DNA of 64,000 nt from Acidobacteria bacterium SCN 69-37 (GTDB lineage: Bacteria > Acidobacteriota > Vicinamibacteria > Vicinamibacterales > SCN-69-37), in NCBI GenBank assembly GCA_001724025.1, contig MEDJ01000023.1, positions 1 to 64,000 on the forward strand. The letters run 5' to 3'. A model generated the notes under the pieces. It ran no database searches, had not been told where the DNA came from, and saw only the letters and a program-made list of their open reading frames with translations. The position numbers were made by a program, and so were the translations under genes. Below are positions 1 through 64,000 of the stretch, piece after piece (within the stretch, counting starts at the first letter, position 1; each line of letters begins with the position of its first letter).

Positions 1-424
1 GGACCTGTACTCGAGGTTCGTCGTCGGCTGGGCCATCAGTGCCGTCAACAACCGCCATCTCACCATCAAGGCGCTCGAGATGGCGGTGAAGCGGCGGTGC
101 CCAGGTCTCGGCTTGCTCCACCACTCCGATCAGGGCTCAACCTACGCCAGTGAGGACTACCAAGACGTCCTGACCGCGTACGGCATCACCTGCAGCATGA
201 GTCGTCGCGGCAACTGCTACGACAACGCCGTCGTCGAAGCGTTCTTCTCGACGGTCAAGAGCGAGATCGGCGAGCGGTTCGCCAGTCACGGCGACGCGAA
301 GATGGAGTTGTTCGACTACATCGAAGTGTTCTATAACCAGCGTCGGCGGCACTCGGCCGCCGGCCGCATGAGTCCGGCCGCGTACGAGCGGCGGCTGACT
401 CAAGCCGCGTAGCTAAACCGTCCA
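1..424 (+). mobile_element. Right end of an IS3-family insertion sequence
   Basis: The transposase frame ends at 412 and the first bases after it, CTAAACCGTCCA (413-424), look like an IS3-type right terminal repeat ending in CA (reverse complement TGGACGGTTTAG). I place the boundary near 424 by inference, because the left end is outside the window and the matching repeat cannot be compared. The element lies inside the 3' part of the gene that reads leftwards from 1369 and supplies that gene's stop codon. Confidence 0.6.
2..412 (+). CDS. IS3-family transposase OrfB, C-terminal part (5' end outside window)
   Basis: The reading frame is open from base 2 to the TAG at 410-412, so the gene begins upstream of the window and 136 residues are visible. 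They form the second half of a DDE integrase core (rve). DLYSRFVVGW carries the second acidic region, HHSDQGSTYAS follows, and NCYDNAVVEAFFSTVKSE carries the catalytic glutamate with the K/R helix typical of IS3 OrfB. The C-terminal YNQRRRHSAAGRMSPAAYE is the usual IS3 tail. The enzyme would cut and join the ends of its own element. Its upstream partner OrfA and the left end are not in the window. Confidence 0.93.
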   Translation, partial: DLYSRFVVGWAISAVNNRHLTIKALEMAVKRRCPGLGLLHHSDQGSTYASEDYQDVLTAYGITCSMSRRGNCYDNAVVEAFFSTVKSEIGERFASHGDAKMELFDYIEVFYNQRRRHSAAGRMSPAAYERRLTQAA

Positions 425-1369
425 CCGGATCGGATCAAGCGCATCCCGCATGAATCGGCAGTCAGCGGGTTCAGCCTCGTCGGTCAGAGCTAGGCGATCT
501 GGCCTTGATTCCGACGTCGGCGAGATACTGCATACCACGTCGTCGTCTAGATGGACCGCCATTTCCCCCGCAGCGTGAAGCAGAAAGTTGTTCCGGTTCG
601 CACCTGGATATGCGCCGATCTCTTGTCGGCCAACCAGCCCAAATTGGAGCACGTCGACATCGACCCCTGACGCCGATGCGATTGCGGCCACGGCATGGCG
701 CTTTCGATCCTGGCCGATGTAGGCAATCGGCGTTGCGAACTCCTTCGACAGTTCATCGGCGAGCCGCGCTCCGAGGAGGCGTGAAGCCGGTTGCTCCGAG
801 TCATCGAGGACGACCACACGATACTGGCGAGACCAGTGCTGGCGATTCCGCAGTACGCTGAGTAGGCAGCGTCTCAGCGTCGGGTACCGGTCTTTCGTGA
901 TGATGGCGACACTGCCAATTGATGGCTCCTCGTCAATCGCCGCGCCGGCTAACTGCGCGAGAATATCGCGCTCCGTTACAACCCATCCTTCGGCGGAGAG
1001 CTGGCGCACATCGACCGCGGCGTGTCTGGCAGCACTCGGGGTACCTGTGACGGAGGACCGGCAGCGGGCAAACAACTCATGAATTCGCGAACGCGTAGTT
1101 GCCGCCAGCTGGGATGAAGTCGGCGTGAGTTGGCCGCCTTGAAGCGATCGCAGTCGCATTGCCGCCTCCGTCTCGACCAACTGCACGCGATCTCGGAGGA
1201 GGTCATGCACGAGGAACGAGCCGTCCTGCAGGTCGTGCAGTACGAACCGCGTCGCCGCGAGACGTGCTTGGTCATGTGCGTTCATTTCGGTGCATGCCTT
1301 GTCATGCGCGGCGATGTGCGACACTGGTTCGCGAGGCCGGCTGGTGACATACGTGCGAACTGCCGGCAC
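413..1369 (-). pseudogene. PqqD-like domain/glycosyltransferase-like protein, truncated by the IS3 insertion
   Basis: The 318-residue product is the N-terminal half of a protein related to the intact 584-residue protein at 5883-7637. Residues about 40-135 resemble a PqqD-like winged-helix domain (RFVLHDLQDGSF, then VDVRQLSAEGW). Residues about 150-290 look like a GT-A nucleotide-sugar domain: SVAIITKDRYPTLRRCL, RVVVLDDSEQP and the acidic HLDDDVV motif. The frame ends in WTV-stop encoded by the IS end, so the C-terminal half is lost. The start is a GTG at 1369 or an ATG at 1285 (MNAHDQARL); neither has a strong ribosome site. It lies just downstream of two Cys-rich peptide genes on the same strand, which suggests it once acted on them. 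Probably inactive. Confidence 0.7.
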
Positions 1370-1438
1370 AGCCTTCGACGCGTTGGACCGACGCCCCGTC
1401 CCGCTCGGGAACGTAGCGCCGGTCCAGCTCGGTCAGTC

Positions 1439-1687
1439 CTACGACGAGCAGCTTTCGCCCTCGCAGCAGTACTGTTCACACGTATGCGGCCCTATGGCGT
1501 TGCAGCCGGTTCTCGCGGTTGGATTTCCCAAGCAGACCGCACCTTGCCAGTTGCAGATGTCCTGCTCGCAGGACGGCTGCGCGGCCGCCTTTTGCGGCGT
1601 CGCAGCCAGAAGTCCAAACGTTGCTCCAGACACCGAGGCGGCAAAGGCCAGGCTGGCCCGAGCGAGTTGATTCCGCTTCATCAACAT
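1439..1687 (-). CDS. Small secreted Cys-rich peptide (paralogue A)
   Basis: An 82-residue protein with a Sec-type signal: KRNQLAR, a hydrophobic stretch, then KAAA before Gln37. The mature part of about 46 residues has eight cysteines (40, 45, 52, 62, 70, 74, 75, 80) and ends Cys-Ser-Ser. It shares C-x4-C, a central TGC and the Cys-Ser end with the peptides at 1727-1978 and 11450-11686. An AGGAG sits 8 bases before the ATG at 1687; a second in-frame ATG lies at 1681. It lies in a leftward series B-A-PqqD/glycosyltransferase. I do not recognise a named family. A secreted disulfide-rich peptide, possibly modified, is inferred from the cysteines and neighbours. Confidence 0.72.
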   Translation of the reverse strand: MLMKRNQLARASLAFAASVSGATFGLLAATPQKAAAQPSCEQDICNWQGAVCLGNPTARTGCNAIGPHTCEQYCCEGESCSS

Positions 1688-1726
1688 ATATTGATCTCCT
1701 GCTGATTGAGTCGTGTGTGACAGCGG

Positions 1727-1978
1727 CTAGCTGCACGAGTAGCTATCGCAGTGGTAGCCGCCCCCACTGTCCATGTCGCAGCCGGTGGCCTGAGACGCCG
1801 GTCTGCAGGCCTCGAAACCGATTGGATCGAATCTATAGCACTCGTCGTTTTCGCACCACTCTGCCTGAACCGTCTGTGGACTGAGCGAGGCGCCGAAGAT
1901 GATCCCCGCGATGGACGCCATGCACATTGCGCTTGCTTGCACGGCCTTTTTGATAGAACCCGTCGATTCCTGTGTCAT
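1727..1978 (-). CDS. Small secreted Cys-rich peptide (paralogue B)
   Basis: An 83-residue protein: basic start (SIKK), hydrophobic segment about 14-34, signal peptidase-like site QTVQA before Glu40, and a mature region of about 44 residues. Mature cysteines are at 42, 47, 58, 67, 77 and 82, with one more (19) inside the signal. CENDEC matches CEQDIC of its neighbour, QATGC matches the TGC of both paralogues, and the protein ends Cys-Ser. A strong ribosome site (AAGGAG, 7 bases before the ATG at 1978) supports the start. It is the first gene of the leftward series. Function unknown; a secreted disulfide-rich peptide is inferred. Confidence 0.75.
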   Translation of the reverse strand: MTQESTGSIKKAVQASAMCMASIAGIIFGASLSPQTVQAEWCENDECYRFDPIGFEACRPASQATGCDMDSGGGYHCDSYSCS

Positions 1979-2917
1979 GTCGAAACTCCTTCTTCAGTGA
2001 CGTGGACCACTGACGAGCACGTCTTGCCCGCGGCGGCCACACGCGATCGGTGCAAGGACCATGCCCCTGCGTAGTAGGGACGACGAGGCTGCCACTCGCA
2101 CGTGGATGGCGCTGAATCGAGAAGTAAAGACGGATCGCCGTCGAGTGCGTGTGTGATGCAACGCGCAACTTGCAACAATCTGTTTCGTCGAATGAAACAC
2201 CTGACTGCTGGTGTCGTCGCTCGCAAGTCATGGCCACCGGCGTCTGCCGGCGGTGGTCAAGGTCCAAAGCGACGCTCCTCCGTCGGACTCTCGTCTTCGG
2301 AGAAAGCGACCGCAGTCCGGCCACCGCGACTCCCGCACGATACGAGGAGGAGGTGATAGTGGAACCGTTCGCGGCGGGGCACCGGCTCACAGCGGCGTCC
2401 TCGAGGCTGAGCCCATGGCGGTCGGTGAGGGCAGACCCGAGACTGTATCCTGGGTACGACTGCGCCGATCTGGTTCATCCGGACGACGTGCTCTGTCGGG
2501 GTCGCTGAACCAAGCGATTCCGCGAGTGTTCCTCCGGTAGACCCCCCCTTCGATTTCGTGCGGTTGAACCGCGTCGGAGCCTTTGAGACCATGGCGAGGC
2601 TTGTGCAGTTCCACCGGCGCGACCGCCCTGGGGAGATGTTCGCCGATAGCCGGTGGCACCGCCGGCAGCAGGAACCGATCGAGGCGTTGGTAGAGCGCAC
2701 CAACGCTGGCACCGCTATGCGGCGGGCGGATTTCTTCGCACGGTCCCTTTTATATACAGTTTCAAGCCGAATTCGAGCTTACAATCGGGTTCGAATCTCC
2801 GTGCAGGTGCCAGATAAATCATTGCCAATCAGTGATTCGCGGTCAGCCTTGGAAGCGAATTGTCCCTCGTTCTTGCCTCCTCAAACGCCTATCACGCCAG
2901 CGTAGCTTTGTGGGCTC
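1979..2917. other. Long stretch without a convincing gene
   Basis: About 940 bases upstream of the peptide gene at 1978 and downstream of the Fic gene. Open frames exist on both strands, but none has a recognisable domain, a good ribosome site or composition matching its neighbours. Near the peptide gene are two short inverted repeats: TCAGTG/CACTGA at 1994-2013 and TGTTTC/GAAACA at 2181-2199. They may belong to the peptide promoter. The right part (2728-2815) holds the left copy of the tRNA-end-like repeat. The rest may be decayed mobile DNA; I cannot identify it. Confidence 0.5.
2728..2815 (+). repeat. Left copy of a tRNA-3'-end-like direct repeat flanking the Fic gene
   Basis: About 88 bases similar to 4503-4592. 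Over the best 58 aligned bases, with no gap, about 44 are identical. Both copies contain CAGTTTCA, GCCGAATTC, a small hairpin with loop GCTTACAA here or GCTACAA in the other copy, then GGTTCGAATC and a CCA end, like the variable arm, T arm and acceptor end of a tRNA. No 5' half of a tRNA lies upstream. The paired copies around one gene suggest att-like ends of an integrated cassette, which is inference. Confidence 0.55.
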
Positions 2918-4291
2918 TTAGTCGCCGGCGTTCCAGATGGCCGTCCAGGCAGCAAACTCGGCGGGCCTGATCTGGTAGCGCGCGAAGTTGCCCTCGTGCA
3001 GGCTGAGCAGTTCTTCTTCGGCGAGAGACCGGAACGACTCGCGTTCATCTGCCGCGATGTTCTGGTTCGCCCATGCGGCGATATGACCGGCGGCGGCACG
3101 GCGATCCATGGGAGCGCGGACGACGTCGGTGACGATGGCGCGAAGCGCATCGCGGTGACGCAGCCGGAAGGGGTCAGGTTCGCCGAGCGACTGGCGGACG
3201 GATGCGTAGCGCGCCGCCGATCGCTCGTACGCCCAGAGGAAGACGTCTTTGAGCAACTCGCCGCGATTGAGTTCATAGACGCCCAACGTCGCATGCGCAT
3301 AGAGATCGCGTGGCACATCGGTGAAGGACAGGGGCGACAGGTTCGCGCGGACGAAGGGGATATTCGCGGCCAGGCGCGAGACACGCTTGTTCACATCGTC
3401 GAAGGGTTGCAGGTAGGGCAGGTGCACCATCGCAAAGAAGGCCTGCTCGAAGGGATCGAGAATGGCGGCGGCGGTGGCGAGCACCTGAACGAAGCAGTCT
3501 TCGATGAGTTGCGGCGTCTCTGGCGGGTGGTAGACGGAACCGCCGATGCCCACGCCGATATGGCGGAGGCGGCCCGCGCCGCGCGCGTCGACCAGCAGGT
3601 TGTTGGCCAGGATGCCGTGAAGATTGAGGAGCGTGTAGCGGTTGAACCCGATGTCGGCCGCGTTGGTGACGAGAAACTCCACCGCGTCCTTGTGGTTGAG
3701 GATCATCTGCGCTTCGAGGCGGTCGCGGCCTTCGGCTTCCTGGCCGAACTCGATCAGGCGTTGCGTGTCGAGCAGGGAATAGGTGTTGCCTTCGAGGCGG
3801 CTCGAGTTCCAGGCCAGGTCGATCAGCAGACGGTTCAGGATCTGGCGGGCATAGGTGCCGGCCGGCTGTTGCGCATCACCGTGCCGGCGGCCGACGTCGG
3901 CAAGGCGCGCCCGTTCGCCCGGCGACAGGTAGAACGTCTCGCCCGGGCGATAGCTGTCCAGGAAGGCGCGGTTGTAGCCGACCGGCGTGCGGGCTGTGTG
4001 GGGCAGGCGCACCAGGCGGCGGATGTCGTTGCCGTCGGCTGAGAGCGTGATGCCCGGCTCAGGCGTGTCCGCGGCCGGCGGCGTGCCGGGCCGGTACTTC
4101 GTCCACCGCCCGGAGCCTTCCTTGATCAGGCGGCCCTCCTGTACAAGGTCGCTGAGGTGCCTCTGGAGTGTGCGCGGGCGGAGGGGCTTCGCGAGGAGAT
4201 TGTTCACCTCGCCTGCTGTCAGGGGGGAGCCCTGGGCCAGGATCGCCTGTTCCACGGCCTCCACTGCCGCGTCGTTCTTGGGTCGGGCCAT
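2918..4291 (-). CDS. Fic-family protein with N-terminal winged helix and an atypical Fic motif
   Basis: A 457-residue protein. Residues 1-70 form a winged-helix DNA-binding domain (TAGEVNNLL, RTLQRHLSDLV, GRWTKY). Residues 120-360 form a Fic fold with an inhibitory-helix motif, SSRLEG, at 163-168 (the S/T-x-x-x-E-G/N type), placed before the Fic core. The Fic core motif reads LQPFDDVNKR at 294-303, so the usual catalytic His is Gln295. Standard Fic enzymes transfer AMP from ATP to target hydroxyls using that His, so AMP transfer is doubtful here. The N-terminal domain and the phased repeats just upstream suggest autoregulation. The gene stands alone between two direct repeats and looks acquired. 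Confidence 0.9.
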   Translation of the reverse strand: MARPKNDAAVEAVEQAILAQGSPLTAGEVNNLLAKPLRPRTLQRHLSDLVQEGRLIKEGSGRWTKYRPGTPPAADTPEPGITLSADGNDIRRLVRLPHTARTPVGYNRAFLDSYRPGETFYLSPGERARLADVGRRHGDAQQPAGTYARQILNRLLIDLAWNSSRLEGNTYSLLDTQRLIEFGQEAEGRDRLEAQMILNHKDAVEFLVTNAADIGFNRYTLLNLHGILANNLLVDARGAGRLRHIGVGIGGSVYHPPETPQLIEDCFVQVLATAAAILDPFEQAFFAMVHLPYLQPFDDVNKRVSRLAANIPFVRANLSPLSFTDVPRDLYAHATLGVYELNRGELLKDVFLWAYERSAARYASVRQSLGEPDPFRLRHRDALRAIVTDVVRAPMDRRAAAGHIAAWANQNIAADERESFRSLAEEELLSLHEGNFARYQIRPAEFAAWTAIWNAGD

Positions 4292-4330
4292 CTGGGCGCT
4301 CCTTGCGGCTCTTGCTTGCCGCGCGTCATT

Positions 4331-4416
4331 GCTATGCGCAGGAAAGCACGGCTATGCGCCATAATCAAGGCCTATACGCCATAATCTGGCATATGCGCCA
4401 CTATGATGGCGCATAC
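4331..4416. promoter_or_regulatory. Phased array of TATGCGCCATAAT-like repeats upstream of the Fic gene
   Basis: Four direct copies of a TATGCGCCATAAT-like word start at 4333 (TATGCGCA, partial), 4353 (exact), 4373 (TATACGCCATAAT) and 4392 (TATGCGCCACTAT). The spacing is 20, 20 and 19 bases, about two helical turns. An inverted copy (GATGGCGCATAC) lies at 4405-4416. The array begins about 40 bases upstream of the Fic start codon at 4291. The arrangement fits cooperative binding by a helix-turn-helix protein. The best candidate is the winged helix of the Fic protein itself, which is inference. Confidence 0.65.
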
Positions 4417-4502
4417 AGGCGCTATCCGACCTCAAAGTCTATGCGTGCCAGGCGCGTTCCTCCGCGCGGCACAGGAAGAGACGGGGCGAATCTCAGGCGG
4501 CC

Positions 4503-4592
4503 ACCTTCCTTCGCAGGGATCCTTCAATACGCAGTTTCAGGCCGAATTCTGCGCTACAAGCAGGTTCGAATCCCCGTACCCGTACCAGACCT
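4503..4592 (+). repeat. Right copy of the tRNA-3'-end-like direct repeat flanking the Fic gene
   Basis: Partner of 2728-2815 in the same orientation. It carries CAGTTTCA, GCCGAATTC, a CTGC-GCTACAA-GCAG hairpin, GGTTCGAATC and a CCA end at about 4588-4590. The T-stem bases do not pair well and no tRNA 5' half is present, so this is not a working tRNA gene. It may mark the outer end of the DNA that brought in the Fic gene. Confidence 0.55.
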
Positions 4593-4795
4593 CCGCCGAT
4601 CGGCCGCTGCGCCGAGGCCCTCCGTAGTACGCAGTCGGGTATCTGAAGTCAGGATCGGATGCGGCTCTGGCGCAACGGCATCTTCGATAGAGCCCCGCCA
4701 GACCCTGGCTTTGTGGCACAGAGGTGTAACCGGCGGATCTATCCGAATCGGGACGGGATGACGCGTCCGTCAGTCGGGACGGTCTCTCGCAACCC

Positions 4796-5710
4796 CTACA
4801 GGAGCGGCGCGTCCTGTGCCGTGGGGTCGCGGTCAGGTGCCCGCGGCGGAAGACTGGCGTACTTCGTCCAGGCCTTCGCACCCGCCTCAAGGACATCGGT
4901 ATCGGCGGTGATCGCGCCGGTCGCGAACAGCGCGTCGAGCTGATCTCGTGAGATCGGGCCCTTCGGCGCCTTCTCGACGTCGAGATAGTGATACTGCGCG
5001 ACCGCCGAGCGCGCCGCGATTTCAGTCTGGACCCGCGAGGCCGCTTTCTCGGCAATCAGCTTGCCCTGGGAGGCCAGCGTCTTTGTCGCGTCAATCACGC
5101 GCGCGCCTGCCACGCCCAGCAGTTCGTTCAGCCGGTCGCCGTCGTCCGAGAGAATCTGCTTCTGCACCGAGGCGTCGGCCGACTCGACCGTATCGAGTTC
5201 GAGGTAGCGCGCCGGCCTGAACCCGAGGAAGCCTGCCCACAAGGCGTGCGGCAGCGAGGCGCGCTTGGTGTTGTAATCCTTGATCGCCGCGTTGCACTTG
5301 AGGCGTCGGTTCTGCACGTCGGCTTCGGACTCCGCGATGGCGGTGGCGAGCTTCGTGTACTGCTCGTTCGCCTTCAGGTCCGGGAACTTCTGCGCGATCC
5401 CCTGAATGGTCGACAGCACGGTGCCTGTCTGCTGATAGAGTTGCGGGGTGGCGGCCGTCGCCACGTCCTGCGACACCTTCAGCATGACCGTGCTCTCGCG
5501 GTCCATGTACTTCGCCGCGACGTCTCCCAGCTGATTGACCAGCGACACCTTCTTACGCAGCGAGATGTCGATGTTCGACTGCGCCTCCTTCACGTTCTCG
5601 ACCGCGTGGCGGAGTGTATTGTAGCCCCAGACTGCAAGCAGCGCCAGAAAGGCTCCGAGCACGATGACGAGCCAGAAGATGGTGCTGATGAGACCAACGA
5701 TCGCGTTCAT
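4796..5710 (-). CDS. LemA-family protein with C-terminal GYF_2-like domain
   Basis: A 304-residue protein with one N-terminal membrane segment (about 7-28, IFWLVIVLGAFLALLAVWGY). A LemA helical region follows: HAVENVKEAQSNIDISLRKK, then VNQLGDVAAKYM. LemA proteins are membrane-anchored helical-bundle proteins of unclear role. The last 60 residues (YHYLDVEKAPKGPISRDQL, TDVLEAGAKAW) resemble a GYF_2/DUF4339 module, which is thought to bind proline-rich peptides. The combination suggests an envelope-associated adaptor. The gene is alone on its strand. The ATG at 5710 directly precedes the membrane segment. Confidence 0.85.
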   Translation of the reverse strand: MNAIVGLISTIFWLVIVLGAFLALLAVWGYNTLRHAVENVKEAQSNIDISLRKKVSLVNQLGDVAAKYMDRESTVMLKVSQDVATAATPQLYQQTGTVLSTIQGIAQKFPDLKANEQYTKLATAIAESEADVQNRRLKCNAAIKDYNTKRASLPHALWAGFLGFRPARYLELDTVESADASVQKQILSDDGDRLNELLGVAGARVIDATKTLASQGKLIAEKAASRVQTEIAARSAVAQYHYLDVEKAPKGPISRDQLDALFATGAITADTDVLEAGAKAWTKYASLPPRAPDRDPTAQDAPLL

Positions 5711-5790
5711 GGGGCGGCTCCAGATCGAAGCAAGTTGGGCGTGGAGGCAAGCTGCCCCCGGGGATGGCCGCCGATTATATCAATCCGGCC

Positions 5791-5828
5791 GCGACAACGG
5801 GCCGCACCATCGCGTGATGACGCGGCCG
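5791..5828. repeat. Palindromic repeat, copy 1
   Basis: Starts GCGACAACGGGCCGC and continues as an imperfect hairpin with GGGCCGC- and GCGGCC-type arms around a loop near CGCGTG. A second copy with about four differences lies at 15472-15509. The two copies bracket the glycosyltransferase/peptide cluster. No T-run follows, so a simple terminator is unlikely; a REP-like repeat fits better. Confidence 0.6.
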
Positions 5829-5882
5829 GCGTTGTGTGCCTCCGGCTCCGGGATCACGCACCGACCTCAGGGGCGTATCGGC

Positions 5883-7637
5883 TCAAGCCGCTGTCAACTG
5901 CTCCCAGTCGAGTGATTTCGCCGCGCTCCACATTTCTGGCCACCAGCACAGCAATTCGCCGAATCTGGCTACGAATTGCTGCATTTCGGCGAAGCCAGCG
6001 TCGAGGTCGCCGTCGTGGAATTCGATGGGCAGAAAGAATGCTGGTCGTGTGACGCTCTTCCGGCAGACGCGTTGGTAGTCTTCGAGCGCCCGACGCCAGT
6101 ACACCGGACACGCCGGGTCGGCCGCGGCCGAACTCGCGCGCGTCAACTCCTGGGACAGCGTGCTGAGCTTCGACTCAGCGACGAGCGCACGAAAATCCTC
6201 GGCGGGCAGCATTGCCATGTCGTCGAACAGCCGTCCGAGATGTCTCAGCCGATCCGCGGGGTCCGTTGCCAGGGTTGTCGGGGCCAGGCGGGTGACGACG
6301 AACAGGAGGAAGTCAGCCAGGCGCGATTGGCGCGCCGAAGGCATCAGGTTCTCGTATTGTGCCGGGCGGTCCGACTCGTGCCAGACCCCCCACGGCAGAT
6401 GTGCGAAGAGCGCGCCAGGGGCGATGAGGGCGAGCGTAGCCCCCCACACGCCGTCTTCGTTGCGACCCATTGGCATGAACGGCGGCACAAGCGCTGTGTT
6501 GTCGACCCCCATGCAGTAGGCGACGCATGCGGGATCGTGACCGACGATGACGCGCGTCGCGACCGCCGTGACTTCCCGGCTGCTCGTTGCTGACGCGAAC
6601 GCTGCTTCGTCGCTCCAGAACTGCCGGCGCGTGGGGCTCGAGGCGAAGAGCGGTCCGTGCGAGCAATAGCGAGCCGCGTCGCCCGCGAGGCCGGCGAACG
6701 TCACCCTTACCTTTCGGGCAGCGGCGTCGTTCAAAGCAGCAACGATGTGTCCGCAGGCGTCGATGTAACTGACGTTCGCATCCCGGCATCCGACGACATC
6801 CGCGAGGGAGAGTCCCAGTACCGCGCCGTGGGCGTCCGCGATATCCGCCCCGCTCTCGAGGTCGCGAAGAGCCGCGCGCACGGCATCGCGGTCACCAAAG
6901 AAGCGCCAACGGCGCAGATCGGCATGGCCTGCGAGCGCGACCGCGCCCGTATCGGCGTCGCCCTCTGTCCAGGTCGTGGCGATGACATCGTCGTCCTGCA
7001 TGATCAGCGGCCGGCCGGCTGTCAGGAGAACCGCGATGTTACGCCCGCTGCCGATGTCACCGGGGGTAAGGCTGTACTCGGTGACGGCCGCGGGGATACC
7101 GCAAGAAGTCAGATGCTGTCGCAATAGCGCCGTCTGGCTTACGCCGATGTAATGGGTGCGAAGGCCGGGCGTCCCGTCCTTGCTGGCGGTCGCTGCGCGC
7201 GTGTGCCCGGCGTTGGTGCGTGAGCCATCGATAACAAGGGCTCCGATTCCACGTCGTCGCTGGTGACCCAAGCCTTGAAGCGCCCGCGCGACGGCGCGGG
7301 GCCGGTCGGCTGTGACAATGGCAACTGTTTCGATCGCCTGCGATCGCTGAGGTCCCTCAACTCGTGCTGGTCGAGCCATCTCTCGAAGCAGGCCGCGAGA
7401 CACGAGATAGTCGATGGCGTCCGCGATCGCCGTTGCGCTGGGCGACACGCCGCTCGTCCATGCCTCAGCGACGTGGTCGTGAAGCGGGCGTGCGGCCTGG
7501 CACCGGCTGAACACGGCCGCGGTGAGCGGTTCCAGCGTCTCGACGGCGAGGCTCCGCCGGTCGAGCATCAGGACCGATTCTTTCCCCAGTGCGAATCCGG
7601 AGGTTGCCCGTGGGATCCAGAGCGTGTCTTCAGCCAT
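5883..7637 (-). CDS. PqqD-like domain fused to a GT-A-like glycosyltransferase (intact copy)
   Basis: A 584-residue protein from the ATG at 7637, which overlaps the upstream gene's stop by 8 bases (ATGGCTGA). A longer frame to 7736 exists, but the overlap favours 7637. Residues 1-95 resemble a PqqD-like peptide-recognition domain: SVLMLDRRSLAVE, LEPLTAAVF, then IADAIDYLVSRGLL. Residues about 105-480 look like a GT-A transferase: ETVAIVTADRP, ALVIDGSR, an acidic MQDDDVI and a later MGRNEDGVWGA motif. The truncated protein at 413-1369 is its relative. I infer a glycosyltransferase that may recognise a leader peptide. The donor sugar and target are unknown. Confidence 0.7.
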   Translation of the reverse strand: MAEDTLWIPRATSGFALGKESVLMLDRRSLAVETLEPLTAAVFSRCQAARPLHDHVAEAWTSGVSPSATAIADAIDYLVSRGLLREMARPARVEGPQRSQAIETVAIVTADRPRAVARALQGLGHQRRRGIGALVIDGSRTNAGHTRAATASKDGTPGLRTHYIGVSQTALLRQHLTSCGIPAAVTEYSLTPGDIGSGRNIAVLLTAGRPLIMQDDDVIATTWTEGDADTGAVALAGHADLRRWRFFGDRDAVRAALRDLESGADIADAHGAVLGLSLADVVGCRDANVSYIDACGHIVAALNDAAARKVRVTFAGLAGDAARYCSHGPLFASSPTRRQFWSDEAAFASATSSREVTAVATRVIVGHDPACVAYCMGVDNTALVPPFMPMGRNEDGVWGATLALIAPGALFAHLPWGVWHESDRPAQYENLMPSARQSRLADFLLFVVTRLAPTTLATDPADRLRHLGRLFDDMAMLPAEDFRALVAESKLSTLSQELTRASSAAADPACPVYWRRALEDYQRVCRKSVTRPAFFLPIEFHDGDLDAGFAEMQQFVARFGELLCWWPEMWSAAKSLDWEQLTAA

Positions 7638-8064
7638 GGGGCGCCTCCGCCCGGTGCCGACGCGTCTCGAGATCGATGCAGGCGACACGAAGGCGATTCC
7701 AGTCGAAGCCTTGCGGGAGCCGATCGCGGCAGTCACGGAGCGTGATTCCGAGCCGCCGCTTGAGTTGCCTGTTGACGTTCGACGGGTTGGTCTGTCCTGC
7801 CGCGATGGCCGCGCTCAGCCCCTTCTCGTGTTCGACGTTCACGAGCCATGCCGCACGAAGCCCGCAAGCGAATGGGATGAGGCTCTTCAGGGGTTCCCGC
7901 GTCGCGTTCTTCCACAGCTTCCGGAATCCGCGCTCTCGATACCCGAAAAACGCCGCCACATCAGCAGCGGTCGGGCGATGCCCGGGGACATGGACCAGCA
8001 GCAGGCAGACCGCGGCGAGCACGTCCGTTTCCGTTGGCAGGGCTCTCGAGGTGTACGTCGACAC
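7630..8064 (-). CDS. AraC-type helix-turn-helix regulator (short)
   Basis: A 144-residue protein built around two helix-turn-helix units of AraC type. The first is TAADVAAFFGYRERGFRKLW; the second is LSAAIAAGQTNPSNVNRQL followed by KRRLGITLRDCRDR. There is no obvious sensor domain, so it may be a minimal regulator or lack a domain. It is translationally coupled to the PqqD-like/glycosyltransferase gene. It shares the 198-base divergent promoter region with the rightward series from 8263, so it is the natural candidate for controlling both. The ligand is unknown. Confidence 0.68.
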   Translation of the reverse strand: MSTYTSRALPTETDVLAAVCLLLVHVPGHRPTAADVAAFFGYRERGFRKLWKNATREPLKSLIPFACGLRAAWLVNVEHEKGLSAAIAAGQTNPSNVNRQLKRRLGITLRDCRDRLPQGFDWNRLRVACIDLETRRHRAEAPHG

Positions 8065-8174
8065 GTCGTCCTCTCGCTACGTGCCGCATGAGGAGGAAAC
8101 TTGCGCGCAGAGGTGCGGCGCCAAGGTTCGCATGCGCACGGACCCATACAGTTGAAGCCAAGATGATAGCAGTG

Positions 8175-8200
8175 CCTCTGTCAGGCTGTATCGACAGAGG
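8175..8200. promoter_or_regulatory. Inverted repeat in the divergent promoter region
   Basis: CCTCTGTC at 8175-8182 and GACAGAGG at 8193-8200 are perfect 8-base arms around a 10-base spacer. They lie between the AraC-like gene (start 8064) and the glycosyltransferase gene (start 8263). Twenty-one arm, spacer and flank bases span about two turns, a fair size for a dimeric regulator site. Just downstream is TTGGTAGCGAA (8209-8219), which recurs at 10174-10184 before the gene at 10274. An operator role is inferred. Confidence 0.5.
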
Positions 8201-8262
8201 TCAAATATTGGTAGCGAATTCTTGTGACCTGCCGGCAAGTTCGAGCTATAACATCCCCACCG

Positions 8263-9411
8263 ATGGCACGCATCGTCGTCCTGATGTTTCCGGAACCCGG
8301 TCATCTGTTGCCCACAGTACGTCTCGCTGCGCGGCTGCTGAAGGACGGCCACTCGGTCACGTACGCGACGCTGCCGTGTTACAGGTCCGCACTCTGCGAT
8401 CTCGGATTCGACCTGAGGGCGGCCTTTGAGGATCCGCTGGAACGGACCAATCGACCGGTTGTCTCGCTGCCACTCTGGACATCGCCGGCACCAGGCGTCG
8501 ATCTCTGGCGGAGTCTTGGAGCAGCAGCAGGGATATCCGATGCTCCCGTTCGGACGATCATCAGGGCCGTGGCCGCCACCGTGATTGTTCCGGCCGTCGT
8601 GGACGGCGAGCCCGACCTGCTGCTGTGCGACGCGAAGATTGCCGCAGCCTGCGGCGATGTGCTGGCGCGGAGTCTGCCGAACTGCCGGCTCGTGGCGATT
8701 CGCACCGAACTTCCGATTGGTGATCCCGTCGCGCATCTCGACCTGGTGCTGTGCCCTGTGCAACTCGAATTGCCAACGCTCAGGTCCGTAACGTCGGGGC
8801 GGCACTATTGCGAAGCATCGGTATTTCGCAGGCGGTTGGTCGCCGATGGGTCGACTGGCGTCGCGGACGTGCGTGGTCACGAACGGCTGATCTTCTGCTC
8901 GCTGGGCACGCAGGCGGTCGCCTACGAGCAGGCGACCGCCGTTCTCAGCCGCGTGATTGGCGCATTCGCCGGCCGCGACGGCTATCGTCTGGTCGTGGCG
9001 GCAGGCGCGTTGGCGGATCGGGTGGACGACGCGTCGCAGGCGGCCAACGTCGAGATCTGCCGGTCGGTCGACCAACTGCGGGTTCTCTCGCGCGCGTCGT
9101 TGGCGGTGCTTCACGGAGGCCTGGGGGGCGTGAAGGAGGCGGTGCTCGCTGGCGTGCCGATGGTCGTCGTGCCCTTCGTCTTCGATCAGCGCCCGAACGC
9201 CGACCGCGTGGTCGCACACGACCTTGGTGCGATGGTGCTGCCGGGTGACGCCACTGCCGACCTCATGCGACGGACGGCCGACGACGTGCTGTCGGACGCG
9301 CGCATCGCGTCAGGCGTTGCGCGGATGCAGGCGATTTTTCGCGACGCCGAGTCGCGCGACATCGCCTTCGGTCACGTGACGCGCGTCCTCGAGGAGGTGG
9401 CCACGCGATGA
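8263..9411 (+). CDS. GT1/MGT-type glycosyltransferase
   Basis: A 382-residue protein with the two-lobed GT-B plan. The N-lobe starts ARIVVLMFPEPGHLLPTVRLA, the usual acceptor-side start of UDP-glycosyltransferases. The C-lobe has LIFCSLGTQA, then HGGLGGVKEAVLAGVPMVVVP and FDQRPNADRV, the donor-binding motif of the UGT/MGT group. Such enzymes move sugar from an NDP-sugar to a small molecule or macromolecule. The ATG at 8263 is chosen because the conserved strand begins there, although the frame is open to 8224. It is the first gene of the rightward series and overlaps the next by ATGA. Target inferred to be a cluster product. Confidence 0.85.
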   Translation: MARIVVLMFPEPGHLLPTVRLAARLLKDGHSVTYATLPCYRSALCDLGFDLRAAFEDPLERTNRPVVSLPLWTSPAPGVDLWRSLGAAAGISDAPVRTIIRAVAATVIVPAVVDGEPDLLLCDAKIAAACGDVLARSLPNCRLVAIRTELPIGDPVAHLDLVLCPVQLELPTLRSVTSGRHYCEASVFRRRLVADGSTGVADVRGHERLIFCSLGTQAVAYEQATAVLSRVIGAFAGRDGYRLVVAAGALADRVDDASQAANVEICRSVDQLRVLSRASLAVLHGGLGGVKEAVLAGVPMVVVPFVFDQRPNADRVVAHDLGAMVLPGDATADLMRRTADDVLSDARIASGVARMQAIFRDAESRDIAFGHVTRVLEEVATR

Positions 9412-10157
9412 GGTCGTTGCCGATTGCGCCGTTTCGGATGACCTGGCATCGTGACGTGCCGGACGCCGCGATTGCGTGGGCGATGCACCTGCACCAGAGC
9501 CGGGGACAGGTGGAACGGTGTCTCCAGAACCTGCGCACAAGCCACCCGTATTCGCGCGTGGTCCTCATCAGCGACGGCGACGGCGATGACTACGGGGACA
9601 TCGCGCGGACGTTGGGCTGCGATCTGGTCGAAGGTGCCCATATGCACGCGCTCGCGACGTGCCACTTGTACGTGATCCGGATCCTGGAGGCGCTGTCGGC
9701 CGGCGACGAGACCTACTGCTTCAAGATCGACCCTGACACTGCCGTTTGGCGGCGCTTTCGGGCGCTGCCGGCGTTCTCCTGCCTCTTTGGCACACTCGAG
9801 ACGCTCACTGAGGGACGCCTGGCAGACGTGGATGGTCCACCGAACGTTCAGGGGGGGTGCATCGGCATGACCGCCGACGCCGTCAGGGCGATTCTCGCGG
9901 CTGGCGTTCTGAACGAAAAGAACTGCGTCGAGCACTGGCGAACGACGTGGGCACGATGCGCCGACATGCAACGTGCCGGAGAACGAGGGCAATTTTGTGA
10001 CGATTTCGTCATTTCCTGGGCCGCCGACCAGATCGGCCTGCCGTTACTCGCCCACCCCGAGATTCGGTCGCGGTGGAGGCGCGAGGCACCGTCTCGGCGA
10101 GGAGAGTGGGCGGTGACGCATCCTCACAAGACCGGGCGCGTCCTGGTGAGCAATTGA
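9408..10157 (+). CDS. GT-A-like glycosyltransferase, Fringe-like motifs
   Basis: A 249-residue cytoplasmic protein. A Rossmann-like start (SHPYSRVVLISDGDGDD) is followed by YCFKIDPDTAVW, where Asp-Pro-Asp is in the position of a DxD metal/donor motif. GGCIGMTADAVRAIL then resembles the GGAG-type acceptor motif of Fringe/GT31 enzymes, and CDDFVISW supplies later acidic residues. It overlaps the preceding GT1 gene by 4 bases, so the two are translated together. I infer a second sugar transfer in the same pathway. The family match is from motifs only. Confidence 0.6.
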   Translation: MRSLPIAPFRMTWHRDVPDAAIAWAMHLHQSRGQVERCLQNLRTSHPYSRVVLISDGDGDDYGDIARTLGCDLVEGAHMHALATCHLYVIRILEALSAGDETYCFKIDPDTAVWRRFRALPAFSCLFGTLETLTEGRLADVDGPPNVQGGCIGMTADAVRAILAAGVLNEKNCVEHWRTTWARCADMQRAGERGQFCDDFVISWAADQIGLPLLAHPEIRSRWRREAPSRRGEWAVTHPHKTGRVLVSN

Positions 10158-10202
10158 TTGCGCCCGTGTCAGTTGTTGGTAGCGAAAGCTGTTGCGCTGA
10201 CA

Positions 10203-10227
10203 TTGTCCGAGGCGCATTATCGGACAA
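10203..10227. promoter_or_regulatory. Perfect inverted repeat upstream of the gene at 10274
   Basis: TTGTCCGA (10203-10210) and TCGGACAA (10220-10227) are perfect 8-base arms with a 9-base spacer. They lie in the 116-base gap between the second glycosyltransferase and the secreted protein. Another weak pair, GTCAG/CTGAC, encloses TTGGTAGCGAA a little upstream. It could be an operator for an internal promoter or an RNA hairpin. No T-run follows, so a classical terminator is unlikely. Confidence 0.45.
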
Positions 10228-10273
10228 CTTGCCTGATAGGTGAACGTGACCCCCATCTGGGAATGAGGACGGG

Positions 10274-11407
10274 ATGAGACGCCTTCTCGCCTATTACGGA
10301 CTCGCGGCATGTTGTGCCGTCGCTGTGGTTGCGGCCACTCGGATAGATCTCACGGGCATGGTGCCGGCAAGGAAAGCCGAGAAGCCGGTGGTCGCGGCCG
10401 GTACGGTGACGGCCGCTGGTCTCCCTCTGGCCGGCGTTCGCATGTTCTTTCATACCGCTGGGATCCAGGTCGCTGACGCTACGACTCGCCGAGACGGCGG
10501 CTTCGAAGCGGGCCTCGACGGTCCCGGCGACTACATCGTGATTATCGGGACAAGCGACACCTTGTGGTCGACATATCGCGAAGTGACGCTCTCGCCAGGC
10601 GCGAACGTTGTCGACGTGGACCTTCCTCCGACGACTGTGGACGTGGCGTTCACGGCCGACGGGTTGAAGACCGGCGACGTCGTACAGGTGGCCGTGCTGG
10701 GGCCGACAGCGCCCACCAAGGCCGATACGGTCAGCTTCTTCACGTGGCGCCCGGGAGCCAGAGTCAGGTTCGTCGGGATCGGGTTCGGCGCTTATGTCCT
10801 GACCGCGTTCACGGGAAGCGACGCAACGAAGCGATTGACCGCCGAGACACCTGCGACGTTCGTCCTGACGCCCGACAGGCCCACGGCGAATGTCGATCTG
10901 CGGTTGATCGACCGTCGCCTGGCGCTCGAGGTGCTGGATCCGAATGGAAGTCCGATCGACTACGCGGACGCTCTGGCTCTTCGGCAGCGTCTCGAGCGTG
11001 ATTCGGCTGGTCATTTCGATCTCAGCCACGTGCCCGCCGGCGTGCCGCTCCTCGTGAGCGCCTCGGGTTGGCTGCCGGCCTGCGTGATCACCGAGGCAAA
11101 CGGACGCCAGGTCGTGACGCTTCAGCCGCGCGGTCCGAATCGCTTGATACTCAACCTCCTCGGTGGACCCGGTCGGCCGGTCGGCGATCTGGATGGCTTG
11201 CCCGGAACCGAGTGCCCCGTGCCAGTCGCGGCGTTGGATGTGGATCTGGAGAGCGCGACAGCGGCCGACCGCCTGACGATCGCGGGACTGCCGGAAGGGG
11301 CCTTCCGTTATCGCGCCGATGCATTGGCCCCCGCCATGGGCGTCGTGGTGCCTGGACGCGTCGTCGACTACGCGGTTCCAGCGAGTTGTCAATTCTGCGG
11401 AGGGTAG
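10274..11407 (+). CDS. Secreted or membrane-anchored protein with carboxypeptidase-regulatory-like domain
   Basis: A 377-residue protein with an N-terminal hydrophobic segment (LLAYYGLAACCAVAVVAAT). A beta-sandwich of CarboxypepD-regulatory type follows (VVAAGTVTAAGLPLAGVRMFF, TTRRDGGFEAGLDGPGDY). Two or three further beta-rich repeats follow, with no enzyme motif. The C-terminus ends SCQFCGG, which is odd for this fold and recalls the Cys-rich peptide encoded just downstream. Extracytoplasmic location is inferred. It may bind or present the peptide; function unknown. Confidence 0.65.
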   Translation: MRRLLAYYGLAACCAVAVVAATRIDLTGMVPARKAEKPVVAAGTVTAAGLPLAGVRMFFHTAGIQVADATTRRDGGFEAGLDGPGDYIVIIGTSDTLWSTYREVTLSPGANVVDVDLPPTTVDVAFTADGLKTGDVVQVAVLGPTAPTKADTVSFFTWRPGARVRFVGIGFGAYVLTAFTGSDATKRLTAETPATFVLTPDRPTANVDLRLIDRRLALEVLDPNGSPIDYADALALRQRLERDSAGHFDLSHVPAGVPLLVSASGWLPACVITEANGRQVVTLQPRGPNRLILNLLGGPGRPVGDLDGLPGTECPVPVAALDVDLESATAADRLTIAGLPEGAFRYRADALAPAMGVVVPGRVVDYAVPASCQFCGG

Positions 11408-11449
11408 CACGAGATATCCTCGTGCGCCGCGGATAAAAGGAGGAGTATC

Positions 11450-11686
11450 ATGCCCGGAACTGAAAAGACGACGCTCGCAATGAGCGCGGCCAAGGCCGCG
11501 CTGGCCATGGCACTGCTTGCCCTGCCGGGGCAGCAGGTTGGAGCTGATACGTGGGAATGTAACCACACGACAGGGTGTAATACGTACGCCTACTGTGACG
11601 GGTCTGGTATCGCCTATACCGGTTGCCAGGTGTGGTGCTACAACAACGGTGGACAGGAGTTCAGCGGCTACGCGGATTGCAGCTAG
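11450..11686 (+). CDS. Small secreted Cys-rich peptide (paralogue C)
   Basis: A 78-residue protein with a strong ribosome site (AAGGAGGAG, about 5 bases before the ATG). The signal-like region runs to about residue 32 (QQVGA before Asp33). The mature part of about 46 residues has six cysteines (37, 43, 49, 59, 63, 77) and is rich in Tyr, Asn, Gly and Thr. It shares the C-x5-C start, the central TGC and the Cys-Ser C-terminus with the peptides at 1439 and 1727. It lies among glycosyltransferases, a DsbA-like protein and a permease, so it is the likely product of this series. Disulfide bonding and glycosylation are inferred. Confidence 0.78.
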   Translation: MPGTEKTTLAMSAAKAALAMALLALPGQQVGADTWECNHTTGCNTYAYCDGSGIAYTGCQVWCYNNGGQEFSGYADCS

Positions 11687-11807
11687 CTGCATGCACACCT
11701 CGCTGGCGAAATCGGGGCAGTCGGCTGCTCTGACTTCGCCAGCGAATGTCTGGTGGAGACGAGCAGCGACCGGGCTGGGGTCTCGCGGGCTGAGAGGAGA
11801 AATCAGT

Positions 11808-12281
11808 ATGAGCAAGGCATGGTTGATAGGTGTCGTGATGGCATGCGCGACACTGGGCATTCCCGTCCTGGCCCAAGACACTCGGGAGTATGTCATGGTC
11901 GAGATCAAGCAAGTAGACGGGAAGTTGCGCGGAGGTTATCAGGCGCGTGACGAGAAGCCAGAAGATCTTGAGAGGACGTCAAGCGTGAACATGCAGTTCC
12001 TTCAACGGCGGGATGCGAAGGACGAGAAAGGACGAATCGTGTCTGGCATCGGTGTGGTGGCATGGTTGGAAGGGGACGGTGTGCGGGTCTGGCCATTCTC
12101 CATTGTGCCAAGAGAGGGCGTGCCGAACGCGTTTTATGCATCACCGCAAGGCATCGTAAATACCAGACGCGAGCCCTTGGGCGAATCTGTGCTCAAGGTT
12201 GGCGAAACCAGACGCCTGACCGAGATGCAACAGTGGGGCGTTGAGCCGTTCGTTCTCGAGGTGGTCCGGATCACCCGCTGA
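11808..12281 (+). CDS. Small secreted protein of unknown function
   Basis: A 157-residue protein. The ATG at 11808 is chosen for its ribosome site (GAGGAGA) and because it starts a clean signal peptide: SKAWLIGVVMACATLGIPVLAQ, with cleavage after VLA. The longer open frame has no such features. The mature part is beta-rich and charged (REYVMVEIKQVDGKLRGGYQ, VWPFSIVPREGVP) and has no cysteine. It lies between the Cys-rich peptide and the DsbA-like gene in the same direction. No family recognised. Confidence 0.65.
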   Translation: MSKAWLIGVVMACATLGIPVLAQDTREYVMVEIKQVDGKLRGGYQARDEKPEDLERTSSVNMQFLQRRDAKDEKGRIVSGIGVVAWLEGDGVRVWPFSIVPREGVPNAFYASPQGIVNTRREPLGESVLKVGETRRLTEMQQWGVEPFVLEVVRITR

Positions 12282-12311
12282 GTTGATCGACTTGAGCACC
12301 GTGGAGGAGCG

Positions 12312-13010
12312 ATGGCGAACAGACTGACGGTCCATGGTGTGCTGAACTTCGCGACGACCGTGTTGTTGATGGCGGTTGGTTTCTACGTGTTTCTCGACCT
12401 GGCAAGGTCCTGGCGCCCTGCGTCGCCGCCACCGGCGGTTCTCGCACTTCCGGAGCGGCCGTTGCCGTTGGCCGGCGCTCCCATCGATGGCTCGGCTGAT
12501 GCCAGTGTGGCCATGGTGGTGTTCTCGGACTTCGAGTGCCCGTTCTGTGCGCGGTTCGCGAATGACACATGGCCGGATCTGAAGACGCAGTACGTCGATA
12601 CGGGTCTCGTCCGGGTGTCCTTCCGGCACGCGCCGAACCCGGAGAGCCACCCCGTGGCGGTCAAGCTGGCCAGGGCGGCGAACTGCGCGGGCGATCGCGG
12701 CCGTTTCTGGGATGCGCACGATCGGTTCTTTCACGTGGGTACGGGACGGGCCGTCGTCGACGCCCTGCCCGAGGCGCTCGGTATCGACCGCGCGCAGTAC
12801 GACGCCTGCATGTCGCACATCGTCGATCCGAGGCTCGATGAGGACCGGCGTATCGCCGCGCAGTTCCACGTGGCGGCCACGCCGACCTTCTTCATTGGTC
12901 GCATCGTGGACGACGCGGTTGTCGTGTCCCAGATCATTCCCGGCGCCGCACCGCTCGACTCGTTTCGCCGCGCCCTCGATCGCCTTGTAGACGGGGGCCA
13001 TCCGGGTTGA
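12312..13010 (+). CDS. Membrane-anchored DsbA-like thiol oxidoreductase
   Basis: A 232-residue protein with an N-terminal membrane anchor (about 10-31) followed by a DsbA/BdbD-type thioredoxin fold. The active site is CPFC at 76-79 in FSDFECPFCARFAN. The cis-proline loop is ATPTFFIG and the helical insert contains CAGDRGRFWDAHD. Such proteins form or rearrange disulfides in exported proteins. Beside a gene for a six-cysteine secreted peptide, oxidative folding of that peptide is the natural role, which is inference. GGAG precedes the start, and its stop overlaps the next gene's TTG start. Confidence 0.88.
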   Translation: MANRLTVHGVLNFATTVLLMAVGFYVFLDLARSWRPASPPPAVLALPERPLPLAGAPIDGSADASVAMVVFSDFECPFCARFANDTWPDLKTQYVDTGLVRVSFRHAPNPESHPVAVKLARAANCAGDRGRFWDAHDRFFHVGTGRAVVDALPEALGIDRAQYDACMSHIVDPRLDEDRRIAAQFHVAATPTFFIGRIVDDAVVVSQIIPGAAPLDSFRRALDRLVDGGHPG

Positions 13011-15442
13011 TCATCGCTCGGATGCCTGGGATGCCGTCGGATCTGATCGCTGCCGTCAGGGCGGTCCTGCGCGGCCGCGCGCTCGTGGCGGCGGCTGTCG
13101 TCACCTTTGCGCTGGGCGTCGGACTCAACGTAATGGTCCTCGGACTGGTCGATCGCCTGATGTTCCGACCGCTGCCGTTTGCGGATCCCGACCGTCTCGT
13201 CCACATCCACCTCCTGGCTCGAAGCGATCCGGGCCTGGCCCAGTCGTTCATGCCATACGCGATGACGCGTGTCCTGGCCGAACGCGACGATCTCTTCGAG
13301 GGCATTGCCTGGGCTGACGGGGCCGTCGAAGAGACAGCCGCGATTGCCGGGCAGAATCCGCTCCGTCTGACGCCCGTCACCGTCAATACGCTGGATCTGC
13401 TGGGCGTGACGCCCATCCTCGGTCACGGCTTTTCGTCGGCCGATGACGACGACGAGCGGGAACGCGTGGTGCTGCTGACCGCCGAGGCGTGGCAGCGCGA
13501 TTTCGCCGGGGCGGAGTCGGTCCTCGACCTTCGCTGGCACACCGAGTACTTCACGTACCGCGTGATTGGCGTCCTGCCGCCAGGCTTTCTGCTGCCGTCC
13601 TCGCGCCTTCTTGGGCGTTTCGACGGCCTCTTCGCGTATCGCAACCCCATGCTCGAGAAGTTTCCTCGCGGGCCGATGACCGTGGGCACATTCGCGAGAC
13701 TGCAACCCGGCGTGCCGCTCGCTGCGGCCCAGGTCGCCGGTGATCAGGTGTCGGACATCCCGTGGGAAGCGGGCGTCGAACCCAAAGGGCCGCCGGCGCA
13801 TCGAGTGACCGTGCAGCCGCTGCAAGCAGGCTTCACGATTCTGGTCCGGCCTTATCTCTGGCTCGTGACGGCGTCCGTCTGGATCGTCTTCGCCGTCGCT
13901 GTCGTCAACCTCGCCGCGCTCCTGCTGACCTGGGGACGCTGGCGCGCCGACGATGCGGCGATACGACTCGCGCTGGGGGCGTCGCCGAGTCGGCTGTTCC
14001 GGATCGCGCTGCTCGAGGCGGCCGTCATCTGCGTGCTGGGGGCCGCAGCCGGGTGGACTGTCTACCTTGCCACACACGCCCTCGTCCTTCGCGTCGTGCC
14101 TGGCGTGGTGCGTGACTTCGCAGTCGATGGGTGGGATGGACGGCTGTTGGCAGCGACAATCGGATTCGCCGTGTGCGGCGCCGCTGCGGCTGGAGTGTTT
14201 CCTGCGCTGGCGTCGCGGCGAACCTCGCTGACACAGGCCATGAGCGCGCGGTCGACTCGGAGCGGCCGCTCGTCGAGGGGGCTGACACCGATCGTGCTCG
14301 GCGCCGAGGCGGCACTTGGCGTCGTGGTCCTCACGGGCGCCGCCTTGACCGTGCCGCCCTTCGTGTCGCTGCTCACGCGGTCGCCAGGCTTCGATCCCGA
14401 TGGGCTCTACGCGCTGCGAGTGGGGCACGGCGTGCCGCCCGGTCCAGACGCGATGCTGGACGGCGCGCCAGCGCGGCAGAGAGCCGAAGCCGTCCTCGAG
14501 GTCCTGCGTGCGGCTCCGGGCGTGGCCCGCGCCTCGGCGGTGATTGCCGATCCGTTCGCGGCGCGGTTCGATCCGGACGGGTTCTGGCGCAACCGCGGCG
14601 TCGAGGGCGTGGTGCTTCCGATCGGGCCGGGCTATCGGGCGACGCTTGGCGTGAGCCTGATGTCGGGACGGGATTTCACCGGTGACGAGCACGATGACGC
14701 CGGAGGCGTTGCCGTGCTCAACGAGGCGGCCGTGCGCGTGTTGTGGCCGGGCGACGCGCCGTCGGCGGTGTTGGGCCGCACAGTCGACGCCGGACGCGGT
14801 GGTCGCGTCGTCGTCGGCGTGTATGGCAACGTGCGCAGCGAGCCTGGTGCACCGGTGCTGCCCACGATGTTGATTCCGCTCGGCGCCGCGGGATTCAGGG
14901 CGCCGCAGAGCAGTCTGCCCGTGTTCCTGCGCATGGAGCCCGGCAGGACACCCGATCCGGTACACCTGCGGGCGCTGCTCGACGATCGCTTTGGCCGGGG
15001 CGGCCTGCAGGTCGAGTCGGTGGCCGCGCGGATCGATCCGATGCTCGAACAGCCCCGGTTCCTGGCCGTCCTGTTCGGCGTGCTGGGCGGTGTCACGCTG
15101 TTCCTGATCATCGTCGCACTGCACGCCGTGACGACGTTCGAAGTGGTACAGCGTCGCCGCGAAACCGGCATCCGCCTTGCGCTGGGCTCGACAACAGCGG
15201 CGGTCCGCCGCCGGGTGCTGGCCGTAACGCTCTGGCCGATGTCGGTGGGGGTGGTTGCGGGAGGCGTACTGGCGCTCTGGGCCGTCCGCCGCTTTCCGGA
15301 TGTCATGCCGGCCGGTGCAACCGCGCGCGCCGAACTCGTCGTCGCGGCCATCGTCGTGTTGACCGTTGGGGCGATTGCGGCCTGGGTACCCACGCGCGTG
15401 ATGGCGCGAACCGATCCGGCAGTGACGCTGCGTGCGGATTGA
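13007..15442 (+). CDS. MacB/FtsX-type permease without its own ATPase (ADOP-like)
   Basis: An 811-residue membrane protein with two MacB periplasmic-core plus FtsX units. The first is VVTFALGVGLNVMVLGLVDRL, RPLPFADPDRLVHIH and an FtsX bundle around DDAAIRLALGASPSRL. The second is ALTVPPFVSLL..., with RRRETGIRLALGSTTAAVRRR. The duplicated plan matches the acidobacterial orphan permeases I know as ADOP. No ATPase is encoded nearby. The TTG at 13007 overlaps the DsbA stop; an ATG at 13022 is an alternative. It may work as a mechanotransmission protein or exporter for the cluster product. Confidence 0.85.
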   Translation: MIIARMPGMPSDLIAAVRAVLRGRALVAAAVVTFALGVGLNVMVLGLVDRLMFRPLPFADPDRLVHIHLLARSDPGLAQSFMPYAMTRVLAERDDLFEGIAWADGAVEETAAIAGQNPLRLTPVTVNTLDLLGVTPILGHGFSSADDDDERERVVLLTAEAWQRDFAGAESVLDLRWHTEYFTYRVIGVLPPGFLLPSSRLLGRFDGLFAYRNPMLEKFPRGPMTVGTFARLQPGVPLAAAQVAGDQVSDIPWEAGVEPKGPPAHRVTVQPLQAGFTILVRPYLWLVTASVWIVFAVAVVNLAALLLTWGRWRADDAAIRLALGASPSRLFRIALLEAAVICVLGAAAGWTVYLATHALVLRVVPGVVRDFAVDGWDGRLLAATIGFAVCGAAAAGVFPALASRRTSLTQAMSARSTRSGRSSRGLTPIVLGAEAALGVVVLTGAALTVPPFVSLLTRSPGFDPDGLYALRVGHGVPPGPDAMLDGAPARQRAEAVLEVLRAAPGVARASAVIADPFAARFDPDGFWRNRGVEGVVLPIGPGYRATLGVSLMSGRDFTGDEHDDAGGVAVLNEAAVRVLWPGDAPSAVLGRTVDAGRGGRVVVGVYGNVRSEPGAPVLPTMLIPLGAAGFRAPQSSLPVFLRMEPGRTPDPVHLRALLDDRFGRGGLQVESVAARIDPMLEQPRFLAVLFGVLGGVTLFLIIVALHAVTTFEVVQRRRETGIRLALGSTTAAVRRRVLAVTLWPMSVGVVAGGVLALWAVRRFPDVMPAGATARAELVVAAIVVLTVGAIAAWVPTRVMARTDPAVTLRAD

Positions 15443-15471
15443 GTCGCACCTCGCGCTCGGCTTCGATGTAC

Positions 15472-15509
15472 GCGACAACGGGCCGCGCCATCACGCGATG
15501 ACGCGGCCC
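15472..15509. repeat. Palindromic repeat, copy 2
   Basis: Same element as 5791-5828, beginning GCGACAACGGGCCGCG. It folds into a near-perfect hairpin of 13-base arms around ACGC. It lies between the convergent permease and GY-rich protein genes and may also help end transcription from both sides, although there is no T-run. With copy 1 it frames the glycosyltransferase/peptide cluster. Confidence 0.6.
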
Positions 15510-15537
15510 GTGTGTGGATGTGCGGTGCGAGCGGGCG

Positions 15538-16143
15538 CTACCAGCGCCGGCCGGAGTCGTAGCGGCCCGCGACCGTGCGGTAGCCCTCTTCGTAGCCGTT
15601 GACGAATCCCGCGCGGTAGTTCGCCTTGTAGGCCTCCTTCGGACCGTAGCTCCGGTTGTAGCCGCGATCCGCGCTGCGGTAACGTCGTTCGCCGATCGGG
15701 TCGAACTGACGCCGGCCGCGCGCGTCGTTCACGCCCGCCTCGTAGCCGTCGCTGTACCCCTGCTGCACGGCCACGTCGACGCGACCCACGACTCGCCCGG
15801 GACCGCGCGTGACCGGACCGTAGCCGCCACGGTCGTTGCGATACGCCGAGCGGTAGCCGGCTTCGAAGCCGCGCCGGAAGTCATCTCGGTACCGATCGCG
15901 ATTGCCGAACTGCGCGCGATAGCCGAGATCGCCACGCCGAAAGTCGACGTGAATCGAGAAGTTGAACGCCGACTGGCGCCGCAGATCCTCGCCACCGGCG
16001 CGGTATCCGCGTTCGTATCCCTGGTCGTAACCCACCGCACCACGCGTGGCCTGCGCGCGCGGCTGCGGACCCCACTGCGCCGACGCGGTCGCAGGGACGA
16101 GTACGGCAAGAGCAAGAACCCAGATCAGATGTCGTCGAAACAT
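15538..16143 (-). CDS. Secreted GY-rich protein of unknown function
   Basis: A 201-residue protein with a clear signal peptide (FRRHLIWVLALAVLVPATASA before Gln). The mature part is rich in Gly, Tyr and Arg, with repeated units of the type GYxxGYxxG (YDQGYERGYRAG, FRRGFEAGYRSAY, VQQGYSDGYEAG, FVNGYEEGYR). It has no cysteine or enzyme motif. I know similar secreted GY-repeat proteins from acidobacteria, but no function. It converges on the permease gene across the palindromic repeat. Confidence 0.7.
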   Translation of the reverse strand: MFRRHLIWVLALAVLVPATASAQWGPQPRAQATRGAVGYDQGYERGYRAGGEDLRRQSAFNFSIHVDFRRGDLGYRAQFGNRDRYRDDFRRGFEAGYRSAYRNDRGGYGPVTRGPGRVVGRVDVAVQQGYSDGYEAGVNDARGRRQFDPIGERRYRSADRGYNRSYGPKEAYKANYRAGFVNGYEEGYRTVAGRYDSGRRW

Positions 16144-16228
16144 TGGCGACCTCCCGGCCGCCCTTTGTGCAAGAGACGGGCCACGATCGCCTTGCGGTCA
16201 TGATGATGCGGATCCGCCTGTTTCGCGC

Positions 16229-16729
16229 CTACTCCGTCCAGAGGAGGACACGCACACCGTCCTGATTCCTGTAGTCGAGGACGAGGGCGGGGCCGATACG
16301 CTCGAGTTCCGGAATGTCGAGCTGGAGCTCGTGCATGTCGAAGCGGCCCTCGCGCCTGCTCGTGCGCATCTTGTCGGGTGTGAAGCGAAGGAGCCAGAAC
16401 GGCAGGGACAGGCGGACGAGTCGCTCATCCTCCGGATTCCACGCCTGCACCATCAGCGAGGAGGGCCGCCGAGACGATGTCGGCAGCGAGGCCAGCGAGG
16501 TCGTGAGCTGGGGGTGATCCCGGGCGTCGAGTTCGTAGAGCGCCTTGCGGTCGCCGAAGTCTCCCGTGATGCGATCGAACGCGCGGATCGCGTCGGCGCT
16601 GTTCGAGGTCTCGGCGTGAACGTGACGCGAGACGTAGTAGACGCCCGCTCCGGCCAGGCACACGAGTCCCATCAGGCCGGCGGCCGCCGTCCCCCCGATG
16701 ATCCAGAACCATGTCCGTCGTGTGGCCAT
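16229..16729 (-). CDS. Membrane-anchored protein of unknown function
   Basis: A 166-residue protein with one N-terminal membrane segment (WFWIIGGTAAAGLMGLVCLAGAGVYYV). A soluble part of about 130 residues has no motif I recognise (ITGDFGDRKALYELD, LPFWLLRFTPDKM, FDMHELQLDIPELER). It starts 12 bases after the end of the gene at 16742-17407, so the two are probably co-transcribed. Extracytoplasmic location of the soluble part is inferred. Confidence 0.65.
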   Translation of the reverse strand: MATRRTWFWIIGGTAAAGLMGLVCLAGAGVYYVSRHVHAETSNSADAIRAFDRITGDFGDRKALYELDARDHPQLTTSLASLPTSSRRPSSLMVQAWNPEDERLVRLSLPFWLLRFTPDKMRTSRREGRFDMHELQLDIPELERIGPALVLDYRNQDGVRVLLWTE

Positions 16730-16741
16730 GTGCCTGATCTC

Positions 16742-17407
16742 CTATACGAGGGCAGGTTCCCGGACGTCCCGTCCGGCAGCGGATCGCGCCATCGGCGTGC
16801 GCAGCACCGGGAAGGCGCGGGCAAGGACGAACGGACGCGCGATCAGCCGGCCGGCCTCGGCAACCGTGGCGAGATCCCGGGCCTCCTGCGCATTGAACGC
16901 ACGGCGGGCCATGCCAAACGCCCCGCGCACGCGGCCGTCGACCGAGGCGATCCACGAGGCCTGCACGCCGTACGCAGCCCCGGCTTCGTACAGCGCGTCG
17001 GGATCGTCGGGCCTCTGCGCGAGCCTGGTCTCGGCCAGGGCGATCGCGCGCGCGACGGTCGTGTGGAATTCGGCGGCGATGGCCGCGGGCGGCGGGCGAA
17101 GATCGAGCGTCGAGCTGGTCAGCCCGCCCGTGTAGTGATCGACGGTGACGGCGCCGCGGTGGAACACCGCCTGGAGCCACAGGATGCCGGCCAGCGTGCG
17201 GTAGGCACGCGACTCGTCGGGCCAGCGGGCCATGGCCGCGCGTGCCGTGTCGAGGGCCGTTTCGTGATCGAGGTCGTACGCGGCGCGGTACGCGACGATC
17301 GCCTGCGCGTCGAGCTCGTCGGCCGCGGCGGGAGCGACGCTCAGCCAGATCGCCGTGAGTGCCAGCGAGACGGCCAGGCGCGGGAAGGAGGACGTCGGAT
17401 GGTGCAC
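16742..17407 (-). CDS. Secreted helical-repeat (TPR-like) protein
   Basis: A 221-residue protein from a GTG at 17407. A signal peptide (LAVSLALTAIWLSVAPAAA) precedes helical repeats of TPR type: YDLDHETALDTARAAMARWPDES and LAETRLAQRPDDPDALYEAGAAYG. The last 40 residues (RLIARPFVLARAFPVLRTP) lack repeat character and might end in an altered frame, but I cannot show this. It is upstream of, and probably co-transcribed with, the membrane protein at 16229-16729. No specific function assigned. Confidence 0.62.
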   Translation of the reverse strand: MHHPTSSFPRLAVSLALTAIWLSVAPAAADELDAQAIVAYRAAYDLDHETALDTARAAMARWPDESRAYRTLAGILWLQAVFHRGAVTVDHYTGGLTSSTLDLRPPPAAIAAEFHTTVARAIALAETRLAQRPDDPDALYEAGAAYGVQASWIASVDGRVRGAFGMARRAFNAQEARDLATVAEAGRLIARPFVLARAFPVLRTPMARSAAGRDVREPALV

Positions 17408-17487
17408 GCGTCAGACAGGACCGGCGACTGCCGAACGTCGAGACATCCGGCGGCCGCCGCAGGAAACACGAATCAGTAGCGCCGACG

Positions 17488-18147
17488 CTACTTCAGCGTC
17501 GCGAGCTTCGACAGATCGACGGCCTCGACGATCTGCCGCACGGCGGCCAGGTCGTCCACGTCGTGACCGGTGGCCTGGACGACGAAGCGGCTGTTGACGA
17601 CGACCGTCACTTCGCCGCGCTTGGCCGGGATATCCCACTCCTCGATGATCGGGTGCTCGCCAATCTTGCCGGATCGCTTGAAGCCATCGTCCGAGCGCTC
17701 CGAGAAGCCGGCCGACAGGAACATCGTCATCGGCGTCAGGAACATTGGATTGAGCGACGCGTCGATGACCTCGAGCTCCACGTTGGCGGCGTCGCGCGTG
17801 TAGCGCGCCTCGGCGCGCGACACCTTGATCGGCATCGACGTCTGCTCGCCGCGGACCCCTTCCTGGGTCCAGCCGCTCACGGTCGGCAGCACGCCCTTCA
17901 GGACCTCGTAGTCGACGACTTCGCCCGAGCCCTGCGCCATCTGCGCCAGGCCCTGCGTCATCTGCTGGAGTCCCTGGGCCATCTGATCGGTGCTGCCTTG
18001 AGCCATCTGCTCGGCTGCGCGCTGCATCTGTTCGGCGCCCTGCTGGATTTGATCGGCCGCGCGTTCGGCCTGCTGCTGTTCGCTGCGGCCGCAGGCCATC
18101 GCCGTGGCGATGGCCAGGCCCACCATCATGAGTCGTTTCGTCACCAT
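17488..18147 (-). CDS. Probable lipoprotein with MAQG/QM-rich helical repeats
   Basis: A 219-residue protein with a lipoprotein-like start: KRLMMVGLAIATAMAC, Cys19 as the likely lipid site, although the -3 residue Ala is unusual. Residues 23-75 are Gln/Met-rich heptad-like repeats (QMQRAAEQMAQGSTDQMAQG, QQMTQGLAQMAQG). A folded domain of about 140 residues follows (YEVLKGVLPTVSGWTQ, KIGEHPIIEEWD) with no motif I recognise. It is an envelope protein by inference. The gene is separate from its neighbours. Confidence 0.65.
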   Translation of the reverse strand: MVTKRLMMVGLAIATAMACGRSEQQQAERAADQIQQGAEQMQRAAEQMAQGSTDQMAQGLQQMTQGLAQMAQGSGEVVDYEVLKGVLPTVSGWTQEGVRGEQTSMPIKVSRAEARYTRDAANVELEVIDASLNPMFLTPMTMFLSAGFSERSDDGFKRSGKIGEHPIIEEWDIPAKRGEVTVVVNSRFVVQATGHDVDDLAAVRQIVEAVDLSKLATLK

Positions 18148-18208
18148 GCCTCCGTCGAGCGTGAAAAAGGGGGAACCGGCGCCGATTCTAACATCCCGGC
18201 CGGACGGG

Positions 18209-19129
18209 CTATTCGGGGGCGTTGTTGGCGGCGGCTTCGGCCGAGGCGACGTACGAGCGACGGGCGCGGACGGTCATGCCGGGGACTTTCACGCGGACGT
18301 CGAGCTGATGGACCTGGCCGTCGAGCGTCTCCGGGGCGAAGCCGAGGACGTACTGACGATGCAGTTCGTCGGCCACGCGCGTGAACGTCGCGTTGAGTTC
18401 GGCCGTGTGCTGCAGCTCGAAATACCCACCGCCGGTCTCGGCAGCCAGCCGCCGGAGGTTCCGATCGGGACGCGTGCGGCGGCCGAGGACCTCGCCCTCG
18501 AGGCCGATGGCGTAAATCATGAAGCCCTCGCGCTGCGCCCGGCGCAGGACGTCGCCGAACCCCACGCGCTGGCTCCTGTCGTCCTCGCCGTCGGTGAACA
18601 CCAGCACGACGCGCCGGCCCGTCTGTCCCGCCAGAGCCGACATGCTCTCGTCGATCGCGTCCCAGAGGAACGTCGGGCTGCCGAACTGGATGTCGTTGTG
18701 CAGGTACCGCACGAGGGCGTCGCGATCGCCGGTGAACTGCGGCATCAGGCGGATCTTGTCGGAGAAGCTGCCGACGCGCGCCTGGTCGCCTGGCAGCAGG
18801 CGCAGGACGAAGCGCTCGGCGGCACTCTTCAGGAACTCGAGGTTGAACGTCATGCTGCCGCTCGTGTCGAGCATGGCGACCACCGTGATCGGCTGCACGT
18901 CGCTCTTGAACAGCCCCAGCGTCTGCAGCTTGCCGTTGTCGTACACCTCGAAGTGTTCCTCGCGCAGGTCGGGGACGAGCCGGCCGCCGGCGTCGACGAC
19001 GGTGGCGTAGATGCCGACTGTCGTGGTGCCGCTGCGGAAGACGGACTGCTGGCCGTGCGGGACTGCCACGAGGGCCGTGGCGAGGATCAGGACGGCGAGA
19101 GCGGGGAACAGACGTCGCGTCATCGGCAC
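18209..19129 (-). CDS. Secreted VWA-domain protein (VWFA-related family)
   Basis: A 306-residue protein with a signal peptide (RRLFPALAVLILATALVAVPHG). A beta segment typical of the acidobacterial VWFA-related group follows (YATVVDAGGRLVPDLREEHFEVYDNGK). The von Willebrand A domain has an intact MIDAS motif: LDTSGSM, a later Thr in SPTFLWDAI, and FTDGEDD. A short beta region ends it (YVLGFAPETLDG). VWA domains bind metal and protein partners outside the membrane. No partner gene is evident beside it. Confidence 0.85.
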   Translation of the reverse strand: MPMTRRLFPALAVLILATALVAVPHGQQSVFRSGTTTVGIYATVVDAGGRLVPDLREEHFEVYDNGKLQTLGLFKSDVQPITVVAMLDTSGSMTFNLEFLKSAAERFVLRLLPGDQARVGSFSDKIRLMPQFTGDRDALVRYLHNDIQFGSPTFLWDAIDESMSALAGQTGRRVVLVFTDGEDDRSQRVGFGDVLRRAQREGFMIYAIGLEGEVLGRRTRPDRNLRRLAAETGGGYFELQHTAELNATFTRVADELHRQYVLGFAPETLDGQVHQLDVRVKVPGMTVRARRSYVASAEAAANNAPE

Positions 19130-19195
19130 CGGTGTCCTCCTAGCCTACGCCGGGTGCGAGGCGGACGCCACCGCCGTTCTGCTAATCTGCCGCGC

Positions 19196-20251
19196 GTGAG
19201 TCGGACAGGAGCCTGGCGCCAGGCGGTCGCCGGGATGGTCATTGCCGCAATCGTGCTGGCCGTGCCGCTCGTCTGGCGCTGGTCGTGGGACTGGCGGGCG
19301 GGGAGCGGTGCGGCGATCGAGCCCAGCTATCTGCCCGCGCTCGAACTCGAGCGCCCACGCGGGCCGTTTGCCGATCACCCCATCGGCTTCCTGCACGACG
19401 TCCAGCCGAAGTTCGTCACGATCGGGGACTCGATGGCTGGACGGATCGATCCCGACGTACTCGCGGCGGTCGGCGGCGGCCCCGTGGCGCCGATCCTCCA
19501 GAACGCGACCGGGTCGGCCTACTGGTATCTCGTCTTCCACAACTACGTGCTCGTCAGCGGTGTGCAGCCGCGCTGGGTCATCGTGTTCTTCCGCGACACG
19601 AACATGACGGACGTGATGTTCCGACTCGATGGTCCGTACCGCTGGAAGCTCGACGAGGTGGCGCAGGATACCGAGCCTGTCCTGAACGCCATCGTCGATC
19701 GGCGCGTGGGTGGCGGCCGGCGGAGCGTGCACCGGCGGATCGACAGCGTCTATCGCGTGGAGCGGACGCGCGAGTGGCTCGATCCGATCCTCAGCCGGTG
19801 GCCCGCGCGGCTGGTGGCCGGCGAGGCCGGCACGGCTCGCCTGCTCGAGCGGACCAACGCGGCATTCGACCTGCCGCGGCTGCGGCCCATGCAGCAGGCC
19901 GACATGGCCGCCGCCGACGACGCCAGTGCGGACTTCGATCGCTTCGTCGAGGCGTCGGTCCTGCCGCAGTTGCTCGATGAGGCGCGGGACGCCGGTATCC
20001 GACTGTGCCTCGTCCGCGTGCTGCGGCGCACGCAGGCCGGCGAGCCGGCCGTCGAGACCCCGGCGCTGGCCCGGTACACGGCCGATCTGCGGCGTTACGT
20101 CGAGGCCCGCGGCGCGGTCTACTTCGACGACCGCGACGATCCCGAACTGGCGGCCCTGCCCTACGCCGACGGCGACCACGTGGCCCGCGAGGCCCGCGCG
20201 CCCTACACGCGGCGTTTCTGGCAGAAGCTGCAGGCGTTCGACGAGCCGTGA
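19196..20251 (+). CDS. AlgJ-like/SGNH-fold membrane-anchored protein
   Basis: A 351-residue protein. The GTG at 19196 is chosen because it opens the membrane segment (VAGMVIAAIVLAVPLVWRWSW); upstream frame is not coding-like. The motif FVTIGDSMAGRID is a GDS block with nucleophile Ser, and DGDHVARE near the end could supply the catalytic Asp/His, as in SGNH or AlgX/AlgJ acetyl transfer proteins. It overlaps the following MBOAT gene by GTGA. Such pairs O-acylate an exported polysaccharide or other envelope polymer. The polymer is not known here. Confidence 0.72.
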   Translation: MSRTGAWRQAVAGMVIAAIVLAVPLVWRWSWDWRAGSGAAIEPSYLPALELERPRGPFADHPIGFLHDVQPKFVTIGDSMAGRIDPDVLAAVGGGPVAPILQNATGSAYWYLVFHNYVLVSGVQPRWVIVFFRDTNMTDVMFRLDGPYRWKLDEVAQDTEPVLNAIVDRRVGGGRRSVHRRIDSVYRVERTREWLDPILSRWPARLVAGEAGTARLLERTNAAFDLPRLRPMQQADMAAADDASADFDRFVEASVLPQLLDEARDAGIRLCLVRVLRRTQAGEPAVETPALARYTADLRRYVEARGAVYFDDRDDPELAALPYADGDHVAREARAPYTRRFWQKLQAFDEP

Positions 20252-21687
20252 TTTTCCACAGCCTCGACTTCGTCGTCTTCTTCCTAATCACGACGGTGAT
20301 CTACTGGCGGCTGCCGCACCGCGGGCAGAACGTGCTGCTCGTGGCTGCGAGCTACCTGTTCTACGGCTACGTCCATCCCTGGTTCGTCGCGCTCATCGTC
20401 GCGACGACGCTGACCGACTACACGGTGGCGCGGCTGATCGAATCGCGACCGGCGCAGCGGCGTCGCTGGCTGGCCGTGAGCCTGACCGTCAATCTCGGGC
20501 TGCTCGGGTTCTTCAAGTATTTCGGGTTCTTCGTCGAGAACGTCCACGCGGCGCTCGCGGCGGTCGGCTGGCACGTGTCGATGCCCGTGCTGCACGTCGT
20601 GCTGCCTGTCGGCATCTCGTTCTACACGTTCCAGGCGCTCGCCTACACGATTGACGTGTACCAGGGACGTCTCGCCGCGTGCCGCAACCTGATCGACTTC
20701 GCGGCGTTCGTCAGCCTGTATCCCCAGCTGGTCGCCGGACCGATCGAGCGCGCGACGCACCTGCTGCCGCAGGTCGAGCAGCGCCGCGCCTGGTCGTGGC
20801 CGCACGCCCGCGAGGCAACGTTCCTCATCGCGTGGGGCTTCTTCAAGAAGCTCGTCGTGGCCGACAACGTCGGCCTGATCGCGGACAAGGTGTTCTCGCT
20901 CGCCGAGCCCGGATTCACCGTCCTGTGGGCCGGCGTGTTCGCCTTCGCGATCCAGATCTACGCCGACTTCTCCGCGTACAGCGATCTCGCGCGCGGGCTG
21001 GCGCGCTGGCTCGGGTTCGATCTGGTGATCAACTTCCGGCACCCGTACATGGCCACCGGGCCCGTCGACTTCTGGCGTCGCTGGCACATTTCGCTGTCGA
21101 CCTGGTTCCGCGACTACGTCTACATCCCGCTCGGCGGTTCACGCCGCGGCCCGACGCGCGCGCTCGTCAACCTGTGGATCACGTTCCTGGTGTCCGGACT
21201 CTGGCACGGCGCGAACTGGAACTACGTGCTGTGGGGCGCGTGGCACGGCACGCTCGTGACCGTCTCGCGGCTGGTGACCGGACGACGACGGGAGACGCCG
21301 CGATCGGACGCCTGGGCGATCGTCGAACCCCTGCGCGTCCTCGCGATGTTCGTGTTGACGTGTATCGGTTGGCTGATCTTCCGCGAGACCGACATGCACA
21401 TGCTCTGGCGCGACCTGACGCTCTCTCCCTGGGACACGACCATCGGCGATCGTCAGATCGGCGGCTACCTGTTCCTGACGGCGGCGGCGTACTCGCTGCC
21501 GCTGTGGATCCACGATATCTGGTCGGTGTACGGGACGCCCGAGCGTGCCGCCGAAACGTCACCCGCGGCCGGTGCCTGGGGCGGCTGGCCGACAATGGGC
21601 AGGGCGCTGCTGGCCGGCGTCGCGCTGGCGGCCATTCTCGTGCTGCGCAGCCGCCAGTCGCTCGACTTCATCTATTTCCAGTTCTGA
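20248..21687 (+). CDS. MBOAT (AlgI-type) O-acyltransferase
   Basis: A 479-residue polytopic protein from a GTG overlapping the upstream stop. It begins IFHSLDFVVFFLITTVIYW, the usual AlgI start. It contains PVGISFYTFQ, VAGPIERATHLLPQ, ADFSAYSDLARG and the motif FWRRWHISLSTWFRDYVYIPLGG, then VSGLWHGANWNYVLWG with the catalytic His. These are the hallmarks of MBOAT acyl transfer across the membrane. With the AlgJ-like partner it forms a two-gene O-acylation module. Confidence 0.93.
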   Translation: MIFHSLDFVVFFLITTVIYWRLPHRGQNVLLVAASYLFYGYVHPWFVALIVATTLTDYTVARLIESRPAQRRRWLAVSLTVNLGLLGFFKYFGFFVENVHAALAAVGWHVSMPVLHVVLPVGISFYTFQALAYTIDVYQGRLAACRNLIDFAAFVSLYPQLVAGPIERATHLLPQVEQRRAWSWPHAREATFLIAWGFFKKLVVADNVGLIADKVFSLAEPGFTVLWAGVFAFAIQIYADFSAYSDLARGLARWLGFDLVINFRHPYMATGPVDFWRRWHISLSTWFRDYVYIPLGGSRRGPTRALVNLWITFLVSGLWHGANWNYVLWGAWHGTLVTVSRLVTGRRRETPRSDAWAIVEPLRVLAMFVLTCIGWLIFRETDMHMLWRDLTLSPWDTTIGDRQIGGYLFLTAAAYSLPLWIHDIWSVYGTPERAAETSPAAGAWGGWPTMGRALLAGVALAAILVLRSRQSLDFIYFQF

Positions 21688-21699
21688 GGAGACACCCCG

Positions 21700-22368
21700 A
21701 TGACCCCCCTGATCGTGTTCGACCTGGACGGGACGCTCGTCGATTCCCGCCTCGACCTGGCCGGCAGTGCCAACGCGCTGCTCGCCGAACGCGGACAGGC
21801 GCCGCTTTCGGTCGACCGGGTCGTCGGCATGGTGGGCGAAGGCGCGCGCGTGCTCGTCGGTCGCGTGCTCGCGGCGGCGGGCACGCCAGCTGAAGGATCG
21901 ACCCTCGACGAGGCGCTCGCGCGATTCCTCGCGATCTACGATCAGCACCTCGTCGACCACACGCAGGTCTATCCCGGTATTCGCGAGGCAATCGAGAGTC
22001 TGGACCGGCACGCCGCGCTCGCCATCCTGACGAACAAGCCAGGTCATCACACGACGCGGCTGCTCGATGCACTCGACCTCCGGGCGCCCTTTGCCGAGGT
22101 CATCGGCGGCGATACGCGTTGGCCGCGCAAGCCCGATCCGTCGTCGCTGCGGCACTTGATGGCCTCGGCCGGCGCCACCCCCGACACGACGATCATGGTG
22201 GGGGATTCACCCGTGGATCGCGACGCCGCGCGTCAGGCCCGGGCGCGATTCTGCCTGGCGGCGTACGGATTCGGCCACGTTCCGCTCGATGCGCGCGACG
22301 GCATGCTGGTGGCTGCCGACTCGCGCGACGTACAGGCCGTGCTGCTCGCGGCCCTGGGGATTGCCTGA
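21700..22368 (+). CDS. gph: Phosphoglycolate phosphatase (HAD family)
   Basis: A 222-residue HAD hydrolase. Motif I is VFDLDGTLVDSRLDL, motif II is LAILTNKPG, the motif III lysine lies in WPRKPDPS, and motif IV is MVGDSPVDRDAA. The cap is a small helical bundle as in Gph, and the length fits. Gph removes phosphate from 2-phosphoglycolate arising from DNA-end repair or oxygenation. A ribosome site (TGAGGAGA) lies 8 bases before the ATG. Other small HAD phosphatases cannot be excluded by sequence alone. Confidence 0.8.
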   Translation: MTPLIVFDLDGTLVDSRLDLAGSANALLAERGQAPLSVDRVVGMVGEGARVLVGRVLAAAGTPAEGSTLDEALARFLAIYDQHLVDHTQVYPGIREAIESLDRHAALAILTNKPGHHTTRLLDALDLRAPFAEVIGGDTRWPRKPDPSSLRHLMASAGATPDTTIMVGDSPVDRDAARQARARFCLAAYGFGHVPLDARDGMLVAADSRDVQAVLLAALGIA

Positions 22369-22402
22369 TCGACACGCGTGCGAACCGCTTGCATAGAATC
22401 GG

Positions 22403-22843
22403 ATGATGACGTCGCTCGAGATTGCGTGGACTGGTGGCCTGTCGTTCACCAGCGTCGGAAACGGCGCGTCGATCGCCATGGCGAGCGGTGACGCCGATCG
22501 GCCGTCGCCCATGCAACTGCTCGGCTATGCCGTGATGGGCTGCATGAGCATGGACGTCGTCCACATCCTCGAGCGCGGCCGTCATCGGCTGACGGCAATG
22601 GCCGTACGGTTCGAGGGCGAGCACGCCGCCCAGCCTCCGCGGCGCTACACGCACGTGACGTTGCACTTCGACATCACGACCAGTGCCGACGCGGCGGTGG
22701 TCGAGCGGGCCATCAATCTGTCGAAGACCACGTACTGTCCCGTGTGGCGCTCCCTCAGGCCCGATATCGAACTGACGACGGTCGCGACCGTGCGGGCGAT
22801 CGACGAGGCGGTGTCCGGATCCGAGCCCTCCGCACAGGGATGA
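22403..22843 (+). CDS. OsmC-family protein
   Basis: A 146-residue protein with the OsmC/Ohr fold. The two conserved cysteines lie in VMGCMSMDVVHILE and KTTYCPVWRSL, and the C-terminal strand is ELTTVATV. Family members reduce organic peroxides through these cysteines. OsmC is distinguished from Ohr only loosely. It overlaps the next gene's ATG by 4 bases (ATGA). ATGs lie at 22403 and 22406. Confidence 0.85.
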   Translation: MMTSLEIAWTGGLSFTSVGNGASIAMASGDADRPSPMQLLGYAVMGCMSMDVVHILERGRHRLTAMAVRFEGEHAAQPPRRYTHVTLHFDITTSADAAVVERAINLSKTTYCPVWRSLRPDIELTTVATVRAIDEAVSGSEPSAQG

Positions 22844-23931
22844 CGAGACCGTCCACACCGAGACCGCCGAGGCGGCTCTATATCGACTGGCTGCGGGGCT
22901 TTGCCGTGCTCTGCATGGTGCTCTGGCACGTCACCGATTCGTGGGCTGTGACGACGGGCCGCGACACGACGGCTTTTGCAGTCGTCGTGTTCTTCGCCGG
23001 CTGGGCCGCGCCGATGTTCCTGTTCCTGGCCGGCCTGTCGCTGCCGTTCTCGGCCGCGGCGCAGATGGCCCGCGGGCGCACGCGCGACGAGGCCGCGCGG
23101 GCGCTGGTCAGACGCGGGTGGATGGTCTTCCTGCTGGCGCACCTGTTCCGGTTCCAGTCGTTCCTGCTCAATCCGGCCGCGTCGTGGAACAGCCTGCTCA
23201 AGCCGGACATCCTGAATGTGCTCGGGCTCGGGCTCGTGATGGCCGCCATCGCCTGGTGGCGGGCAACGTCCGCCCGTGCCCGTGTCTGGTGGCTCCTGGT
23301 GCCGGCGGTCGTGGTGGCGGTCGTCCTCACGCCGTGGGCTGGTGACTGGTGGTGGCCGTCGTTGCTGCACCCGCGGATCGAGGGCTACGTCCGTGTGGCT
23401 GGCGGCAACGCGGTGTTCAGCCTGTTTCCCGCCGTGGCGTACGTGCTGGCCGGCACGTTCGCCGGCAGCCTGCTGACCGAGATTCCGATGGAGCGCGAGG
23501 GGCCGTTCCTCGTACGGGCCGCGCTCGTGGGCGGGGCGATGGTCGGGCTGTCGATGACGCCCGCCGTCGTCCCCGTGCCGGCCGAGCTGCACCGTTGGCT
23601 GGGGCCGGCCGCCCTCGTGGTCCTGCGCGTGGGCGTGATGATCGTGGCGCTGGCCGTCGTGCGCGGGCTGCTGCGTCGACGGAGCGTCAACGGGACGGCC
23701 GGGCCGATGATCGTGCTGGGGCGCGCGTCGCTGATCGTCTACTGGGTCCACGTCGAGCTGGCGTATGGCAACGTCAGTTACCCGCTGCACCACGCGTTGT
23801 CGCTCCCGGGCGCGCTGGCTGGCGTGCTGGCCATGACGGTCCTGATGTACGGGCTGGCGCGCTGGTGGGTGAGCCGGCCCGCCGGTCGTCCGCTGGTCCC
23901 GGCGCACATGGCGGCAACCGGCTACCCGTGA
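22840..23931 (+). CDS. DUF1624/heparan-acetyltransferase-like membrane protein
   Basis: A 363-residue polytopic protein. The ATG at 22840 overlaps the OsmC stop and opens the conserved region, so it is preferred over the upstream frame. The first membrane segment carries IDWLRGFAVLCMVLWHVTDSW, the signature of the DUF1624 group related to heparan-alpha-glucosaminide N-acetyltransferase. Nine or more further segments follow (LFLAGLSLPFSAAAQM, IVYWVHVELAYG). It may acylate an envelope sugar; substrate unknown. Confidence 0.82.
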   Translation: MTRPSTPRPPRRLYIDWLRGFAVLCMVLWHVTDSWAVTTGRDTTAFAVVVFFAGWAAPMFLFLAGLSLPFSAAAQMARGRTRDEAARALVRRGWMVFLLAHLFRFQSFLLNPAASWNSLLKPDILNVLGLGLVMAAIAWWRATSARARVWWLLVPAVVVAVVLTPWAGDWWWPSLLHPRIEGYVRVAGGNAVFSLFPAVAYVLAGTFAGSLLTEIPMEREGPFLVRAALVGGAMVGLSMTPAVVPVPAELHRWLGPAALVVLRVGVMIVALAVVRGLLRRRSVNGTAGPMIVLGRASLIVYWVHVELAYGNVSYPLHHALSLPGALAGVLAMTVLMYGLARWWVSRPAGRPLVPAHMAATGYP

Positions 23932-23964
23932 CCGACGGCCGGCCGTCGGTCGCTGGCTGATAGT

Positions 23965-24073
23965 CGGAGCCCCGAGGCTTCAGCCTCGGGGGGACCCCCT
24001 GGGGCTGAAGCCCCAGGGCTCCGGAACTGCTGAAGCCCCAGGGCTTCGGAGCGGCTGAGGCCGCAAGGCTCCG
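23965..24073. repeat. Cluster of GGGGCTTCAGCCCC-type palindromes
   Basis: Bounded by CGGAGCC at the left and GGCTCCG at the right. It contains back-to-back hairpins: CCCGAGGCT/AGCCTCGGG at 23971-23990 and CCCTGGGGC/GCCCCAGGG at 23997-24018, then two more degenerate units. Relatives lie at 35257-35330 and 49797-49818. It fits a REP-like dispersed repeat family and sits after the DUF1624 gene. Confidence 0.75.
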
Positions 24074-24213
24074 ATCCTGTCCTGCCTGCCGATCGCTGCC
24101 GCAGCCCGCCGCTTGCCGCTTGCCGCCGGCGGGAGTGGCACATAAAATGCCCGCACACACGGCGTGTGCCGGGGCGCGCGTCCCTCCCGGCCCCGGAAAG
24201 GACCCCGCTGCCC

Positions 24214-25344
24214 ATGATCAGCGTTGCCGCACTTCGCATGCAGCAATTCGGCGTCCAGTTCTACCAGGCGTCGTTGACCGCCCACGATATCGACAAGCTC
24301 GTGCGCTTCGAGGTCCTCGACTACGGTGGATCGACGGGCGCGCGGGGGACGCGGGGCCGCGCCCGGGTCTCCAAGGTGCGATGGGATCTGCTGGAGCGCC
24401 GGATCGCCTCGAACGAGAAGGCGTACCAGCGGCAGATCATCCGCCGGAAGATCGACGAACTCGTCGCTTACTACGACCAGTGCCGGCAGGCCCGCGACCT
24501 GCCGTCGATTCCGGGTGCGGTGATCATCTCGTGCGACGAGCCGTTGAAGTTCGAGGCCATGGCCGGCGACCCGTCCCTCGGCATCCTGAAAGTGCCCGAA
24601 CGTGAGGGGATCCTGCGGGCGATCGACGGGCAGCACCGGCTGCTGGCACTGCACGCGGGAATGGACCAGTTCCGCGACGAGACGTTCACCGTGCCGGCCG
24701 TGATCTTCGATCGTCTGCCCGAAGATCACGTCGTCCAGATGTTCGTGACGATCAATGCCAAGCACACACGGCTGAACCCGTCACACCTCGTCTCGCTGTC
24801 GGGCCGCCAGCTCTATCGCGACGACAACCTCGCGGCCGCGCATGACGTCGTGCGCGCGCTCAGCGAACGCGAGGAGTCGCCGCTGCACGGCGAGATCAAG
24901 CTGCTCGGTGTGGGCCGCGGTCGTGTGGCGCAGGCGCCCCTGGCGCAGGAGCTGAAGCGGTTGTTCGGTACCGACGCCTTCGGGACGGGCCGGCGCGGGG
25001 ACGAGTTCCGCGACCAGGCCACGCGGTTCTTCGTCAACTACTTCAAGCAGGTGTCGGTGGTGTTCGGGGCCGCGTGGCACGGGCGCAAATACAGCATCAA
25101 GAGCGCCGCGGCCCTGCGCGCCTTCATCCGGGTGACGCCGGAGATCGTCAGGCACCTCGATCAGCAGCACGCCGAACGCGCTGACTTCCGCGCCATCGGC
25201 CGCATCATCGCCCCGTGGGGCCGCCGGATCGGCGACCTGCGGTTCGAGACCGACGGGGCCTGGAAGCGGTCGGGGGCGACGGTCGAGCAGCTCACGAAGG
25301 AACTGCGGCTCGCGCTCCAGTATCCCGAGGGAGCCATGGTCTGA
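24214..25344 (+). CDS. DGQHR-domain protein (DndB/DNA-modification-like), orphan
   Basis: A 376-residue protein with the motif REGILRAIDGQHRLLALHAG, the DGQHR signature, followed by FVTINAKHTRLNPSHLVSL. Both are typical of DGQHR proteins, some of which (DndB, DpdB) act in phosphorothioate or deazaguanine DNA modification. Start: the ATG at 24214 has GGAAAGGA upstream. No dnd or dpd genes lie nearby, so its role here is open. A distance of 205 bases to a terminator leaves room for an RNA gene or a long 3' untranslated region. Confidence 0.8.
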   Translation: MISVAALRMQQFGVQFYQASLTAHDIDKLVRFEVLDYGGSTGARGTRGRARVSKVRWDLLERRIASNEKAYQRQIIRRKIDELVAYYDQCRQARDLPSIPGAVIISCDEPLKFEAMAGDPSLGILKVPEREGILRAIDGQHRLLALHAGMDQFRDETFTVPAVIFDRLPEDHVVQMFVTINAKHTRLNPSHLVSLSGRQLYRDDNLAAAHDVVRALSEREESPLHGEIKLLGVGRGRVAQAPLAQELKRLFGTDAFGTGRRGDEFRDQATRFFVNYFKQVSVVFGAAWHGRKYSIKSAAALRAFIRVTPEIVRHLDQQHAERADFRAIGRIIAPWGRRIGDLRFETDGAWKRSGATVEQLTKELRLALQYPEGAMV

Positions 25345-25569
25345 TGCCGCATAGAAGTGGAACCCCGGGGCCCATGGTGGGTAGGAATGACAGGGCGTCG
25401 GCGCGCGATCCGGCGAGGGACCGCGCATTTCCCTGACAGGGAGGACCACGCAGAACAGGCACGCGCCTTGCTATGAGGGAGGGTGCGGATGACTTGTTCT
25501 ACGGCAGGTGCCGTGGAGAGCTGGGGAGCCAGGTCGTCCGTGAAGGCCCGCTTCGGCGGGCCTTTTTTT
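25345..25569 (+). ncRNA. Possible small RNA or long 3' UTR ending at a strong terminator
   Basis: About 200 bases follow the DGQHR stop without any coding frame, and then comes a strong intrinsic terminator. A terminator usually lies close to its gene, so this length could hold a small RNA. I looked for 6S, RNase P, SRP and tmRNA features and did not find them. The call rests only on position and the terminator. Confidence 0.25.
25543..25569 (+). terminator. Intrinsic terminator
   Basis: GCCCGC-TTCG-GCGGGC is a perfect stem with a stable tetraloop, extended by AAGG/CCTT, followed directly by seven T bases. It ends transcripts on the + strand, from the DGQHR gene or an RNA in between. On the other strand there is no T-run. 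Confidence 0.9.
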
Positions 25570-25577
25570 ATGGACGG

Positions 25578-25796
25578 TTACCGTTCGATGCGCGTGACGC
25601 TGCCGAGCAGGTAGTGGAGCGTGACGCGATCGCCGGGCGCGAGGTCGTGGGGCACCGACTCGTTCCCCACGCGTGCGTGGCGCAGTTCGCTGTCCGGGTC
25701 GTCGGGATCCATCCAGAAGACATCGAGCGAGATCTGCCCGTGAATGGAGACCGGCTGGATGCGCGTCACGATGCCCGAGCGGGTGCCTTTGAGCAT
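25578..25796 (-). CDS. Small conserved-looking protein of unknown function
   Basis: A 72-residue protein from the ATG at 25796. It is rich in beta strands and charged: SGIVTRIQPVSIHGQISLDV, then WMDPDDPDSELRHARVG and DLAPGDRVTLHYLLGSVTRIER. This resembles a small OB- or SH3-like barrel, but I know no family. A longer frame upstream overlaps the next gene and is not coding-like. It converges on the terminator at 25543-25569. Confidence 0.55.
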   Translation of the reverse strand: MLKGTRSGIVTRIQPVSIHGQISLDVFWMDPDDPDSELRHARVGNESVPHDLAPGDRVTLHYLLGSVTRIER

Positions 25797-25853
25797 GACC
25801 GACTGTTCCAGCTTATCGCGCGGTTCGCAGCGCGGCGCGGATAAAATCGGCCG

Positions 25854-26639
25854 GTGATGCGCACGGCCCTCTGGAAGACGCGTATGGTGGCGGTGTGGGC
25901 GATTGGCGTGGCGCTCGCCACGTCCACGGTGATGGGACAGGCCTTCCCGCCTGGCGGATCCCTCCCGGACGCCGCATCGATCGTGGCGCGTCACGTCGAG
26001 GCCGTCGGCGGCGCGGAGGCCTACCGCCGCGTGCAGGCGATCCACGCGCGCGGACGCCTGGAACTGCCGGCGCAGGGCATCGTCGCCGCCATCGAGCTGT
26101 TCACCGTCAGGCCGAACCGCATGCTGTATCGCGTGACCGTTCCCGGCGTCGGCCGCATCGAGAACGGTTACGACGGCGCTATCGGCTGGACCGTCAATCC
26201 CATCTCCGGTCCGGAGCTGCTCGAGGGCCGGCAACTGGAAGAAGCGGCCGAGGACGCCTGGTTCGACGGGCCGCTGCACTCTTCGGATCGCATCCGCGAA
26301 CTGACCACCGTGGCACGGACGACCTTCGACGGCCGTGACGCCTGGCAGGTGCGCGTCGTCTTCCGGACCGGGCGGGAGCAGATGGAGTACTTCGACGTCG
26401 AGACAGGGCTCCAGATCGGGTCGGAGAGCGAGCGCGCCACCCCGCAGGGCATCGTGCCCACCATCAACATCCTGCGCGACTACCAGCGATTCGGCGAACT
26501 CCTCCAGGCGACCACGTTCGTGCAGCGCGCCATGGGCTTCGAACAGACCGTCACGCTCTCGTCGTGCACCTATGACGACGTGCCGGCAGACACGTTCACG
26601 CCGCCCCCGGCGATCGCGGCGCTCGTGCCGGCCCGGTGA
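25854..26639 (+). CDS. Secreted LolA-like outer-membrane lipoprotein carrier relative
   Basis: A 261-residue protein with a signal peptide (VAVWAIGVALATSTVMG). It has the half-barrel character of LolA-like proteins: VEAVGGAEAYRRVQAIHARGR, ENGYDGAIGWTVNP, GREQMEYFDVETGLQIG and NILRDYQRFGE. Proteins of this type carry or bind lipids or monitor the envelope, though many have no known role. It overlaps the next gene's GTG start by 4 bases. The start may be the GTG at 25854 or the ATG at 25857. Confidence 0.72.
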   Translation: MMRTALWKTRMVAVWAIGVALATSTVMGQAFPPGGSLPDAASIVARHVEAVGGAEAYRRVQAIHARGRLELPAQGIVAAIELFTVRPNRMLYRVTVPGVGRIENGYDGAIGWTVNPISGPELLEGRQLEEAAEDAWFDGPLHSSDRIRELTTVARTTFDGRDAWQVRVVFRTGREQMEYFDVETGLQIGSESERATPQGIVPTINILRDYQRFGELLQATTFVQRAMGFEQTVTLSSCTYDDVPADTFTPPPAIAALVPAR

Positions 26640-27931
26640 GCGTCGAGTCGATGCGCGCGCGGCGAGTCCCGGTGATCGCGGCGTTGATCGTGGCGATCGC
26701 CGTGACGGTCGCGTCCGCGCAGGACTGGCGCGCGGCGGGCCTCACCGCCTTCGATGAAGTCTGGCAGACGATCCAGGAGACGGACTACGACCCGACGTTC
26801 GGCGGTGTCGACTGGGCGGCCGTCGGTCGCGAACTGCGCCCACGCGCGGCGGCGGCCACATCGCCCGAGGCCCTGCGCGCGATTGTCCGCGAGATGATCG
26901 GCCGGCTCGGTCGATCGCACTTCGCCCTGCTCGCACCGACGCCCGGTGCGCCCGGTGCCATCGGAGGCGCGATCGTACCGTTCGACGTGCGCGTGACGCA
27001 GAACGACGTGCTGGTGACGCGTGTGCACGACGGCGCGGACGTGGCCGTGCGACCCGGGGACGCGATTCTGCAGATCGACGCGCAGGACGTCACGCGCCTG
27101 ATCGACGGCACGGAAGCCGGCGATCCGCGTCGGGCGGATCTGGCCTGGCGCCGCGTGATGCACGTGTTGTCGAGCGACACGCCGACGCCCGTCCGCCTGC
27201 GGCTGCGCGATCCGTCCGGTGCCGAGCGATCCGAGACCGTTGCCCGCGTGCCAGCGCCAGGGACGTCAGTGACGGTTGGCAATCTGCCGCCACTGCGCGC
27301 GTCCGTCGAGGTTGCCGAGCGACGCACGCGCACCGGCCGACGCGTGGGCGTCATCAGGTTCAGTGTGTGGATGGCGACGCTATCGGCGGCCATCGACGAC
27401 GCCGTCGATCGCTTCCGCACGGTCGATGGCCTGGTGATCGATCTGCGTGGCAATCCCGGCGGGCTCGCGGACATGATTCGCGGCGTGGCCGGGCACCTCG
27501 TCGACGCGCCTGTCGTGCTCGGTCGTGCGCAGATGCGCGAGCTGACGCTCACGTTCCGCGCGAACCCGCGGCGATCGACGGCCGATGGCCGGACGGTCGT
27601 GCCGTATGGCGGCCCCGTCGCCGTGCTGGTGGACGAGCGGACGGCGAGTGCGTCCGAGTGCTTCGCCGGCGGGCTCCAGGCGATCGGGCGGGTGCGCGTG
27701 TTCGGGACACGCACGGCGGGCCAGGCGCTGCCGGCCGTGACGCGTCGGCTGGCAAATGGCGATGTGCTGATGTACGCGGTCGGCGATTTCGTGACGTCGA
27801 CGGGACGACGGCTGGAGGGAATCGGCGTGGAGCCGGATGAGGTGGTGCCGATGGACGCCGCGATGTTGGCGACCGGGCACGACGCGGAGTCCGCCGCGCT
27901 CGCATGGATCGACGGCGTCTCGCCGAGGTGA
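26636..27931 (+). CDS. Secreted S41-family (C-terminal-processing-type) peptidase
   Basis: A 431-residue protein with a signal peptide (VIAALIVAIAVTVASA). A PDZ-like region (PFDVRVTQNDVLVTRVHDGA, VRPGDAILQID) precedes the S41 domain: DGLVIDLRGNPGG and DERTASASECFAGGLQAIG, where the first Ser of SASE is the expected nucleophile. It probably degrades or trims envelope proteins. It is translationally coupled to the LolA-like gene, so the two likely share a pathway. Confidence 0.87.
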   Translation: MSVESMRARRVPVIAALIVAIAVTVASAQDWRAAGLTAFDEVWQTIQETDYDPTFGGVDWAAVGRELRPRAAAATSPEALRAIVREMIGRLGRSHFALLAPTPGAPGAIGGAIVPFDVRVTQNDVLVTRVHDGADVAVRPGDAILQIDAQDVTRLIDGTEAGDPRRADLAWRRVMHVLSSDTPTPVRLRLRDPSGAERSETVARVPAPGTSVTVGNLPPLRASVEVAERRTRTGRRVGVIRFSVWMATLSAAIDDAVDRFRTVDGLVIDLRGNPGGLADMIRGVAGHLVDAPVVLGRAQMRELTLTFRANPRRSTADGRTVVPYGGPVAVLVDERTASASECFAGGLQAIGRVRVFGTRTAGQALPAVTRRLANGDVLMYAVGDFVTSTGRRLEGIGVEPDEVVPMDAAMLATGHDAESAALAWIDGVSPR

Positions 27932-27951
27932 GACGGGAGCGATGGCGGCAC

Positions 27952-27984
27952 GGCGGCAGGCCGCACGGTTGCGGCCGTGCCGCC
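27952..27984. terminator. Hairpin between convergent genes, possible bidirectional terminator
   Basis: GGCCGCA-CGGT-TGCGGCC (27959-27976) is a perfect 7-base stem. GGCGGCA and TGCCGCC extend it outward with one bulge. It lies between the S41 peptidase and the aldo/keto reductase, which converge. No T-run, so the terminator role is a guess. Confidence 0.45.
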
Positions 27985-28002
27985 TGCCGCGTGTCGCCGC
28001 CT

Positions 28003-28953
28003 CTACGCCTGCGGCAGCGCGTCGACGAGTTCGATCATCCGCTTGCGCGTGGCCTCGTCGGGCAGACGACCGCGTCCGCCGCCGAGGTTGTCGGCCATGT
28101 TGCGCGCCTGGCTGGTGGCTGGCGTGATGCAGGTCACGTCGGGGTGCGCGGCCACGAACTTGAGGAAGAACTGTCCCCATGTCGTCGCGTCGAATTCCTT
28201 CGCCCACTCGGGAACGGGCCGATCACCGACGCGGGCCCAGAGGCGCGTCCGGCCGAAGGGCGCGTAGATGAGGACGCCGATTTTCCGCTCGCGCGCCGTC
28301 GGCAGGATGCGTTCTTCCGCTTCACGGTTGTCGACGGCGTAGTCGACGCCGATGAAGTCGATGGGCTCGCTCCGCATGATTCGCTCGAGCTCCGCGTACT
28401 GGTTCTCGCTCGTCGACGTCACGCCGATGTAGCGGACGCGACCCTGCTGCTTCAGTTCCTTCAGGATCGCCAGCTGTGTCGGCACATCGCCGAGGTTGTG
28501 GACCTGGATCAGATCGATCTTGTCCTTCTTCAGGCGGCTGAACGACGTGTCGAGCTGCGCGCGCGCCGCGGCCGGGTCGGCCTTCGGGTTGCCGCGGCCG
28601 GCCACGTTCACCTTCGTGGCCCAGAAGATTTGGTTCGTCAGGCCGGCGTCGGCGGCCACGCGGCCGGCGACTTCCTCCGAGGCGCCGTAGCCCGGGGCCG
28701 TGTCGAACACCGTCCCGCCTTCCTTCACGAGCGTCTCGAGCACGCTCCGGATTGCCGTCAGATCTTCGGCGCGTGCGATCTGCGAGAACGTCGCGGAACT
28801 GCCGAGGCCGATGATCGGGATCTCCTCGCCACTCGCGGGGATGGCGCGGCGGATGACCGGCTGGGCCTGCAGCGCGAGAAGGGAACGGGGATCGAGGGTG
28901 AGCGCGGCGCCGGCGCCGGCAGTCAGCGTGAGCCATTCGCGTCGAGTGAACAT
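28003..28953 (-). CDS. Aldo/keto reductase with Tat-type signal
   Basis: A 316-residue protein starting at the ATG at 28953, which has GAAAGAGAG at good spacing; 28959 and 28998 are less likely. TRREWLTLTAGAGAALTL is a twin-arginine signal. The AKR barrel follows: IIGLGSS, TVFDTAPGYG, the catalytic Lys in WATKVNV, IDLIQVHNL and RVRYIGVTS. Family enzymes reduce carbonyls with NADPH. The Tat signal fits a cofactor-loaded enzyme exported to the periplasm. Substrate unknown. Confidence 0.85.
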   Translation of the reverse strand: MFTRREWLTLTAGAGAALTLDPRSLLALQAQPVIRRAIPASGEEIPIIGLGSSATFSQIARAEDLTAIRSVLETLVKEGGTVFDTAPGYGASEEVAGRVAADAGLTNQIFWATKVNVAGRGNPKADPAAARAQLDTSFSRLKKDKIDLIQVHNLGDVPTQLAILKELKQQGRVRYIGVTSTSENQYAELERIMRSEPIDFIGVDYAVDNREAEERILPTARERKIGVLIYAPFGRTRLWARVGDRPVPEWAKEFDATTWGQFFLKFVAAHPDVTCITPATSQARNMADNLGGGRGRLPDEATRKRMIELVDALPQA

Positions 28954-29116
28954 GTGCATGCTCTCTTTCGGGTCAAGCGGTGGGCGCCGGGAGCCCACCG
29001 GAGAAATCGGTCGTGAGGATTACGACGGCTGTCGCGCGGATGTTGTCCGTGAACGCCGAACCGACGCGCGCGAACTCTGCGAGCGTAGTGAACCCACATG
29101 AAGCCAGCCTGAAGTC

Positions 29117-30442
29117 TCACCCGACTGCCGGCCAGCGCATGACGATGGTCGTGCCGGCATCTGGCGTGCTCTGACACGCGATCGTCCCGCCGTGCTGCTC
29201 GACGACCGACCTGGTGACGGCCAGGCCCAGGCCGGCGCCGCCCGTGTCGCGGCTGCGCGCCGGATCCCCGCGGAAGAACGGCTCGAAGACGTGGGGCAGA
29301 TCCTCGGCGCCGATCCCGATGCCCGTGTCGCGCACGCGCAGTTCGGCGTGCCCGTCGATCTCGCGCGTCTCGATGGCGATCGAGCCGTCTGCCACGTTGT
29401 ACCGTACGGCGTTCGTCAGCACGTGCGTCACGGCCTCGAGCAGGCGTTCGGGGTCGGCGTGAATCGTGGCAGGCATCGCTTCGACGGTCACGTGCAGCCC
29501 GGCGGCATCGGCCAGCGTGCGGACGTGGTCCACGGCGTCACGGGCCACCTCGTCGAGTCGCACGAGCGTGGGTCGCGAGGCGACCGCTTCGCCCCGGGCG
29601 AGGAAGAGCAGCCGCTCGATGACCGACTGCATGCGTCCGGCCGCCCGTGCGCAGACCTCGAGCGAGGCGCGCAGATCGGCCGGATCACGCTCGCGCGCCA
29701 GCGCCCACTGTACTTCCGCCGACATCGTCGCGAGCGGCGTCCGCAGTTCGTGCGACGCATCGGCGGTGAACCGCCGCTGGCGCTCGACGGCGCCGTGCAG
29801 CTGGTCGAACGCGCTGTTGAGCGCCGCAACGAGTTGCCCGACTTCGGAGTCGACGGCTTCCGAGGGAATCCGGGCGGTCAGGTCCCCTTCCCCCATCAGG
29901 CGGGCGGTCCGATTGATGCGATCGAGCGGGGCCAGCGCGCGTCCGGTGAACCACCAGCCGCCGGCCACCGAGACGACGAGGATGGCCGCACCGGTCAGCA
30001 GCAGGCGGATCGCGAGCGACCAGATGTCGCGGCGCACGCCGGCCAGATCCGTGCCGACCAGCACGCGGACGCCCTCGGCCGCCGTCGAGTGGCGCTCGCG
30101 ATGCCCGTCGGCGAACCGCAGGCCGTCGGCCGCCGGTTCGGGCGCGGGGACGTCCGTCGCGGATCGATCGATCAGCACGCCGTCGCGCGTCCAGACGACG
30201 TGGTAGAGCCCGGAGGCGTCGGCCTGCCTGAGCTCCGGTCCGAGGATGAAGTCGAGCCGGCCGCTGTCGTCAGGCCTGATGGCGGCTTCGAGCAGCGCCG
30301 CGCGGGCGCGCAGGTCCTCGTCGACGGCGGCGATCCGCGTGTGCCACGTCAGGAAGGTGACCGAGGCCCCGAAGGCGAGGATGATGGCGGCGCCGGTGGC
30401 TACGTGCCAGAGCAGGAGCCTGGCGCGCAGCGACTCACGCAT
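29117..30442 (-). CDS. Sensor histidine kinase
   Basis: A 441-residue membrane kinase with two membrane segments (about 10-32 and 150-180) around an extracytoplasmic sensor of about 120 residues. HAMP follows (TGRALAPLDRINRTARLMGEGDLTARI). The H-box is FTADASHELRTPLATM. The ATPase domain has NAVRYNVADG (N-box), DTGIGIGAEDL (G1), and GGAGLGLAVTRSV (G2). It phosphorylates the response regulator encoded just before it, with which it overlaps by 8 bases. The signal is unknown. Confidence 0.95.
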   Translation of the reverse strand: MRESLRARLLLWHVATGAAIILAFGASVTFLTWHTRIAAVDEDLRARAALLEAAIRPDDSGRLDFILGPELRQADASGLYHVVWTRDGVLIDRSATDVPAPEPAADGLRFADGHRERHSTAAEGVRVLVGTDLAGVRRDIWSLAIRLLLTGAAILVVSVAGGWWFTGRALAPLDRINRTARLMGEGDLTARIPSEAVDSEVGQLVAALNSAFDQLHGAVERQRRFTADASHELRTPLATMSAEVQWALARERDPADLRASLEVCARAAGRMQSVIERLLFLARGEAVASRPTLVRLDEVARDAVDHVRTLADAAGLHVTVEAMPATIHADPERLLEAVTHVLTNAVRYNVADGSIAIETREIDGHAELRVRDTGIGIGAEDLPHVFEPFFRGDPARSRDTGGAGLGLAVTRSVVEQHGGTIACQSTPDAGTTIVMRWPAVG

Positions 30443-31091
30443 CGATCAGGTAACCCTGCCCGCGGCGCGTCTCGATCAGCGTGGGCCCGAGCTTGCGACG
30501 GATGGCGGCGATGTGGACGTCGATCGCGTTCGACATGACCTCGCTCGCATCGTTGTAGAGGTGCTCCGAGAGCATTGTGCGTGTCAGGATGCGGCCCCGA
30601 TGGCGGACGAGCTGTTCGAGGATGCCGAATTCCCGGCCGGTCAGCGGCACCTCGATGTCGTCACGATAGACCCGGCGACGCACGAGATCGATCCGCAGGT
30701 CGCCGATCGCCACGATGGGTGACGGCTGCTGCTGCGCGCGGCGGATCAGGGCACGGAGGCGGGCGACGAGTTCGTCGATGACGAATGGTTTGGTCAGGTA
30801 GTCGTCGGCACCGTGATTGAGGCCGCGGACGCGATCGGCAATCGTGTCGCGCGCCGTGAGCAGCAGGACCGGCGTCGTGCGGCCGGCGCGGCGAATGGCT
30901 TCGAGGACCGACTCGCCCGATCGGATCGGCAGCATGAGATCGAGGACGATGGCGTCGTAGTCCACCTCGAGCGCGCGGAACAGGGCGTCCTCGCCGTCGG
31001 CTGATTCATCGACGGCGAACTGGGCATCGGCGAGCGACCGCACGAGGCTGCGGCGCAGGTCGGGTTCGTCCTCGACGACGAGCAGCCTCAA
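30435..31091 (-). CDS. OmpR-family response regulator
   Basis: A 218-residue regulator. The receiver has acidic DEP at 8-10, phosphoacceptor Asp in AIVLDLMLPIRSG and Lys in DDYLTKPFVIDEL. A winged-helix OmpR-type DNA-binding domain follows: LTGREFGILEQLVRHRGRI, SEVMSNAIDVHIAAIRRKLG. It starts with TTG at 31091, overlapping the previous stop (TTGA). It forms a coupled three-gene operon with the protein at 31088-31747 and the kinase. Confidence 0.94.
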   Translation of the reverse strand: MRLLVVEDEPDLRRSLVRSLADAQFAVDESADGEDALFRALEVDYDAIVLDLMLPIRSGESVLEAIRRAGRTTPVLLLTARDTIADRVRGLNHGADDYLTKPFVIDELVARLRALIRRAQQQPSPIVAIGDLRIDLVRRRVYRDDIEVPLTGREFGILEQLVRHRGRILTRTMLSEHLYNDASEVMSNAIDVHIAAIRRKLGPTLIETRRGQGYLIDA

Positions 31092-31747
31092 TGGTGACCC
31101 CGCTTGGCCTCGACGCTGATGTCGTCGAACCAGATTTCCGACGTGCCGCTGGCAACCACGCCGACGCGGCCATCGTCGGGACCGCGGCGATCGGACCGCC
31201 GATCCTGCTCGTCGAAGACGCGCACCCCGCCGAGCATGACGCGGATGTCGCTACCGACGTGCACGATTTTCAGCGCGTGCCAGGCCTCGGGATCGAGCTC
31301 GAGTTCATCGCGCGTGTCGAGCTGGATGCGGTTGCCGGCCGTGATGCGGTAGACCGACAGCACGCCGCGATCGAGGTCCAGCAGGAGGCAGTAGTAGTTC
31401 TGGGCATCGCGATAGCGCCAGACGACGCCGCCGACGCGCGAGGCCCCGGCGAAGCGCACGCGTGCCGAGAGCGCCACATCGTCGGAGGCCGATCGATTGG
31501 AGATGGCCAGGGCGAAGCCATGTGCCGACGGATCGGCGCGGTGCACGAGGTAGCTGTGGTTGTCGGCGCGCTGCACGAGCCACCGGCCTGCATCGGACTG
31601 CCGCATCGCCGCGAGCGTGAAGCCCGTCGGCGGCTGATCCGCGCGATCGTCCTCGAAGGTGATCGTCCACGCGTGCTGGCTCGCGGCGAGCGCGCTCGTA
31701 CACAGCAGGCCGGCGACGAGGACGAGACGGGCCGAAGCAGACACCAT
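31088..31747 (-). CDS. Secreted concanavalin-like (LamG/DUF1080-type) protein
   Basis: A 219-residue protein with a signal peptide (ARLVLVAGLLCTSALAAS). A jelly-roll domain resembles laminin-G/3-keto-disaccharide hydrolase types (WTITFEDDRADQPPTGF, GGVVWRYRDAQNYYCLLLDLDRG, ALKIVHVGSDIRVMLGG, IWFDDISVEAK). It is the first gene of the two-component operon, which suggests it acts with the sensor at the cell surface. Sugar binding is inferred from the fold. Confidence 0.7.
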   Translation of the reverse strand: MVSASARLVLVAGLLCTSALAASQHAWTITFEDDRADQPPTGFTLAAMRQSDAGRWLVQRADNHSYLVHRADPSAHGFALAISNRSASDDVALSARVRFAGASRVGGVVWRYRDAQNYYCLLLDLDRGVLSVYRITAGNRIQLDTRDELELDPEAWHALKIVHVGSDIRVMLGGVRVFDEQDRRSDRRGPDDGRVGVVASGTSEIWFDDISVEAKRGHH

Positions 31748-31863
31748 GACGCAGGACCAGCAGACCAGAAACTCCGGCCATTGTAGCGTGCGGGGCGGTG
31801 AAGGGCCGGTGAAGCCCCCGCTTCACAGCGGATTCACGCCCGCGGTGCTACAACCGCGTCGAG

Positions 31864-33159
31864 ATGAACGTTTGCCGATTCGTCAGGGTCCTGGTCTGTG
31901 TGTGCGTGGCGGCGTGCGCGACGCCCCTCGCGTGGGCGCAACCGGCAGCGCCGCCGGCCGAACCGGCGACGCCGGGAACGCGTCTGCGCGTCTACGTCGA
32001 GGCGTGTCACTGCTTCGAGGACTTTCTCCGCGACGCGATTGCGTGGGTCGACTTCGTGCGCCAGCCGCAAGATGCTGACCTGCAGATCCTGGGCACGACC
32101 GTGCAGACCGGTGCCGGCGGCGCCGAGCGGACGCTGCGCTTCGTCGGCGCCGGCCGCTACGCCGGCTCGGACTTTTCGCTGCGCGCCGTCACGATCCCCG
32201 GAGAGCCCGAGGACGGTCAGCGGCGCACCGTGCTGAGCACGATACAGGTCGGACTCCTGACGGTTGCCGCGCGCGACGGGATACCGGCGGGTCTTCGGGT
32301 CGACGTCGCGGCGCCCGCGGTCGATACGTCCGCCGCACCGGCGCGCGATCCGTGGAATTTCTGGGTGCTCGAGCTCGGTGCCGAGGGCGGGATCCAGGCC
32401 GAGGAGACGCGGCGCGAAACCGAGTGGGAGGTCAGCGTCCAGGCCGACAGGGTGACGCGCGACTGGCTGGTCGACTTCCGCGCGGACGTCGAGGCGCAGA
32501 CCGAGTCGTTCGATCTCGATGACGATGACGAGCGGGGACGGCGGGTCGAGGTGACGCGCCGCGAGTGGGCCACGCGGCTGTTCCTGGCCAGGTCGCTCGG
32601 CCGTCACTGGTCGGCCGGCGTCGACAGCGACGTGCAGTCGTCGACGTTCGGCAACGTCGAGCTCAGCACCCAGGTGACACCGGCCCTCGAGTACAGCGTG
32701 TTCCCGTATTCGGAATACGCGACGCGCCAGTTGCGGCTGGAGTACGGCGTCGGTGTCATCCATGCGCGCTACAACGAGGTCACGTTGTTCGGCCGGCTGC
32801 GCGAGACACGCCCCCGGCATCTGCTGGCGGCCACGCTGCAGCAGCGGCAGCCGTGGGGCAGTATCGAGTCGCGCGTCGAGTGGTCGCAGTATCTGCACGA
32901 CCCCGGGCTGTCGCGCCTCGAGTTCGACGGCGAGGTGAGCCTGCGGTTGATTCGGGGCCTGTCGCTCGACATCGGCGGCAGCGCATCCCGCATCCGGGAC
33001 CAGATCTCGCTGCCCGGGCGCGGGGCGACGCCCGAGGAAGTCCTGCTGCGCGTGCGCGAACTGCAGAGCGGCTATGAAATCGAGTGCTCCATCGGCCTCT
33101 CGTATACCTTCGGGTCGATCTTCAACAACATCGTCAACCCGCGTTTCGGCCGGAATTGA
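31864..33159 (+). CDS. Outer-membrane beta-barrel-like protein
   Basis: A 431-residue protein with a signal peptide (FVRVLVCVCVAACATPLAWA). An N-terminal domain of about 130 residues contains EACHCFEDFLRDAI. About 300 residues of alternating strands follow (WEVSVQADRVTRDWLVDF, RQLRLEYGVGVIHARYNEV, GLSYTFGSIFNNIVNPRF) with aromatic girdle patterns of a barrel. No named family is certain. Divergent to the two-component operon, so it could be one of its targets. Confidence 0.68.
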   Translation: MNVCRFVRVLVCVCVAACATPLAWAQPAAPPAEPATPGTRLRVYVEACHCFEDFLRDAIAWVDFVRQPQDADLQILGTTVQTGAGGAERTLRFVGAGRYAGSDFSLRAVTIPGEPEDGQRRTVLSTIQVGLLTVAARDGIPAGLRVDVAAPAVDTSAAPARDPWNFWVLELGAEGGIQAEETRRETEWEVSVQADRVTRDWLVDFRADVEAQTESFDLDDDDERGRRVEVTRREWATRLFLARSLGRHWSAGVDSDVQSSTFGNVELSTQVTPALEYSVFPYSEYATRQLRLEYGVGVIHARYNEVTLFGRLRETRPRHLLAATLQQRQPWGSIESRVEWSQYLHDPGLSRLEFDGEVSLRLIRGLSLDIGGSASRIRDQISLPGRGATPEEVLLRVRELQSGYEIECSIGLSYTFGSIFNNIVNPRFGRN

Positions 33160-33187
33160 GGCCCGCGAGACGTCCGCGCGAAACTAC

Positions 33188-33216
33188 TTGCCCCGGCCGT
33201 TTTCTTCCTGTTATCC
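33188..33216 (+). promoter_or_regulatory. Candidate sigma70-type promoter
   Basis: TTGCCC at 33188-33193 and TTATCC at 33211-33216 are separated by 17 bases. They lie about 150 bases before the gene at 33367, leaving a long leader. Elements deviate from consensus at two bases each. Confidence 0.35.
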
Positions 33217-33366
33217 TGCGACGACCTGCAAGAGCGTTCCCCCTTCCGCGCCGGGACCAGGTCCGGTCCTGAGCTGCGCGCGCCCGATGACACGCGAGAC
33301 CCGAGCATGAGGCCGGGAAGGGTACGCACGAGAATCGGTTTTATGCAGTCCCGTCGGGAGAACTGA

Positions 33367-34068
33367 ATGGAGCAGCGTTCGCTGCGGCTCGGCGATATCG
33401 TGGACGATTACTGTCCACGCGAGCGACGACTCACCAACCACGCCATCGTCGCCATCGTCGAAGACGCCATCCGCCAGACGCGGTGCACCACCTGCGATTA
33501 CGAGCACGTGTACAAGCAGGGCCGTGAACCGCGACGTCGCAAGCCATCGACCGGATCGTTGTTCGACCGCGTCCTCGCCGACGTGGCAGGTCCGCCACGG
33601 GCCGCCGCGCGTATCGTGGCGTCAGATGTCGACGAGATGCCCGAGGCCGAGGCGGTCGACTCGTCGCCGCCCGAGGCGGTCGATGTCGCGTCCGACGGCG
33701 CCGATCGCCACCCGACCGAGGAGGCGTGGCCCGCGCACCGGACGTTGATCCGGGCCTCGCTGCCGAAGCTCACCGGTGAACCGGCGCCCCCGCGTCCGAT
33801 TCCCGAATTCACGATGCACCAGAAGCCGCAGTCGAGCCGCGGGCGACAGGCCCGGCTGCTCTACGGTCCGCAGGGCGATCCGTTCGGTCGCCCGATCCGC
33901 GGTGGACAGGCCGTCGGTCGTGTGCCGGGCCCGGAGTACGGCAACGGCAATGGCCACGGGAACGGCAACGGGCATGGCGCCGGCCATGGGCACCAGGGCG
34001 GTCCCGCCGGGGCCGTGCCGGCCAAGCGTCGCGGACGCCGGCGGCGTGGCGGCAAGCGCAGCCACTGA
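33367..34068 (+). CDS. Protein with N-terminal CxxC and Gly/His- and Arg/Lys-rich tail, unknown function
   Basis: A 233-residue protein. The N-terminal 60 residues include DYCPRERRLTNHAIVAIVED and TRCTTCDYEHVYKQG, a possible half zinc ribbon. The middle is acidic and disordered. The tail has NGNGHGNGNGHGAGHGHQGG repeats followed by AKRRGRRRRGGKRSH, which would suit nucleic-acid or metal binding. AGAACTGA is a weak ribosome site, and the ATG at 33367 opens the conserved part. No family recognised. It converges on queC. Confidence 0.6.
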   Translation: MEQRSLRLGDIVDDYCPRERRLTNHAIVAIVEDAIRQTRCTTCDYEHVYKQGREPRRRKPSTGSLFDRVLADVAGPPRAAARIVASDVDEMPEAEAVDSSPPEAVDVASDGADRHPTEEAWPAHRTLIRASLPKLTGEPAPPRPIPEFTMHQKPQSSRGRQARLLYGPQGDPFGRPIRGGQAVGRVPGPEYGNGNGHGNGNGHGAGHGHQGGPAGAVPAKRRGRRRRGGKRSH

Positions 34069-34098
34069 CCCCTGACGTCCCGTCGGCACTCGCGTCCG

Positions 34099-34782
34099 TC
34101 AGCCGAGCAATGCCGGCGGCGCGGGCGTCGCGTAGTCCGTGGGATCGATCACGCCGGCCTCGCGGAACGCCTCGCGTCGTTCGCGACACTTGTTGCAGCG
34201 GCCGCAGTGTCGCTGTCCAACAGGTCCGTTGCACGAGAGCGTGAGGGCGAACGGGACCGCCAGTTCCTGCCCCAACCTGATGACAGCGTCCTTGTGCAGG
34301 TGTGCGAGTGGTGCAGCGATTGCGAGATCGCACGCCAGCCCGAGCGACAGGGCCCGGGCCATCGCGTCGAAGAACTCCGGGCGCGCATCGGGGAACGGAT
34401 TGCCGGCGAGCGGGCCGATGACGATGCGATCGATGGCGTGTCCTGCGCAGAAGACCGCGGTCTTGGCGAGCAGCGTGATGTTCCGGCCCTCCAGATAGAC
34501 CGCCTCGTCGGGTTCCGTGTAGCCCGGCACCCGACCGCTGATGGCCCAGTGCGAGGTCGGGTAGACGTCGCGCATGTCCACGCGCAGCGTGGTGACGGCC
34601 CTGACGCGGCCCGCGAACGGGACGGCCGCGAGCACGCGGGTGATGGCCGCGGCCTCGGCGTCTTCCCAGGCCAGGCCGGAACGGACGTGCAGGGGCCAGA
34701 CGTCGCGGCCCGCGGCCTGTTCGAGGGCCAGCAGGACCACGCTGTCGAGACCACCGGAGAGCAGGACGGCCGCGCGCGACAT
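34099..34782 (-). CDS. queC: 7-cyano-7-deazaguanine synthase QueC
   Basis: A 227-residue protein with the PP-loop LLSGGLDSVVLLAL near residue 8 and the zinc motif SCNGPVGQRHCGRCNKCRER at the end. The four Zn cysteines are present. QueC turns carboxy-deazaguanine plus ammonia and ATP into preQ0, the precursor of queuosine. It is divergent to queD, 26 bases apart, so they likely share a promoter region. Length and motifs match the family. Confidence 0.95.
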   Translation of the reverse strand: MSRAAVLLSGGLDSVVLLALEQAAGRDVWPLHVRSGLAWEDAEAAAITRVLAAVPFAGRVRAVTTLRVDMRDVYPTSHWAISGRVPGYTEPDEAVYLEGRNITLLAKTAVFCAGHAIDRIVIGPLAGNPFPDARPEFFDAMARALSLGLACDLAIAAPLAHLHKDAVIRLGQELAVPFALTLSCNGPVGQRHCGRCNKCRERREAFREAGVIDPTDYATPAPPALLG

Positions 34783-34808
34783 CGTGTGCCGTAGGTTACA
34801 GTGTGATC

Positions 34809-35210
34809 ATGTATCTCGTCACGAAGCGGATCGAGTTCTGTTACGGGCATCGCCTGCTCGACTACGACGGCGTGTGCAAGCACCCGCACGGTCACAACGC
34901 GGTCGTCGAGGTGGACGTGCGCACCGACGAACTCGACCCCCGCAACATGGTCGTCGACTTCTCGGACATCAAACGCATCGTCAAGGGCTGGATCGATCGC
35001 GAGCTCGATCACAAGATGATCCTGCGCCACGACGATCCGCTCGTCGGGCCGCTCGAGGCGCTGGGCGAGCCCGTGTTCAAGATCGACAGCAACCCCACGG
35101 TCGAGCGGATCTGCAAGCTCATCTTCGACATGGCACACGACCAGGGACTGGCCGTGGTGGCGACGCGCGTGTGGGAAACGCCGACGTCGTTCGCCGAGTT
35201 CCGAGGGTAG
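34809..35210 (+). CDS. queD: 6-carboxy-tetrahydropterin synthase QueD
   Basis: A 133-residue T-fold enzyme from the ATG at 34809 (a GTG at 34803 is possible). The zinc histidines lie in FCYGHRLL and KHPHGHNAVVE. The core has VVDFSDIKRIVKGWIDRELDHKMIL and NPTVERICKLIF, and the acidic residue lies in RVWETPTSFAEF. It acts in the same deazapurine pathway as the divergent queC, one step or more upstream. No queE lies in the window. Confidence 0.93.
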   Translation: MYLVTKRIEFCYGHRLLDYDGVCKHPHGHNAVVEVDVRTDELDPRNMVVDFSDIKRIVKGWIDRELDHKMILRHDDPLVGPLEALGEPVFKIDSNPTVERICKLIFDMAHDQGLAVVATRVWETPTSFAEFRG

Positions 35211-35256
35211 AAGCGGCGGCGCGGCTGCACGGCCGCGGGCGGTGGGGGAAGATCTT

Positions 35257-35330
35257 CGGAGCCCTGGGGGCTTCAGCCCCAGGGGACACGCGATCGGCAT
35301 CTGGCCGGGTCTGAAGACCCGAGGCTCCGG
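35257..35330. repeat. GGGGCTTCAGCCCC-type palindromic repeat
   Basis: CGGAGCC at the left and GGCTCCGG at the right enclose a hairpin, CCCTGGGGG/CCCCAGGG around CTTCAG (35263-35283), plus a degenerate copy with GGGTCTGAAGACCCG. The same layout as 23965-24073. Located after queD. Confidence 0.7.
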
Positions 35331-35367
35331 AAGCCGATTCGTCGGTGAGCGACTGTCTGTCGCCGTT

Positions 35368-36768
35368 CTACGCCACCAGCCGCCAGATCGTGGCGACGAG
35401 GAACGTCACGATGAACGCCAGGCCCAGCGGCATCAGCGCCCCGATCGTGGCCCAGCGCGCGCTGAGCGTCTCCTTGTAGATGGTCAGGATCGTCGTGGCG
35501 CACGGGTTGTGCAGCAGCGAGAACAGCATCAGGTTGACCGCCGTCAGCATCGTCCAGCCGTTCTCGTCGACGAGCACGCGCCGGAGATCCTCGAACGACG
35601 TGACGTCGGTCATCATCCCCGTACCGAGATAGATCATCATCAGTGTCGGGACCACGATCTCGTTGGCGGGAATCGCGATGATGTAGGCGAGCAGCACCGC
35701 CCCGTCGAGACCGATGGCGTGGCCGAGCGGGCCCAGGGCGTCGGCCGTGTGCTGCGCGATCGACGCGCCGCCGACGTGGACGTTGGCGAGGATCCAGATC
35801 ACCGCGCCGGCCGGGGCCGCCGTCAGCATGGCGCGCCACAGCACGAACAGCGTCCGATCGATGAGCGACGTGTAGATGATGCGCAGGATCCCGGGACGTC
35901 GGTACGGCGGCAGTTCCAGGGTGAATGCGGAGGCCTCGCCCTTCAGGATCGTGCGCGACAGCGCCCACGACACGACGAGCGTCACCCCGACGCCGATCAG
36001 GACCACGGCCATGACCGCACCGGCCGCGGCAAACGAGGCGAACGCCGGCGGGAATGCCGCGCCGACGAAGATCGTGGCCAGCATGATCAGCGTCGGGTAC
36101 CGGCCGTTGCACGGCACGAAGTTGTTCGTGAGGATGGCGACCAGCCGCTCGCGTGGTGAATCGATGACGCGCGTGGCAATGACGCCCGCCGCGTTGCAGC
36201 CGAAGCCCATCGCCATGCTGAGCGCCTGCTTGCCGTGCGCGCCAGCGCGGCGGAAGAGGAAGTCCAGGTTGAACGCCACGCGCGGCAGGTAGCCGAGGTC
36301 CTCGAGGATCGTGAACATCGGGAAGAAGATCGCCATCGGTGGCAGCATCACACTCACCACCCAGGCGAGCCCGCGATAGACGCCGTTCCACACGAAGCCG
36401 GTGATCCACCAGGGCAGGCCGATGGCCTCGAACATCCGGACGCCGAGACCCTCGATCCAGAACAGGCCCTCGGCCAGCATCGCGGACGGCACGTTGGCGC
36501 CGGCGACCGTCAGCCAGAAGACGATCGCCAGCAGGAGCGCCATGATCGGCAGGCCCAGGATTGGCGAGGTGACCAGGGCGTCGATGCGCTGATCGATGTC
36601 GAGCCGTGCGCCATCGCGGACGGTGGCGCGATCGGCGATGCGCGACGCTTCGGCGTACAGCGATCGGACGGCCTCGTCGCGGAAGCCGCGGCTCAGCGTG
36701 TCGCGCAGCGAGGCCGCGCGCCTGATGACCGCCTCGGGCGTGGTCGCGGATGTCGACCCGGTCGTCAT
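35368..36768 (-). CDS. feoB: FeoB permease half (split FeoB, C-terminal part)
   Basis: A 466-residue protein from the ATG at 36768, which overlaps the G-protein gene's stop by ATGA. It carries the FeoB membrane part: an N-terminal linker (RIDALVTSPILGLPIMALLLA), Gate domains (FTILEDLGYLPRVAF, MAMGFGCNAAGVIATRVID, NNFVPCNGRYP) and the FeoB C-terminal bundle (IAIPANEIVVPTLMMIYLG, LLHNPCATTILTIYKET). Conserved cysteines of the gate are present. It would pass Fe(II) when the G-domain protein is encoded separately, as here. Confidence 0.92.
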   Translation of the reverse strand: MTTGSTSATTPEAVIRRAASLRDTLSRGFRDEAVRSLYAEASRIADRATVRDGARLDIDQRIDALVTSPILGLPIMALLLAIVFWLTVAGANVPSAMLAEGLFWIEGLGVRMFEAIGLPWWITGFVWNGVYRGLAWVVSVMLPPMAIFFPMFTILEDLGYLPRVAFNLDFLFRRAGAHGKQALSMAMGFGCNAAGVIATRVIDSPRERLVAILTNNFVPCNGRYPTLIMLATIFVGAAFPPAFASFAAAGAVMAVVLIGVGVTLVVSWALSRTILKGEASAFTLELPPYRRPGILRIIYTSLIDRTLFVLWRAMLTAAPAGAVIWILANVHVGGASIAQHTADALGPLGHAIGLDGAVLLAYIIAIPANEIVVPTLMMIYLGTGMMTDVTSFEDLRRVLVDENGWTMLTAVNLMLFSLLHNPCATTILTIYKETLSARWATIGALMPLGLAFIVTFLVATIWRLVA

Positions 36769-37580
36769 TGCGCACCATCCAGGGCGATCTTGCGGCTGAA
36801 GCCCTGCGCGGCCTGCTGCTGTTCGGCCGTCAATTGCGCCAGGCGGCCGCTGGCGAGCGCGGTCTCGACCTCGGCGTCGCCGTCGAGCAGGCGGATGGCA
36901 ATCCACCGCGCGTTGGGCACGCCTGGCGCCGCGGCCTCGATCAGCGGGACCAGTTCGTCGACCGCACGCTGGAACTCGCCCGTGCCGCGGATCCGCAGCG
37001 GCGCCGTCACCGCCTCGCCCGACGAAAGGGCATCGACCTGCGCGAGCAGGTCGCGCACACCTTCGCCCGTGCGGGCCACGATCCCGACGGCCGGCACGCC
37101 GAGATCGCGTGCCAGGCTCCGCAGGTCGACCGTGATGCCCTTGCGACGCGCTTCGTCCATCAGGTTCACCGCAACCACGACGCGATCGGTGATCTCGAGC
37201 ACCTGGAGCACGAGGTTCAGGTTGCGCTCGAGCGACGTCGCGTCGGTGACGACGATGGTGACGTCGGGCCGGCCGAAGAGCAGGAAGTCCCGGGCGACCT
37301 GTTCGTCGTGCGACGCCGAGAGCAGCGAGTAGGTGCCGGGCAGGTCGACGATCTTGTAGCGCACCTTGTTGAACTCGAATCCGCCCTCGGCGCGGCTCAC
37401 CGTCTTGCCCGGCCAGTTCCCGGTGTGCTGCTTGAGGCCGGTCAGCGAGTTGAACAGCGTCGACTTGCCGGTGTTCGGGTTCCCGGCCAGCGCCACCACG
37501 CGATCGAACCGGTCGGTGCTCACGCCCATCCGCTCGAGTTCGGCGTGGAAAACGCAGGTGTCACAGTCGTGCGTACTCAT
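36765..37580 (-). CDS. feoB: FeoB G-protein half (split FeoB, N-terminal part)
   Basis: A 271-residue GTPase: G1 ALAGNPNTGKSTLFN, G2/switch around HTGNWPGKTV, G3 DLPGTYSLL, G4 VNLMDEA and a helical GDI region after residue 180. MSTHDCDTC at the start gives a Cys pair that may bind metal. The frame stops at 36765-36767 before the membrane domain, which starts 1 base earlier in the next frame. GTP binding would drive gating of the separate permease. The gene overlaps the upstream gene's stop by 4 bases. Confidence 0.94.
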   Translation of the reverse strand: MSTHDCDTCVFHAELERMGVSTDRFDRVVALAGNPNTGKSTLFNSLTGLKQHTGNWPGKTVSRAEGGFEFNKVRYKIVDLPGTYSLLSASHDEQVARDFLLFGRPDVTIVVTDATSLERNLNLVLQVLEITDRVVVAVNLMDEARRKGITVDLRSLARDLGVPAVGIVARTGEGVRDLLAQVDALSSGEAVTAPLRIRGTGEFQRAVDELVPLIEAAAPGVPNARWIAIRLLDGDAEVETALASGRLAQLTAEQQQAAQGFSRKIALDGAQ

Positions 37581-38581
37581 GCGAGCCCCCGTGTGGCGGT
37601 GTCGAGCGGACGGACGATGACGTGCTCGGCCTGATCGCGGCGCACGGCCACCACCGTGCCGCGAATCCGGTAGGCGCGCGGGTCTCCCGCGAACGTCCGC
37701 AGGATCGGCTCGATGCGCGCGCCATCGGTGAACCCGAGATCCATCATCCGCCGCCGGCTGAATCCCTGGCAGCGATCGTCGAGGCCCGTGATCTCGGCCA
37801 GCACGTGATCGGGCAGGTCGGGCAGCCGGACGACGCCGGCCGCCGCTGTGTGCGCGGGGGCCGGGGCCAGGAAGACGTTGGCGGCCACGGCCGGCGCGAA
37901 CCGATACTCGTTCTCGCCGTCGGTCAACACCACGCGCGTCGGTGTCCGCTCGATGACGCGCACGGTCTGGCCGACGCGCAGGCCCTCGGCCACGATCTGG
38001 GCGAACGAGATCGGCGGCTCGTCCTCCAGGTGCACGATGCGCCCCGTCGTTTCGGGCGTCCAGGACGTCGCGGGCACGCCGACGGCTGGCGGGACGTCGC
38101 CCTCGCGCGACGGGATCGGGTCGCCGTGCGGATCGACGGTCGGGTGGCCGAGGTCGGCCGCCAGCCTGTTGGCCGCTTCGGCCGACAACGAGTGCTCGTG
38201 CCGTTCGGCAGCCGCGTGTACCTGGCTCAGCGGCAGGCGCGCCTCGTCGGCGAAGTACCGCTCCAGCAGCCGATGGGCCCTGACCACCTGCAGCGCCAGG
38301 CGCTCGCCCTCGGGGGTCAGGTCGAATTCCTGCCCGCGCGCGCGGACCAGGTCGAGGGCCTGCATGCGGGCCACGAGGGCGAGTACGGGCCCGTCGGGCA
38401 GGTGCAGCGTGCCCTTGAGCGAGGTGAGCGATGCGTGGCGTCCCCGGTATTCCTGGTCGAACAGGTGCTTGAGCGCGTCCTCGATGCGATGCCGCTCGCG
38501 GACGACACGGTGTGTCCAGTGCCGCCACGCCAACGCAACGACAACCGCCAGAGCGGCCAGAATCAGGAGCAGGGGACGCAT
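37577..38581 (-). CDS. Membrane-anchored DtxR-FeoA fusion protein
   Basis: A 334-residue protein. The N-terminus is a membrane anchor (LLLILAALAVVVALAWRHW). DtxR/MntR-type winged-helix and dimerisation segments follow (RIEDALKHLFDQEYRG, LTPEGERLALQVVRAHRLLERYF, HAAAERHEHSLSAEAANRL). The C-terminal 140 residues hold two FeoA-like SH3 modules (RIVHLEDEPPISFAQIV, RMMDLGFTDGARIEPIL). It starts the split-feo operon. A FeoA partner tied to an iron-sensing module at the membrane is the reading I favour; whether it still binds DNA is open. Confidence 0.8.
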   Translation of the reverse strand: MRPLLLILAALAVVVALAWRHWTHRVVRERHRIEDALKHLFDQEYRGRHASLTSLKGTLHLPDGPVLALVARMQALDLVRARGQEFDLTPEGERLALQVVRAHRLLERYFADEARLPLSQVHAAAERHEHSLSAEAANRLAADLGHPTVDPHGDPIPSREGDVPPAVGVPATSWTPETTGRIVHLEDEPPISFAQIVAEGLRVGQTVRVIERTPTRVVLTDGENEYRFAPAVAANVFLAPAPAHTAAAGVVRLPDLPDHVLAEITGLDDRCQGFSRRRMMDLGFTDGARIEPILRTFAGDPRAYRIRGTVVAVRRDQAEHVIVRPLDTATRGLA

Positions 38582-38611
38582 CGTGTGAACCTTTTATCGA
38601 TCGGCTATGAT

Positions 38612-38633
38612 CGATTTTGAATCATCAAAATCG
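38612..38633. promoter_or_regulatory. Perfect palindromic operator candidate before the feo operon
   Basis: CGATTTTGA (38612-38620) and TCAAAATCG (38625-38633) are perfect 9-base arms around ATCA. The site starts 31 bases upstream of the operon start codon at 38581 and lies between the feo operon and the DtxR-type regulator gene. The 22-base length fits a DtxR/MntR dimer site, although the sequence differs from known boxes. Binding is inferred. Confidence 0.7.
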
Positions 38634-38698
38634 TAACGAATTCTGCACGCTGCGTCAATGTGCCACCGGCGGCGGGCGTCCGGCGGTCGACGGGCCTG

Positions 38699-39376
38699 TC
38701 AGGACTGGAGGGGGCGGACGAGCACCTTCGAGGCGGTGCGGGTGCCGAGCGTCGTCTCACGGCCCGAGGCCGAGCGCAGCCGGACCGCATCGGCAAGGTC
38801 GTCGCGTTCCTGCACCACGACGACCTGATCCGGCATGAGCTCGTGGTCTTCGATGAACCGCAGGAACTCGGGGCCCTGGTCCACGATGCGCGTCACGCGG
38901 TGGGGGACCTCGAGCGGGGCTGCCATCAGGTCGACGTCGTCGCTCTGGGCCACCGTGCCTTCCGCCGTGGGGATGGGGTCGCCGTGCGGGTCGACGGCCG
39001 GCCGGCCGAGCATGTCGTCGATGCGATCGATCAGGCGCTCCGATACGGCGTGCTCGAGCTGCTCCGCCTCGTCGTGGACTTCCGCCCAGCTCATGCCGAG
39101 CACGCGCACCAGGAACAGTTCGATCAGCCGGTGGCGCCGCAGCACGAGCGTGGCCAGCTTTTCGCCGGACGGCGTGAGCCGGACGCCCATGTACGGCTCA
39201 TAGCGCACGAGCCCCGACTCGGCCAGCGCCTTCATCATCGTTGTCGCGGTCCCCGGGACGACGCCCAGGGCGGCGGCGAGCTGCCCCATGGGCACCAGCG
39301 TCTCCGTACCGGCGGCCGCGCTCTGCGCCAGATAGATCGTCTTCAGGTAGTTCTCGACCGTCTGCGACGGAAGCAT
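38699..39376 (-). CDS. DtxR/MntR-family metal-dependent regulator with FeoA domain
   Basis: A 225-residue regulator. The ATG at 39376 starts the winged helix (LPSQTVENYLKTIYLAQS, GQLAAALGVVPGTATTMMKAL); an upstream in-frame ATG at 39412 is possible. The metal/dimer region has RLTPSGEKLATLVLRRHRLIELFLV, MSWAEVHDEAEQLEHAVS and LGRPAVDPHGDPIP. A C-terminal FeoA-like module (PHRVTRIVDQGPEFLRFI, TLGTRTASKVLVRPL) follows. With Fe(II) or Mn(II) it likely represses the feo operon through the palindrome at 38612. Confidence 0.92.
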   Translation of the reverse strand: MLPSQTVENYLKTIYLAQSAAAGTETLVPMGQLAAALGVVPGTATTMMKALAESGLVRYEPYMGVRLTPSGEKLATLVLRRHRLIELFLVRVLGMSWAEVHDEAEQLEHAVSERLIDRIDDMLGRPAVDPHGDPIPTAEGTVAQSDDVDLMAAPLEVPHRVTRIVDQGPEFLRFIEDHELMPDQVVVVQERDDLADAVRLRSASGRETTLGTRTASKVLVRPLQS

Positions 39377-39434
39377 CGGCTCATTAGACCCCAACTGTGG
39401 CGCGCATTTCATACAATGAGCACCGAGGCCTGTG

Positions 39435-39869
39435 ATGGATGTGTCCGAGCTGCGGAAACGAATCGTGCGCGCCGTTGACGACGCGCGGAAGGACGCCGCG
39501 GCCCGGCGGGTGCTCATCGATCAGTCGGTGAAGGCGTACGACCTGTTCCTGGCGGACATCGCGGTGCCGATGCTGAAGCAGGCGGCGTCGATTGTGAATG
39601 CCGGCGGCGGCACGTTCGTGGTCAACACGCCGGCCGACACCGTGCGCCTGTCGGCGCAGCACGCGGCGGAGACGTACCTGGAGATCGCGCTCGATCGCAG
39701 CGGCATCGAACCGGAGGTGGTCGGGCGTGTGAGCCTGGCGCGCGGCCGGCAGGGCGTGATCGTCGACGAGCGGCCGATCGCCCAGGGCCGGCCCGTCGCC
39801 CAGCTGACCGAGGACGATCTTGCCGCGTATCTCGTCACGGCCGTCCCGAAACTTGTCGTGAAAATCTGA
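39435..39869 (+). CDS. Protein of unknown function
   Basis: A 144-residue soluble protein from the ATG at 39435 (a GTG at 39432 is possible). An N-terminal helix pair (RKRIVRAVDDARKDAAARR, LIDQSVKAYDLFLADIAVPM) precedes strands (GGGTFVVNTPADTVRLS, VSLARGRQGVIVDERPIA) and a helix ending in VKI. No motif that I recognise. It is divergent to the DtxR-type gene, so its promoter may share that control region. Confidence 0.6.
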   Translation: MDVSELRKRIVRAVDDARKDAAARRVLIDQSVKAYDLFLADIAVPMLKQAASIVNAGGGTFVVNTPADTVRLSAQHAAETYLEIALDRSGIEPEVVGRVSLARGRQGVIVDERPIAQGRPVAQLTEDDLAAYLVTAVPKLVVKI

Positions 39870-40178
39870 CGGCGGGCCAGACCGGCAGGCGAGCTCGTGC
39901 GTCCGAAGACAATGCGGGGTTCGGTGCCCTGCACGACCGTGTCGTTCACCAGGCGATCGAGAGCCCTGCGCCGGCCCACCCGCGTCGTTCTCGAATGTCC
40001 GCGGCTGAGCGCCGACCGGCACCGAGCGCCCGCACCATCATCAGGCCACAGACTACCTGGAGCCCCCGGGGCTCCGCAGCGTCCACCGCCCGCCATTGAC
40101 GCTCCGGCTCCAGCAGGGCAGACTCGACAACAGCGTGCCGCGACCGTCCAACGTCGCACCTTGATCTGGAGAACCCGC
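39870..40178. other. Intergenic stretch without a supported gene
   Basis: About 310 bases between the unknown protein and the SIMPL gene. The frame is open into the downstream gene, but the translation is Arg/Pro-rich and unlike a real N-terminus. One short hairpin, GGAGCCCC/GGGGCTCC near 40060-40078, is a fragment of the dispersed palindrome type. Nothing else is supported. Confidence 0.4.
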
Positions 40179-40880
40179 ATGACTCGCACCGTTCTGCTCG
40201 TCGCCCTGGTCATGGTGATGATGGCCGCGCCTTCCCGGGCGCAGTCGTCCGGTCCTGTCGTCGTCACGCAGGGCGAGGCCGTCATCAAGCGCGCGCCGGA
40301 TCGGGCATGGCTGACGGTGGCCACGGAAACGCGCGACGCGCGCGCTGATCGGGCCCGGGAACTCGGCGCCGAGGGGATGACGGCGCTGCAGGCCGCGATC
40401 GCGGGAGCGGGCCTGGCCGAGGATGCGATTCGCACGACCGGATATTCGCTCGTGCCCGAGATGGACTGGAAGAGCGGCAAGGGCGTCGTGCGCGGGTACG
40501 TGGTGCGCAACCAGATCGAGGTGCGCGTCGACGATCTCGACCGGCTCTCGGGCGTCATCGATGCCGTGACCACGTCGCGCGCCACGTCGGTGTCGGTGAC
40601 CGGACCGCGATTCGCACTGAAGGACGAGGCCTCGGCGCAGGCCGAGGCGCTGCGTCAGGCGGTGACGTCCGCGCTGGGACGGGCGCGAGCCATCGCTGCG
40701 GGTGCTGGTCGGACGCTGGGCGAGGTGACGCGCATCGAGGATCACAACCTCGGGGGTGTGCAGTTCTCCGCACCACAGGCCGTGATGCGGATGGCCGCGG
40801 CTGACGCGACGCCGACCCCCATCACGCCCGGTGAACTCGAGATTCGTGCCGTGGTCACGGTGACGGCCGAGTTGCGGTAG
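40179..40880 (+). CDS. Secreted SIMPL-domain (DUF541) protein
   Basis: A 233-residue protein. The ATG at 40179 follows CTGGAGA and opens a signal peptide (RTVLLVALVMVMMAAPSRA). The SIMPL fold follows: VVVTQGEAVIKRAPDRAWLTVATETR, RTTGYSLVPEMDW, YVVRNQIEVRVDDLDRLSGVIDAV, LRQAVTSALGRARAIAAGAG. DUF541 proteins are periplasmic and often stress-linked; the exact function is unknown. Confidence 0.85.
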   Translation: MTRTVLLVALVMVMMAAPSRAQSSGPVVVTQGEAVIKRAPDRAWLTVATETRDARADRARELGAEGMTALQAAIAGAGLAEDAIRTTGYSLVPEMDWKSGKGVVRGYVVRNQIEVRVDDLDRLSGVIDAVTTSRATSVSVTGPRFALKDEASAQAEALRQAVTSALGRARAIAAGAGRTLGEVTRIEDHNLGGVQFSAPQAVMRMAAADATPTPITPGELEIRAVVTVTAELR

Positions 40881-40919
40881 CGACCAAGCGCCGGGAAACC
40901 GGCGTGCACCGATGCCGGA

Positions 40920-42185
40920 CTACGGTGTCGGATCGACCTTGTCGTCCGGCAGGGGCAACTGCGGATCGGAGTCGTCGAGACCCGGGACGTCCGTCGGGTC
41001 GCGCCTGTCGGGAACTCGGACGTCGCGAACGGCCATCCGCAGTGGATCGGGAGATTCGAGCGTCTTGGTGGCGGCCACGCCGAGCGTCCTGAAGCGACGC
41101 GCGGCCGGCAGCACCTTCTGCTCGAGCGATCCAACGAAGCGGTCGTAGTGGGCACCGGCCTGCTTGAGGCTGCGACCGAGCGCCTCGAGGTGATCGACGA
41201 GCGTCGCCAGCCGATCGTACATCTCGCGTCCCAGCGCGCGGATTTCTTCCGCGTTCCTGGCGACGTCCTGCTGCTGCCAGCCATAGGCCACGGCCCGCAG
41301 CAACGCCAGCAGCGTCATCGGCGTGGCGGGAATGACACGCAGCGCCGCACTCTGATCGAGCAGCGTCGCGTCGTGCTCGAAGGCCGACGACAGCAGCGGC
41401 TCGAGCGGCAGGAACATCACGACGAACTCCGGAGCCTGCGGGAACTGCTGCCAATATTCCTTGGCGCCCAGCGCGCGGACGTGATCGCGCACCTGGCGCG
41501 CGTGGGCCGTCAGGTGTTCCTGACGACGGGCATCGGTGGGCGCGTCGGCAGCCGCGAGATACGCATCGATCGGCACCTTCGCGTCGACAACGATCGTCGT
41601 ACCGCCGGGCAGGCGGACGATCAGGTCCGGGGTGCGTCGCGCCCCGTCGGCCGTGGCCACCGATTCCTTCTCGACGAAATCGCAGTGGTGCAGCATGCCG
41701 GCGAGTTCGAGGATGCGCCGCAGCTGGACCTCGCCCCAGCGGCCCCTGACGTTCGGGGAGCGCAGGGACCGCGACAGGCCCTCGGTGGCCGTGCGCAGCT
41801 GCTCCTGTGCGGTGGCCAGTGCGCGCAGTTGCGCGGTGACGGCCTGGAAAGTGCCCTCCCGCGCCTTGTCGACGTCGGCCAGGTGGGCCTGCACACGCCC
41901 GAGCGTCTCGCGCACGGGCGTGAGGAGCGAGTCGGCCGTCCCGAGGAATTCCGCGCGGTTGTCCTTGAGCGCATCGCGCGACAGGGCGGCAAAGGTCTCG
42001 CGGACTTCGCTCTGCGTGCGGTGCAGGAGATCGCGTTGCGCGTCGACCGCGCGCGTGGCCGCGTCGCGCTCGGCCTCGAGCCGGGCCAGTCGGCTGACCG
42101 TGTCCTGGCGCGTCCAGAGCCACGCCACGGCGACGAGCGTGGCGCCGGCCAGCAGGCCGATCATGAGGGATAGTGGATCGAACAT
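40920..42185 (-). CDS. rmuC: RmuC-family DNA recombination protein
   Basis: A 421-residue protein with an N-terminal membrane anchor (LMIGLLAGATLVAVAWLW), a coiled-coil of about 85 residues (SRLARLEAERDAATRAVD...) and the RmuC core: RGRWGEVQLRRILELAGM, TPDLIVRLPGGTTIVVDAKVPIDAY, a PD-(D/E)xK-like nuclease block, and VVMFLPLEPLLSSAFE. It is linked to limiting DNA inversion and recombination between repeats. Anchoring in the membrane is predicted. Confidence 0.92.
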   Translation of the reverse strand: MFDPLSLMIGLLAGATLVAVAWLWTRQDTVSRLARLEAERDAATRAVDAQRDLLHRTQSEVRETFAALSRDALKDNRAEFLGTADSLLTPVRETLGRVQAHLADVDKAREGTFQAVTAQLRALATAQEQLRTATEGLSRSLRSPNVRGRWGEVQLRRILELAGMLHHCDFVEKESVATADGARRTPDLIVRLPGGTTIVVDAKVPIDAYLAAADAPTDARRQEHLTAHARQVRDHVRALGAKEYWQQFPQAPEFVVMFLPLEPLLSSAFEHDATLLDQSAALRVIPATPMTLLALLRAVAYGWQQQDVARNAEEIRALGREMYDRLATLVDHLEALGRSLKQAGAHYDRFVGSLEQKVLPAARRFRTLGVAATKTLESPDPLRMAVRDVRVPDRRDPTDVPGLDDSDPQLPLPDDKVDPTP

Positions 42186-42308
42186 CGGGGGAAGTCTGCG
42201 TTACGTGGCTGACACGCGGGGTCACGCCTGCCCGCGGCGATTGCCGTGATGTGCCGTTTCGATTATCGTCGCGGTGCACGCATCAATTCCACACCCGGAG
42301 TGCTTTCC

Positions 42309-43973
42309 ATGACCCCTGTCCGTCGTCGTTGTCTGGGCCTCGCGCTGGTTGCGGCGGGCCTGTGCGCCCTGCCGCTCGCCTTGTCGGCTGGCCCGGACCA
42401 CCCACAGGCGGCCTCGACCAGGCCGAAGCTCGTCGTCGTGCTGGTCAACGACCAGTTTCCGAGCGAGTACATCGGACTGTACGGCGGGAATTGGACCGGC
42501 GGATTGCGCCGGCTCGTCGATGAGGGCGCGCTGTTCACGGAGGCGGCATATCCGTATGGCCGCACCGCGACGTGTGCGGGCCACGGGACGATTGGTACCG
42601 GTGCCTTTCCCCAACGGCACGGCCTGGTCGGCAACCAGTGGTTCGATCGCGATCTCGACAAGGCGGTGACGTGCGAGGAGGATGCGTCGGTCACGCCGGT
42701 GGTACTCGGTGACGGCGAGACCACGAACCGGCACAGCGCGAAATACATGATGGTGCCGTCGCTGGCCGATGAGCTGCGTCGGCAGTTGCCGCAGCAGCCG
42801 TCGATCGTGTCCGTGGCCGAGAAGCCGCGGTCGGCGATCGGGCTCGGCGGTCACGGCGGTCCGGGCACCGTCGTGCTGTGGAAGACGGCGGGACGTGTGT
42901 GGTCGACGTCGAGTGCGTACACCGGTACGCCGTGGCCCGATGCCGTCGAGTACGTGCAGCGTCGTCCGATCACGAACGATCGCGGCAAGGTCTGGACCAA
43001 GCTCCTGCCCGAGAGCGCCTATCTCTACGCCGACGATGACCCGGCCGAGCCGACGCCGGCGCCGTGGGGCCGCACGTTCCCGCACCCGCTGGATCCGCGC
43101 GAGGGCGAGGACGAGGGGCTCTTCTATACGGCGTGGGGACGGTCGCCCTGGTCCGACGCGTTCATCGTCGATCTGGCGATCCACCTGATGGAGACGCGAA
43201 AGCTCGGTCAGCACGACGGCACGGACATGCTCGCGCTCAGCCTGGGCGCGCTCGATCAGGCCGGGCACCAATACGGGCCGCGGAGTCACGAGGTGCAGGA
43301 TCTGCTGGCACGGGCGGACGTGGCCATCGGCCGGCTCCTCGACGCGCTCGATCGCCAGGTCGGCCGCGACCACTACGTGCTCGCCTGGTCGGCCGATCAC
43401 GGGGTGGCGCGGATTCCCGAGCAGGTACTCGCCGAAGGGGGACAGGCCGGACGGCTGCCCCCGATCGGGCAGATGGCGACCGGGCTGCTGCAGTGGACGC
43501 TCGGGGCAGGGCGGCACGTGGGACTCGGGGATGGCCCCGAACTGGCGTTGACGCCGCAGGCCCTGGCCACGCTCCGCGAGCGGCCGGACGTGAAGGCGAG
43601 GCTGATGCTGGCGCTGGGGGCGTCGCCCGGCGTCGCGAAGGTCTTCGATCGCGACATGCTGTCGTCGACGACGCCGACAGACGATCCGGATCTGAAGGCG
43701 TGGCGCCTGAGCTACTTCCCCGATCGCAGCGGCGACTTCATCGTCGTGTTGAAGCCGGGCTGGACGTACGACGCCATCCGCACGAATCACGGCACGCAGA
43801 ATGCCTACGATCAGCGTGTCCCGCTCGTCCTGTACGGCGCCGGTGTGCGTCCCGGCACGTACACGACCGCGGCGTCGCCAGCCGACATCGCGCCGACGCT
43901 CGCCGCGCTGGCCGGCATCACGTTGCCACAGGCGCAGGGGCGTGTGCTGACCGAGGCGCTGCAGCCGCGCTGA
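42309..43973 (+). CDS. Secreted phosphodiesterase/alkaline-phosphatase-superfamily protein
   Basis: A 554-residue protein from the ATG at 42309 (upstream frame lacks signal character), with a signal peptide (RCLGLALVAAGLCALPLALSAG). It is an alkaline-phosphatase-superfamily enzyme: VVLVNDQFPSEYIGLYGGNW (first metal Asp), TATCAGHGTIGTGAFPQRHG (nucleophile Thr), SLGALDQAGHQYGPRSHEVQD and AWSADHGVARIPEQV (metal Asp/His). It probably cleaves phosphate mono- or diesters outside the membrane. Substrate not determined. Confidence 0.85.
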   Translation: MTPVRRRCLGLALVAAGLCALPLALSAGPDHPQAASTRPKLVVVLVNDQFPSEYIGLYGGNWTGGLRRLVDEGALFTEAAYPYGRTATCAGHGTIGTGAFPQRHGLVGNQWFDRDLDKAVTCEEDASVTPVVLGDGETTNRHSAKYMMVPSLADELRRQLPQQPSIVSVAEKPRSAIGLGGHGGPGTVVLWKTAGRVWSTSSAYTGTPWPDAVEYVQRRPITNDRGKVWTKLLPESAYLYADDDPAEPTPAPWGRTFPHPLDPREGEDEGLFYTAWGRSPWSDAFIVDLAIHLMETRKLGQHDGTDMLALSLGALDQAGHQYGPRSHEVQDLLARADVAIGRLLDALDRQVGRDHYVLAWSADHGVARIPEQVLAEGGQAGRLPPIGQMATGLLQWTLGAGRHVGLGDGPELALTPQALATLRERPDVKARLMLALGASPGVAKVFDRDMLSSTTPTDDPDLKAWRLSYFPDRSGDFIVVLKPGWTYDAIRTNHGTQNAYDQRVPLVLYGAGVRPGTYTTAASPADIAPTLAALAGITLPQAQGRVLTEALQPR

Positions 43974-43987
43974 GATACGCTCTCCTC

Positions 43988-45082
43988 ATGGGGGGCGTGC
44001 ACCGGCACACGGGAGAGTACGGCGAGGCCGGCAGGCGGCGGCTGCGTGAGGCGCGCGTGCTGCTGGTCGGTGCGGGCGGACTCGGCGCGCCTGCCGCCAT
44101 CGGCCTGGCCGCGGCCGGTGTCGGATCGATCGTGATCGTCGATTTCGATCGTGTCGACGAGAGCAACCTCCAGCGTCAGGTGCTCTTCGAGACGGCCGAC
44201 GTGGGCCGATCGAAGGTCGAGGCCACCCGCACGGCACTGCACCGTCTTACCCCCGCGATCGACGTCGAGGTCATCGACGAGCCGTTCGGCGTCGACAATG
44301 CGGCGCGGCTCGTCGCGGGCGTCGATCTCGTGGTCGACGGGACGGACAACTTCGGGACGCGCTACCTCGTCAACGACGCGTGCGTCATGGGCGGCCGGCC
44401 GAACGTGTTCGGCAGCGTGTCGCGATTCGACGGCCAGGTGGCCGTGTTCGCCGCGCCCGGCGGACCGTGCTATCGCTGCCTGCACCCGGACCCACCACCC
44501 GAGGGCGCCATCCAGAATTGTGCCGAGGGCGGCGTGCTCGGCGTCCTGCCCGGGGTGATTGGATCCCTGCAGGCCGTCGAGGCGGTGAAGGTGCTGGCAG
44601 GCGTTGGCGAACCGCTCGTCGGACGTTTGCTGATCTACGAGGCGCTACGTATGCGCGCACGCGACATCGTCCTGCCGCGCGACCCGCGTTGCCCGGTCTG
44701 CGGCGAGGCGCCGACGATCCGCACGCTGCAGCGGACCGACGTGCTGTGTGCGGCTCCCGTCGATGCGGCGGCGGTGATCGACAGCGCGACGCTGGCCGAC
44801 TGGCGTCGGCGTGCCGTCGCGCATCTGTTGATCGACGTCCGCGAGCCGTCGGAACAGGCCGCGGGCATCATCGAGGGCGCGCGACTCGTGCCGCTCGGCC
44901 GGATTGCCGAGGTGCGGCCTTCCCTGCCTCGCGATCGTCCGGTGATCGTCTATTGCCGCACCGGCTTGCGCAGCGCCCGCGCGGCCTCTCTGCTCCGGGA
45001 CTCGGGGGTCGATGCGCGGAGCCTGACGGGCGGCATCGAGGCCTGGCGGGCAGCAGTTCCCGCGGAGACGACGGGTGGGTAG
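43988..45082 (+). CDS. MoeB/ThiF-type adenylyltransferase fused to rhodanese
   Basis: A 364-residue protein. The E1-like domain has LVGAGGLGAPAAIGLAAAGVG, DRVDESNLQRQVLF and DGTDNFGTRYLVNDAC, and zinc pairs CYRC and CPVCG. The rhodanese domain follows residue 260 (LLIDVREPSEQAAGII) with active Cys in VIVYCRTGLRSARA. Such proteins adenylate and then sulfurate a small ubiquitin-like carrier (ThiS/MoaD type). No carrier gene is adjacent. The SUF locus begins just downstream, which may supply the sulfur. Confidence 0.9.
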   Translation: MGGVHRHTGEYGEAGRRRLREARVLLVGAGGLGAPAAIGLAAAGVGSIVIVDFDRVDESNLQRQVLFETADVGRSKVEATRTALHRLTPAIDVEVIDEPFGVDNAARLVAGVDLVVDGTDNFGTRYLVNDACVMGGRPNVFGSVSRFDGQVAVFAAPGGPCYRCLHPDPPPEGAIQNCAEGGVLGVLPGVIGSLQAVEAVKVLAGVGEPLVGRLLIYEALRMRARDIVLPRDPRCPVCGEAPTIRTLQRTDVLCAAPVDAAAVIDSATLADWRRRAVAHLLIDVREPSEQAAGIIEGARLVPLGRIAEVRPSLPRDRPVIVYCRTGLRSARAASLLRDSGVDARSLTGGIEAWRAAVPAETTGG

Positions 45083-45216
45083 GTCCGGCCCGTCGGGTCT
45101 CGGCTCTTATTAAGATCAGTCTCATCAATGGTTTACGCGAGTCACGTACTTGAACTGCGCCGCGTACCGGGCTAATATGGACTATCTCGGTCGGCATTTC
45201 CTGATTGAGGTTCCCT

Positions 45217-45678
45217 ATGCTGCGACTTTCCAAGAAAGCGGATTACGCCCTGTTGGCCATGAGGCACTTGGCGGCTCACACCGACAGGGGATCGGTATCG
45301 GCGCGTGAGCTGGCGGAGGCGTACGACATTCCGGCGGAACTGCTGGCGAAGGTGCTGCAGAAGCTGGTGCGCGGCAAGCTGCTCGCGTCGCATCAGGGCA
45401 TTCGCGGGGGATATGGCCTCGGTCGCCCGGCGCAGGTGATTTCCGTCGCGGATGTCATCCAGGCTGTCGACGGTCCGCTGACGGTCACGGCGTGTTCGGA
45501 CACCGACCAGAGCTGCGATCAGTATGCGAAGTGCAACATCCGCGATCCGCTGTGGCGCATCAAGGATCGGATCGTGAGCGCGCTCGCGGCGACCTCGGTG
45601 GCCGAGCTGGTGGTCGACGCACCCGTGGTGCCGACGGCCGATCCGATGGTGCGGCCGTTGTCGGTGGTCCGGCGGTAG
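45217..45678 (+). CDS. Rrf2-family regulator of the SUF operon (IscR/SufR-like)
   Basis: A 153-residue regulator from the ATG at 45217. It has an Rrf2 winged helix (LRLSKKADYALLAMRHLA, SARELAEAYDIPAELLAKVLQKL, RGGYGLGRPAQVIS) and three cysteines in CSDTDQSCDQYAKC, matching the C-x6-C-x5-C cluster site of IscR-type proteins. Loss or gain of a [2Fe-2S] cluster would tune the following genes. It heads a rightward series of nine genes. An AT-rich segment at about 45165-45185 may be its promoter. Confidence 0.92.
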   Translation: MLRLSKKADYALLAMRHLAAHTDRGSVSARELAEAYDIPAELLAKVLQKLVRGKLLASHQGIRGGYGLGRPAQVISVADVIQAVDGPLTVTACSDTDQSCDQYAKCNIRDPLWRIKDRIVSALAATSVAELVVDAPVVPTADPMVRPLSVVRR

Positions 45679-45690
45679 CGGGGGGACGAC

Positions 45691-46017
45691 GTGATTACGG
45701 TCACAGCGAGCGCATCGAAACAGATCCGCCAGTTGATCGCGCAGCAGCATCCGCAGGCCTCCGGGCTGCGGGTTGGCGTCAAGGCGGGCGGCTGTTCGGG
45801 ATTCGAGTACGTCTTCGAGTGGGAAGCCGCGCCGCGCGACACCGACCTCGTGTTCGAGGGGCCCGGCGGGACGCGGGTGTGGATCGACCCGCGCAGCCAT
45901 CGGCTGCTCGACGGGACGACGCTCGATTACGACACCAACCTGCTCAACCGCGGGTTCGTCTTCCAGAACCCGCAGGCCAGGAGCACGTGCGGGTGCGGGA
46001 CGTCGTTCTCGGTGTAG
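45691..46017 (+). CDS. A-type iron-sulfur carrier protein (SufA/ErpA type)
   Basis: A 108-residue protein from a GTG. It has the A-type fold and cysteines: [20 protein letters not shown] and [11 protein letters not shown] at the end. It accepts and passes on assembled clusters. Thirteen bases downstream of the Rrf2 gene, so co-transcribed. SufA and ErpA cannot be told apart by sequence here. Confidence 0.9.
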
Positions 46018-46114
46018 TCCGGGACAATCCGCGCGGGGGCTGACTGAGGCTCACGCGCCAGTGCAGGCAGCGCGTCCGGGCAGGGCCCGCGCGAACCAAG
46101 AGAAGAAGAAGCTC

Positions 46115-47557
46115 ATGTCCACTTCCACGGAAACCATCGAACAGCTCGCGACACGCGAGTACAAGTACGGCTTCGAGACCGAGATCGAGACCGACCAGTT
46201 CGCGCCCGGTCTCGACGAGGACGTCGTCCGCCGGCTCTCGGCGACGAAGGGCGAGCCCGAGTGGCTGCTCGAGTTCCGCCTGAAGGCGTTCCGCGTCTGG
46301 CAGAAGATGACCGCGCCGACGTGGCACAACCTGAAGATCGAGCCGATCGACTACCAGGCGATCAGCTACTACTCGGCGCCGAAGAAGAAGCCCGAGCTGA
46401 AGAGCCTCGACGAGGTCGATCCCGAGGTGCGCCGGACGTTCGAAAAGCTCGGGATTCCCATCGAAGAACAGAAGGCGCTGGCCGGCGTGGCCGTCGACGC
46501 GGTGTTCGACAGCGTGTCGGTCGCGACGACGTTCCGCGAGAAGCTGGCCGAGCTCGGCATCATCTTCTGTTCGTTCTCCGAGGCGGTGAAGGAGCACCCG
46601 GACCTGGTCCGGCAGTATCTCGGATCGGTCGTCCCGTACACCGACAATTTCTTCGCCTCGCTCAACTCGGCGGTTTTCAGTGACGGGTCGTTCATCTACC
46701 TGCCCAGGGGGGTGCGCTGCCCGATGGAGCTGTCGACCTACTTCCGGATCAACGCGAAGAACACCGGGCAGTTCGAGCGCACGCTGATCGTGGCCGACGA
46801 GGGCGCGTCGGTGAGCTATCTCGAGGGGTGCACGGCGCCGATGCGCGACGAGAACCAGCTGCACGCCGCGGTCGTGGAGCTCGTGGCACTCGATGGCTCG
46901 ACGATCAAGTACTCGACGATCCAGAACTGGTATCCGGGCGACGCGAACGGCAAGGGTGGCATCTACAACTTCGTGACGAAGCGCGGCAAGGCCATGGCCA
47001 ACGCGAAGATCACGTGGACGCAGGTCGAGACCGGATCCGCGATCACGTGGAAGTACCCGAGCTGCATCCTGGTCGGCGACAACTCGATTGGCGAGTTCTA
47101 CTCGGTGGCCACGACGAACAACTGGCAGCAGGCCGACACCGGGACGAAGATGATCCACCTGGGGAAGAACACCCGCAGCACGATCGTCTCGAAGGGGATC
47201 TCGGCCGGTTTCGGCCAGAACACCTACAGGGGCGAGGTCCGCGTCGGCAAGAACGCGCACAACGCGCGCAACTACTCGCAGTGCGACTCACTGCTCATCG
47301 GCGACCGCTGCGGCGCGCACACGTTCCCGTACCTCGAGATCAAGAACACGTCGGCGAAGGTCGAGCACGAGGCGTCGACCTCCAAGATCGGCGAGGACCA
47401 GATCTTCTACTGCCGGCAGCGCGGGATTCCGACCGAGGACGCCGTCAACATGATCGTCAGCGGCTTCTGCAAGGAAGTGTTCCGCGAACTGCCGATGGAG
47501 TTCGCGGTCGAGGCCCAGAAACTGCTCTCGATCAGCCTCGAGGGATCCGTCGGCTGA
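46115..47557 (+). CDS. sufB: Fe-S cluster assembly protein SufB
   Basis: A 480-residue protein from the ATG at 46115, with AGAAGAAGAA upstream and [10 protein letters not shown] as the expected SufB start; the frame is open further up but not coding. Signatures are [93 protein letters not shown] and [13 protein letters not shown]. SufB is the scaffold where the cluster forms, with SufC and SufD. Length is typical. Confidence 0.97.
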
Positions 47558-47575
47558 CGCTGGTGGACCAAGCCA

Positions 47576-47660
47576 GGGGTTCGAAGCCAGAAGCCAGAAG
47601 TGCTGGGAACTTCGAAGTGGGAAGTCGGAAGTTGGAAATGGCCGAGAGCCGGTCAGCGGT
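47576..47660. repeat. Short degenerate GGAAGT/GAAGCCA repeats
   Basis: Between sufB and sufC lie tandem words: GAAGCCAGAAGCCAGAAGT and then GAAGTGGGAAGTCGGAAGTTGGAAA, plus GGTAGCCGGTAG. They are not coding and form no stable hairpin. They could be slippage-born filler, or a spacer affecting expression of sufC. Confidence 0.5.
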
Positions 47661-47692
47661 AGCCGGTAGTCGATAGCCGTCAAAGAGGACAC

Positions 47693-48457
<765 letters not shown>

Positions 48458-48459
48458 CC

Positions 48460-49746
48460 ATGACGCAACTCGCCGAGCGGCATGATTCCCTGGCGGCCGG
48501 ATTCGAGGCCCTGAAGCGCGAGCCGGCGTTCGGGCATCAAGGCCTGGCCGAGACGCGGACGCAGGCGTTCGATCGGTTCCTGTCCCGCGGCTTCCCGACC
48601 ACGCGCGACGAGGAGTGGCGCTTCACGAACATCGCGCCCATCGCGGCGCTGCCGCTGGCGCCCGCCGCGGCCCGGACGATCGACGCGGACGTGACCGCGC
48701 GCCTGCAGCCTGCCGGACCCGTCGGTGTCTCGCTCGTCGTGGTCAACGGCCGGCTGGTGGACACGCCGGCCCTGCCGGCGGGCGTGACGATCAGGACCCT
48801 CGATACCGCCACGTCGTCGGACCTGCGGCCCATGCGGCCGGCGGGCGGGACGATCTTCCCGGAACTGAACACGGCGTTCTTCCAGGATCTGGTGGTGATC
48901 GAGATCGCACCGAAAGCGATCGTCATCGATCCGATCCAGGTGCTGTTCGTCACCGTCGCCGACGGCGACGCCCCGCTGGTGTCACCGCGGCTGGTGATCC
49001 GGGCGGGCGAAGCGTCGCAGGCCACGATCTTCGAGACCTACGCCGACGCCTCGCCTGATGCCGTGGCGTTCGTCAATGCCGTGGTCGACGTGGACGTGGC
49101 GCCTGGGGCGATCGTCGATCACGTGAAGCTGCAGCGGCAGAACCCGGTATCGTTCCACCTCGGGGGAACGTTCGTGCGGGTGGCGCGTGCAGGCACGTTC
49201 ACCTCGCACGCCGTGACCGTGGGCGGGCGCATCGGCCGCAACGACATCGTGTCGGTGCTCGATGGCGAGGGCGCCACGTGCACGCTCAACGGCCTCTACG
49301 TCGGCACGGGCGACGCGCTGATCGACACGCACACGACGATCGATCACGCGAAGCCGCACTGCCCGAGCCACGAGATCTACAAGGGCATCCTCGCGGGCCG
49401 CGCGCGGGCCGTGTTCAACGGCAAGATCCTGGTCCGGCTCGACGCGCAGAAGACCGACGCGAAGCAGACGAACAAGGCGCTGCTGCTGACCGACGAGGCG
49501 CAGATCAACACGAAGCCGCAGCTCGAAATCTTCGCCGACGACGTGAAGTGCACGCACGGCGCCGCGATCGGGCAGCTCGACGAGGATGCGCTGTTCTACC
49601 TGAAAGCGCGCGGGATCGGGGCGCTCGACGCGCGGAACATGCTGCTGCACGCGTTTGCGGATGACGTGCTGACGGGCATTCGCCTCGAGACCGTCCGGAC
49701 GACCACGATGGCGCTCGTCGAGCAGATGCTCGGCCTGCCCGCGTAG
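48460..49746 (+). CDS. sufD: Fe-S cluster assembly protein SufD
   Basis: A 428-residue protein sharing the SufB/D beta-helix core. It has FPTTRDEEWRFTNIAPI near the start, then LNGLYVGTGDALIDTHTTIDHAKPHCPSHEIYKGIL, AVFNGKILVRLDAQKTDAKQTN, LLLTDEAQINTKPQLEIFADDVKCTHGAAIGQLDED and LFYLKARGI. Partner of SufB in the SufBC2D complex. It is followed by one palindromic repeat before sufS. Confidence 0.95.
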   Translation: MTQLAERHDSLAAGFEALKREPAFGHQGLAETRTQAFDRFLSRGFPTTRDEEWRFTNIAPIAALPLAPAAARTIDADVTARLQPAGPVGVSLVVVNGRLVDTPALPAGVTIRTLDTATSSDLRPMRPAGGTIFPELNTAFFQDLVVIEIAPKAIVIDPIQVLFVTVADGDAPLVSPRLVIRAGEASQATIFETYADASPDAVAFVNAVVDVDVAPGAIVDHVKLQRQNPVSFHLGGTFVRVARAGTFTSHAVTVGGRIGRNDIVSVLDGEGATCTLNGLYVGTGDALIDTHTTIDHAKPHCPSHEIYKGILAGRARAVFNGKILVRLDAQKTDAKQTNKALLLTDEAQINTKPQLEIFADDVKCTHGAAIGQLDEDALFYLKARGIGALDARNMLLHAFADDVLTGIRLETVRTTTMALVEQMLGLPA

Positions 49747-49796
49747 AGGCAAGTCGGTCCGGTCGCGCGGCTGCGGGCGGCAGCACCGTTTTCGAG

Positions 49797-49818
49797 CGCA
49801 GGGGCTTCAGCCCCTGCG
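49797..49818. repeat. Single GGGGCTTCAGCCCC-type palindrome
   Basis: CGCAGGGGCT and AGCCCCTGCG are perfect 10-base arms around TC. It lies between sufD and sufS, 22 bases before the sufS start. It could fold in the transcript as a processing or attenuation hairpin. Confidence 0.75.
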
Positions 49819-49839
49819 TGGTCGTGGGAGACGACGAAC

Positions 49840-51093
49840 GTGGCAGGAGAACAGGCAGCTCTGGTGACGGCGCCGACGCTGGACCTGGCGGCGGTGCGTG
49901 CGGACTTCCCGGCGCTCGCGCAGCAGGTGCATGGCCGTCCGCTCGTCTATCTCGACAACGGCGCGACCACGCAGAAGCCGCGCGCGGTCATCGAGGCGCT
50001 GGTCCGCTACTACGAGGACGACAACGCCAACGTCCACCGCGGCGTGCACGTGCTCAGCGAGCGCGCCACCGCGGCCTACGAGGGGGCGCGCGATCTCGTG
50101 CGCCAGTTGCTTCACGCCCGTGCCGTGTCGGAAATCGTCTTCACGCGTAATGCCACCGAGGCGATCAACCTCGTGGCACGCGCCTGGGGCGACGCCAACG
50201 TGCATGCCGGCGACGAGGTGCTCATCACCGCGATGGAGCACCACTCGAACATCGTGCCGTGGCAGCAGCTCTGTGCGCGGTCCGGCGCCACGCTGCGCGT
50301 GGTCCCGATCGACGACGGCGGTAACCTGGTGGACGAGGCCCTCGATCGGCTGCTCACCGAACGGACGAAGCTGTTCGCCGTCACGCACGTCTCGAACGCG
50401 CTCGGCACCGTCAATCCCGTGGCCGGACTCGTCGCGCGCGCGAAGGCGGTCGGTGCCCACGTCCTGATCGACGGATCGCAGGCCGTCGGGCACATGGCCG
50501 TCGACGTCGAGGCGCTCGGGGCCGACTTCTACGTCATCACGGGGCACAAGCTGTTCGGACCGACGGGCATCGGCGTGTTGTGGGGGCGTGAAGCGGTGCT
50601 CGACGCGATGCCGCCGTTCATGGGCGGCGGCGACATGATCCGGACTGTCACGCTCGAGTCCAGTACGTGGAACGACCTGCCGTACAAGTTCGAGGCCGGG
50701 ACGCCGCACATCGCCGGCGCGATCGGGCTTGGGGCGGCCATCCGCTACGTGCGCGCGATCGGGTTCGACGCGATCCAGTCGCACGAAGCGGCGATCGTCG
50801 GCGCAGCGGTCGAGCGGCTCCGCGGGATCGCCGGGCTGCGGCTCATCGGCACGCCGCGCGTCCGCGGCGGCCTGATCTCGTTCGTGATGGACGGCGTACA
50901 CCCGCACGACATCGGGACGATCGTCGACCGCGAGGGTGTCGCGATCCGGACCGGGCATCACTGCGCGCAGCCCGTGATGGATCGCTACGGGATTCCCGCG
51001 ACGGCCCGTGCGTCGTTCGCCTTCTACAACTCGGCCGCCGACGTCGACGCGCTCGTCGGCGCGCTCGAACGTGTGCGCGCGATCATGGGGTGA
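49840..51093 (+). CDS. sufS: Cysteine desulfurase SufS
   Basis: A 417-residue PLP enzyme from a GTG at 49840. Signatures are LVYLDNGATTQKPRAVIEAL, NVHRGVHVLSERATAAYEGAR, ITAMEHHSNIVPWQ, the PLP-lysine ITGHKLFGPTGIGVLWG and RTGHHCAQPVMDRYG, where the Cys accepts sulfur. It takes sulfur from cysteine for the SUF scaffold, with SufU as the likely acceptor. Confidence 0.96.
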   Translation: MAGEQAALVTAPTLDLAAVRADFPALAQQVHGRPLVYLDNGATTQKPRAVIEALVRYYEDDNANVHRGVHVLSERATAAYEGARDLVRQLLHARAVSEIVFTRNATEAINLVARAWGDANVHAGDEVLITAMEHHSNIVPWQQLCARSGATLRVVPIDDGGNLVDEALDRLLTERTKLFAVTHVSNALGTVNPVAGLVARAKAVGAHVLIDGSQAVGHMAVDVEALGADFYVITGHKLFGPTGIGVLWGREAVLDAMPPFMGGGDMIRTVTLESSTWNDLPYKFEAGTPHIAGAIGLGAAIRYVRAIGFDAIQSHEAAIVGAAVERLRGIAGLRLIGTPRVRGGLISFVMDGVHPHDIGTIVDREGVAIRTGHHCAQPVMDRYGIPATARASFAFYNSAADVDALVGALERVRAIMG

Positions 51094-51097
51094 GACG

Positions 51098-51586
51098 ATG
51101 GGACTGTTTTCGTTCCTGACCGGGGGGCGTGGAGAAGAGACGCCCGCGGCACCAACCGCACCAGCCGAGAACCCGACGGCATCCGCCGTCGCCGACGTCG
51201 GCGACTGGCAGGTCGAGGCGCTGACCGCGCCGCTGCCGCCCGATCCGACAGTGCCCGTGGCCGAACGCGATCCGGCACTGACCGCGGCCATGCAGGGCGC
51301 GATCATCGAGGAGATCAAGACGGTCTACGATCCGGAGATCCCGGTCGACATCTACGAGCTCGGCCTGATCTACGACATTGCCGTCGACGCGCAGAAGCGT
51401 GTCTACGTGACCATGACGCTGACGAGCCCGGCGTGCCCGTCGGCGCAGCAGCTGCCGAGCGAGGTGCGCTACAAGATCAAGGCGCTCCCCGAGGTGACCG
51501 ACGCGTTCGTCGAGGTGGTGTGGGAACCGCCGTGGGACAAGGATCGGATGTCCGAGGTCGCCAGGCTCCAGCTCGGCTTCATGTGA
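51098..51586 (+). CDS. SufT-like DUF59/MIP18-family protein
   Basis: A 162-residue protein from the ATG at 51098, four bases after sufS. The first 60 residues are low-complexity (Ala/Pro-rich). The DUF59 domain follows: IIEEIKTVYDPEIPVDIYELGLIYDIAV, VTMTLTSPACPSAQQLPSEV and VVWEPPWDKDRMSE. The Cys in SPACP is the conserved one. SufT-type proteins help mature Fe-S proteins. Confidence 0.9.
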   Translation: MGLFSFLTGGRGEETPAAPTAPAENPTASAVADVGDWQVEALTAPLPPDPTVPVAERDPALTAAMQGAIIEEIKTVYDPEIPVDIYELGLIYDIAVDAQKRVYVTMTLTSPACPSAQQLPSEVRYKIKALPEVTDAFVEVVWEPPWDKDRMSEVARLQLGFM

Positions 51587-51608
51587 TCGTCGTCGAGGCT
51601 GTGGTGCC

Positions 51609-52061
51609 ATGTCCGACCTCACGGATCTCTACCAGGAGCTGATCCTCGATCACAACCGCCGCCCGCGGAATTTCGGCGAGCTGGCCGATGCCGATCGCTG
51701 TGCGCACGGACACAATCCGCTGTGCGGCGATCGCTGGACGGTGGCGCTCCGTGTCGATGACGGCGTCATCACGGACGTCCGGTTCACCGGCGCCGGGTGC
51801 GCGATTTCCAAAGCCTCGGCCTCGCTGATGACCGAAGCCGTGCGCGAGCGGCCCGTCGCCGACGCCCTGGCGCTGTTCGATCGGTTCCAGACCGTGCTGA
51901 CCACGCCCATCGATCGTGACGTCGAAACCGACACGCTCGGGAAACTGTCGGTCTTTGCCGGCGTGCGCGAGTTCCCGATGCGCGTCAAGTGCGCCAGCCT
52001 CGCGTGGCACACGCTGAAGGCCGCGCTGCTCGACGAGGCGAGCGTGGTGAAGACCGAGTAG
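51609..52061 (+). CDS. sufU: SufU-type sulfur acceptor/scaffold
   Basis: A 150-residue IscU-fold protein with the SufU pattern: LYQELILDHNRRPRNFGEL, PLCGDRWTVALRV, FTGAGCAISKASASLMTEAV and RVKCASLAWHTLKAAL. The three conserved cysteines and Asp (CGD) are present and the insert typical of SufU precedes the last Cys. It collects sulfur from SufS, usually through a bound zinc. Confidence 0.94.
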   Translation: MSDLTDLYQELILDHNRRPRNFGELADADRCAHGHNPLCGDRWTVALRVDDGVITDVRFTGAGCAISKASASLMTEAVRERPVADALALFDRFQTVLTTPIDRDVETDTLGKLSVFAGVREFPMRVKCASLAWHTLKAALLDEASVVKTE

Positions 52062-52121
52062 CGTCACGGGCCCGTCGCACGGGTGCGACCCCGGGCCGGC
52101 CTTTGGGGGATAATACCGGGC

Positions 52122-53276
52122 ATGTCGCGCGCGCCCGTCTATCTCGACTGTCACGCCACGACACCGCTCGACCCGCGCGTGCTCGAGTGCATGCTCCCGT
52201 ACTTCACGGAGCACTTCGGCAATCCGGCATCGTCGACACACCAGTGGGGTTGGAAGGCGCAGGCGGCTGTCGAACAGGCCCGTCGTGAGGTGGCGGGACT
52301 GATCGGTGCGTCGGCGCGGGAGATCGTCTTCACCAGCGGCGCCACGGAATCCAACAACTTCGCGATTGCCGGTGCGGCATCGACGGCCGACGCTGCGCGC
52401 CGGCGCATCGTCGTGTCCGCCATCGAGCACAAGTCCGTGCTGGAAACCGCGGCGCGGCTCGGCCACCAGGGCTTCGACGTCGTCGTCGTGCCGGTCGATC
52501 GCGAAGGGCGCGTGCAACTCGATGCCCTGGCCGACGCCGTCGATGTCCACACGGCCGTGGTCAGCGTGATGGCGGCCAACAACGAGATCGGCGTGTTGCA
52601 GCCGCTGGCCGACATCGGACGCATCTGCGCCGCGGCCGGCGCGGTGCTGCATGTCGACGCGGCGCAGGCCGTTGGCAAGATCCCGATCGACGTTGGAACG
52701 CTGGGCATCGATCTCCTGTCGCTCACGGGCCACAAGATTCACGGGCCCAAGGGGACGGGGGCGTTGTTCGTACGTCGTCGCCTCGAGATCGAGCCGCTCA
52801 TCGTGGGCGGTGGCCACGAGCGCGGCCTGCGCGCCGGCACGCTGAACGTGCCGGGGATCGTCGGGCTCGGGGCCGCGTGCGCGTTCGCTGCGGCCGAGCG
52901 CGAGGCCGACAGTGCCCGCATCGGCGGACTGCGCGATCGCCTGCTCGAGGGGCTGCGTCGCGAACTGGACGGCGTCATCGTGAACGGCTCGCTCGTGCAC
53001 CGGCTGCCGAACAACCTGCACGTCAGCTTCGCCGGCGTGGACGGGGAGTCGCTGCTCATCGGGATCGGGGACATCGCCGTGTCGACCGGATCGGCGTGCA
53101 GTTCGGCCACGGGGGCCCCGTCGCACGTGCTGGCGGCCCTCATGGGCGCGGGCGCCGTGCCGTCGGCCTCGGTCCGCTTCGGCCTGGGACGCTTCACCAC
53201 GGCCGACGATGTCGATTACGCGGTGGCGCGATTCGCTGCCGTCGTTCGTCACCTGCGCCAGACGGCGCCGGTCTAG
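52122..53276 (+). CDS. NifS/IscS-type cysteine desulfurase (second desulfurase)
   Basis: A 384-residue class-I PLP enzyme from the ATG at 52122. Signatures are VYLDCHATTPLDPRVLECML, TSGATESNNFAIAGAA, VSAIEHKSVLETAARLG, the PLP-lysine LLSLTGHKIHGPKGTGALF and STGSACSSATGAPSHVL with the catalytic Cys. It differs from the SufS here, which is class II. It may serve tRNA thiolation or another sulfur route. It ends the SUF series. Confidence 0.93.
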   Translation: MSRAPVYLDCHATTPLDPRVLECMLPYFTEHFGNPASSTHQWGWKAQAAVEQARREVAGLIGASAREIVFTSGATESNNFAIAGAASTADAARRRIVVSAIEHKSVLETAARLGHQGFDVVVVPVDREGRVQLDALADAVDVHTAVVSVMAANNEIGVLQPLADIGRICAAAGAVLHVDAAQAVGKIPIDVGTLGIDLLSLTGHKIHGPKGTGALFVRRRLEIEPLIVGGGHERGLRAGTLNVPGIVGLGAACAFAAAEREADSARIGGLRDRLLEGLRRELDGVIVNGSLVHRLPNNLHVSFAGVDGESLLIGIGDIAVSTGSACSSATGAPSHVLAALMGAGAVPSASVRFGLGRFTTADDVDYAVARFAAVVRHLRQTAPV

Positions 53277-53399
53277 CCGCACGAGTTTGCTGGTGCTGTC
53301 GCGTCTCCGGCGCGACGCACCTTCCGGCGTCGCCACGCGGCGGCGCCGATCATCGGTGCTCGTCCCCGAGTGCCATCCCGATCGACAAGGAGTCACGTC

Positions 53400-54230
53400 A
53401 TGGCGCCAGACGGAACCGAACCGCAGACGGGACGCGAGACCCGTCTCCTCGTGCTCGTGGTCGGCGTGGCCGTCCTCGTCCTCCTGCTGCTGGCGCAGTG
53501 GCAGTTTCCCGGCTCGACGATGTCCGTGGTGACGCCGGGCGGCGCGCCGCTGGCCGGACTGGCGGCGCGGGCCACGTTCGACGAGATGGCCGGCACGATG
53601 GCCGACGTGATCGGTCGCGTGTCGCCGCTCACCGTGGCCGTGCCGCTCGCGACGATCCTCGAACCCGACCCGCGCGATGCGGCCCCGGTGCGCCGGCAGG
53701 CACCCGCCCCCGCGACGACGCCTGACGACGCGAACGCCGCGCCCGTGCCCGAGGCGTGGGCGCTGGCGCTGCGCGTGCGGCGCGATCTGGCGCTCGCCTA
53801 TGTCCCCGGCGGACTGACGGTGATGAGCCGCGAGGGGGCGACGTTCGATGTCGTTGCGCACGACGGTCCGCGCGGGATGTGGCTGCTGCGCGTCCCGCCG
53901 TCGAACGCCGTACCAGACACGTTGTCGGCCTCGGTCCGCACGTTTCCGAATTTCTCGTACGTCGCCGCGGTGACGGCCACGCCCGTGGGACCGACGGTGC
54001 AGCCCGTGTTCGTCGGGCGATCGGACACCGTGACCGATCCGGGCTGGTCGCACGCGCTCGTTCCCGCGTCTGTGGCGCCCGGTGTGTCGCCGGGAACGCT
54101 GGTCTTCTCCCTCAACAGCCGTCTGATCGGCATCGTCGTGGATGGCGAGCGCGGGCCGATGATCGTGCCTGCGCCGGCGATCGAGACGCTGGTGCAGGCC
54201 CTCGACGCGCCCGAAGGGACGACGCCGTGA
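53400..54230 (+). CDS. Membrane-anchored trypsin-fold-like protein, probably without protease activity
   Basis: A 276-residue protein from the ATG at 53400 with AAGGAG 9 bases before. A membrane anchor (LLVLVVGVAVLVLLLLAQW) precedes a Pro/Ala-rich linker and beta-rich segments resembling the second half of HtrA/trypsin-like proteins (LRVRRDLALAYVPGGLTV, SPGTLVFSLNSRLIGIVVDGERG). I see no GNSGG-type Ser motif or clear His, so catalysis is doubtful. It overlaps the next gene by GTGA, and is first of a coupled operon. Confidence 0.6.
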   Translation: MAPDGTEPQTGRETRLLVLVVGVAVLVLLLLAQWQFPGSTMSVVTPGGAPLAGLAARATFDEMAGTMADVIGRVSPLTVAVPLATILEPDPRDAAPVRRQAPAPATTPDDANAAPVPEAWALALRVRRDLALAYVPGGLTVMSREGATFDVVAHDGPRGMWLLRVPPSNAVPDTLSASVRTFPNFSYVAAVTATPVGPTVQPVFVGRSDTVTDPGWSHALVPASVAPGVSPGTLVFSLNSRLIGIVVDGERGPMIVPAPAIETLVQALDAPEGTTP

Positions 54231-55423
54231 GGGACGTGCCGTCCGACGTTCGACGACGTGAACTCGGCGGGCCCGATCCGATCGACCGCCGGCTCGGCGT
54301 TCCGCAGACCCCCTCGCCGCTCACGTGGCTGCTGTCGCTGCTGCGCACGCGGTCCGCACTTGGCCTGGCGCCGTCGCTGACGCCCGCTGTCATCTTCCTG
54401 CCGCTGGGACTGCTGCTGGGGCCCGAGGCCACGGGACTCATCACGCCGAGGCTGCTCGAGCGGCTGACGCTGGCCGTCACGATTGCGCTGGCGGTTCTCG
54501 GCGTCATGGTCGGCATGGCGCTCGGCCGCGAGATCCGCACGGCAGCCCGCCTGTTCCTCGCGGCGAGCCTCGAGAGCGCGGTCACGACCGCCATGGTCGC
54601 GGCCGCGGCCGCGTATTTCGTGGCCACGACGCAGGTGCCGCTCGATGCGTCGCTGATCGGATTCGTGCTCGCGCTCGGCCTGTGTGCGTCGGCGTCGTCG
54701 GCCACCTCTGCGCACCCCGACTCCGAGCCGGCCGTGGCCGTGGCGACCCGCGTCGCCGATCTCGACGACGTGCTGCCGATCGTCCTCGCCGTGTTCGTCG
54801 TCGCCCTCATCGGAGCGGCCACGCGCGCCGAGGTGACGACGATGCTGCTGGCGCCGCCGATCATCGGCCTGGCCGTCGGCGGGATCGGATGGCTGCTGTT
54901 CGAGCGCGCCGAGTCCGGTCCCGAGCGCATGCTCTTCGTCCTCGGCACGCTCGCGCTGACTGGAGGCGCGGCTGCGTACCTGCACGTCTCGCCGCTGGCC
55001 GCCGGCTTCGTGGCGGGCGTGATGTGGACCATCGTGCCCGGCCGCGTGGACCGCGTCGTCGAGAAGGATCTGCAGCGCGTGCAGCACCCGGTCGTCGTGC
55101 TGCTGCTCGTGACGGCCGGGGCGTCGGCGGTGTTCTCGTCGGCGGCCATCTGGCTGCTGCCGCCGTACCTGCTGTTCCGGCTGGCGGGCAAGGTGAGCGG
55201 GGCCTGGCTGGCGGCGCCGCTGATCCAGATCCGATCGTCGGATCTCGCGGCGTTCCTCATGCCGCCCGGCGTGCTCGCCGTGGCGTTTGCCCTCAACTTC
55301 TCCCAGCTGTTGCCCGCGGCATCCGGGCAGATGCTGCTCTCGACGGTGGCCGTCGGTACGGCGGCCTTCGAGCTGTTTGCGCTGGCGGTGGTGCCGCACT
55401 GGGGACCCGGGAGGCGCGAGTGA
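54227..55423 (+). CDS. Antiporter-like (CPA-type) membrane protein
   Basis: A 398-residue polytopic protein from a GTG at 54227 overlapping the previous stop. About eleven membrane segments are visible (PSLTPAVIFLPLGLLLGPEATG, LTLAVTIALAVLGVMVGMALG, ALGLCASASSATSAHPDSEPAV, LDDVLPIVLAVFVVALIGAAT). It resembles half of a cation/proton antiporter, but the canonical paired acidic motif is not obvious. It is coupled (GTGA) to the fused antiporter-OtsA gene, so the two membrane parts may work together. Confidence 0.7.
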   Translation: MRDVPSDVRRRELGGPDPIDRRLGVPQTPSPLTWLLSLLRTRSALGLAPSLTPAVIFLPLGLLLGPEATGLITPRLLERLTLAVTIALAVLGVMVGMALGREIRTAARLFLAASLESAVTTAMVAAAAAYFVATTQVPLDASLIGFVLALGLCASASSATSAHPDSEPAVAVATRVADLDDVLPIVLAVFVVALIGAATRAEVTTMLLAPPIIGLAVGGIGWLLFERAESGPERMLFVLGTLALTGGAAAYLHVSPLAAGFVAGVMWTIVPGRVDRVVEKDLQRVQHPVVVLLLVTAGASAVFSSAAIWLLPPYLLFRLAGKVSGAWLAAPLIQIRSSDLAAFLMPPGVLAVAFALNFSQLLPAASGQMLLSTVAVGTAAFELFALAVVPHWGPGRRE

Positions 55424-58134
55424 GACGTGTGGCAGCGCTTGCGCTCGCCATCACCATGACGTGGCTCGTCGTCGGGCCGCTGGGGCAGGGCGGCGGACAC
55501 TCGGCCGCGCTGTCGCTCGGGATTGCCCTGCTGGCCGCGGCGATTACCGGGTGGCTGTGCGAGTTCGTGCGGCTGCCGCGCATCACCGGATATCTGGCCG
55601 TCGGCCTGATTTGCGGGCCGTCCGTGGCGCACCTGATCACCGAGGCGATGGCGCGCGACCTGCAGGCGGCGAGCCGCTTCGCGATCGTGGTCATCGCCAT
55701 CATGACGGGCCTGCACCTCGACCTGCGGGCGCTCCGTCCCGGAATTGGCGGCGTGACGCGCCTGGCGATGGGGGCGTTCGCGTGCGCGTGGCTGCTGATG
55801 GTGGCGGCCGCCTGGCTGGCGTGGCCGTGGCTGCCGATCGCGGCCGACCTGGCGGGTGTCCAGCGTCTCGTGGCCTCGGCCCTGGCGGCCACGCTGCTCG
55901 TGAGCGCGTCACCGGCCGTGGTGGTGGCTGTCGTCACCGAGAGCCGCGCGCGCGGGCCCGTGGCCGATCTGTCGGTGCAGGTCACGGTGATCCTGGAGAT
56001 CGCCACGATCGTCACGTTCATCCTGCTGCTCGGCTGGGCGCGGATCGTGTTCGGGCTCGACGAGTCGTTCGCGGCAAACCTCATCGCGCTGTCGGCGCGA
56101 TCGCTGCTCGGCGCGGTCGCATTCGGTGCGTTGATCGGTGGCGTGTTCGCGCTCTATCTCCGTCACATCGGCCGGGAAGTGACGGTCGTCCTGATGGCCG
56201 TCTGCCTGATCCTGAGCCGGCTGGCCGAGCCGTTCGGCTTCGAGTCGTTCGTGGCGGGCCTGTCGGCCGGAATTGTCGTGCAGAACGTGCTGCGCCAGGC
56301 GGGCGACGTGCTGCGCGACGCCATCGAGTACGCGGCCATGCCCGTGCTCGTGCTGTATTTCGCGGCGGCTGGTGCCGCGATGCACGTCGAGCCATTGGCC
56401 ACGATCGGCGTTATCGCGCTGGCGTGGGCTGGCGCCCGCGTCGTGGCGTGGCAGGTTGGAATCGCCGCCGGTCGCCGGCTGAGCGGCCTCGAGCCGCGTG
56501 GCGTGCCGATGCTCTGGCGGGCCCTGGTCCCGACAGCGGGCGTGACGCTGGGCCTCGCCGCGGCGCTGGCAGGGGAGCACGTCGTCTGGGGCGTGCGCCT
56601 CGAGATCCTCGTGGCGGCCGTCGTGGCGATCAATCAGATTGCCGGACCGATCGTGTTCAGGGCCGGCCTCTCGCAGGCCGGCGAGATCGGGCGATCGGGC
56701 GGGGGGCTCGTGGTGGTATCGAACCGCGAGCCGTGGCTGCACGAACGCGCAGACGACGGGACGATTGTCGCGCGGCCCACGCCGGGCGGCGTGTCGGTGG
56801 CGCTCGACGCGCTCATGCGCGAGCGCGGTGGCGTCTGGATCGCGCACGGTGGCGGATCGGCCGATCGCGACGTGGTCGACGCACAGGATTCCGTGCTCGT
56901 GCCGCCCGAGGCGCCCGCGTATCGCCTGAAGCGGTTGTGGCTGACCGACGCCCAGGTGGAGGGGTACTACGCCGGGTTCTCGAACAGCGCGCTCTGGCCA
57001 CTCTGTCATCAGGCCCACGTGCGGCCGGTCTTCAGGGCCGAGGACTGGGACACCTATCGCCAGGTGAACACGCTCTTCGCGGACGCGGTGGCGCAGGAGG
57101 CGCCACCCGAGTCCTCGGTGTTCCTCAACGACTATCATCTGGCGCTCGTGGCGCGCGGTCTGCGGCGACGCCGGCCGCAGTTGCGCACGGCGCTGTTCTG
57201 GCACATCCCGTGGCCCGACGTCGATCGCCTGCGGATCTGCCCGTGGCGCCGCGACATCCTCGAAGGTCTGCTGAGCAACGATCTGCTCGCGTTCCAGGTC
57301 CGGCGCGACACGCGCAACTTCCTCTCGGCCGTGCTGGAGGAGCTCGGCGCGCCGGTGACCGGCAACACGGTGTTCTGGGACGGGCACGCCACGCGCGTCG
57401 TGTCGATTCCGATCGGCGCCGACTTCGAGCGCATCGTCACGACGCTGGCCGAGGAGTCGACGCCCGAGCGGATGCGCACGCTGGCCACCGACCTGCGGCT
57501 CGAGGGGCGGATCGTGGGCGTGGGTGTCGATCGGCTGGATTACACGAAGGGCATCCCCGAGCGCATGGCGGCCATCGGGCGTCTGCTCCGCCAGGATCCC
57601 ACCCTTGCCAATCGATTCGCGTTCGTGCAGATCGGCGTCCCGTCACGTGAGGACGTCCCCGCGTATGCGGCGATCTCGGCCGAGATCGATGCGCTGGTGG
57701 CCCGCATTAACGCCGAGTTCGGCCGCGGGCCTGGCGATGGACCGATCCGCTACCTGAAGCAGACGTTCCGCCTGCCCGATCTGGTGGCGCTGTATCGGCT
57801 CGCGGATTTCTGCATCGTCTCGTCGCTGCACGACGGGATGAACCTCGTGGCGAAGGAGTTCGTGGCCGCGCGCGACGATCTCGACGGCGTGCTGATCCTG
57901 AGCGAACTGGCGGGCGCGGCGCAGGAACTGCCGGAAGCGCTGATCATCAATCCTTACGACGAACGCGGGTTCACGGCGGCGATTGCCCGCGCGATCGAGA
58001 TGCCGGTCTGGGAACGGCATCGGCGCATGCGGGCGCTCCGGCGTCAGGTCGCCGGCCGCGACGTGCTGGCGTGGGCGTCGGATATCCTCGATCGGCTGGA
58101 GCGGCGGAAAGGCAGCGGGTTCCTCTCTGGGTAG
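55420..58134 (+). CDS. otsA: Antiporter-like membrane domain fused to trehalose-6-phosphate synthase (OtsA)
   Basis: A 904-residue protein from a GTG overlapping the previous stop. Residues 1-425 are a polytopic CPA-like domain (RITGYLAVGLICGPSVAHLI, SASPAVVVAVVTESRARG, FGFESFVAGLSAGIVVQN). Residues 428-904 are a full GT20 enzyme: VVVSNREPW, GGVSVALDAL, NDYHLALVARGLR, HIPWPDVDRL, GVDRLDYTKGIPERM and SSLHDGMNLVAKEFVA. OtsA makes trehalose-6-phosphate from UDP-glucose and glucose-6-phosphate. No stop separates the parts. Fusing osmolyte synthesis to ion transport suggests direct osmotic control, which is inference. Confidence 0.9.
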   Translation: MRRVAALALAITMTWLVVGPLGQGGGHSAALSLGIALLAAAITGWLCEFVRLPRITGYLAVGLICGPSVAHLITEAMARDLQAASRFAIVVIAIMTGLHLDLRALRPGIGGVTRLAMGAFACAWLLMVAAAWLAWPWLPIAADLAGVQRLVASALAATLLVSASPAVVVAVVTESRARGPVADLSVQVTVILEIATIVTFILLLGWARIVFGLDESFAANLIALSARSLLGAVAFGALIGGVFALYLRHIGREVTVVLMAVCLILSRLAEPFGFESFVAGLSAGIVVQNVLRQAGDVLRDAIEYAAMPVLVLYFAAAGAAMHVEPLATIGVIALAWAGARVVAWQVGIAAGRRLSGLEPRGVPMLWRALVPTAGVTLGLAAALAGEHVVWGVRLEILVAAVVAINQIAGPIVFRAGLSQAGEIGRSGGGLVVVSNREPWLHERADDGTIVARPTPGGVSVALDALMRERGGVWIAHGGGSADRDVVDAQDSVLVPPEAPAYRLKRLWLTDAQVEGYYAGFSNSALWPLCHQAHVRPVFRAEDWDTYRQVNTLFADAVAQEAPPESSVFLNDYHLALVARGLRRRRPQLRTALFWHIPWPDVDRLRICPWRRDILEGLLSNDLLAFQVRRDTRNFLSAVLEELGAPVTGNTVFWDGHATRVVSIPIGADFERIVTTLAEESTPERMRTLATDLRLEGRIVGVGVDRLDYTKGIPERMAAIGRLLRQDPTLANRFAFVQIGVPSREDVPAYAAISAEIDALVARINAEFGRGPGDGPIRYLKQTFRLPDLVALYRLADFCIVSSLHDGMNLVAKEFVAARDDLDGVLILSELAGAAQELPEALIINPYDERGFTAAIARAIEMPVWERHRRMRALRRQVAGRDVLAWASDILDRLERRKGSGFLSG

Positions 58135-58177
58135 ACGGGATTCAGGCACGGGATCGACCTATACGGCTTCGGACGAG

Positions 58178-58954
58178 GTGGCGCGTGAGATCCAGGCACG
58201 CGTGGGCACACGCCACCTGCTCCTGCTGACGGACTTCGACGGGACGCTGGCCGAACTGGCGCCGACGCCGGATGCGGCGGCGCTGTCGGACGCGGTGCGC
58301 GCGGAGATCGACGCGTTGGCGGCGCTGCCGTCGGTGACGTTCGGCGTCGTGAGCGGGCGGCGGCTCACCGACGTGGCGCAGCGCGTCGGACCAGCTCCCG
58401 CGTTCGTGGCCGGCCTGCACGGCCTCGAGATTGCGGGGCCGGACACGGTCTTCCACCATCACGCGCTGGAATCGGTGGGCGCGGTCATCGGATCGCTGAT
58501 GCACGCGGCGGCCCGGCAACTCGCGTGGTGTCCGGGCGTGTACCTGGAAGACAAGACCTATGCGCTGACGTGTCACGTCCGCCTGGCCCCGCCGGCGCTC
58601 GCCGATCGCGCGCTCGAGGAGTTCGAGGCACTGGCCGAACCGCTGCTCGAGGCGCGCGTGCTGAAGCTGCTGACGGGTGCGAAAGCGATGGAACTGCTGC
58701 CGGCGACCGATTGGCACAAGGGCCGCGCCTGCGAGTGGATCCGGGGGCGCGTGCGTCTGGCCGCGGACGAGCCCGTCGCGATCGTCTACCTCGGAGATGA
58801 CCGCACGGACGAGGATGCGTTCGCCGCCCTTGGCGACGAGGACATCGCCCTCGGCGTCGGCGAGCGGCCGCACACGCACCTGATCGACTGGCGTCTGGCC
58901 GGACCCGCATCGGTCGGGCGCCTGTTTGGTCAGCTCGTGCGGCTGAGACGATGA
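58178..58954 (+). CDS. otsB: Trehalose-6-phosphate phosphatase (OtsB)
   Basis: A 258-residue HAD phosphatase, start tentatively the GTG at 58178; no strong ribosome site is seen, and an upstream start is possible. Motif I is LLLTDFDGTLAELAPTPD, motif II around GVVSGRR, cap residues in GLHGLEIAGPD, and motif IV is YLGDDRTDEDAFAALG. It removes phosphate from trehalose-6-phosphate made by the upstream fusion. It ends in the large inverted repeat at 58951-59142. Confidence 0.92.
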   Translation: MAREIQARVGTRHLLLLTDFDGTLAELAPTPDAAALSDAVRAEIDALAALPSVTFGVVSGRRLTDVAQRVGPAPAFVAGLHGLEIAGPDTVFHHHALESVGAVIGSLMHAAARQLAWCPGVYLEDKTYALTCHVRLAPPALADRALEEFEALAEPLLEARVLKLLTGAKAMELLPATDWHKGRACEWIRGRVRLAADEPVAIVYLGDDRTDEDAFAALGDEDIALGVGERPHTHLIDWRLAGPASVGRLFGQLVRLRR

Positions 58955-59142
58955 GTGAATTCAGGTACGACGGGGACGACAGGCGACTGGTGCGGCCGGA
59001 GCGACTTGGGCCGGACGATCTCAGGGACGATAGGCGACCGGTCGCTTGCCGCTTGTCGCACCTGAACTCATCCGGCCCAGGCAACACCGGCCGCACCAGT
59101 CGCCCGTCGTACCTGTCGTCCCTGTCGTACCCGATCACTCAT
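58951..59142. repeat. 190-bp near-palindrome between otsB and the B12-type importer
   Basis: Outer arms begin ATGAGTGA and contain GTACGAC, GGGACGACAGG and GCGACTGGTGCGGCCGG (58951-58999; mirror at about 59087-59142). The mirror arm has an extra GTACGACG unit. Inner arms GGGCCGGA/TCCGGCCC and CAGG/CCTG near 59008-59080 continue the pairing, with GCGACCGGTCGC at the top. The whole unit can fold as one long hairpin. It covers the stop codons of both convergent genes, so it could stop transcription from both sides or be a MITE-like insertion. Confidence 0.75.
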
Positions 59143-60064
59143 GCATGAGTGAGAACAACGTTCTGGCAGCCTGCGCGATGCGCGGGCCGGGGATCGAGAG
59201 GGACGGGTCGGTGAGGACGTGGACCCGGCGATCGCGCACGGCCGGGAGTGCGGACAGGCGGTTCCATACGGCACGTTCGGCGTCGACCGTGCCCGCTTCG
59301 CCGGCTGACGTGCGGAGTTCGATCAGGACGTCGGGACGTCGCGCGAGCAGCATCTCCGTCGAGACCTGGACGCTCTCGCGCGGGATGTCGGCGAACGCAT
59401 CCTGTCCCCCGGCCGTCTCGAGCAGTTCGTGGAGGAAACCGACGCCGCCGCTTGCGTAGATGCCGCGCAGTTCACCCGGCTCGCGGCCGAATACGAGTGC
59501 GGTCAGCGGCCGGGTACGTGCGCCGACCGCCCGGCGCACGTCGTCCAGTTCGCGCTCGATCGTGGCGGCGGCCGTCTCTGCGCCAGCGGTGCGATCGAGG
59601 GCGTCGCCGAGCTGCCGCATCGTGTCCGTCACCTGAGCGAGTGCGCCCGTCACGGCGTGTCGATAGTGGAAGACAGGAATACGTGCACGATCGAGACGCG
59701 CGATCAGATCGTCCTGCGATTCGTACACGACGACGAGCGTCGGCCGCAGCGAGAGGATGCGCTCGAAATCGGGATCGATGAGCGCGCCCACCCGCGGCAG
59801 GTCGGCCACCTCGGCCGGGAACCGATCGAAACTCGAGACTGCGACCACGTCCGGCCCCGCGCCGATCGCGTACAGCATCTCGGTCGCGGCCGGCACCAGG
59901 CTGACGACGCGAGTCGCTGACGCCGTCGTCGCCGGCACCTCACGCGGTGGTGCGCCACATCCGACGATGGCGGACACGAGGAGGACGCATCCGCCGAGCC
60001 ACGCGCGCCGACGCAGCCTCCTTCCTGCCTCCTTCCAGCCTGTTGCCTCCCAGCCTTCATTCAT
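59135..60064 (-). CDS. ABC importer substrate-binding lipoprotein (BtuF-type)
   Basis: A 309-residue lipoprotein: WLGGCVLLVSAIVGC with Cys36 as lipid site. The two-lobed binding fold follows (RVVSLVPAATEMLYAIGAGPDVVAVS, RVGALIDPDFERILSLRPTLVVVYE, GVGFLHELLETAGGQDAFADI). It fits the cobalamin/iron-siderophore binding family; B12 is my preferred ligand by resemblance to BtuF. The ATG at 60064 overlaps the permease stop by 4 bases. Confidence 0.85.
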   Translation of the reverse strand: MNEGWEATGWKEAGRRLRRRAWLGGCVLLVSAIVGCGAPPREVPATTASATRVVSLVPAATEMLYAIGAGPDVVAVSSFDRFPAEVADLPRVGALIDPDFERILSLRPTLVVVYESQDDLIARLDRARIPVFHYRHAVTGALAQVTDTMRQLGDALDRTAGAETAAATIERELDDVRRAVGARTRPLTALVFGREPGELRGIYASGGVGFLHELLETAGGQDAFADIPRESVQVSTEMLLARRPDVLIELRTSAGEAGTVDAERAVWNRLSALPAVRDRRVHVLTDPSLSIPGPRIAQAARTLFSLMHE

Positions 60065-61053
60065 CGCGCCCTCACCAGCAGCCACAGGAAGAACGGCCCG
60101 CCGATCATCGCCGTGATGATGCCGACGGGCAGTTCGAGCGGCGCCATTGCGGTCCGTGCGACCGTGTCGCACAGGACCAGGAACGTGGCGCCGAAGCACG
60201 TCGCGGCCGGCAGCACGATCCGGTGGCTGGCGCCGACCACGAGTCGGACCAGGTGCGGGACGATGATGCCGATGAACCCGATCGGGCCGGCGACCGAGAC
60301 GGCCGCGCCGGTGGCGAGTGAGGCGCTGAAGAAGGCTACGCGCTGCGTCTGCGTGACGTCGACACCGCGCGAGGCCGCCGCGTCCGCGCCGAGCGTCAGC
60401 AGATCCAGTGGTCGGGCCAGCCAGGCGAACGCCAGGAATGCGATGGCGATGAACGGGAAGGCCGCGACGAGCGGCCCGTACCCGGCTACGTCGAGGCTGC
60501 CCATCAGCCAGCGTATCGCGCGGAACGTCTGCATCGCGTCGCCGAGATACTGCACGAAGAGAATCAGCGCCGAGAAGCACGCGTTCAACGTCACACCCGC
60601 CAGCAGCAGGACCGTGGTCGACAGGCCGCGATGACGCGCCTGCGCCAGCGCGTAGACGACGAGGACGGCCAGCGTGGCGCCGGCAAGACTTGCGCCGGTC
60701 ACGCCGACGAGCGGCAGCGTGGCGCCGATCGTGATGACGATCATCGCGCCGAGTGACGCCCCGGCCGAGACGCCAAGCGTGTAGGGCGTGGCCAGCGGGT
60801 TCTGCAGCAGGGCCTGGAAGACGGTGCCGGCGGCGGCCAGCGTGCCACCGACCATGGCGGCGGCCAGCACGCGCGGCAGCCTGGCGAGGAAGAAGATCTG
60901 CGCGTCGAGGTTGTCGGCAAACGGGATCGTGCGATCGAACGCGCGCGTGAGCGACAGCGTGGTGGATCCGATCAACGGGGCGAGACAGACGGCGAGCGCC
61001 ATCGACACGAGTCCCGCGACGACGACCATCCGCTGCGTCAGTGTGCGCGCCAT
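60061..61053 (-). CDS. FecCD/BtuC-type ABC importer permease
   Basis: A 330-residue permease with about ten membrane segments. It has RLPRVLAAAMVGGTLAAAGTVFQALLQNPLATPYTLGVSAGASLGA, GVTLNACFSALILFVQYLGD, WLMGSLDVAGYG and VSVAGPIGFIGIIVPHLVRLVVG, the strongest signature of the FecCD family. It imports the ligand brought by the binding protein. Confidence 0.95.
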   Translation of the reverse strand: MARTLTQRMVVVAGLVSMALAVCLAPLIGSTTLSLTRAFDRTIPFADNLDAQIFFLARLPRVLAAAMVGGTLAAAGTVFQALLQNPLATPYTLGVSAGASLGAMIVITIGATLPLVGVTGASLAGATLAVLVVYALAQARHRGLSTTVLLLAGVTLNACFSALILFVQYLGDAMQTFRAIRWLMGSLDVAGYGPLVAAFPFIAIAFLAFAWLARPLDLLTLGADAAASRGVDVTQTQRVAFFSASLATGAAVSVAGPIGFIGIIVPHLVRLVVGASHRIVLPAATCFGATFLVLCDTVARTAMAPLELPVGIITAMIGGPFFLWLLVRAR

Positions 61054-61057
61054 GCCG

Positions 61058-62035
61058 TCATCCGAGCAGCGGGGCGACGAGCGCCTCGTCGACCGTGTAG
61101 AGCGCAGCGATCAGGGCCGGCGAGAGCGTGGTGGCCGTCGGGCCGGCCGCGAGCACGCGGCCCTCGCGCAGCAGGACGACCGAGTCGCACAGCGCGCGGA
61201 CGACGCGCAGGTCGTGTGTCGAGAGCACGATGGTCACGCCGCGCCGGGCGTGCAGGTGGCTGACGAGGGCGATGACCTCGAGTTGGTAGCGCAGGTCCAG
61301 CGACGCGGTGGGCTCGTCGAGGATGAGCAGGGCGCGTTTCGACCCGTCGTATCCCGGTGCCGTCGTCGCGCGGTCGTCGAGCTGTGCGAGTGCCGAGGCA
61401 ATGACCACGCGCTGCTTCTCGCCGCCGCTGAGCGTGGGGAACAGCCTGTTGGCCAGGTGTGCCGTGCCCGTAGCCTCGAGCGCGTCCCTGGCGGCTTCGT
61501 GATCGCCGCGCCCCTCGACCTCGAACGCGCCGAGCCACGCGTAGCGTCCCATCAGCACCATTTCGAGGACGGTGTAATCGAAGGCCGTGTGCGTCTCCTG
61601 CGCGACGACGGCGACGCGTCTGGCGAGCAGGCGGCGCGGCATGGTCTCGACGCGCTGGCCGTCGAGGTGCACAGTCCCCGACAAGGGACGGAGGCCGCCG
61701 GAGAGCAGTTTCAGCAGCGTGGTCTTGCCCGAGCCGTTCGGACCGAGCAGGCCCACGATGGCGGCGTGCGGCACGGCCAGTGAGACATCGCGCACGACGA
61801 GGTCCGGGGCGATCGCGGTGCGCGACGGGCCCCGGCGCGTGTAGCCGAACGTGAGATCAGCGGCCCGCAGGAACACCGGAGCCGGTACCGATCGACGGGA
61901 ATGCGCGTGTGTCGTCCCGGAGACGTGGGTGCATGGGGCCTCCGTCGGGCGTCCCGGGGCTGGCGCGTCCGGAATCCGTTCGGGTGTGACGCGCCGACTC
62001 CCGCGGACCGTGGCGTCGTTGTGTGGGATTCCCAC
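61058..62035 (-). CDS. ABC importer ATPase (BtuD/FecE-type)
   Basis: A 325-residue ATPase: Walker A GLLGPNGSGKTTLLKLLSGG, Q-loop RVAVVAQETHTAFDY, signature PTLSGGEKQRVVIASALAQL, Walker B ALLILDEPTASLDL and H-loop VLSTHDLRVVRAL. The first 50 residues (IPHNDATVRGSRRV...) are low-complexity and unlike other family members, so the real start may lie downstream near 61880. It is the first gene of the leftward three-gene operon. The ligand is inferred to be B12 or a siderophore. Confidence 0.92.
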   Translation of the reverse strand: MGIPHNDATVRGSRRVTPERIPDAPAPGRPTEAPCTHVSGTTHAHSRRSVPAPVFLRAADLTFGYTRRGPSRTAIAPDLVVRDVSLAVPHAAIVGLLGPNGSGKTTLLKLLSGGLRPLSGTVHLDGQRVETMPRRLLARRVAVVAQETHTAFDYTVLEMVLMGRYAWLGAFEVEGRGDHEAARDALEATGTAHLANRLFPTLSGGEKQRVVIASALAQLDDRATTAPGYDGSKRALLILDEPTASLDLRYQLEVIALVSHLHARRGVTIVLSTHDLRVVRALCDSVVLLREGRVLAAGPTATTLSPALIAALYTVDEALVAPLLG

Positions 62036-62118
62036 TTACATCCGCGGGCGACCGCCGGGCGGGCGTCGGTTGTCGGCGCGGAGTATACCATGCGAAAATG
62101 GGCGGGTTCGGAGCCTGC

Positions 62119-62617
62119 ATGACCCACCATTCCGCTGTTCCCGCGTCCGATCGGCCTGCCGGCGCGACATCGGTGTCGGGCCCGTGTCGCGTGTCCGCCG
62201 ACGTGCTGACGATCGAGACCGGGACGCGGTTCGCGCTCGTCGACATCACCGATCGCGTCAGGGCCGCCGTTCAGGCGACCGGCATCACCGAGGGTCTGGC
62301 CTCGCTGCCATGCGCTGCACATGACCTGCTCGGTGCTGATCAACGAGTCGCAGTCGGCCCTGATGGCCGACATCAAGCGGTTCCTGGAGCAGGTCGTCGA
62401 TCGCGACGCCGACTGGCTGCACAACGACCCCGCGCACTCGGACTGCGATCGGTTCAATGCCGACGCGCACCTGCGCGCCCTGCTGCTGGGACCGGCGATC
62501 ACGCTGCAGATTGCGGGCGGGGATCTCGTGCTGGGGCAGTGGCAGCGGGTGCTGCTGGCCGAACTCGACGGTCCCCGGGCGCGATCGCTGCGCCTCCAGG
62601 TGATGGGGCTCGGCTAG
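62119..62617 (+). pseudogene. YjbQ-family (UPF0047) gene with a one-base frameshift
   Basis: The frame from the ATG at 62119 reads MTHHSAVPASDRP and then VSADVLTIETGTRFALVDITDRV, ending at ITEGLASL, the N-terminal half of a YjbQ protein. The C-terminal half (HMTCSVLINESQSALMADI, NADAHLRALLLGP, LGQWQRVLLAELDGPR) is in the next frame from 62317. Deleting one C at 62308-62309 restores a continuous reading (LHALHMTCS). The length is 499 bases, one over a multiple of three. YjbQ has weak thiamine-phosphate synthase-like activity. A sequencing error is the other explanation. Confidence 0.8.
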
Positions 62618-62621
62618 CGGC

Positions 62622-63761
62622 ATGACGATGGCGCGCCTCCGTCTGCTCGGCCTCGACACGATCGCGCAGAAGCTCGACGCCGGTGAACGGCTGTCGTTCG
62701 ACGACGGCGTGGCCCTGTTCACGTGCCCGGATCTGCACGCGGTCGGCTGGCTGGCCAACCGCGAGCGCGAGCGTCGTCACGGCGCCCGTACCTACTACAA
62801 CGTCAACCTGCGCCTCGAGGCGACGAACGTCTGCCAGGCGAACTGCCTGTTCTGCTCGTTCGCGCGACTCAAGGCCGGCGATCCACAGGCATACACGCTG
62901 TCGGTCGAGCAGGTTCTCGACAAGCTGCGCGCGCGCGCCGATCAACCGCTCACCGAAGTCCACGTCGTCAACGGGCTGCACCCGGGATTGCCGTTCAGCT
63001 ATTACACGGAGCTGCTGCGCGGGATGAAGGCCGTCAGGCCGGGCATCCACCTGAAATGCTTCACGGCCGTGGAAATCGCGTTCTTCGCCGATCACTACGG
63101 CATGACCGACGAGGCCGTGCTCCGCGAACTGATGGCGGCCGGGCTCGACTCGCTGCCCGGCGGTGGGGCCGAAATTTTCGCCGAGCGCGTGCGGACGCGG
63201 ATTGCCCACGACAAGGCCGACGCGGCGCGGTATCTCGGCGTGCACCGCCTGGCGCACGGGCTCGGGCTGCGCACGAACGTGACGATGCTCTACGGGCACA
63301 TCGAGACGTTCGCCGAGCGCGTCGATCATCTGCTGCGCATCCGCGCGCTGCAGGACGAAACGGGCGGGTTCCAGGCGTTCATTCCGCTGGCCTTCCACCC
63401 CGATCACAACCAGATGCGCAAGCTGCCGGCGCCCACGGCCACCGACACGCTGCGGGTCCACGCGGTGGCGCGGCTGCTGCTCGACAACGTCGCGCACATC
63501 AAGGCCTTCTGGATCGCCACGGGCGTGGATGTCGCCCAGATCGCGCAGTGGTACGGCGCCGACGATCTGGACGGCACGGTGCAGGAAGAGCGGATTTATC
63601 ACATGGCCGGGTCGCGGACGCCCGAGACGCTCTCGATTGCCGACATCCGGCGGCTGATCCGGATTGCGGGCCGCGAGCCCGTCGAGCGCGACACGCTCTA
63701 CCGCGTGCTGGAGCCGGCGGGCGACGCGGTCGAGGACCGGCCCGCGGGCCTGTTACACTGA
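62622..63761 (+). CDS. mqnE: Aminofutalosine synthase MqnE (radical SAM)
   Basis: A 379-residue radical SAM enzyme with the cluster motif NVCQANCLFCSFARLKAG (CxxxCxxC) and HVVNGLHPGLPFSYYTELLRGMK, KCFTAVEIAFFAD, LPGGGAEIFAERVR, NVTMLYGHIET and GFQAFIPLAFHPDHNQM. MqnE joins an S-adenosyl radical to a chorismate-derived enolate to make aminofutalosine, so the organism uses the futalosine route to menaquinone. The ATG at 62622 is four bases after the YjbQ stop. Length is typical. Confidence 0.95.
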   Translation: MTMARLRLLGLDTIAQKLDAGERLSFDDGVALFTCPDLHAVGWLANRERERRHGARTYYNVNLRLEATNVCQANCLFCSFARLKAGDPQAYTLSVEQVLDKLRARADQPLTEVHVVNGLHPGLPFSYYTELLRGMKAVRPGIHLKCFTAVEIAFFADHYGMTDEAVLRELMAAGLDSLPGGGAEIFAERVRTRIAHDKADAARYLGVHRLAHGLGLRTNVTMLYGHIETFAERVDHLLRIRALQDETGGFQAFIPLAFHPDHNQMRKLPAPTATDTLRVHAVARLLLDNVAHIKAFWIATGVDVAQIAQWYGADDLDGTVQEERIYHMAGSRTPETLSIADIRRLIRIAGREPVERDTLYRVLEPAGDAVEDRPAGLLH

Positions 63762-63860
63762 AGCGTCGGGACTGCCGCAGCAAGAGCTGCCGGGGCCTGG
63801 CCTTTCTCGTTTCCGGTGCCGGGGATTGCCCGGGGCGTGCCGGACGTGGAGTTCCCGCCG

Positions 63861-64000
63861 ATGGACGTGCAGGTGCTGACCTGGTACGAGAAGACCGCAC
63901 TGCACGAGCGGCAGCCGCTGCTTGTGAAGGCGAGTCCGCCTGGATCGATGCGGGCCGTCGGCACGGAAATCCACCTGGTGAATCGTCTGGCGCGGGAGTC
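63861..64000 (+). CDS. Partial gene at the right edge, product unknown
   Basis: An open frame runs to the window end: MDVQVLTWYEKTALHERQPLL, then IHLVNRLARE. In-frame GTG codons at 63837 and 63846 are alternative starts. Only about 47 residues are visible and no family is clear. The same direction and closeness to mqnE suggest a shared operon. Confidence 0.4.
   Translation, partial: MDVQVLTWYEKTALHERQPLLVKASPPGSMRAVGTEIHLVNRLARE

What the first reader, a model, noticed from the sequence alone, without database searches (positions are those of the whole stretch)
1439..11686. Family of three secreted Cys-rich peptides with a shared C...C...TGC...CS pattern
Seen in sequence: peptides at 1439, 1727 and 11450 are 78-83 residues, each with a Sec-type signal and a mature part of about 44-46 residues with six to eight cysteines. 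All share C-x4/5-C, a central TGC and a Cys-Ser end, although otherwise they differ widely. Two sit beside a PqqD-like/glycosyltransferase gene (now broken), and the third sits in a series with two glycosyltransferases, a DsbA-like protein and a permease. Together this looks like a family of disulfide-rich, possibly sugar-bearing secreted peptides that I do not recognise from the literature.
Basis: partly seen in the sequence, partly recalled or inferred. Interest (0 to 1): 0.87.

Follow-up and report, generated by a model that had tools for sequence, protein, structure and literature searches.

The report
Sec-exported cysteine peptides beside RRE-glycosyltransferases
An Acidobacteriota bacterium carries three small secreted cysteine-rich peptides near an unusual sugar-transfer enzyme whose front end has the fold that peptide-natural-product enzymes use to grip their substrates, which suggests an unstudied family of sugar-decorated, disulfide-tied secreted peptides.

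Summary
The three peptides are real genes. Each has a Shine-Dalgarno site, a Sec-type signal, a 44-46 residue mature part with 6-8 Cys, and the best coding score of its six frames. The six-Cys/TGC/CS-end frame fits only these 3 of 20,061 reading frames in 590 kb. Peptides 1 and 2 are homologous (E=0.001); peptide 3 shares only the frame (BLAST E=12). No relatives of the peptides were found in 162 genomes of the order.

The anchor is the enzyme. Relatives are rare but reach other Acidobacteriota, a Gemmataceae and a Rhodothermaceae genome. In one distant acidobacterium the RRE-GT directly follows an unrelated Sec-exported peptide with 15 Cys; other relatives lack such a neighbour. A repeat unique in the genome precedes both the two-GT operon and the peptide-3/DsbA operon.

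Best reading: a RiPP-like system in which RRE-GTs glycosylate Cys-rich precursors before Sec export, followed by periplasmic disulfide formation. RRE-GT fusions are already published as unexplained. Glycosylation is inferred, not shown.

The parts
1439..1687 (-). peptide 1: Sec-type signal (MLMKRNQ...KAAA) + 46-residue mature part with 8 Cys, ends CSS
   Evidence: SD AGGAG; homologous to peptide 2, E=0.001; best of six frames
1727..1978 (-). peptide 2: Sec-type signal (MTQEST...TVQA) + 44-residue mature part with 6 Cys, ends CS
   Evidence: SD AAGGAG
11450..11686 (+). peptide 3: Sec-type signal (MPGTEK...QVGA) + 46-residue mature part with 6 Cys, ends CS; 42 nt behind 10274-11407
   Evidence: SD AAGGAGG; shares only the six-Cys/TGC/CS frame with the others
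413..1369 (-). truncated paralogue of the RRE-GT (N-terminal RRE-like segment + first half of the GT-A domain incl. DDD), C-terminal half lost at the IS boundary
   Evidence: Pfam Glycos_transf_2 E=9e-8; similar to 5883-7736, E=2e-5; found by the RRE-GT profile, E=1e-31; no second C-terminal half elsewhere in the assembly
1..412 (+). 3' end of an IS3-type transposase (rve domain) abutting the truncated 413-1369; contig edge
   Evidence: Pfam rve_3 E=9.5e-11; contig C23 starts at window base 1
5883..7736 (-). intact RRE-glycosyltransferase (likely start ATG at 7637, overlapping the stop of 7630-8064)
   Evidence: homologues; GT-A fold vs MtdL Z 13.7, MPGS/GPGS about 10; invariant DDD
7377..7625 (-). 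[quoted passage not shown]
   Evidence: AlphaFold2 pLDDT 71; PDB matches TbiB1 Z 10.5, TigE 10.3, lasso B1 10.0, LynD 9.1, MccB 8.2, PqqD 7.8
7630..8064 (-). possible AraC-type HTH regulator, same strand and overlapping the RRE-GT start
   Evidence: weak HTH_18 match, E=0.048, below cut-off
8200..8231 (+). copy 1 of a genome-unique repeat (core TNTTGGTAGCGAA) before the two-GT operon
   Evidence: only two copies in 4.43 Mb, control 0
10168..10199 (+). copy 2 of the same repeat before the CarboxypepD_reg/peptide-3 operon
8263..9411 (+). GT1-type glycosyltransferase (macrolide-GT-like)
   Evidence: TIGR01426 E=7.7e-36, below cut-off; UDPGT and EryCIII-like_C above Pfam cut-offs
9408..10157 (+). 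putative glycosyltransferase (DPDT motif), overlaps the previous gene by 4 nt; no family match
   Evidence: no Pfam/NCBIfam hit; no homologue in 162 order genomes; the GT call is inference
10274..11407 (+). exported CarboxypepD_reg protein, ends SCQFCGG
   Evidence: PF13620 E=8e-8
11700..11745 (+). hairpin directly behind the peptide-3 stop (possible stability element or partial terminator)
   Evidence: 21-nt arms, 86% complementary; z -4.6
11808..12281 (+). exported protein (Sec-type N-terminus by eye), 157 aa, no family
12312..13010 (+). membrane-anchored DsbA-like thioredoxin with CPFC
   Evidence: Thioredoxin_4 E=2e-19, DSBA E=1e-8
13007..15442 (+). ADOP-type duplicated permease (MacB_PCD/FtsX)
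   Evidence: TIGR03434 413.7 bits, cut-off 622.3

Best explanation
A RiPP-like glycopeptide system. The ribosome makes 78-83 residue precursors whose N-terminal Sec signal also acts as the leader. In the cytoplasm the RRE of a dedicated RRE-GT fusion grips that leader and its GT-A domain puts a sugar on a residue of the Cys-rich core (Ser, Thr, Tyr, Asn or Cys; which one is unknown). The GT1-type enzyme and the 9408-10157 protein may extend the sugar or modify a second peptide. The peptide then leaves by Sec, the signal is cut at the AxA site, and the membrane-anchored DsbA-like protein forms the disulfides in the periplasm. The exported CarboxypepD_reg protein, the 157-aa protein and the ADOP permease would serve transport, binding or self-protection. 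Shown by computation: the peptides, the RRE fold, the GT-A fold, and the clustering of the peptides. Supported but not proven: functional pairing of RRE-GT and peptide, and shared regulation of the two operons. Inferred: glycosylation, its site, the order of steps, the biological role. The copy next to peptides 1 and 2 is broken; the intact copy could in principle serve all three.
For: RRE fold of residues 38-120: the best PDB matches are nearly all RREs of RiPP enzymes (also MccB in the whole-protein model), with the beta3-alpha3 order that defines RREs. GT-A domain with invariant DDD. Two RRE-GTs and the only three frames with the Cys pattern lie within 11.3 kb of a 4.43 Mb genome, none in 400 kb of control from the same genome. 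In G232, a distant acidobacterium, an unrelated Sec-exported peptide with 15 Cys ends 141 nt before the RRE-GT on the same strand, with two CarboxypepD_reg proteins further upstream, the domain also found before peptide 3. The repeat core occurs only twice in the genome, before the two-GT operon and before the peptide-3 operon. Signal/leader parts of peptides 1 and 2 are at least as similar as their cores (z 3.2 vs 2.4). Precedents: bufferin precursors carry Sec signals that, by preliminary results, take part in recognition by the modifying complex (PMC12452194); cytoplasmic glycosylation before export occurs with HMW1C and BAHT enzymes (PMC8151025).
Against: No Cys-rich exported neighbour was seen at the RRE-GTs of G160, G161, G547, Gemmataceae and Rhodothermaceae, though several lie at contig ends. 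Peptides 1 and 2 sit beside the broken copy; peptide 3 is 3.7 kb from the intact copy on the opposite strand. None of the peptides has a found homologue, so co-evolution with the GT cannot be tested. The G063 relative lacks the RRE. RRE-like folds can be vestigial. Full-length model confidence is low (mean pLDDT 53).
Confidence: 0.5

Rival explanations
1. The peptides are ordinary exported disulfide-rich peptides (effector, inhibitor, bacteriocin-like or metal-binding) that are not glycosylated. The GT and DsbA genes are neighbours that serve envelope or polysaccharide chemistry, and the RRE-GT acts on some other peptide or protein.
For: Most RRE-GT loci outside this genome show no Cys-rich exported peptide nearby. 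Peptide 3's operon contains a DsbA-like protein, enough for a plain disulfide peptide. The intact RRE-GT is in another transcription unit from all three peptides.
Against: The N-terminal fold is that of peptide-binding domains of RiPP enzymes. The peptides and both RRE-GTs are confined to one 11.3 kb stretch. G232 shows direct adjacency. The genome-unique repeat ties the two-GT operon to the peptide operon.
Confidence: 0.3
2. The RRE-GT glycosylates proteins or long precursors, and the Cys-rich peptides are only one of several substrate kinds, as with MNIO enzymes that may modify both peptides and proteins.
For: The G232 candidate is 170 aa with 15 Cys, unlike the 78-83 aa peptides here. The G063 neighbour is a 101-aa protein without signal, ending in a four-Cys CS tail. 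MNIO precedent in PMC12452194.
Against: No conserved protein partner was seen across RRE-GT loci.
Confidence: 0.15
3. A decayed locus: an IS insertion broke the RRE-GT at 413-1369, and peptides 1 and 2 are relics on their way out.
For: Transposase directly at the truncation and contig edge; the lost C-terminal half is nowhere else in the assembly.
Against: Peptides 1 and 2 keep intact frames, SD sites, signals and all Cys, and the second RRE-GT copy and the peptide-3 operon are intact. This concerns the present state of one half, not what the system does.
Confidence: 0.05

Closest known systems
Bufferins and related MNIO-modified RiPPs (Buf1/DUF2282, Buf2, oxazolins)
   Same: Cys-rich, Sec-signal precursors; an RRE-type domain in the modifying machinery; preliminary evidence that the Sec signal is part of the recognition sequence (PMC12452194)
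   Different: Modifying enzyme is an iron-dependent MNIO with a DUF2063-RRE partner; here an RRE fused directly to a GT-A glycosyltransferase, and no MNIO or DUF2063 match among the cluster proteins scanned
Glycocins (sublancin, glycocin F, thermoglycocin)
   Same: Short Cys-rich peptides paired with a glycosyltransferase; sugar plus disulfides proposed (PMC12457901)
   Different: Glycocin leaders are removed by a C39 peptidase-transporter; here Sec-type signals and no C39/PCAT gene among the scanned neighbours; the GT here carries an RRE
RRE-glycosyltransferase fusions reported by RRE-Finder
   Same: Same domain architecture in principle; reported as fusions absent from known RiPP classes and as candidates for new ones (PMC7470986, PMC12710340)
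   Different: Those reports name no Sec-exported Cys-rich precursor for them in the text read; whether their sequences belong to this family could not be checked
HMW1C / BAHT protein glycosyltransferases
   Same: Dedicated cytoplasmic glycosylation of a Sec-exported protein before export (PMC8151025)
   Different: Large adhesin substrates, other enzyme families; the signal peptide is not required for glycosylation there
GT-A enzymes MtdL, mannosyl- and glucosyl-3-phosphoglycerate synthases
   Same: Nearest folds of the catalytic part (MtdL Z 13.7; others about 10)
   Different: Small-molecule sugar chemistry; identity 8-17%; fold only

Membership tests
RRE-containing RiPP enzyme | beta3-alpha3 winged-helix RRE fold | tested here: met
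   Domain model pLDDT 71 with E-E-E-E-H-H-H order; TbiB1 Z 10.5, TigE 10.3, lasso B1 10.0, LynD 9.1, TruD 8.3, MccB 8.2, PqqD 7.8
RRE-containing RiPP enzyme | Match to a PqqD/RRE sequence model | tested here: inconclusive
   No Pfam or NCBIfam PqqD/RRE match in any of seven members; PF05402 is known to miss most RREs (PMC7470986); RRE-Finder models were not available
RRE-containing RiPP enzyme | Binds the leader of a genome-neighbour precursor | not testable with these tools
   needs a binding assay or complex prediction
RiPP biosynthetic cluster | Short precursor gene next to the modifying enzyme | tested here: inconclusive
   Met in G232 and at the broken copy here; 3.7 kb apart for the intact copy; not seen at five other loci
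Glycocin | C39 peptidase-containing ABC transporter and leader without Sec signal | tested here: not met
   Sec-type signals on all three peptides; no C39 or ABC match among the scanned cluster proteins
Glycocin | O- or S-linked sugar on the mature peptide | not testable with these tools
   needs mass spectrometry
Bufferin / MNIO RiPP | MNIO (DUF692) enzyme with DUF2063-RRE partner in the cluster | tested here: not met
   None among the scanned cluster proteins
Bufferin / MNIO RiPP | Cys-rich precursor with Sec signal | tested here: met
   hydropathy and AxA only, no SignalP
One peptide family of three | Significant sequence similarity among all three | tested here: not met
   1 vs 2 E=0.001; 3 vs 2 E=12; peptide 3 mature part p=0.24 and 0.22
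One peptide family of three | Shared Cys frame not expected by chance | tested here: met
   3 of 20,061 frames, exactly these; post hoc pattern

The most novel reading that the evidence does not exclude
A new RiPP class in which an RRE fused to a glycosyltransferase reads a Sec signal peptide as its leader and glycosylates hypervariable Cys-rich cores before Sec export and periplasmic disulfide formation; the RRE-GT is conserved across phyla while the precursors diverge beyond recognition.
Probability: 0.35. Interest if true: 0.8.

Novelty: new variant of a known kind. Interest (0 to 1): 0.62.

Why it matters
RRE-GT fusions have been listed since 2020 as fusions absent from known RiPP classes. 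This locus gives concrete candidate precursors in two distant Acidobacteriota. If right, it would be another kind of bacterial RiPP, beside bufferins and their MNIO relatives, whose leader is a Sec signal; it would make the open question of how modification is finished before export testable in a simple two-gene system, and would point to glycosylated disulfide-rich peptides in a phylum whose small secreted peptides are little studied.

Tried and rejected
Profile of the three peptides against 162 genomes of the order: no relatives beyond the genome itself; a weak hit in G147 (E=0.008) covers only the signal part inside a 370-codon frame and was rejected. G232 peptide against 158 genomes of its class: no relatives. 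The 9408-10157 protein: no homologue in the order. RRE-GT in plasmids: none. PDB sequence search with the RRE-GT profile: nothing meaningful. Missing C-terminal half of 413-1369 elsewhere in the assembly: not found. The G340 hit is a fragment without informative neighbours. Loose Sec+Cys scan in 400 kb of control gave four candidates, none convincing by eye. A one-mismatch copy of the repeat core at 2849 is at chance level. No Rfam or tRNA features. A chance origin of the pattern was rejected. 'Glycocin' as a label was rejected for lack of C39/PCAT and presence of Sec signals. Searching from the Gemmataceae locus as a centre was not possible.
Full report
Observation. The three ORFs are present as described. 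Start sites have strong Shine-Dalgarno sequences, and each peptide's frame has the best codon score of its six. Signals end in AAA|QP, VQA|EW and VGA|DT; mature parts have 46, 44 and 46 residues with 8, 6 and 6 Cys. The pattern C-x4,5-C-x4,11-C-x6,9-TGC-x2,10-C-x3,14-CS(S)-end fits exactly three of 20,061 stop-to-stop frames in 590 kb, namely these. The pattern is post hoc, but composition-preserving shuffles of peptide 3 reach a looser form of it in only about 6 of 100,000. Peptides 1 and 2 are homologous (E=0.001). Peptide 3 is not similar by BLAST (E=12) and is tied to them only by the Cys frame and by location.

The enzyme. 413-1369(-) is a GT2-type protein (PF00535 E=9e-8) cut off beside an IS3-type transposase at the contig edge; the missing half is not elsewhere in the assembly. 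No Pfam or NCBIfam model matches it. [quoted passage not shown] The rest has a GT-A fold (MtdL Z 13.7; mannosyl- and glucosyl-3-phosphoglycerate synthases about 10) with an invariant DDD. The full-length model is of low confidence (mean pLDDT 53), so only domain-level statements are made.

Distribution. The RRE-GT is rare: 5 of 162 genomes of the order, 5 of 396 sampled across the phylum, one of them a fragment, 2 of 119 in the family of G232, and four loci in the 84,980-species collection, including a Gemmataceae and a Rhodothermaceae MAG. In G232 the RRE-GT (L017 8144-10030, minus) is preceded at 141 nt by a 170-aa Sec-exported peptide with 15 Cys (10172-10684; mature part begins DVWMNC, compare DTWEC in peptide 3), then by two CarboxypepD_reg proteins. 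The window's peptide-3 operon also begins with a CarboxypepD_reg protein; that domain is common in this phylum (own knowledge), so this is weak support. G063 has a 101-aa protein ending DCGDHCDMPDLCS just upstream of a relative that lacks the RRE. G160, G161, G547, Gemmataceae and Rhodothermaceae show no such neighbour; some lie at contig ends. Peptide-based searches found no relatives.

Links inside the locus. The core of a 32-nt repeat (TNTTGGTAGCGAA) occurs at only two places in the 4.43 Mb genome, before 8263 and before 10274 (reversed control 0). Its arms form GTCA...TGAC dyads (by eye). It therefore connects the two-GT operon (8263-10157) with the CarboxypepD_reg/peptide 3/157-aa/DsbA-like/ADOP operon (10274-15442). 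A possible AraC-type gene (7630-8064, HTH_18 E=0.048) lies on the other side and overlaps the likely start of the RRE-GT (ATG 7637). A hairpin (z -4.6) directly follows peptide 3.

Mechanism. The most likely reading is RRE-guided glycosylation of the precursor in the cytoplasm, Sec export, signal cleavage and DsbA-like disulfide formation. [quoted passage not shown] cytoplasmic glycosylation before export has precedents in HMW1C and BAHT enzymes (PMC8151025). Glycosylation, its site and the role of the product are inferred.

Relation to the known. RRE-GT fusions were reported as absent from known RiPP classes in 2020 and again noted in 2025 (PMC7470986; PMC12710340), without the Sec-exported precursors proposed here in the text read. 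Eight literature searches found no report of this pairing; most subscription papers are not in the library. It is not a glycocin (no C39 transporter, Sec signals) and not a bufferin (no MNIO/DUF2063 among the scanned genes).

Verdict. Observation confirmed; 'family of three' holds for two by sequence and for the third by Cys frame only; the glycopeptide reading is plausible (0.5), strengthened by the RRE fold and the G232 locus, and weakened by RRE-GT loci without such peptides.

Noticed in passing
window 8200-8231 and 10168-10199: Repeat with core TNTTGGTAGCGAA and GTCA...TGAC arms, found only at these two places in the whole genome; looks like an operator of a locus-specific regulator.
   Followed up: partly
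window 11700-11745: Very stable hairpin (z -4.6) directly behind the peptide-3 stop codon, without a T-run.
   Followed up: partly
window 10274-11407: Exported CarboxypepD_reg protein ending in SCQFCGG, a C-terminal CxxC next to a disulfide-type peptide.
   Followed up: no
L011 10579-10884 (G063): 101-aa protein without signal, with a four-Cys CS-ending tail, just upstream of an RRE-GT relative that lacks the RRE.
   Followed up: partly
L012 9077-12749 (G161): RRE-GT with an ABC-2 permease and an ABC ATPase directly upstream, no Cys-rich peptide: perhaps a differently exported product.
   Followed up: partly
window 2918-4291 and 4796-5710: A Fic-domain protein and a LemA-GYF protein lie between the two RRE-GT copies; no evident link.
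   Followed up: no
L019 463-3613 (Gemmataceae): RRE-GT next to a 366-aa divergent gene, without a Cys-rich peptide: the family reaches Planctomycetota with unknown substrate.
   Followed up: no
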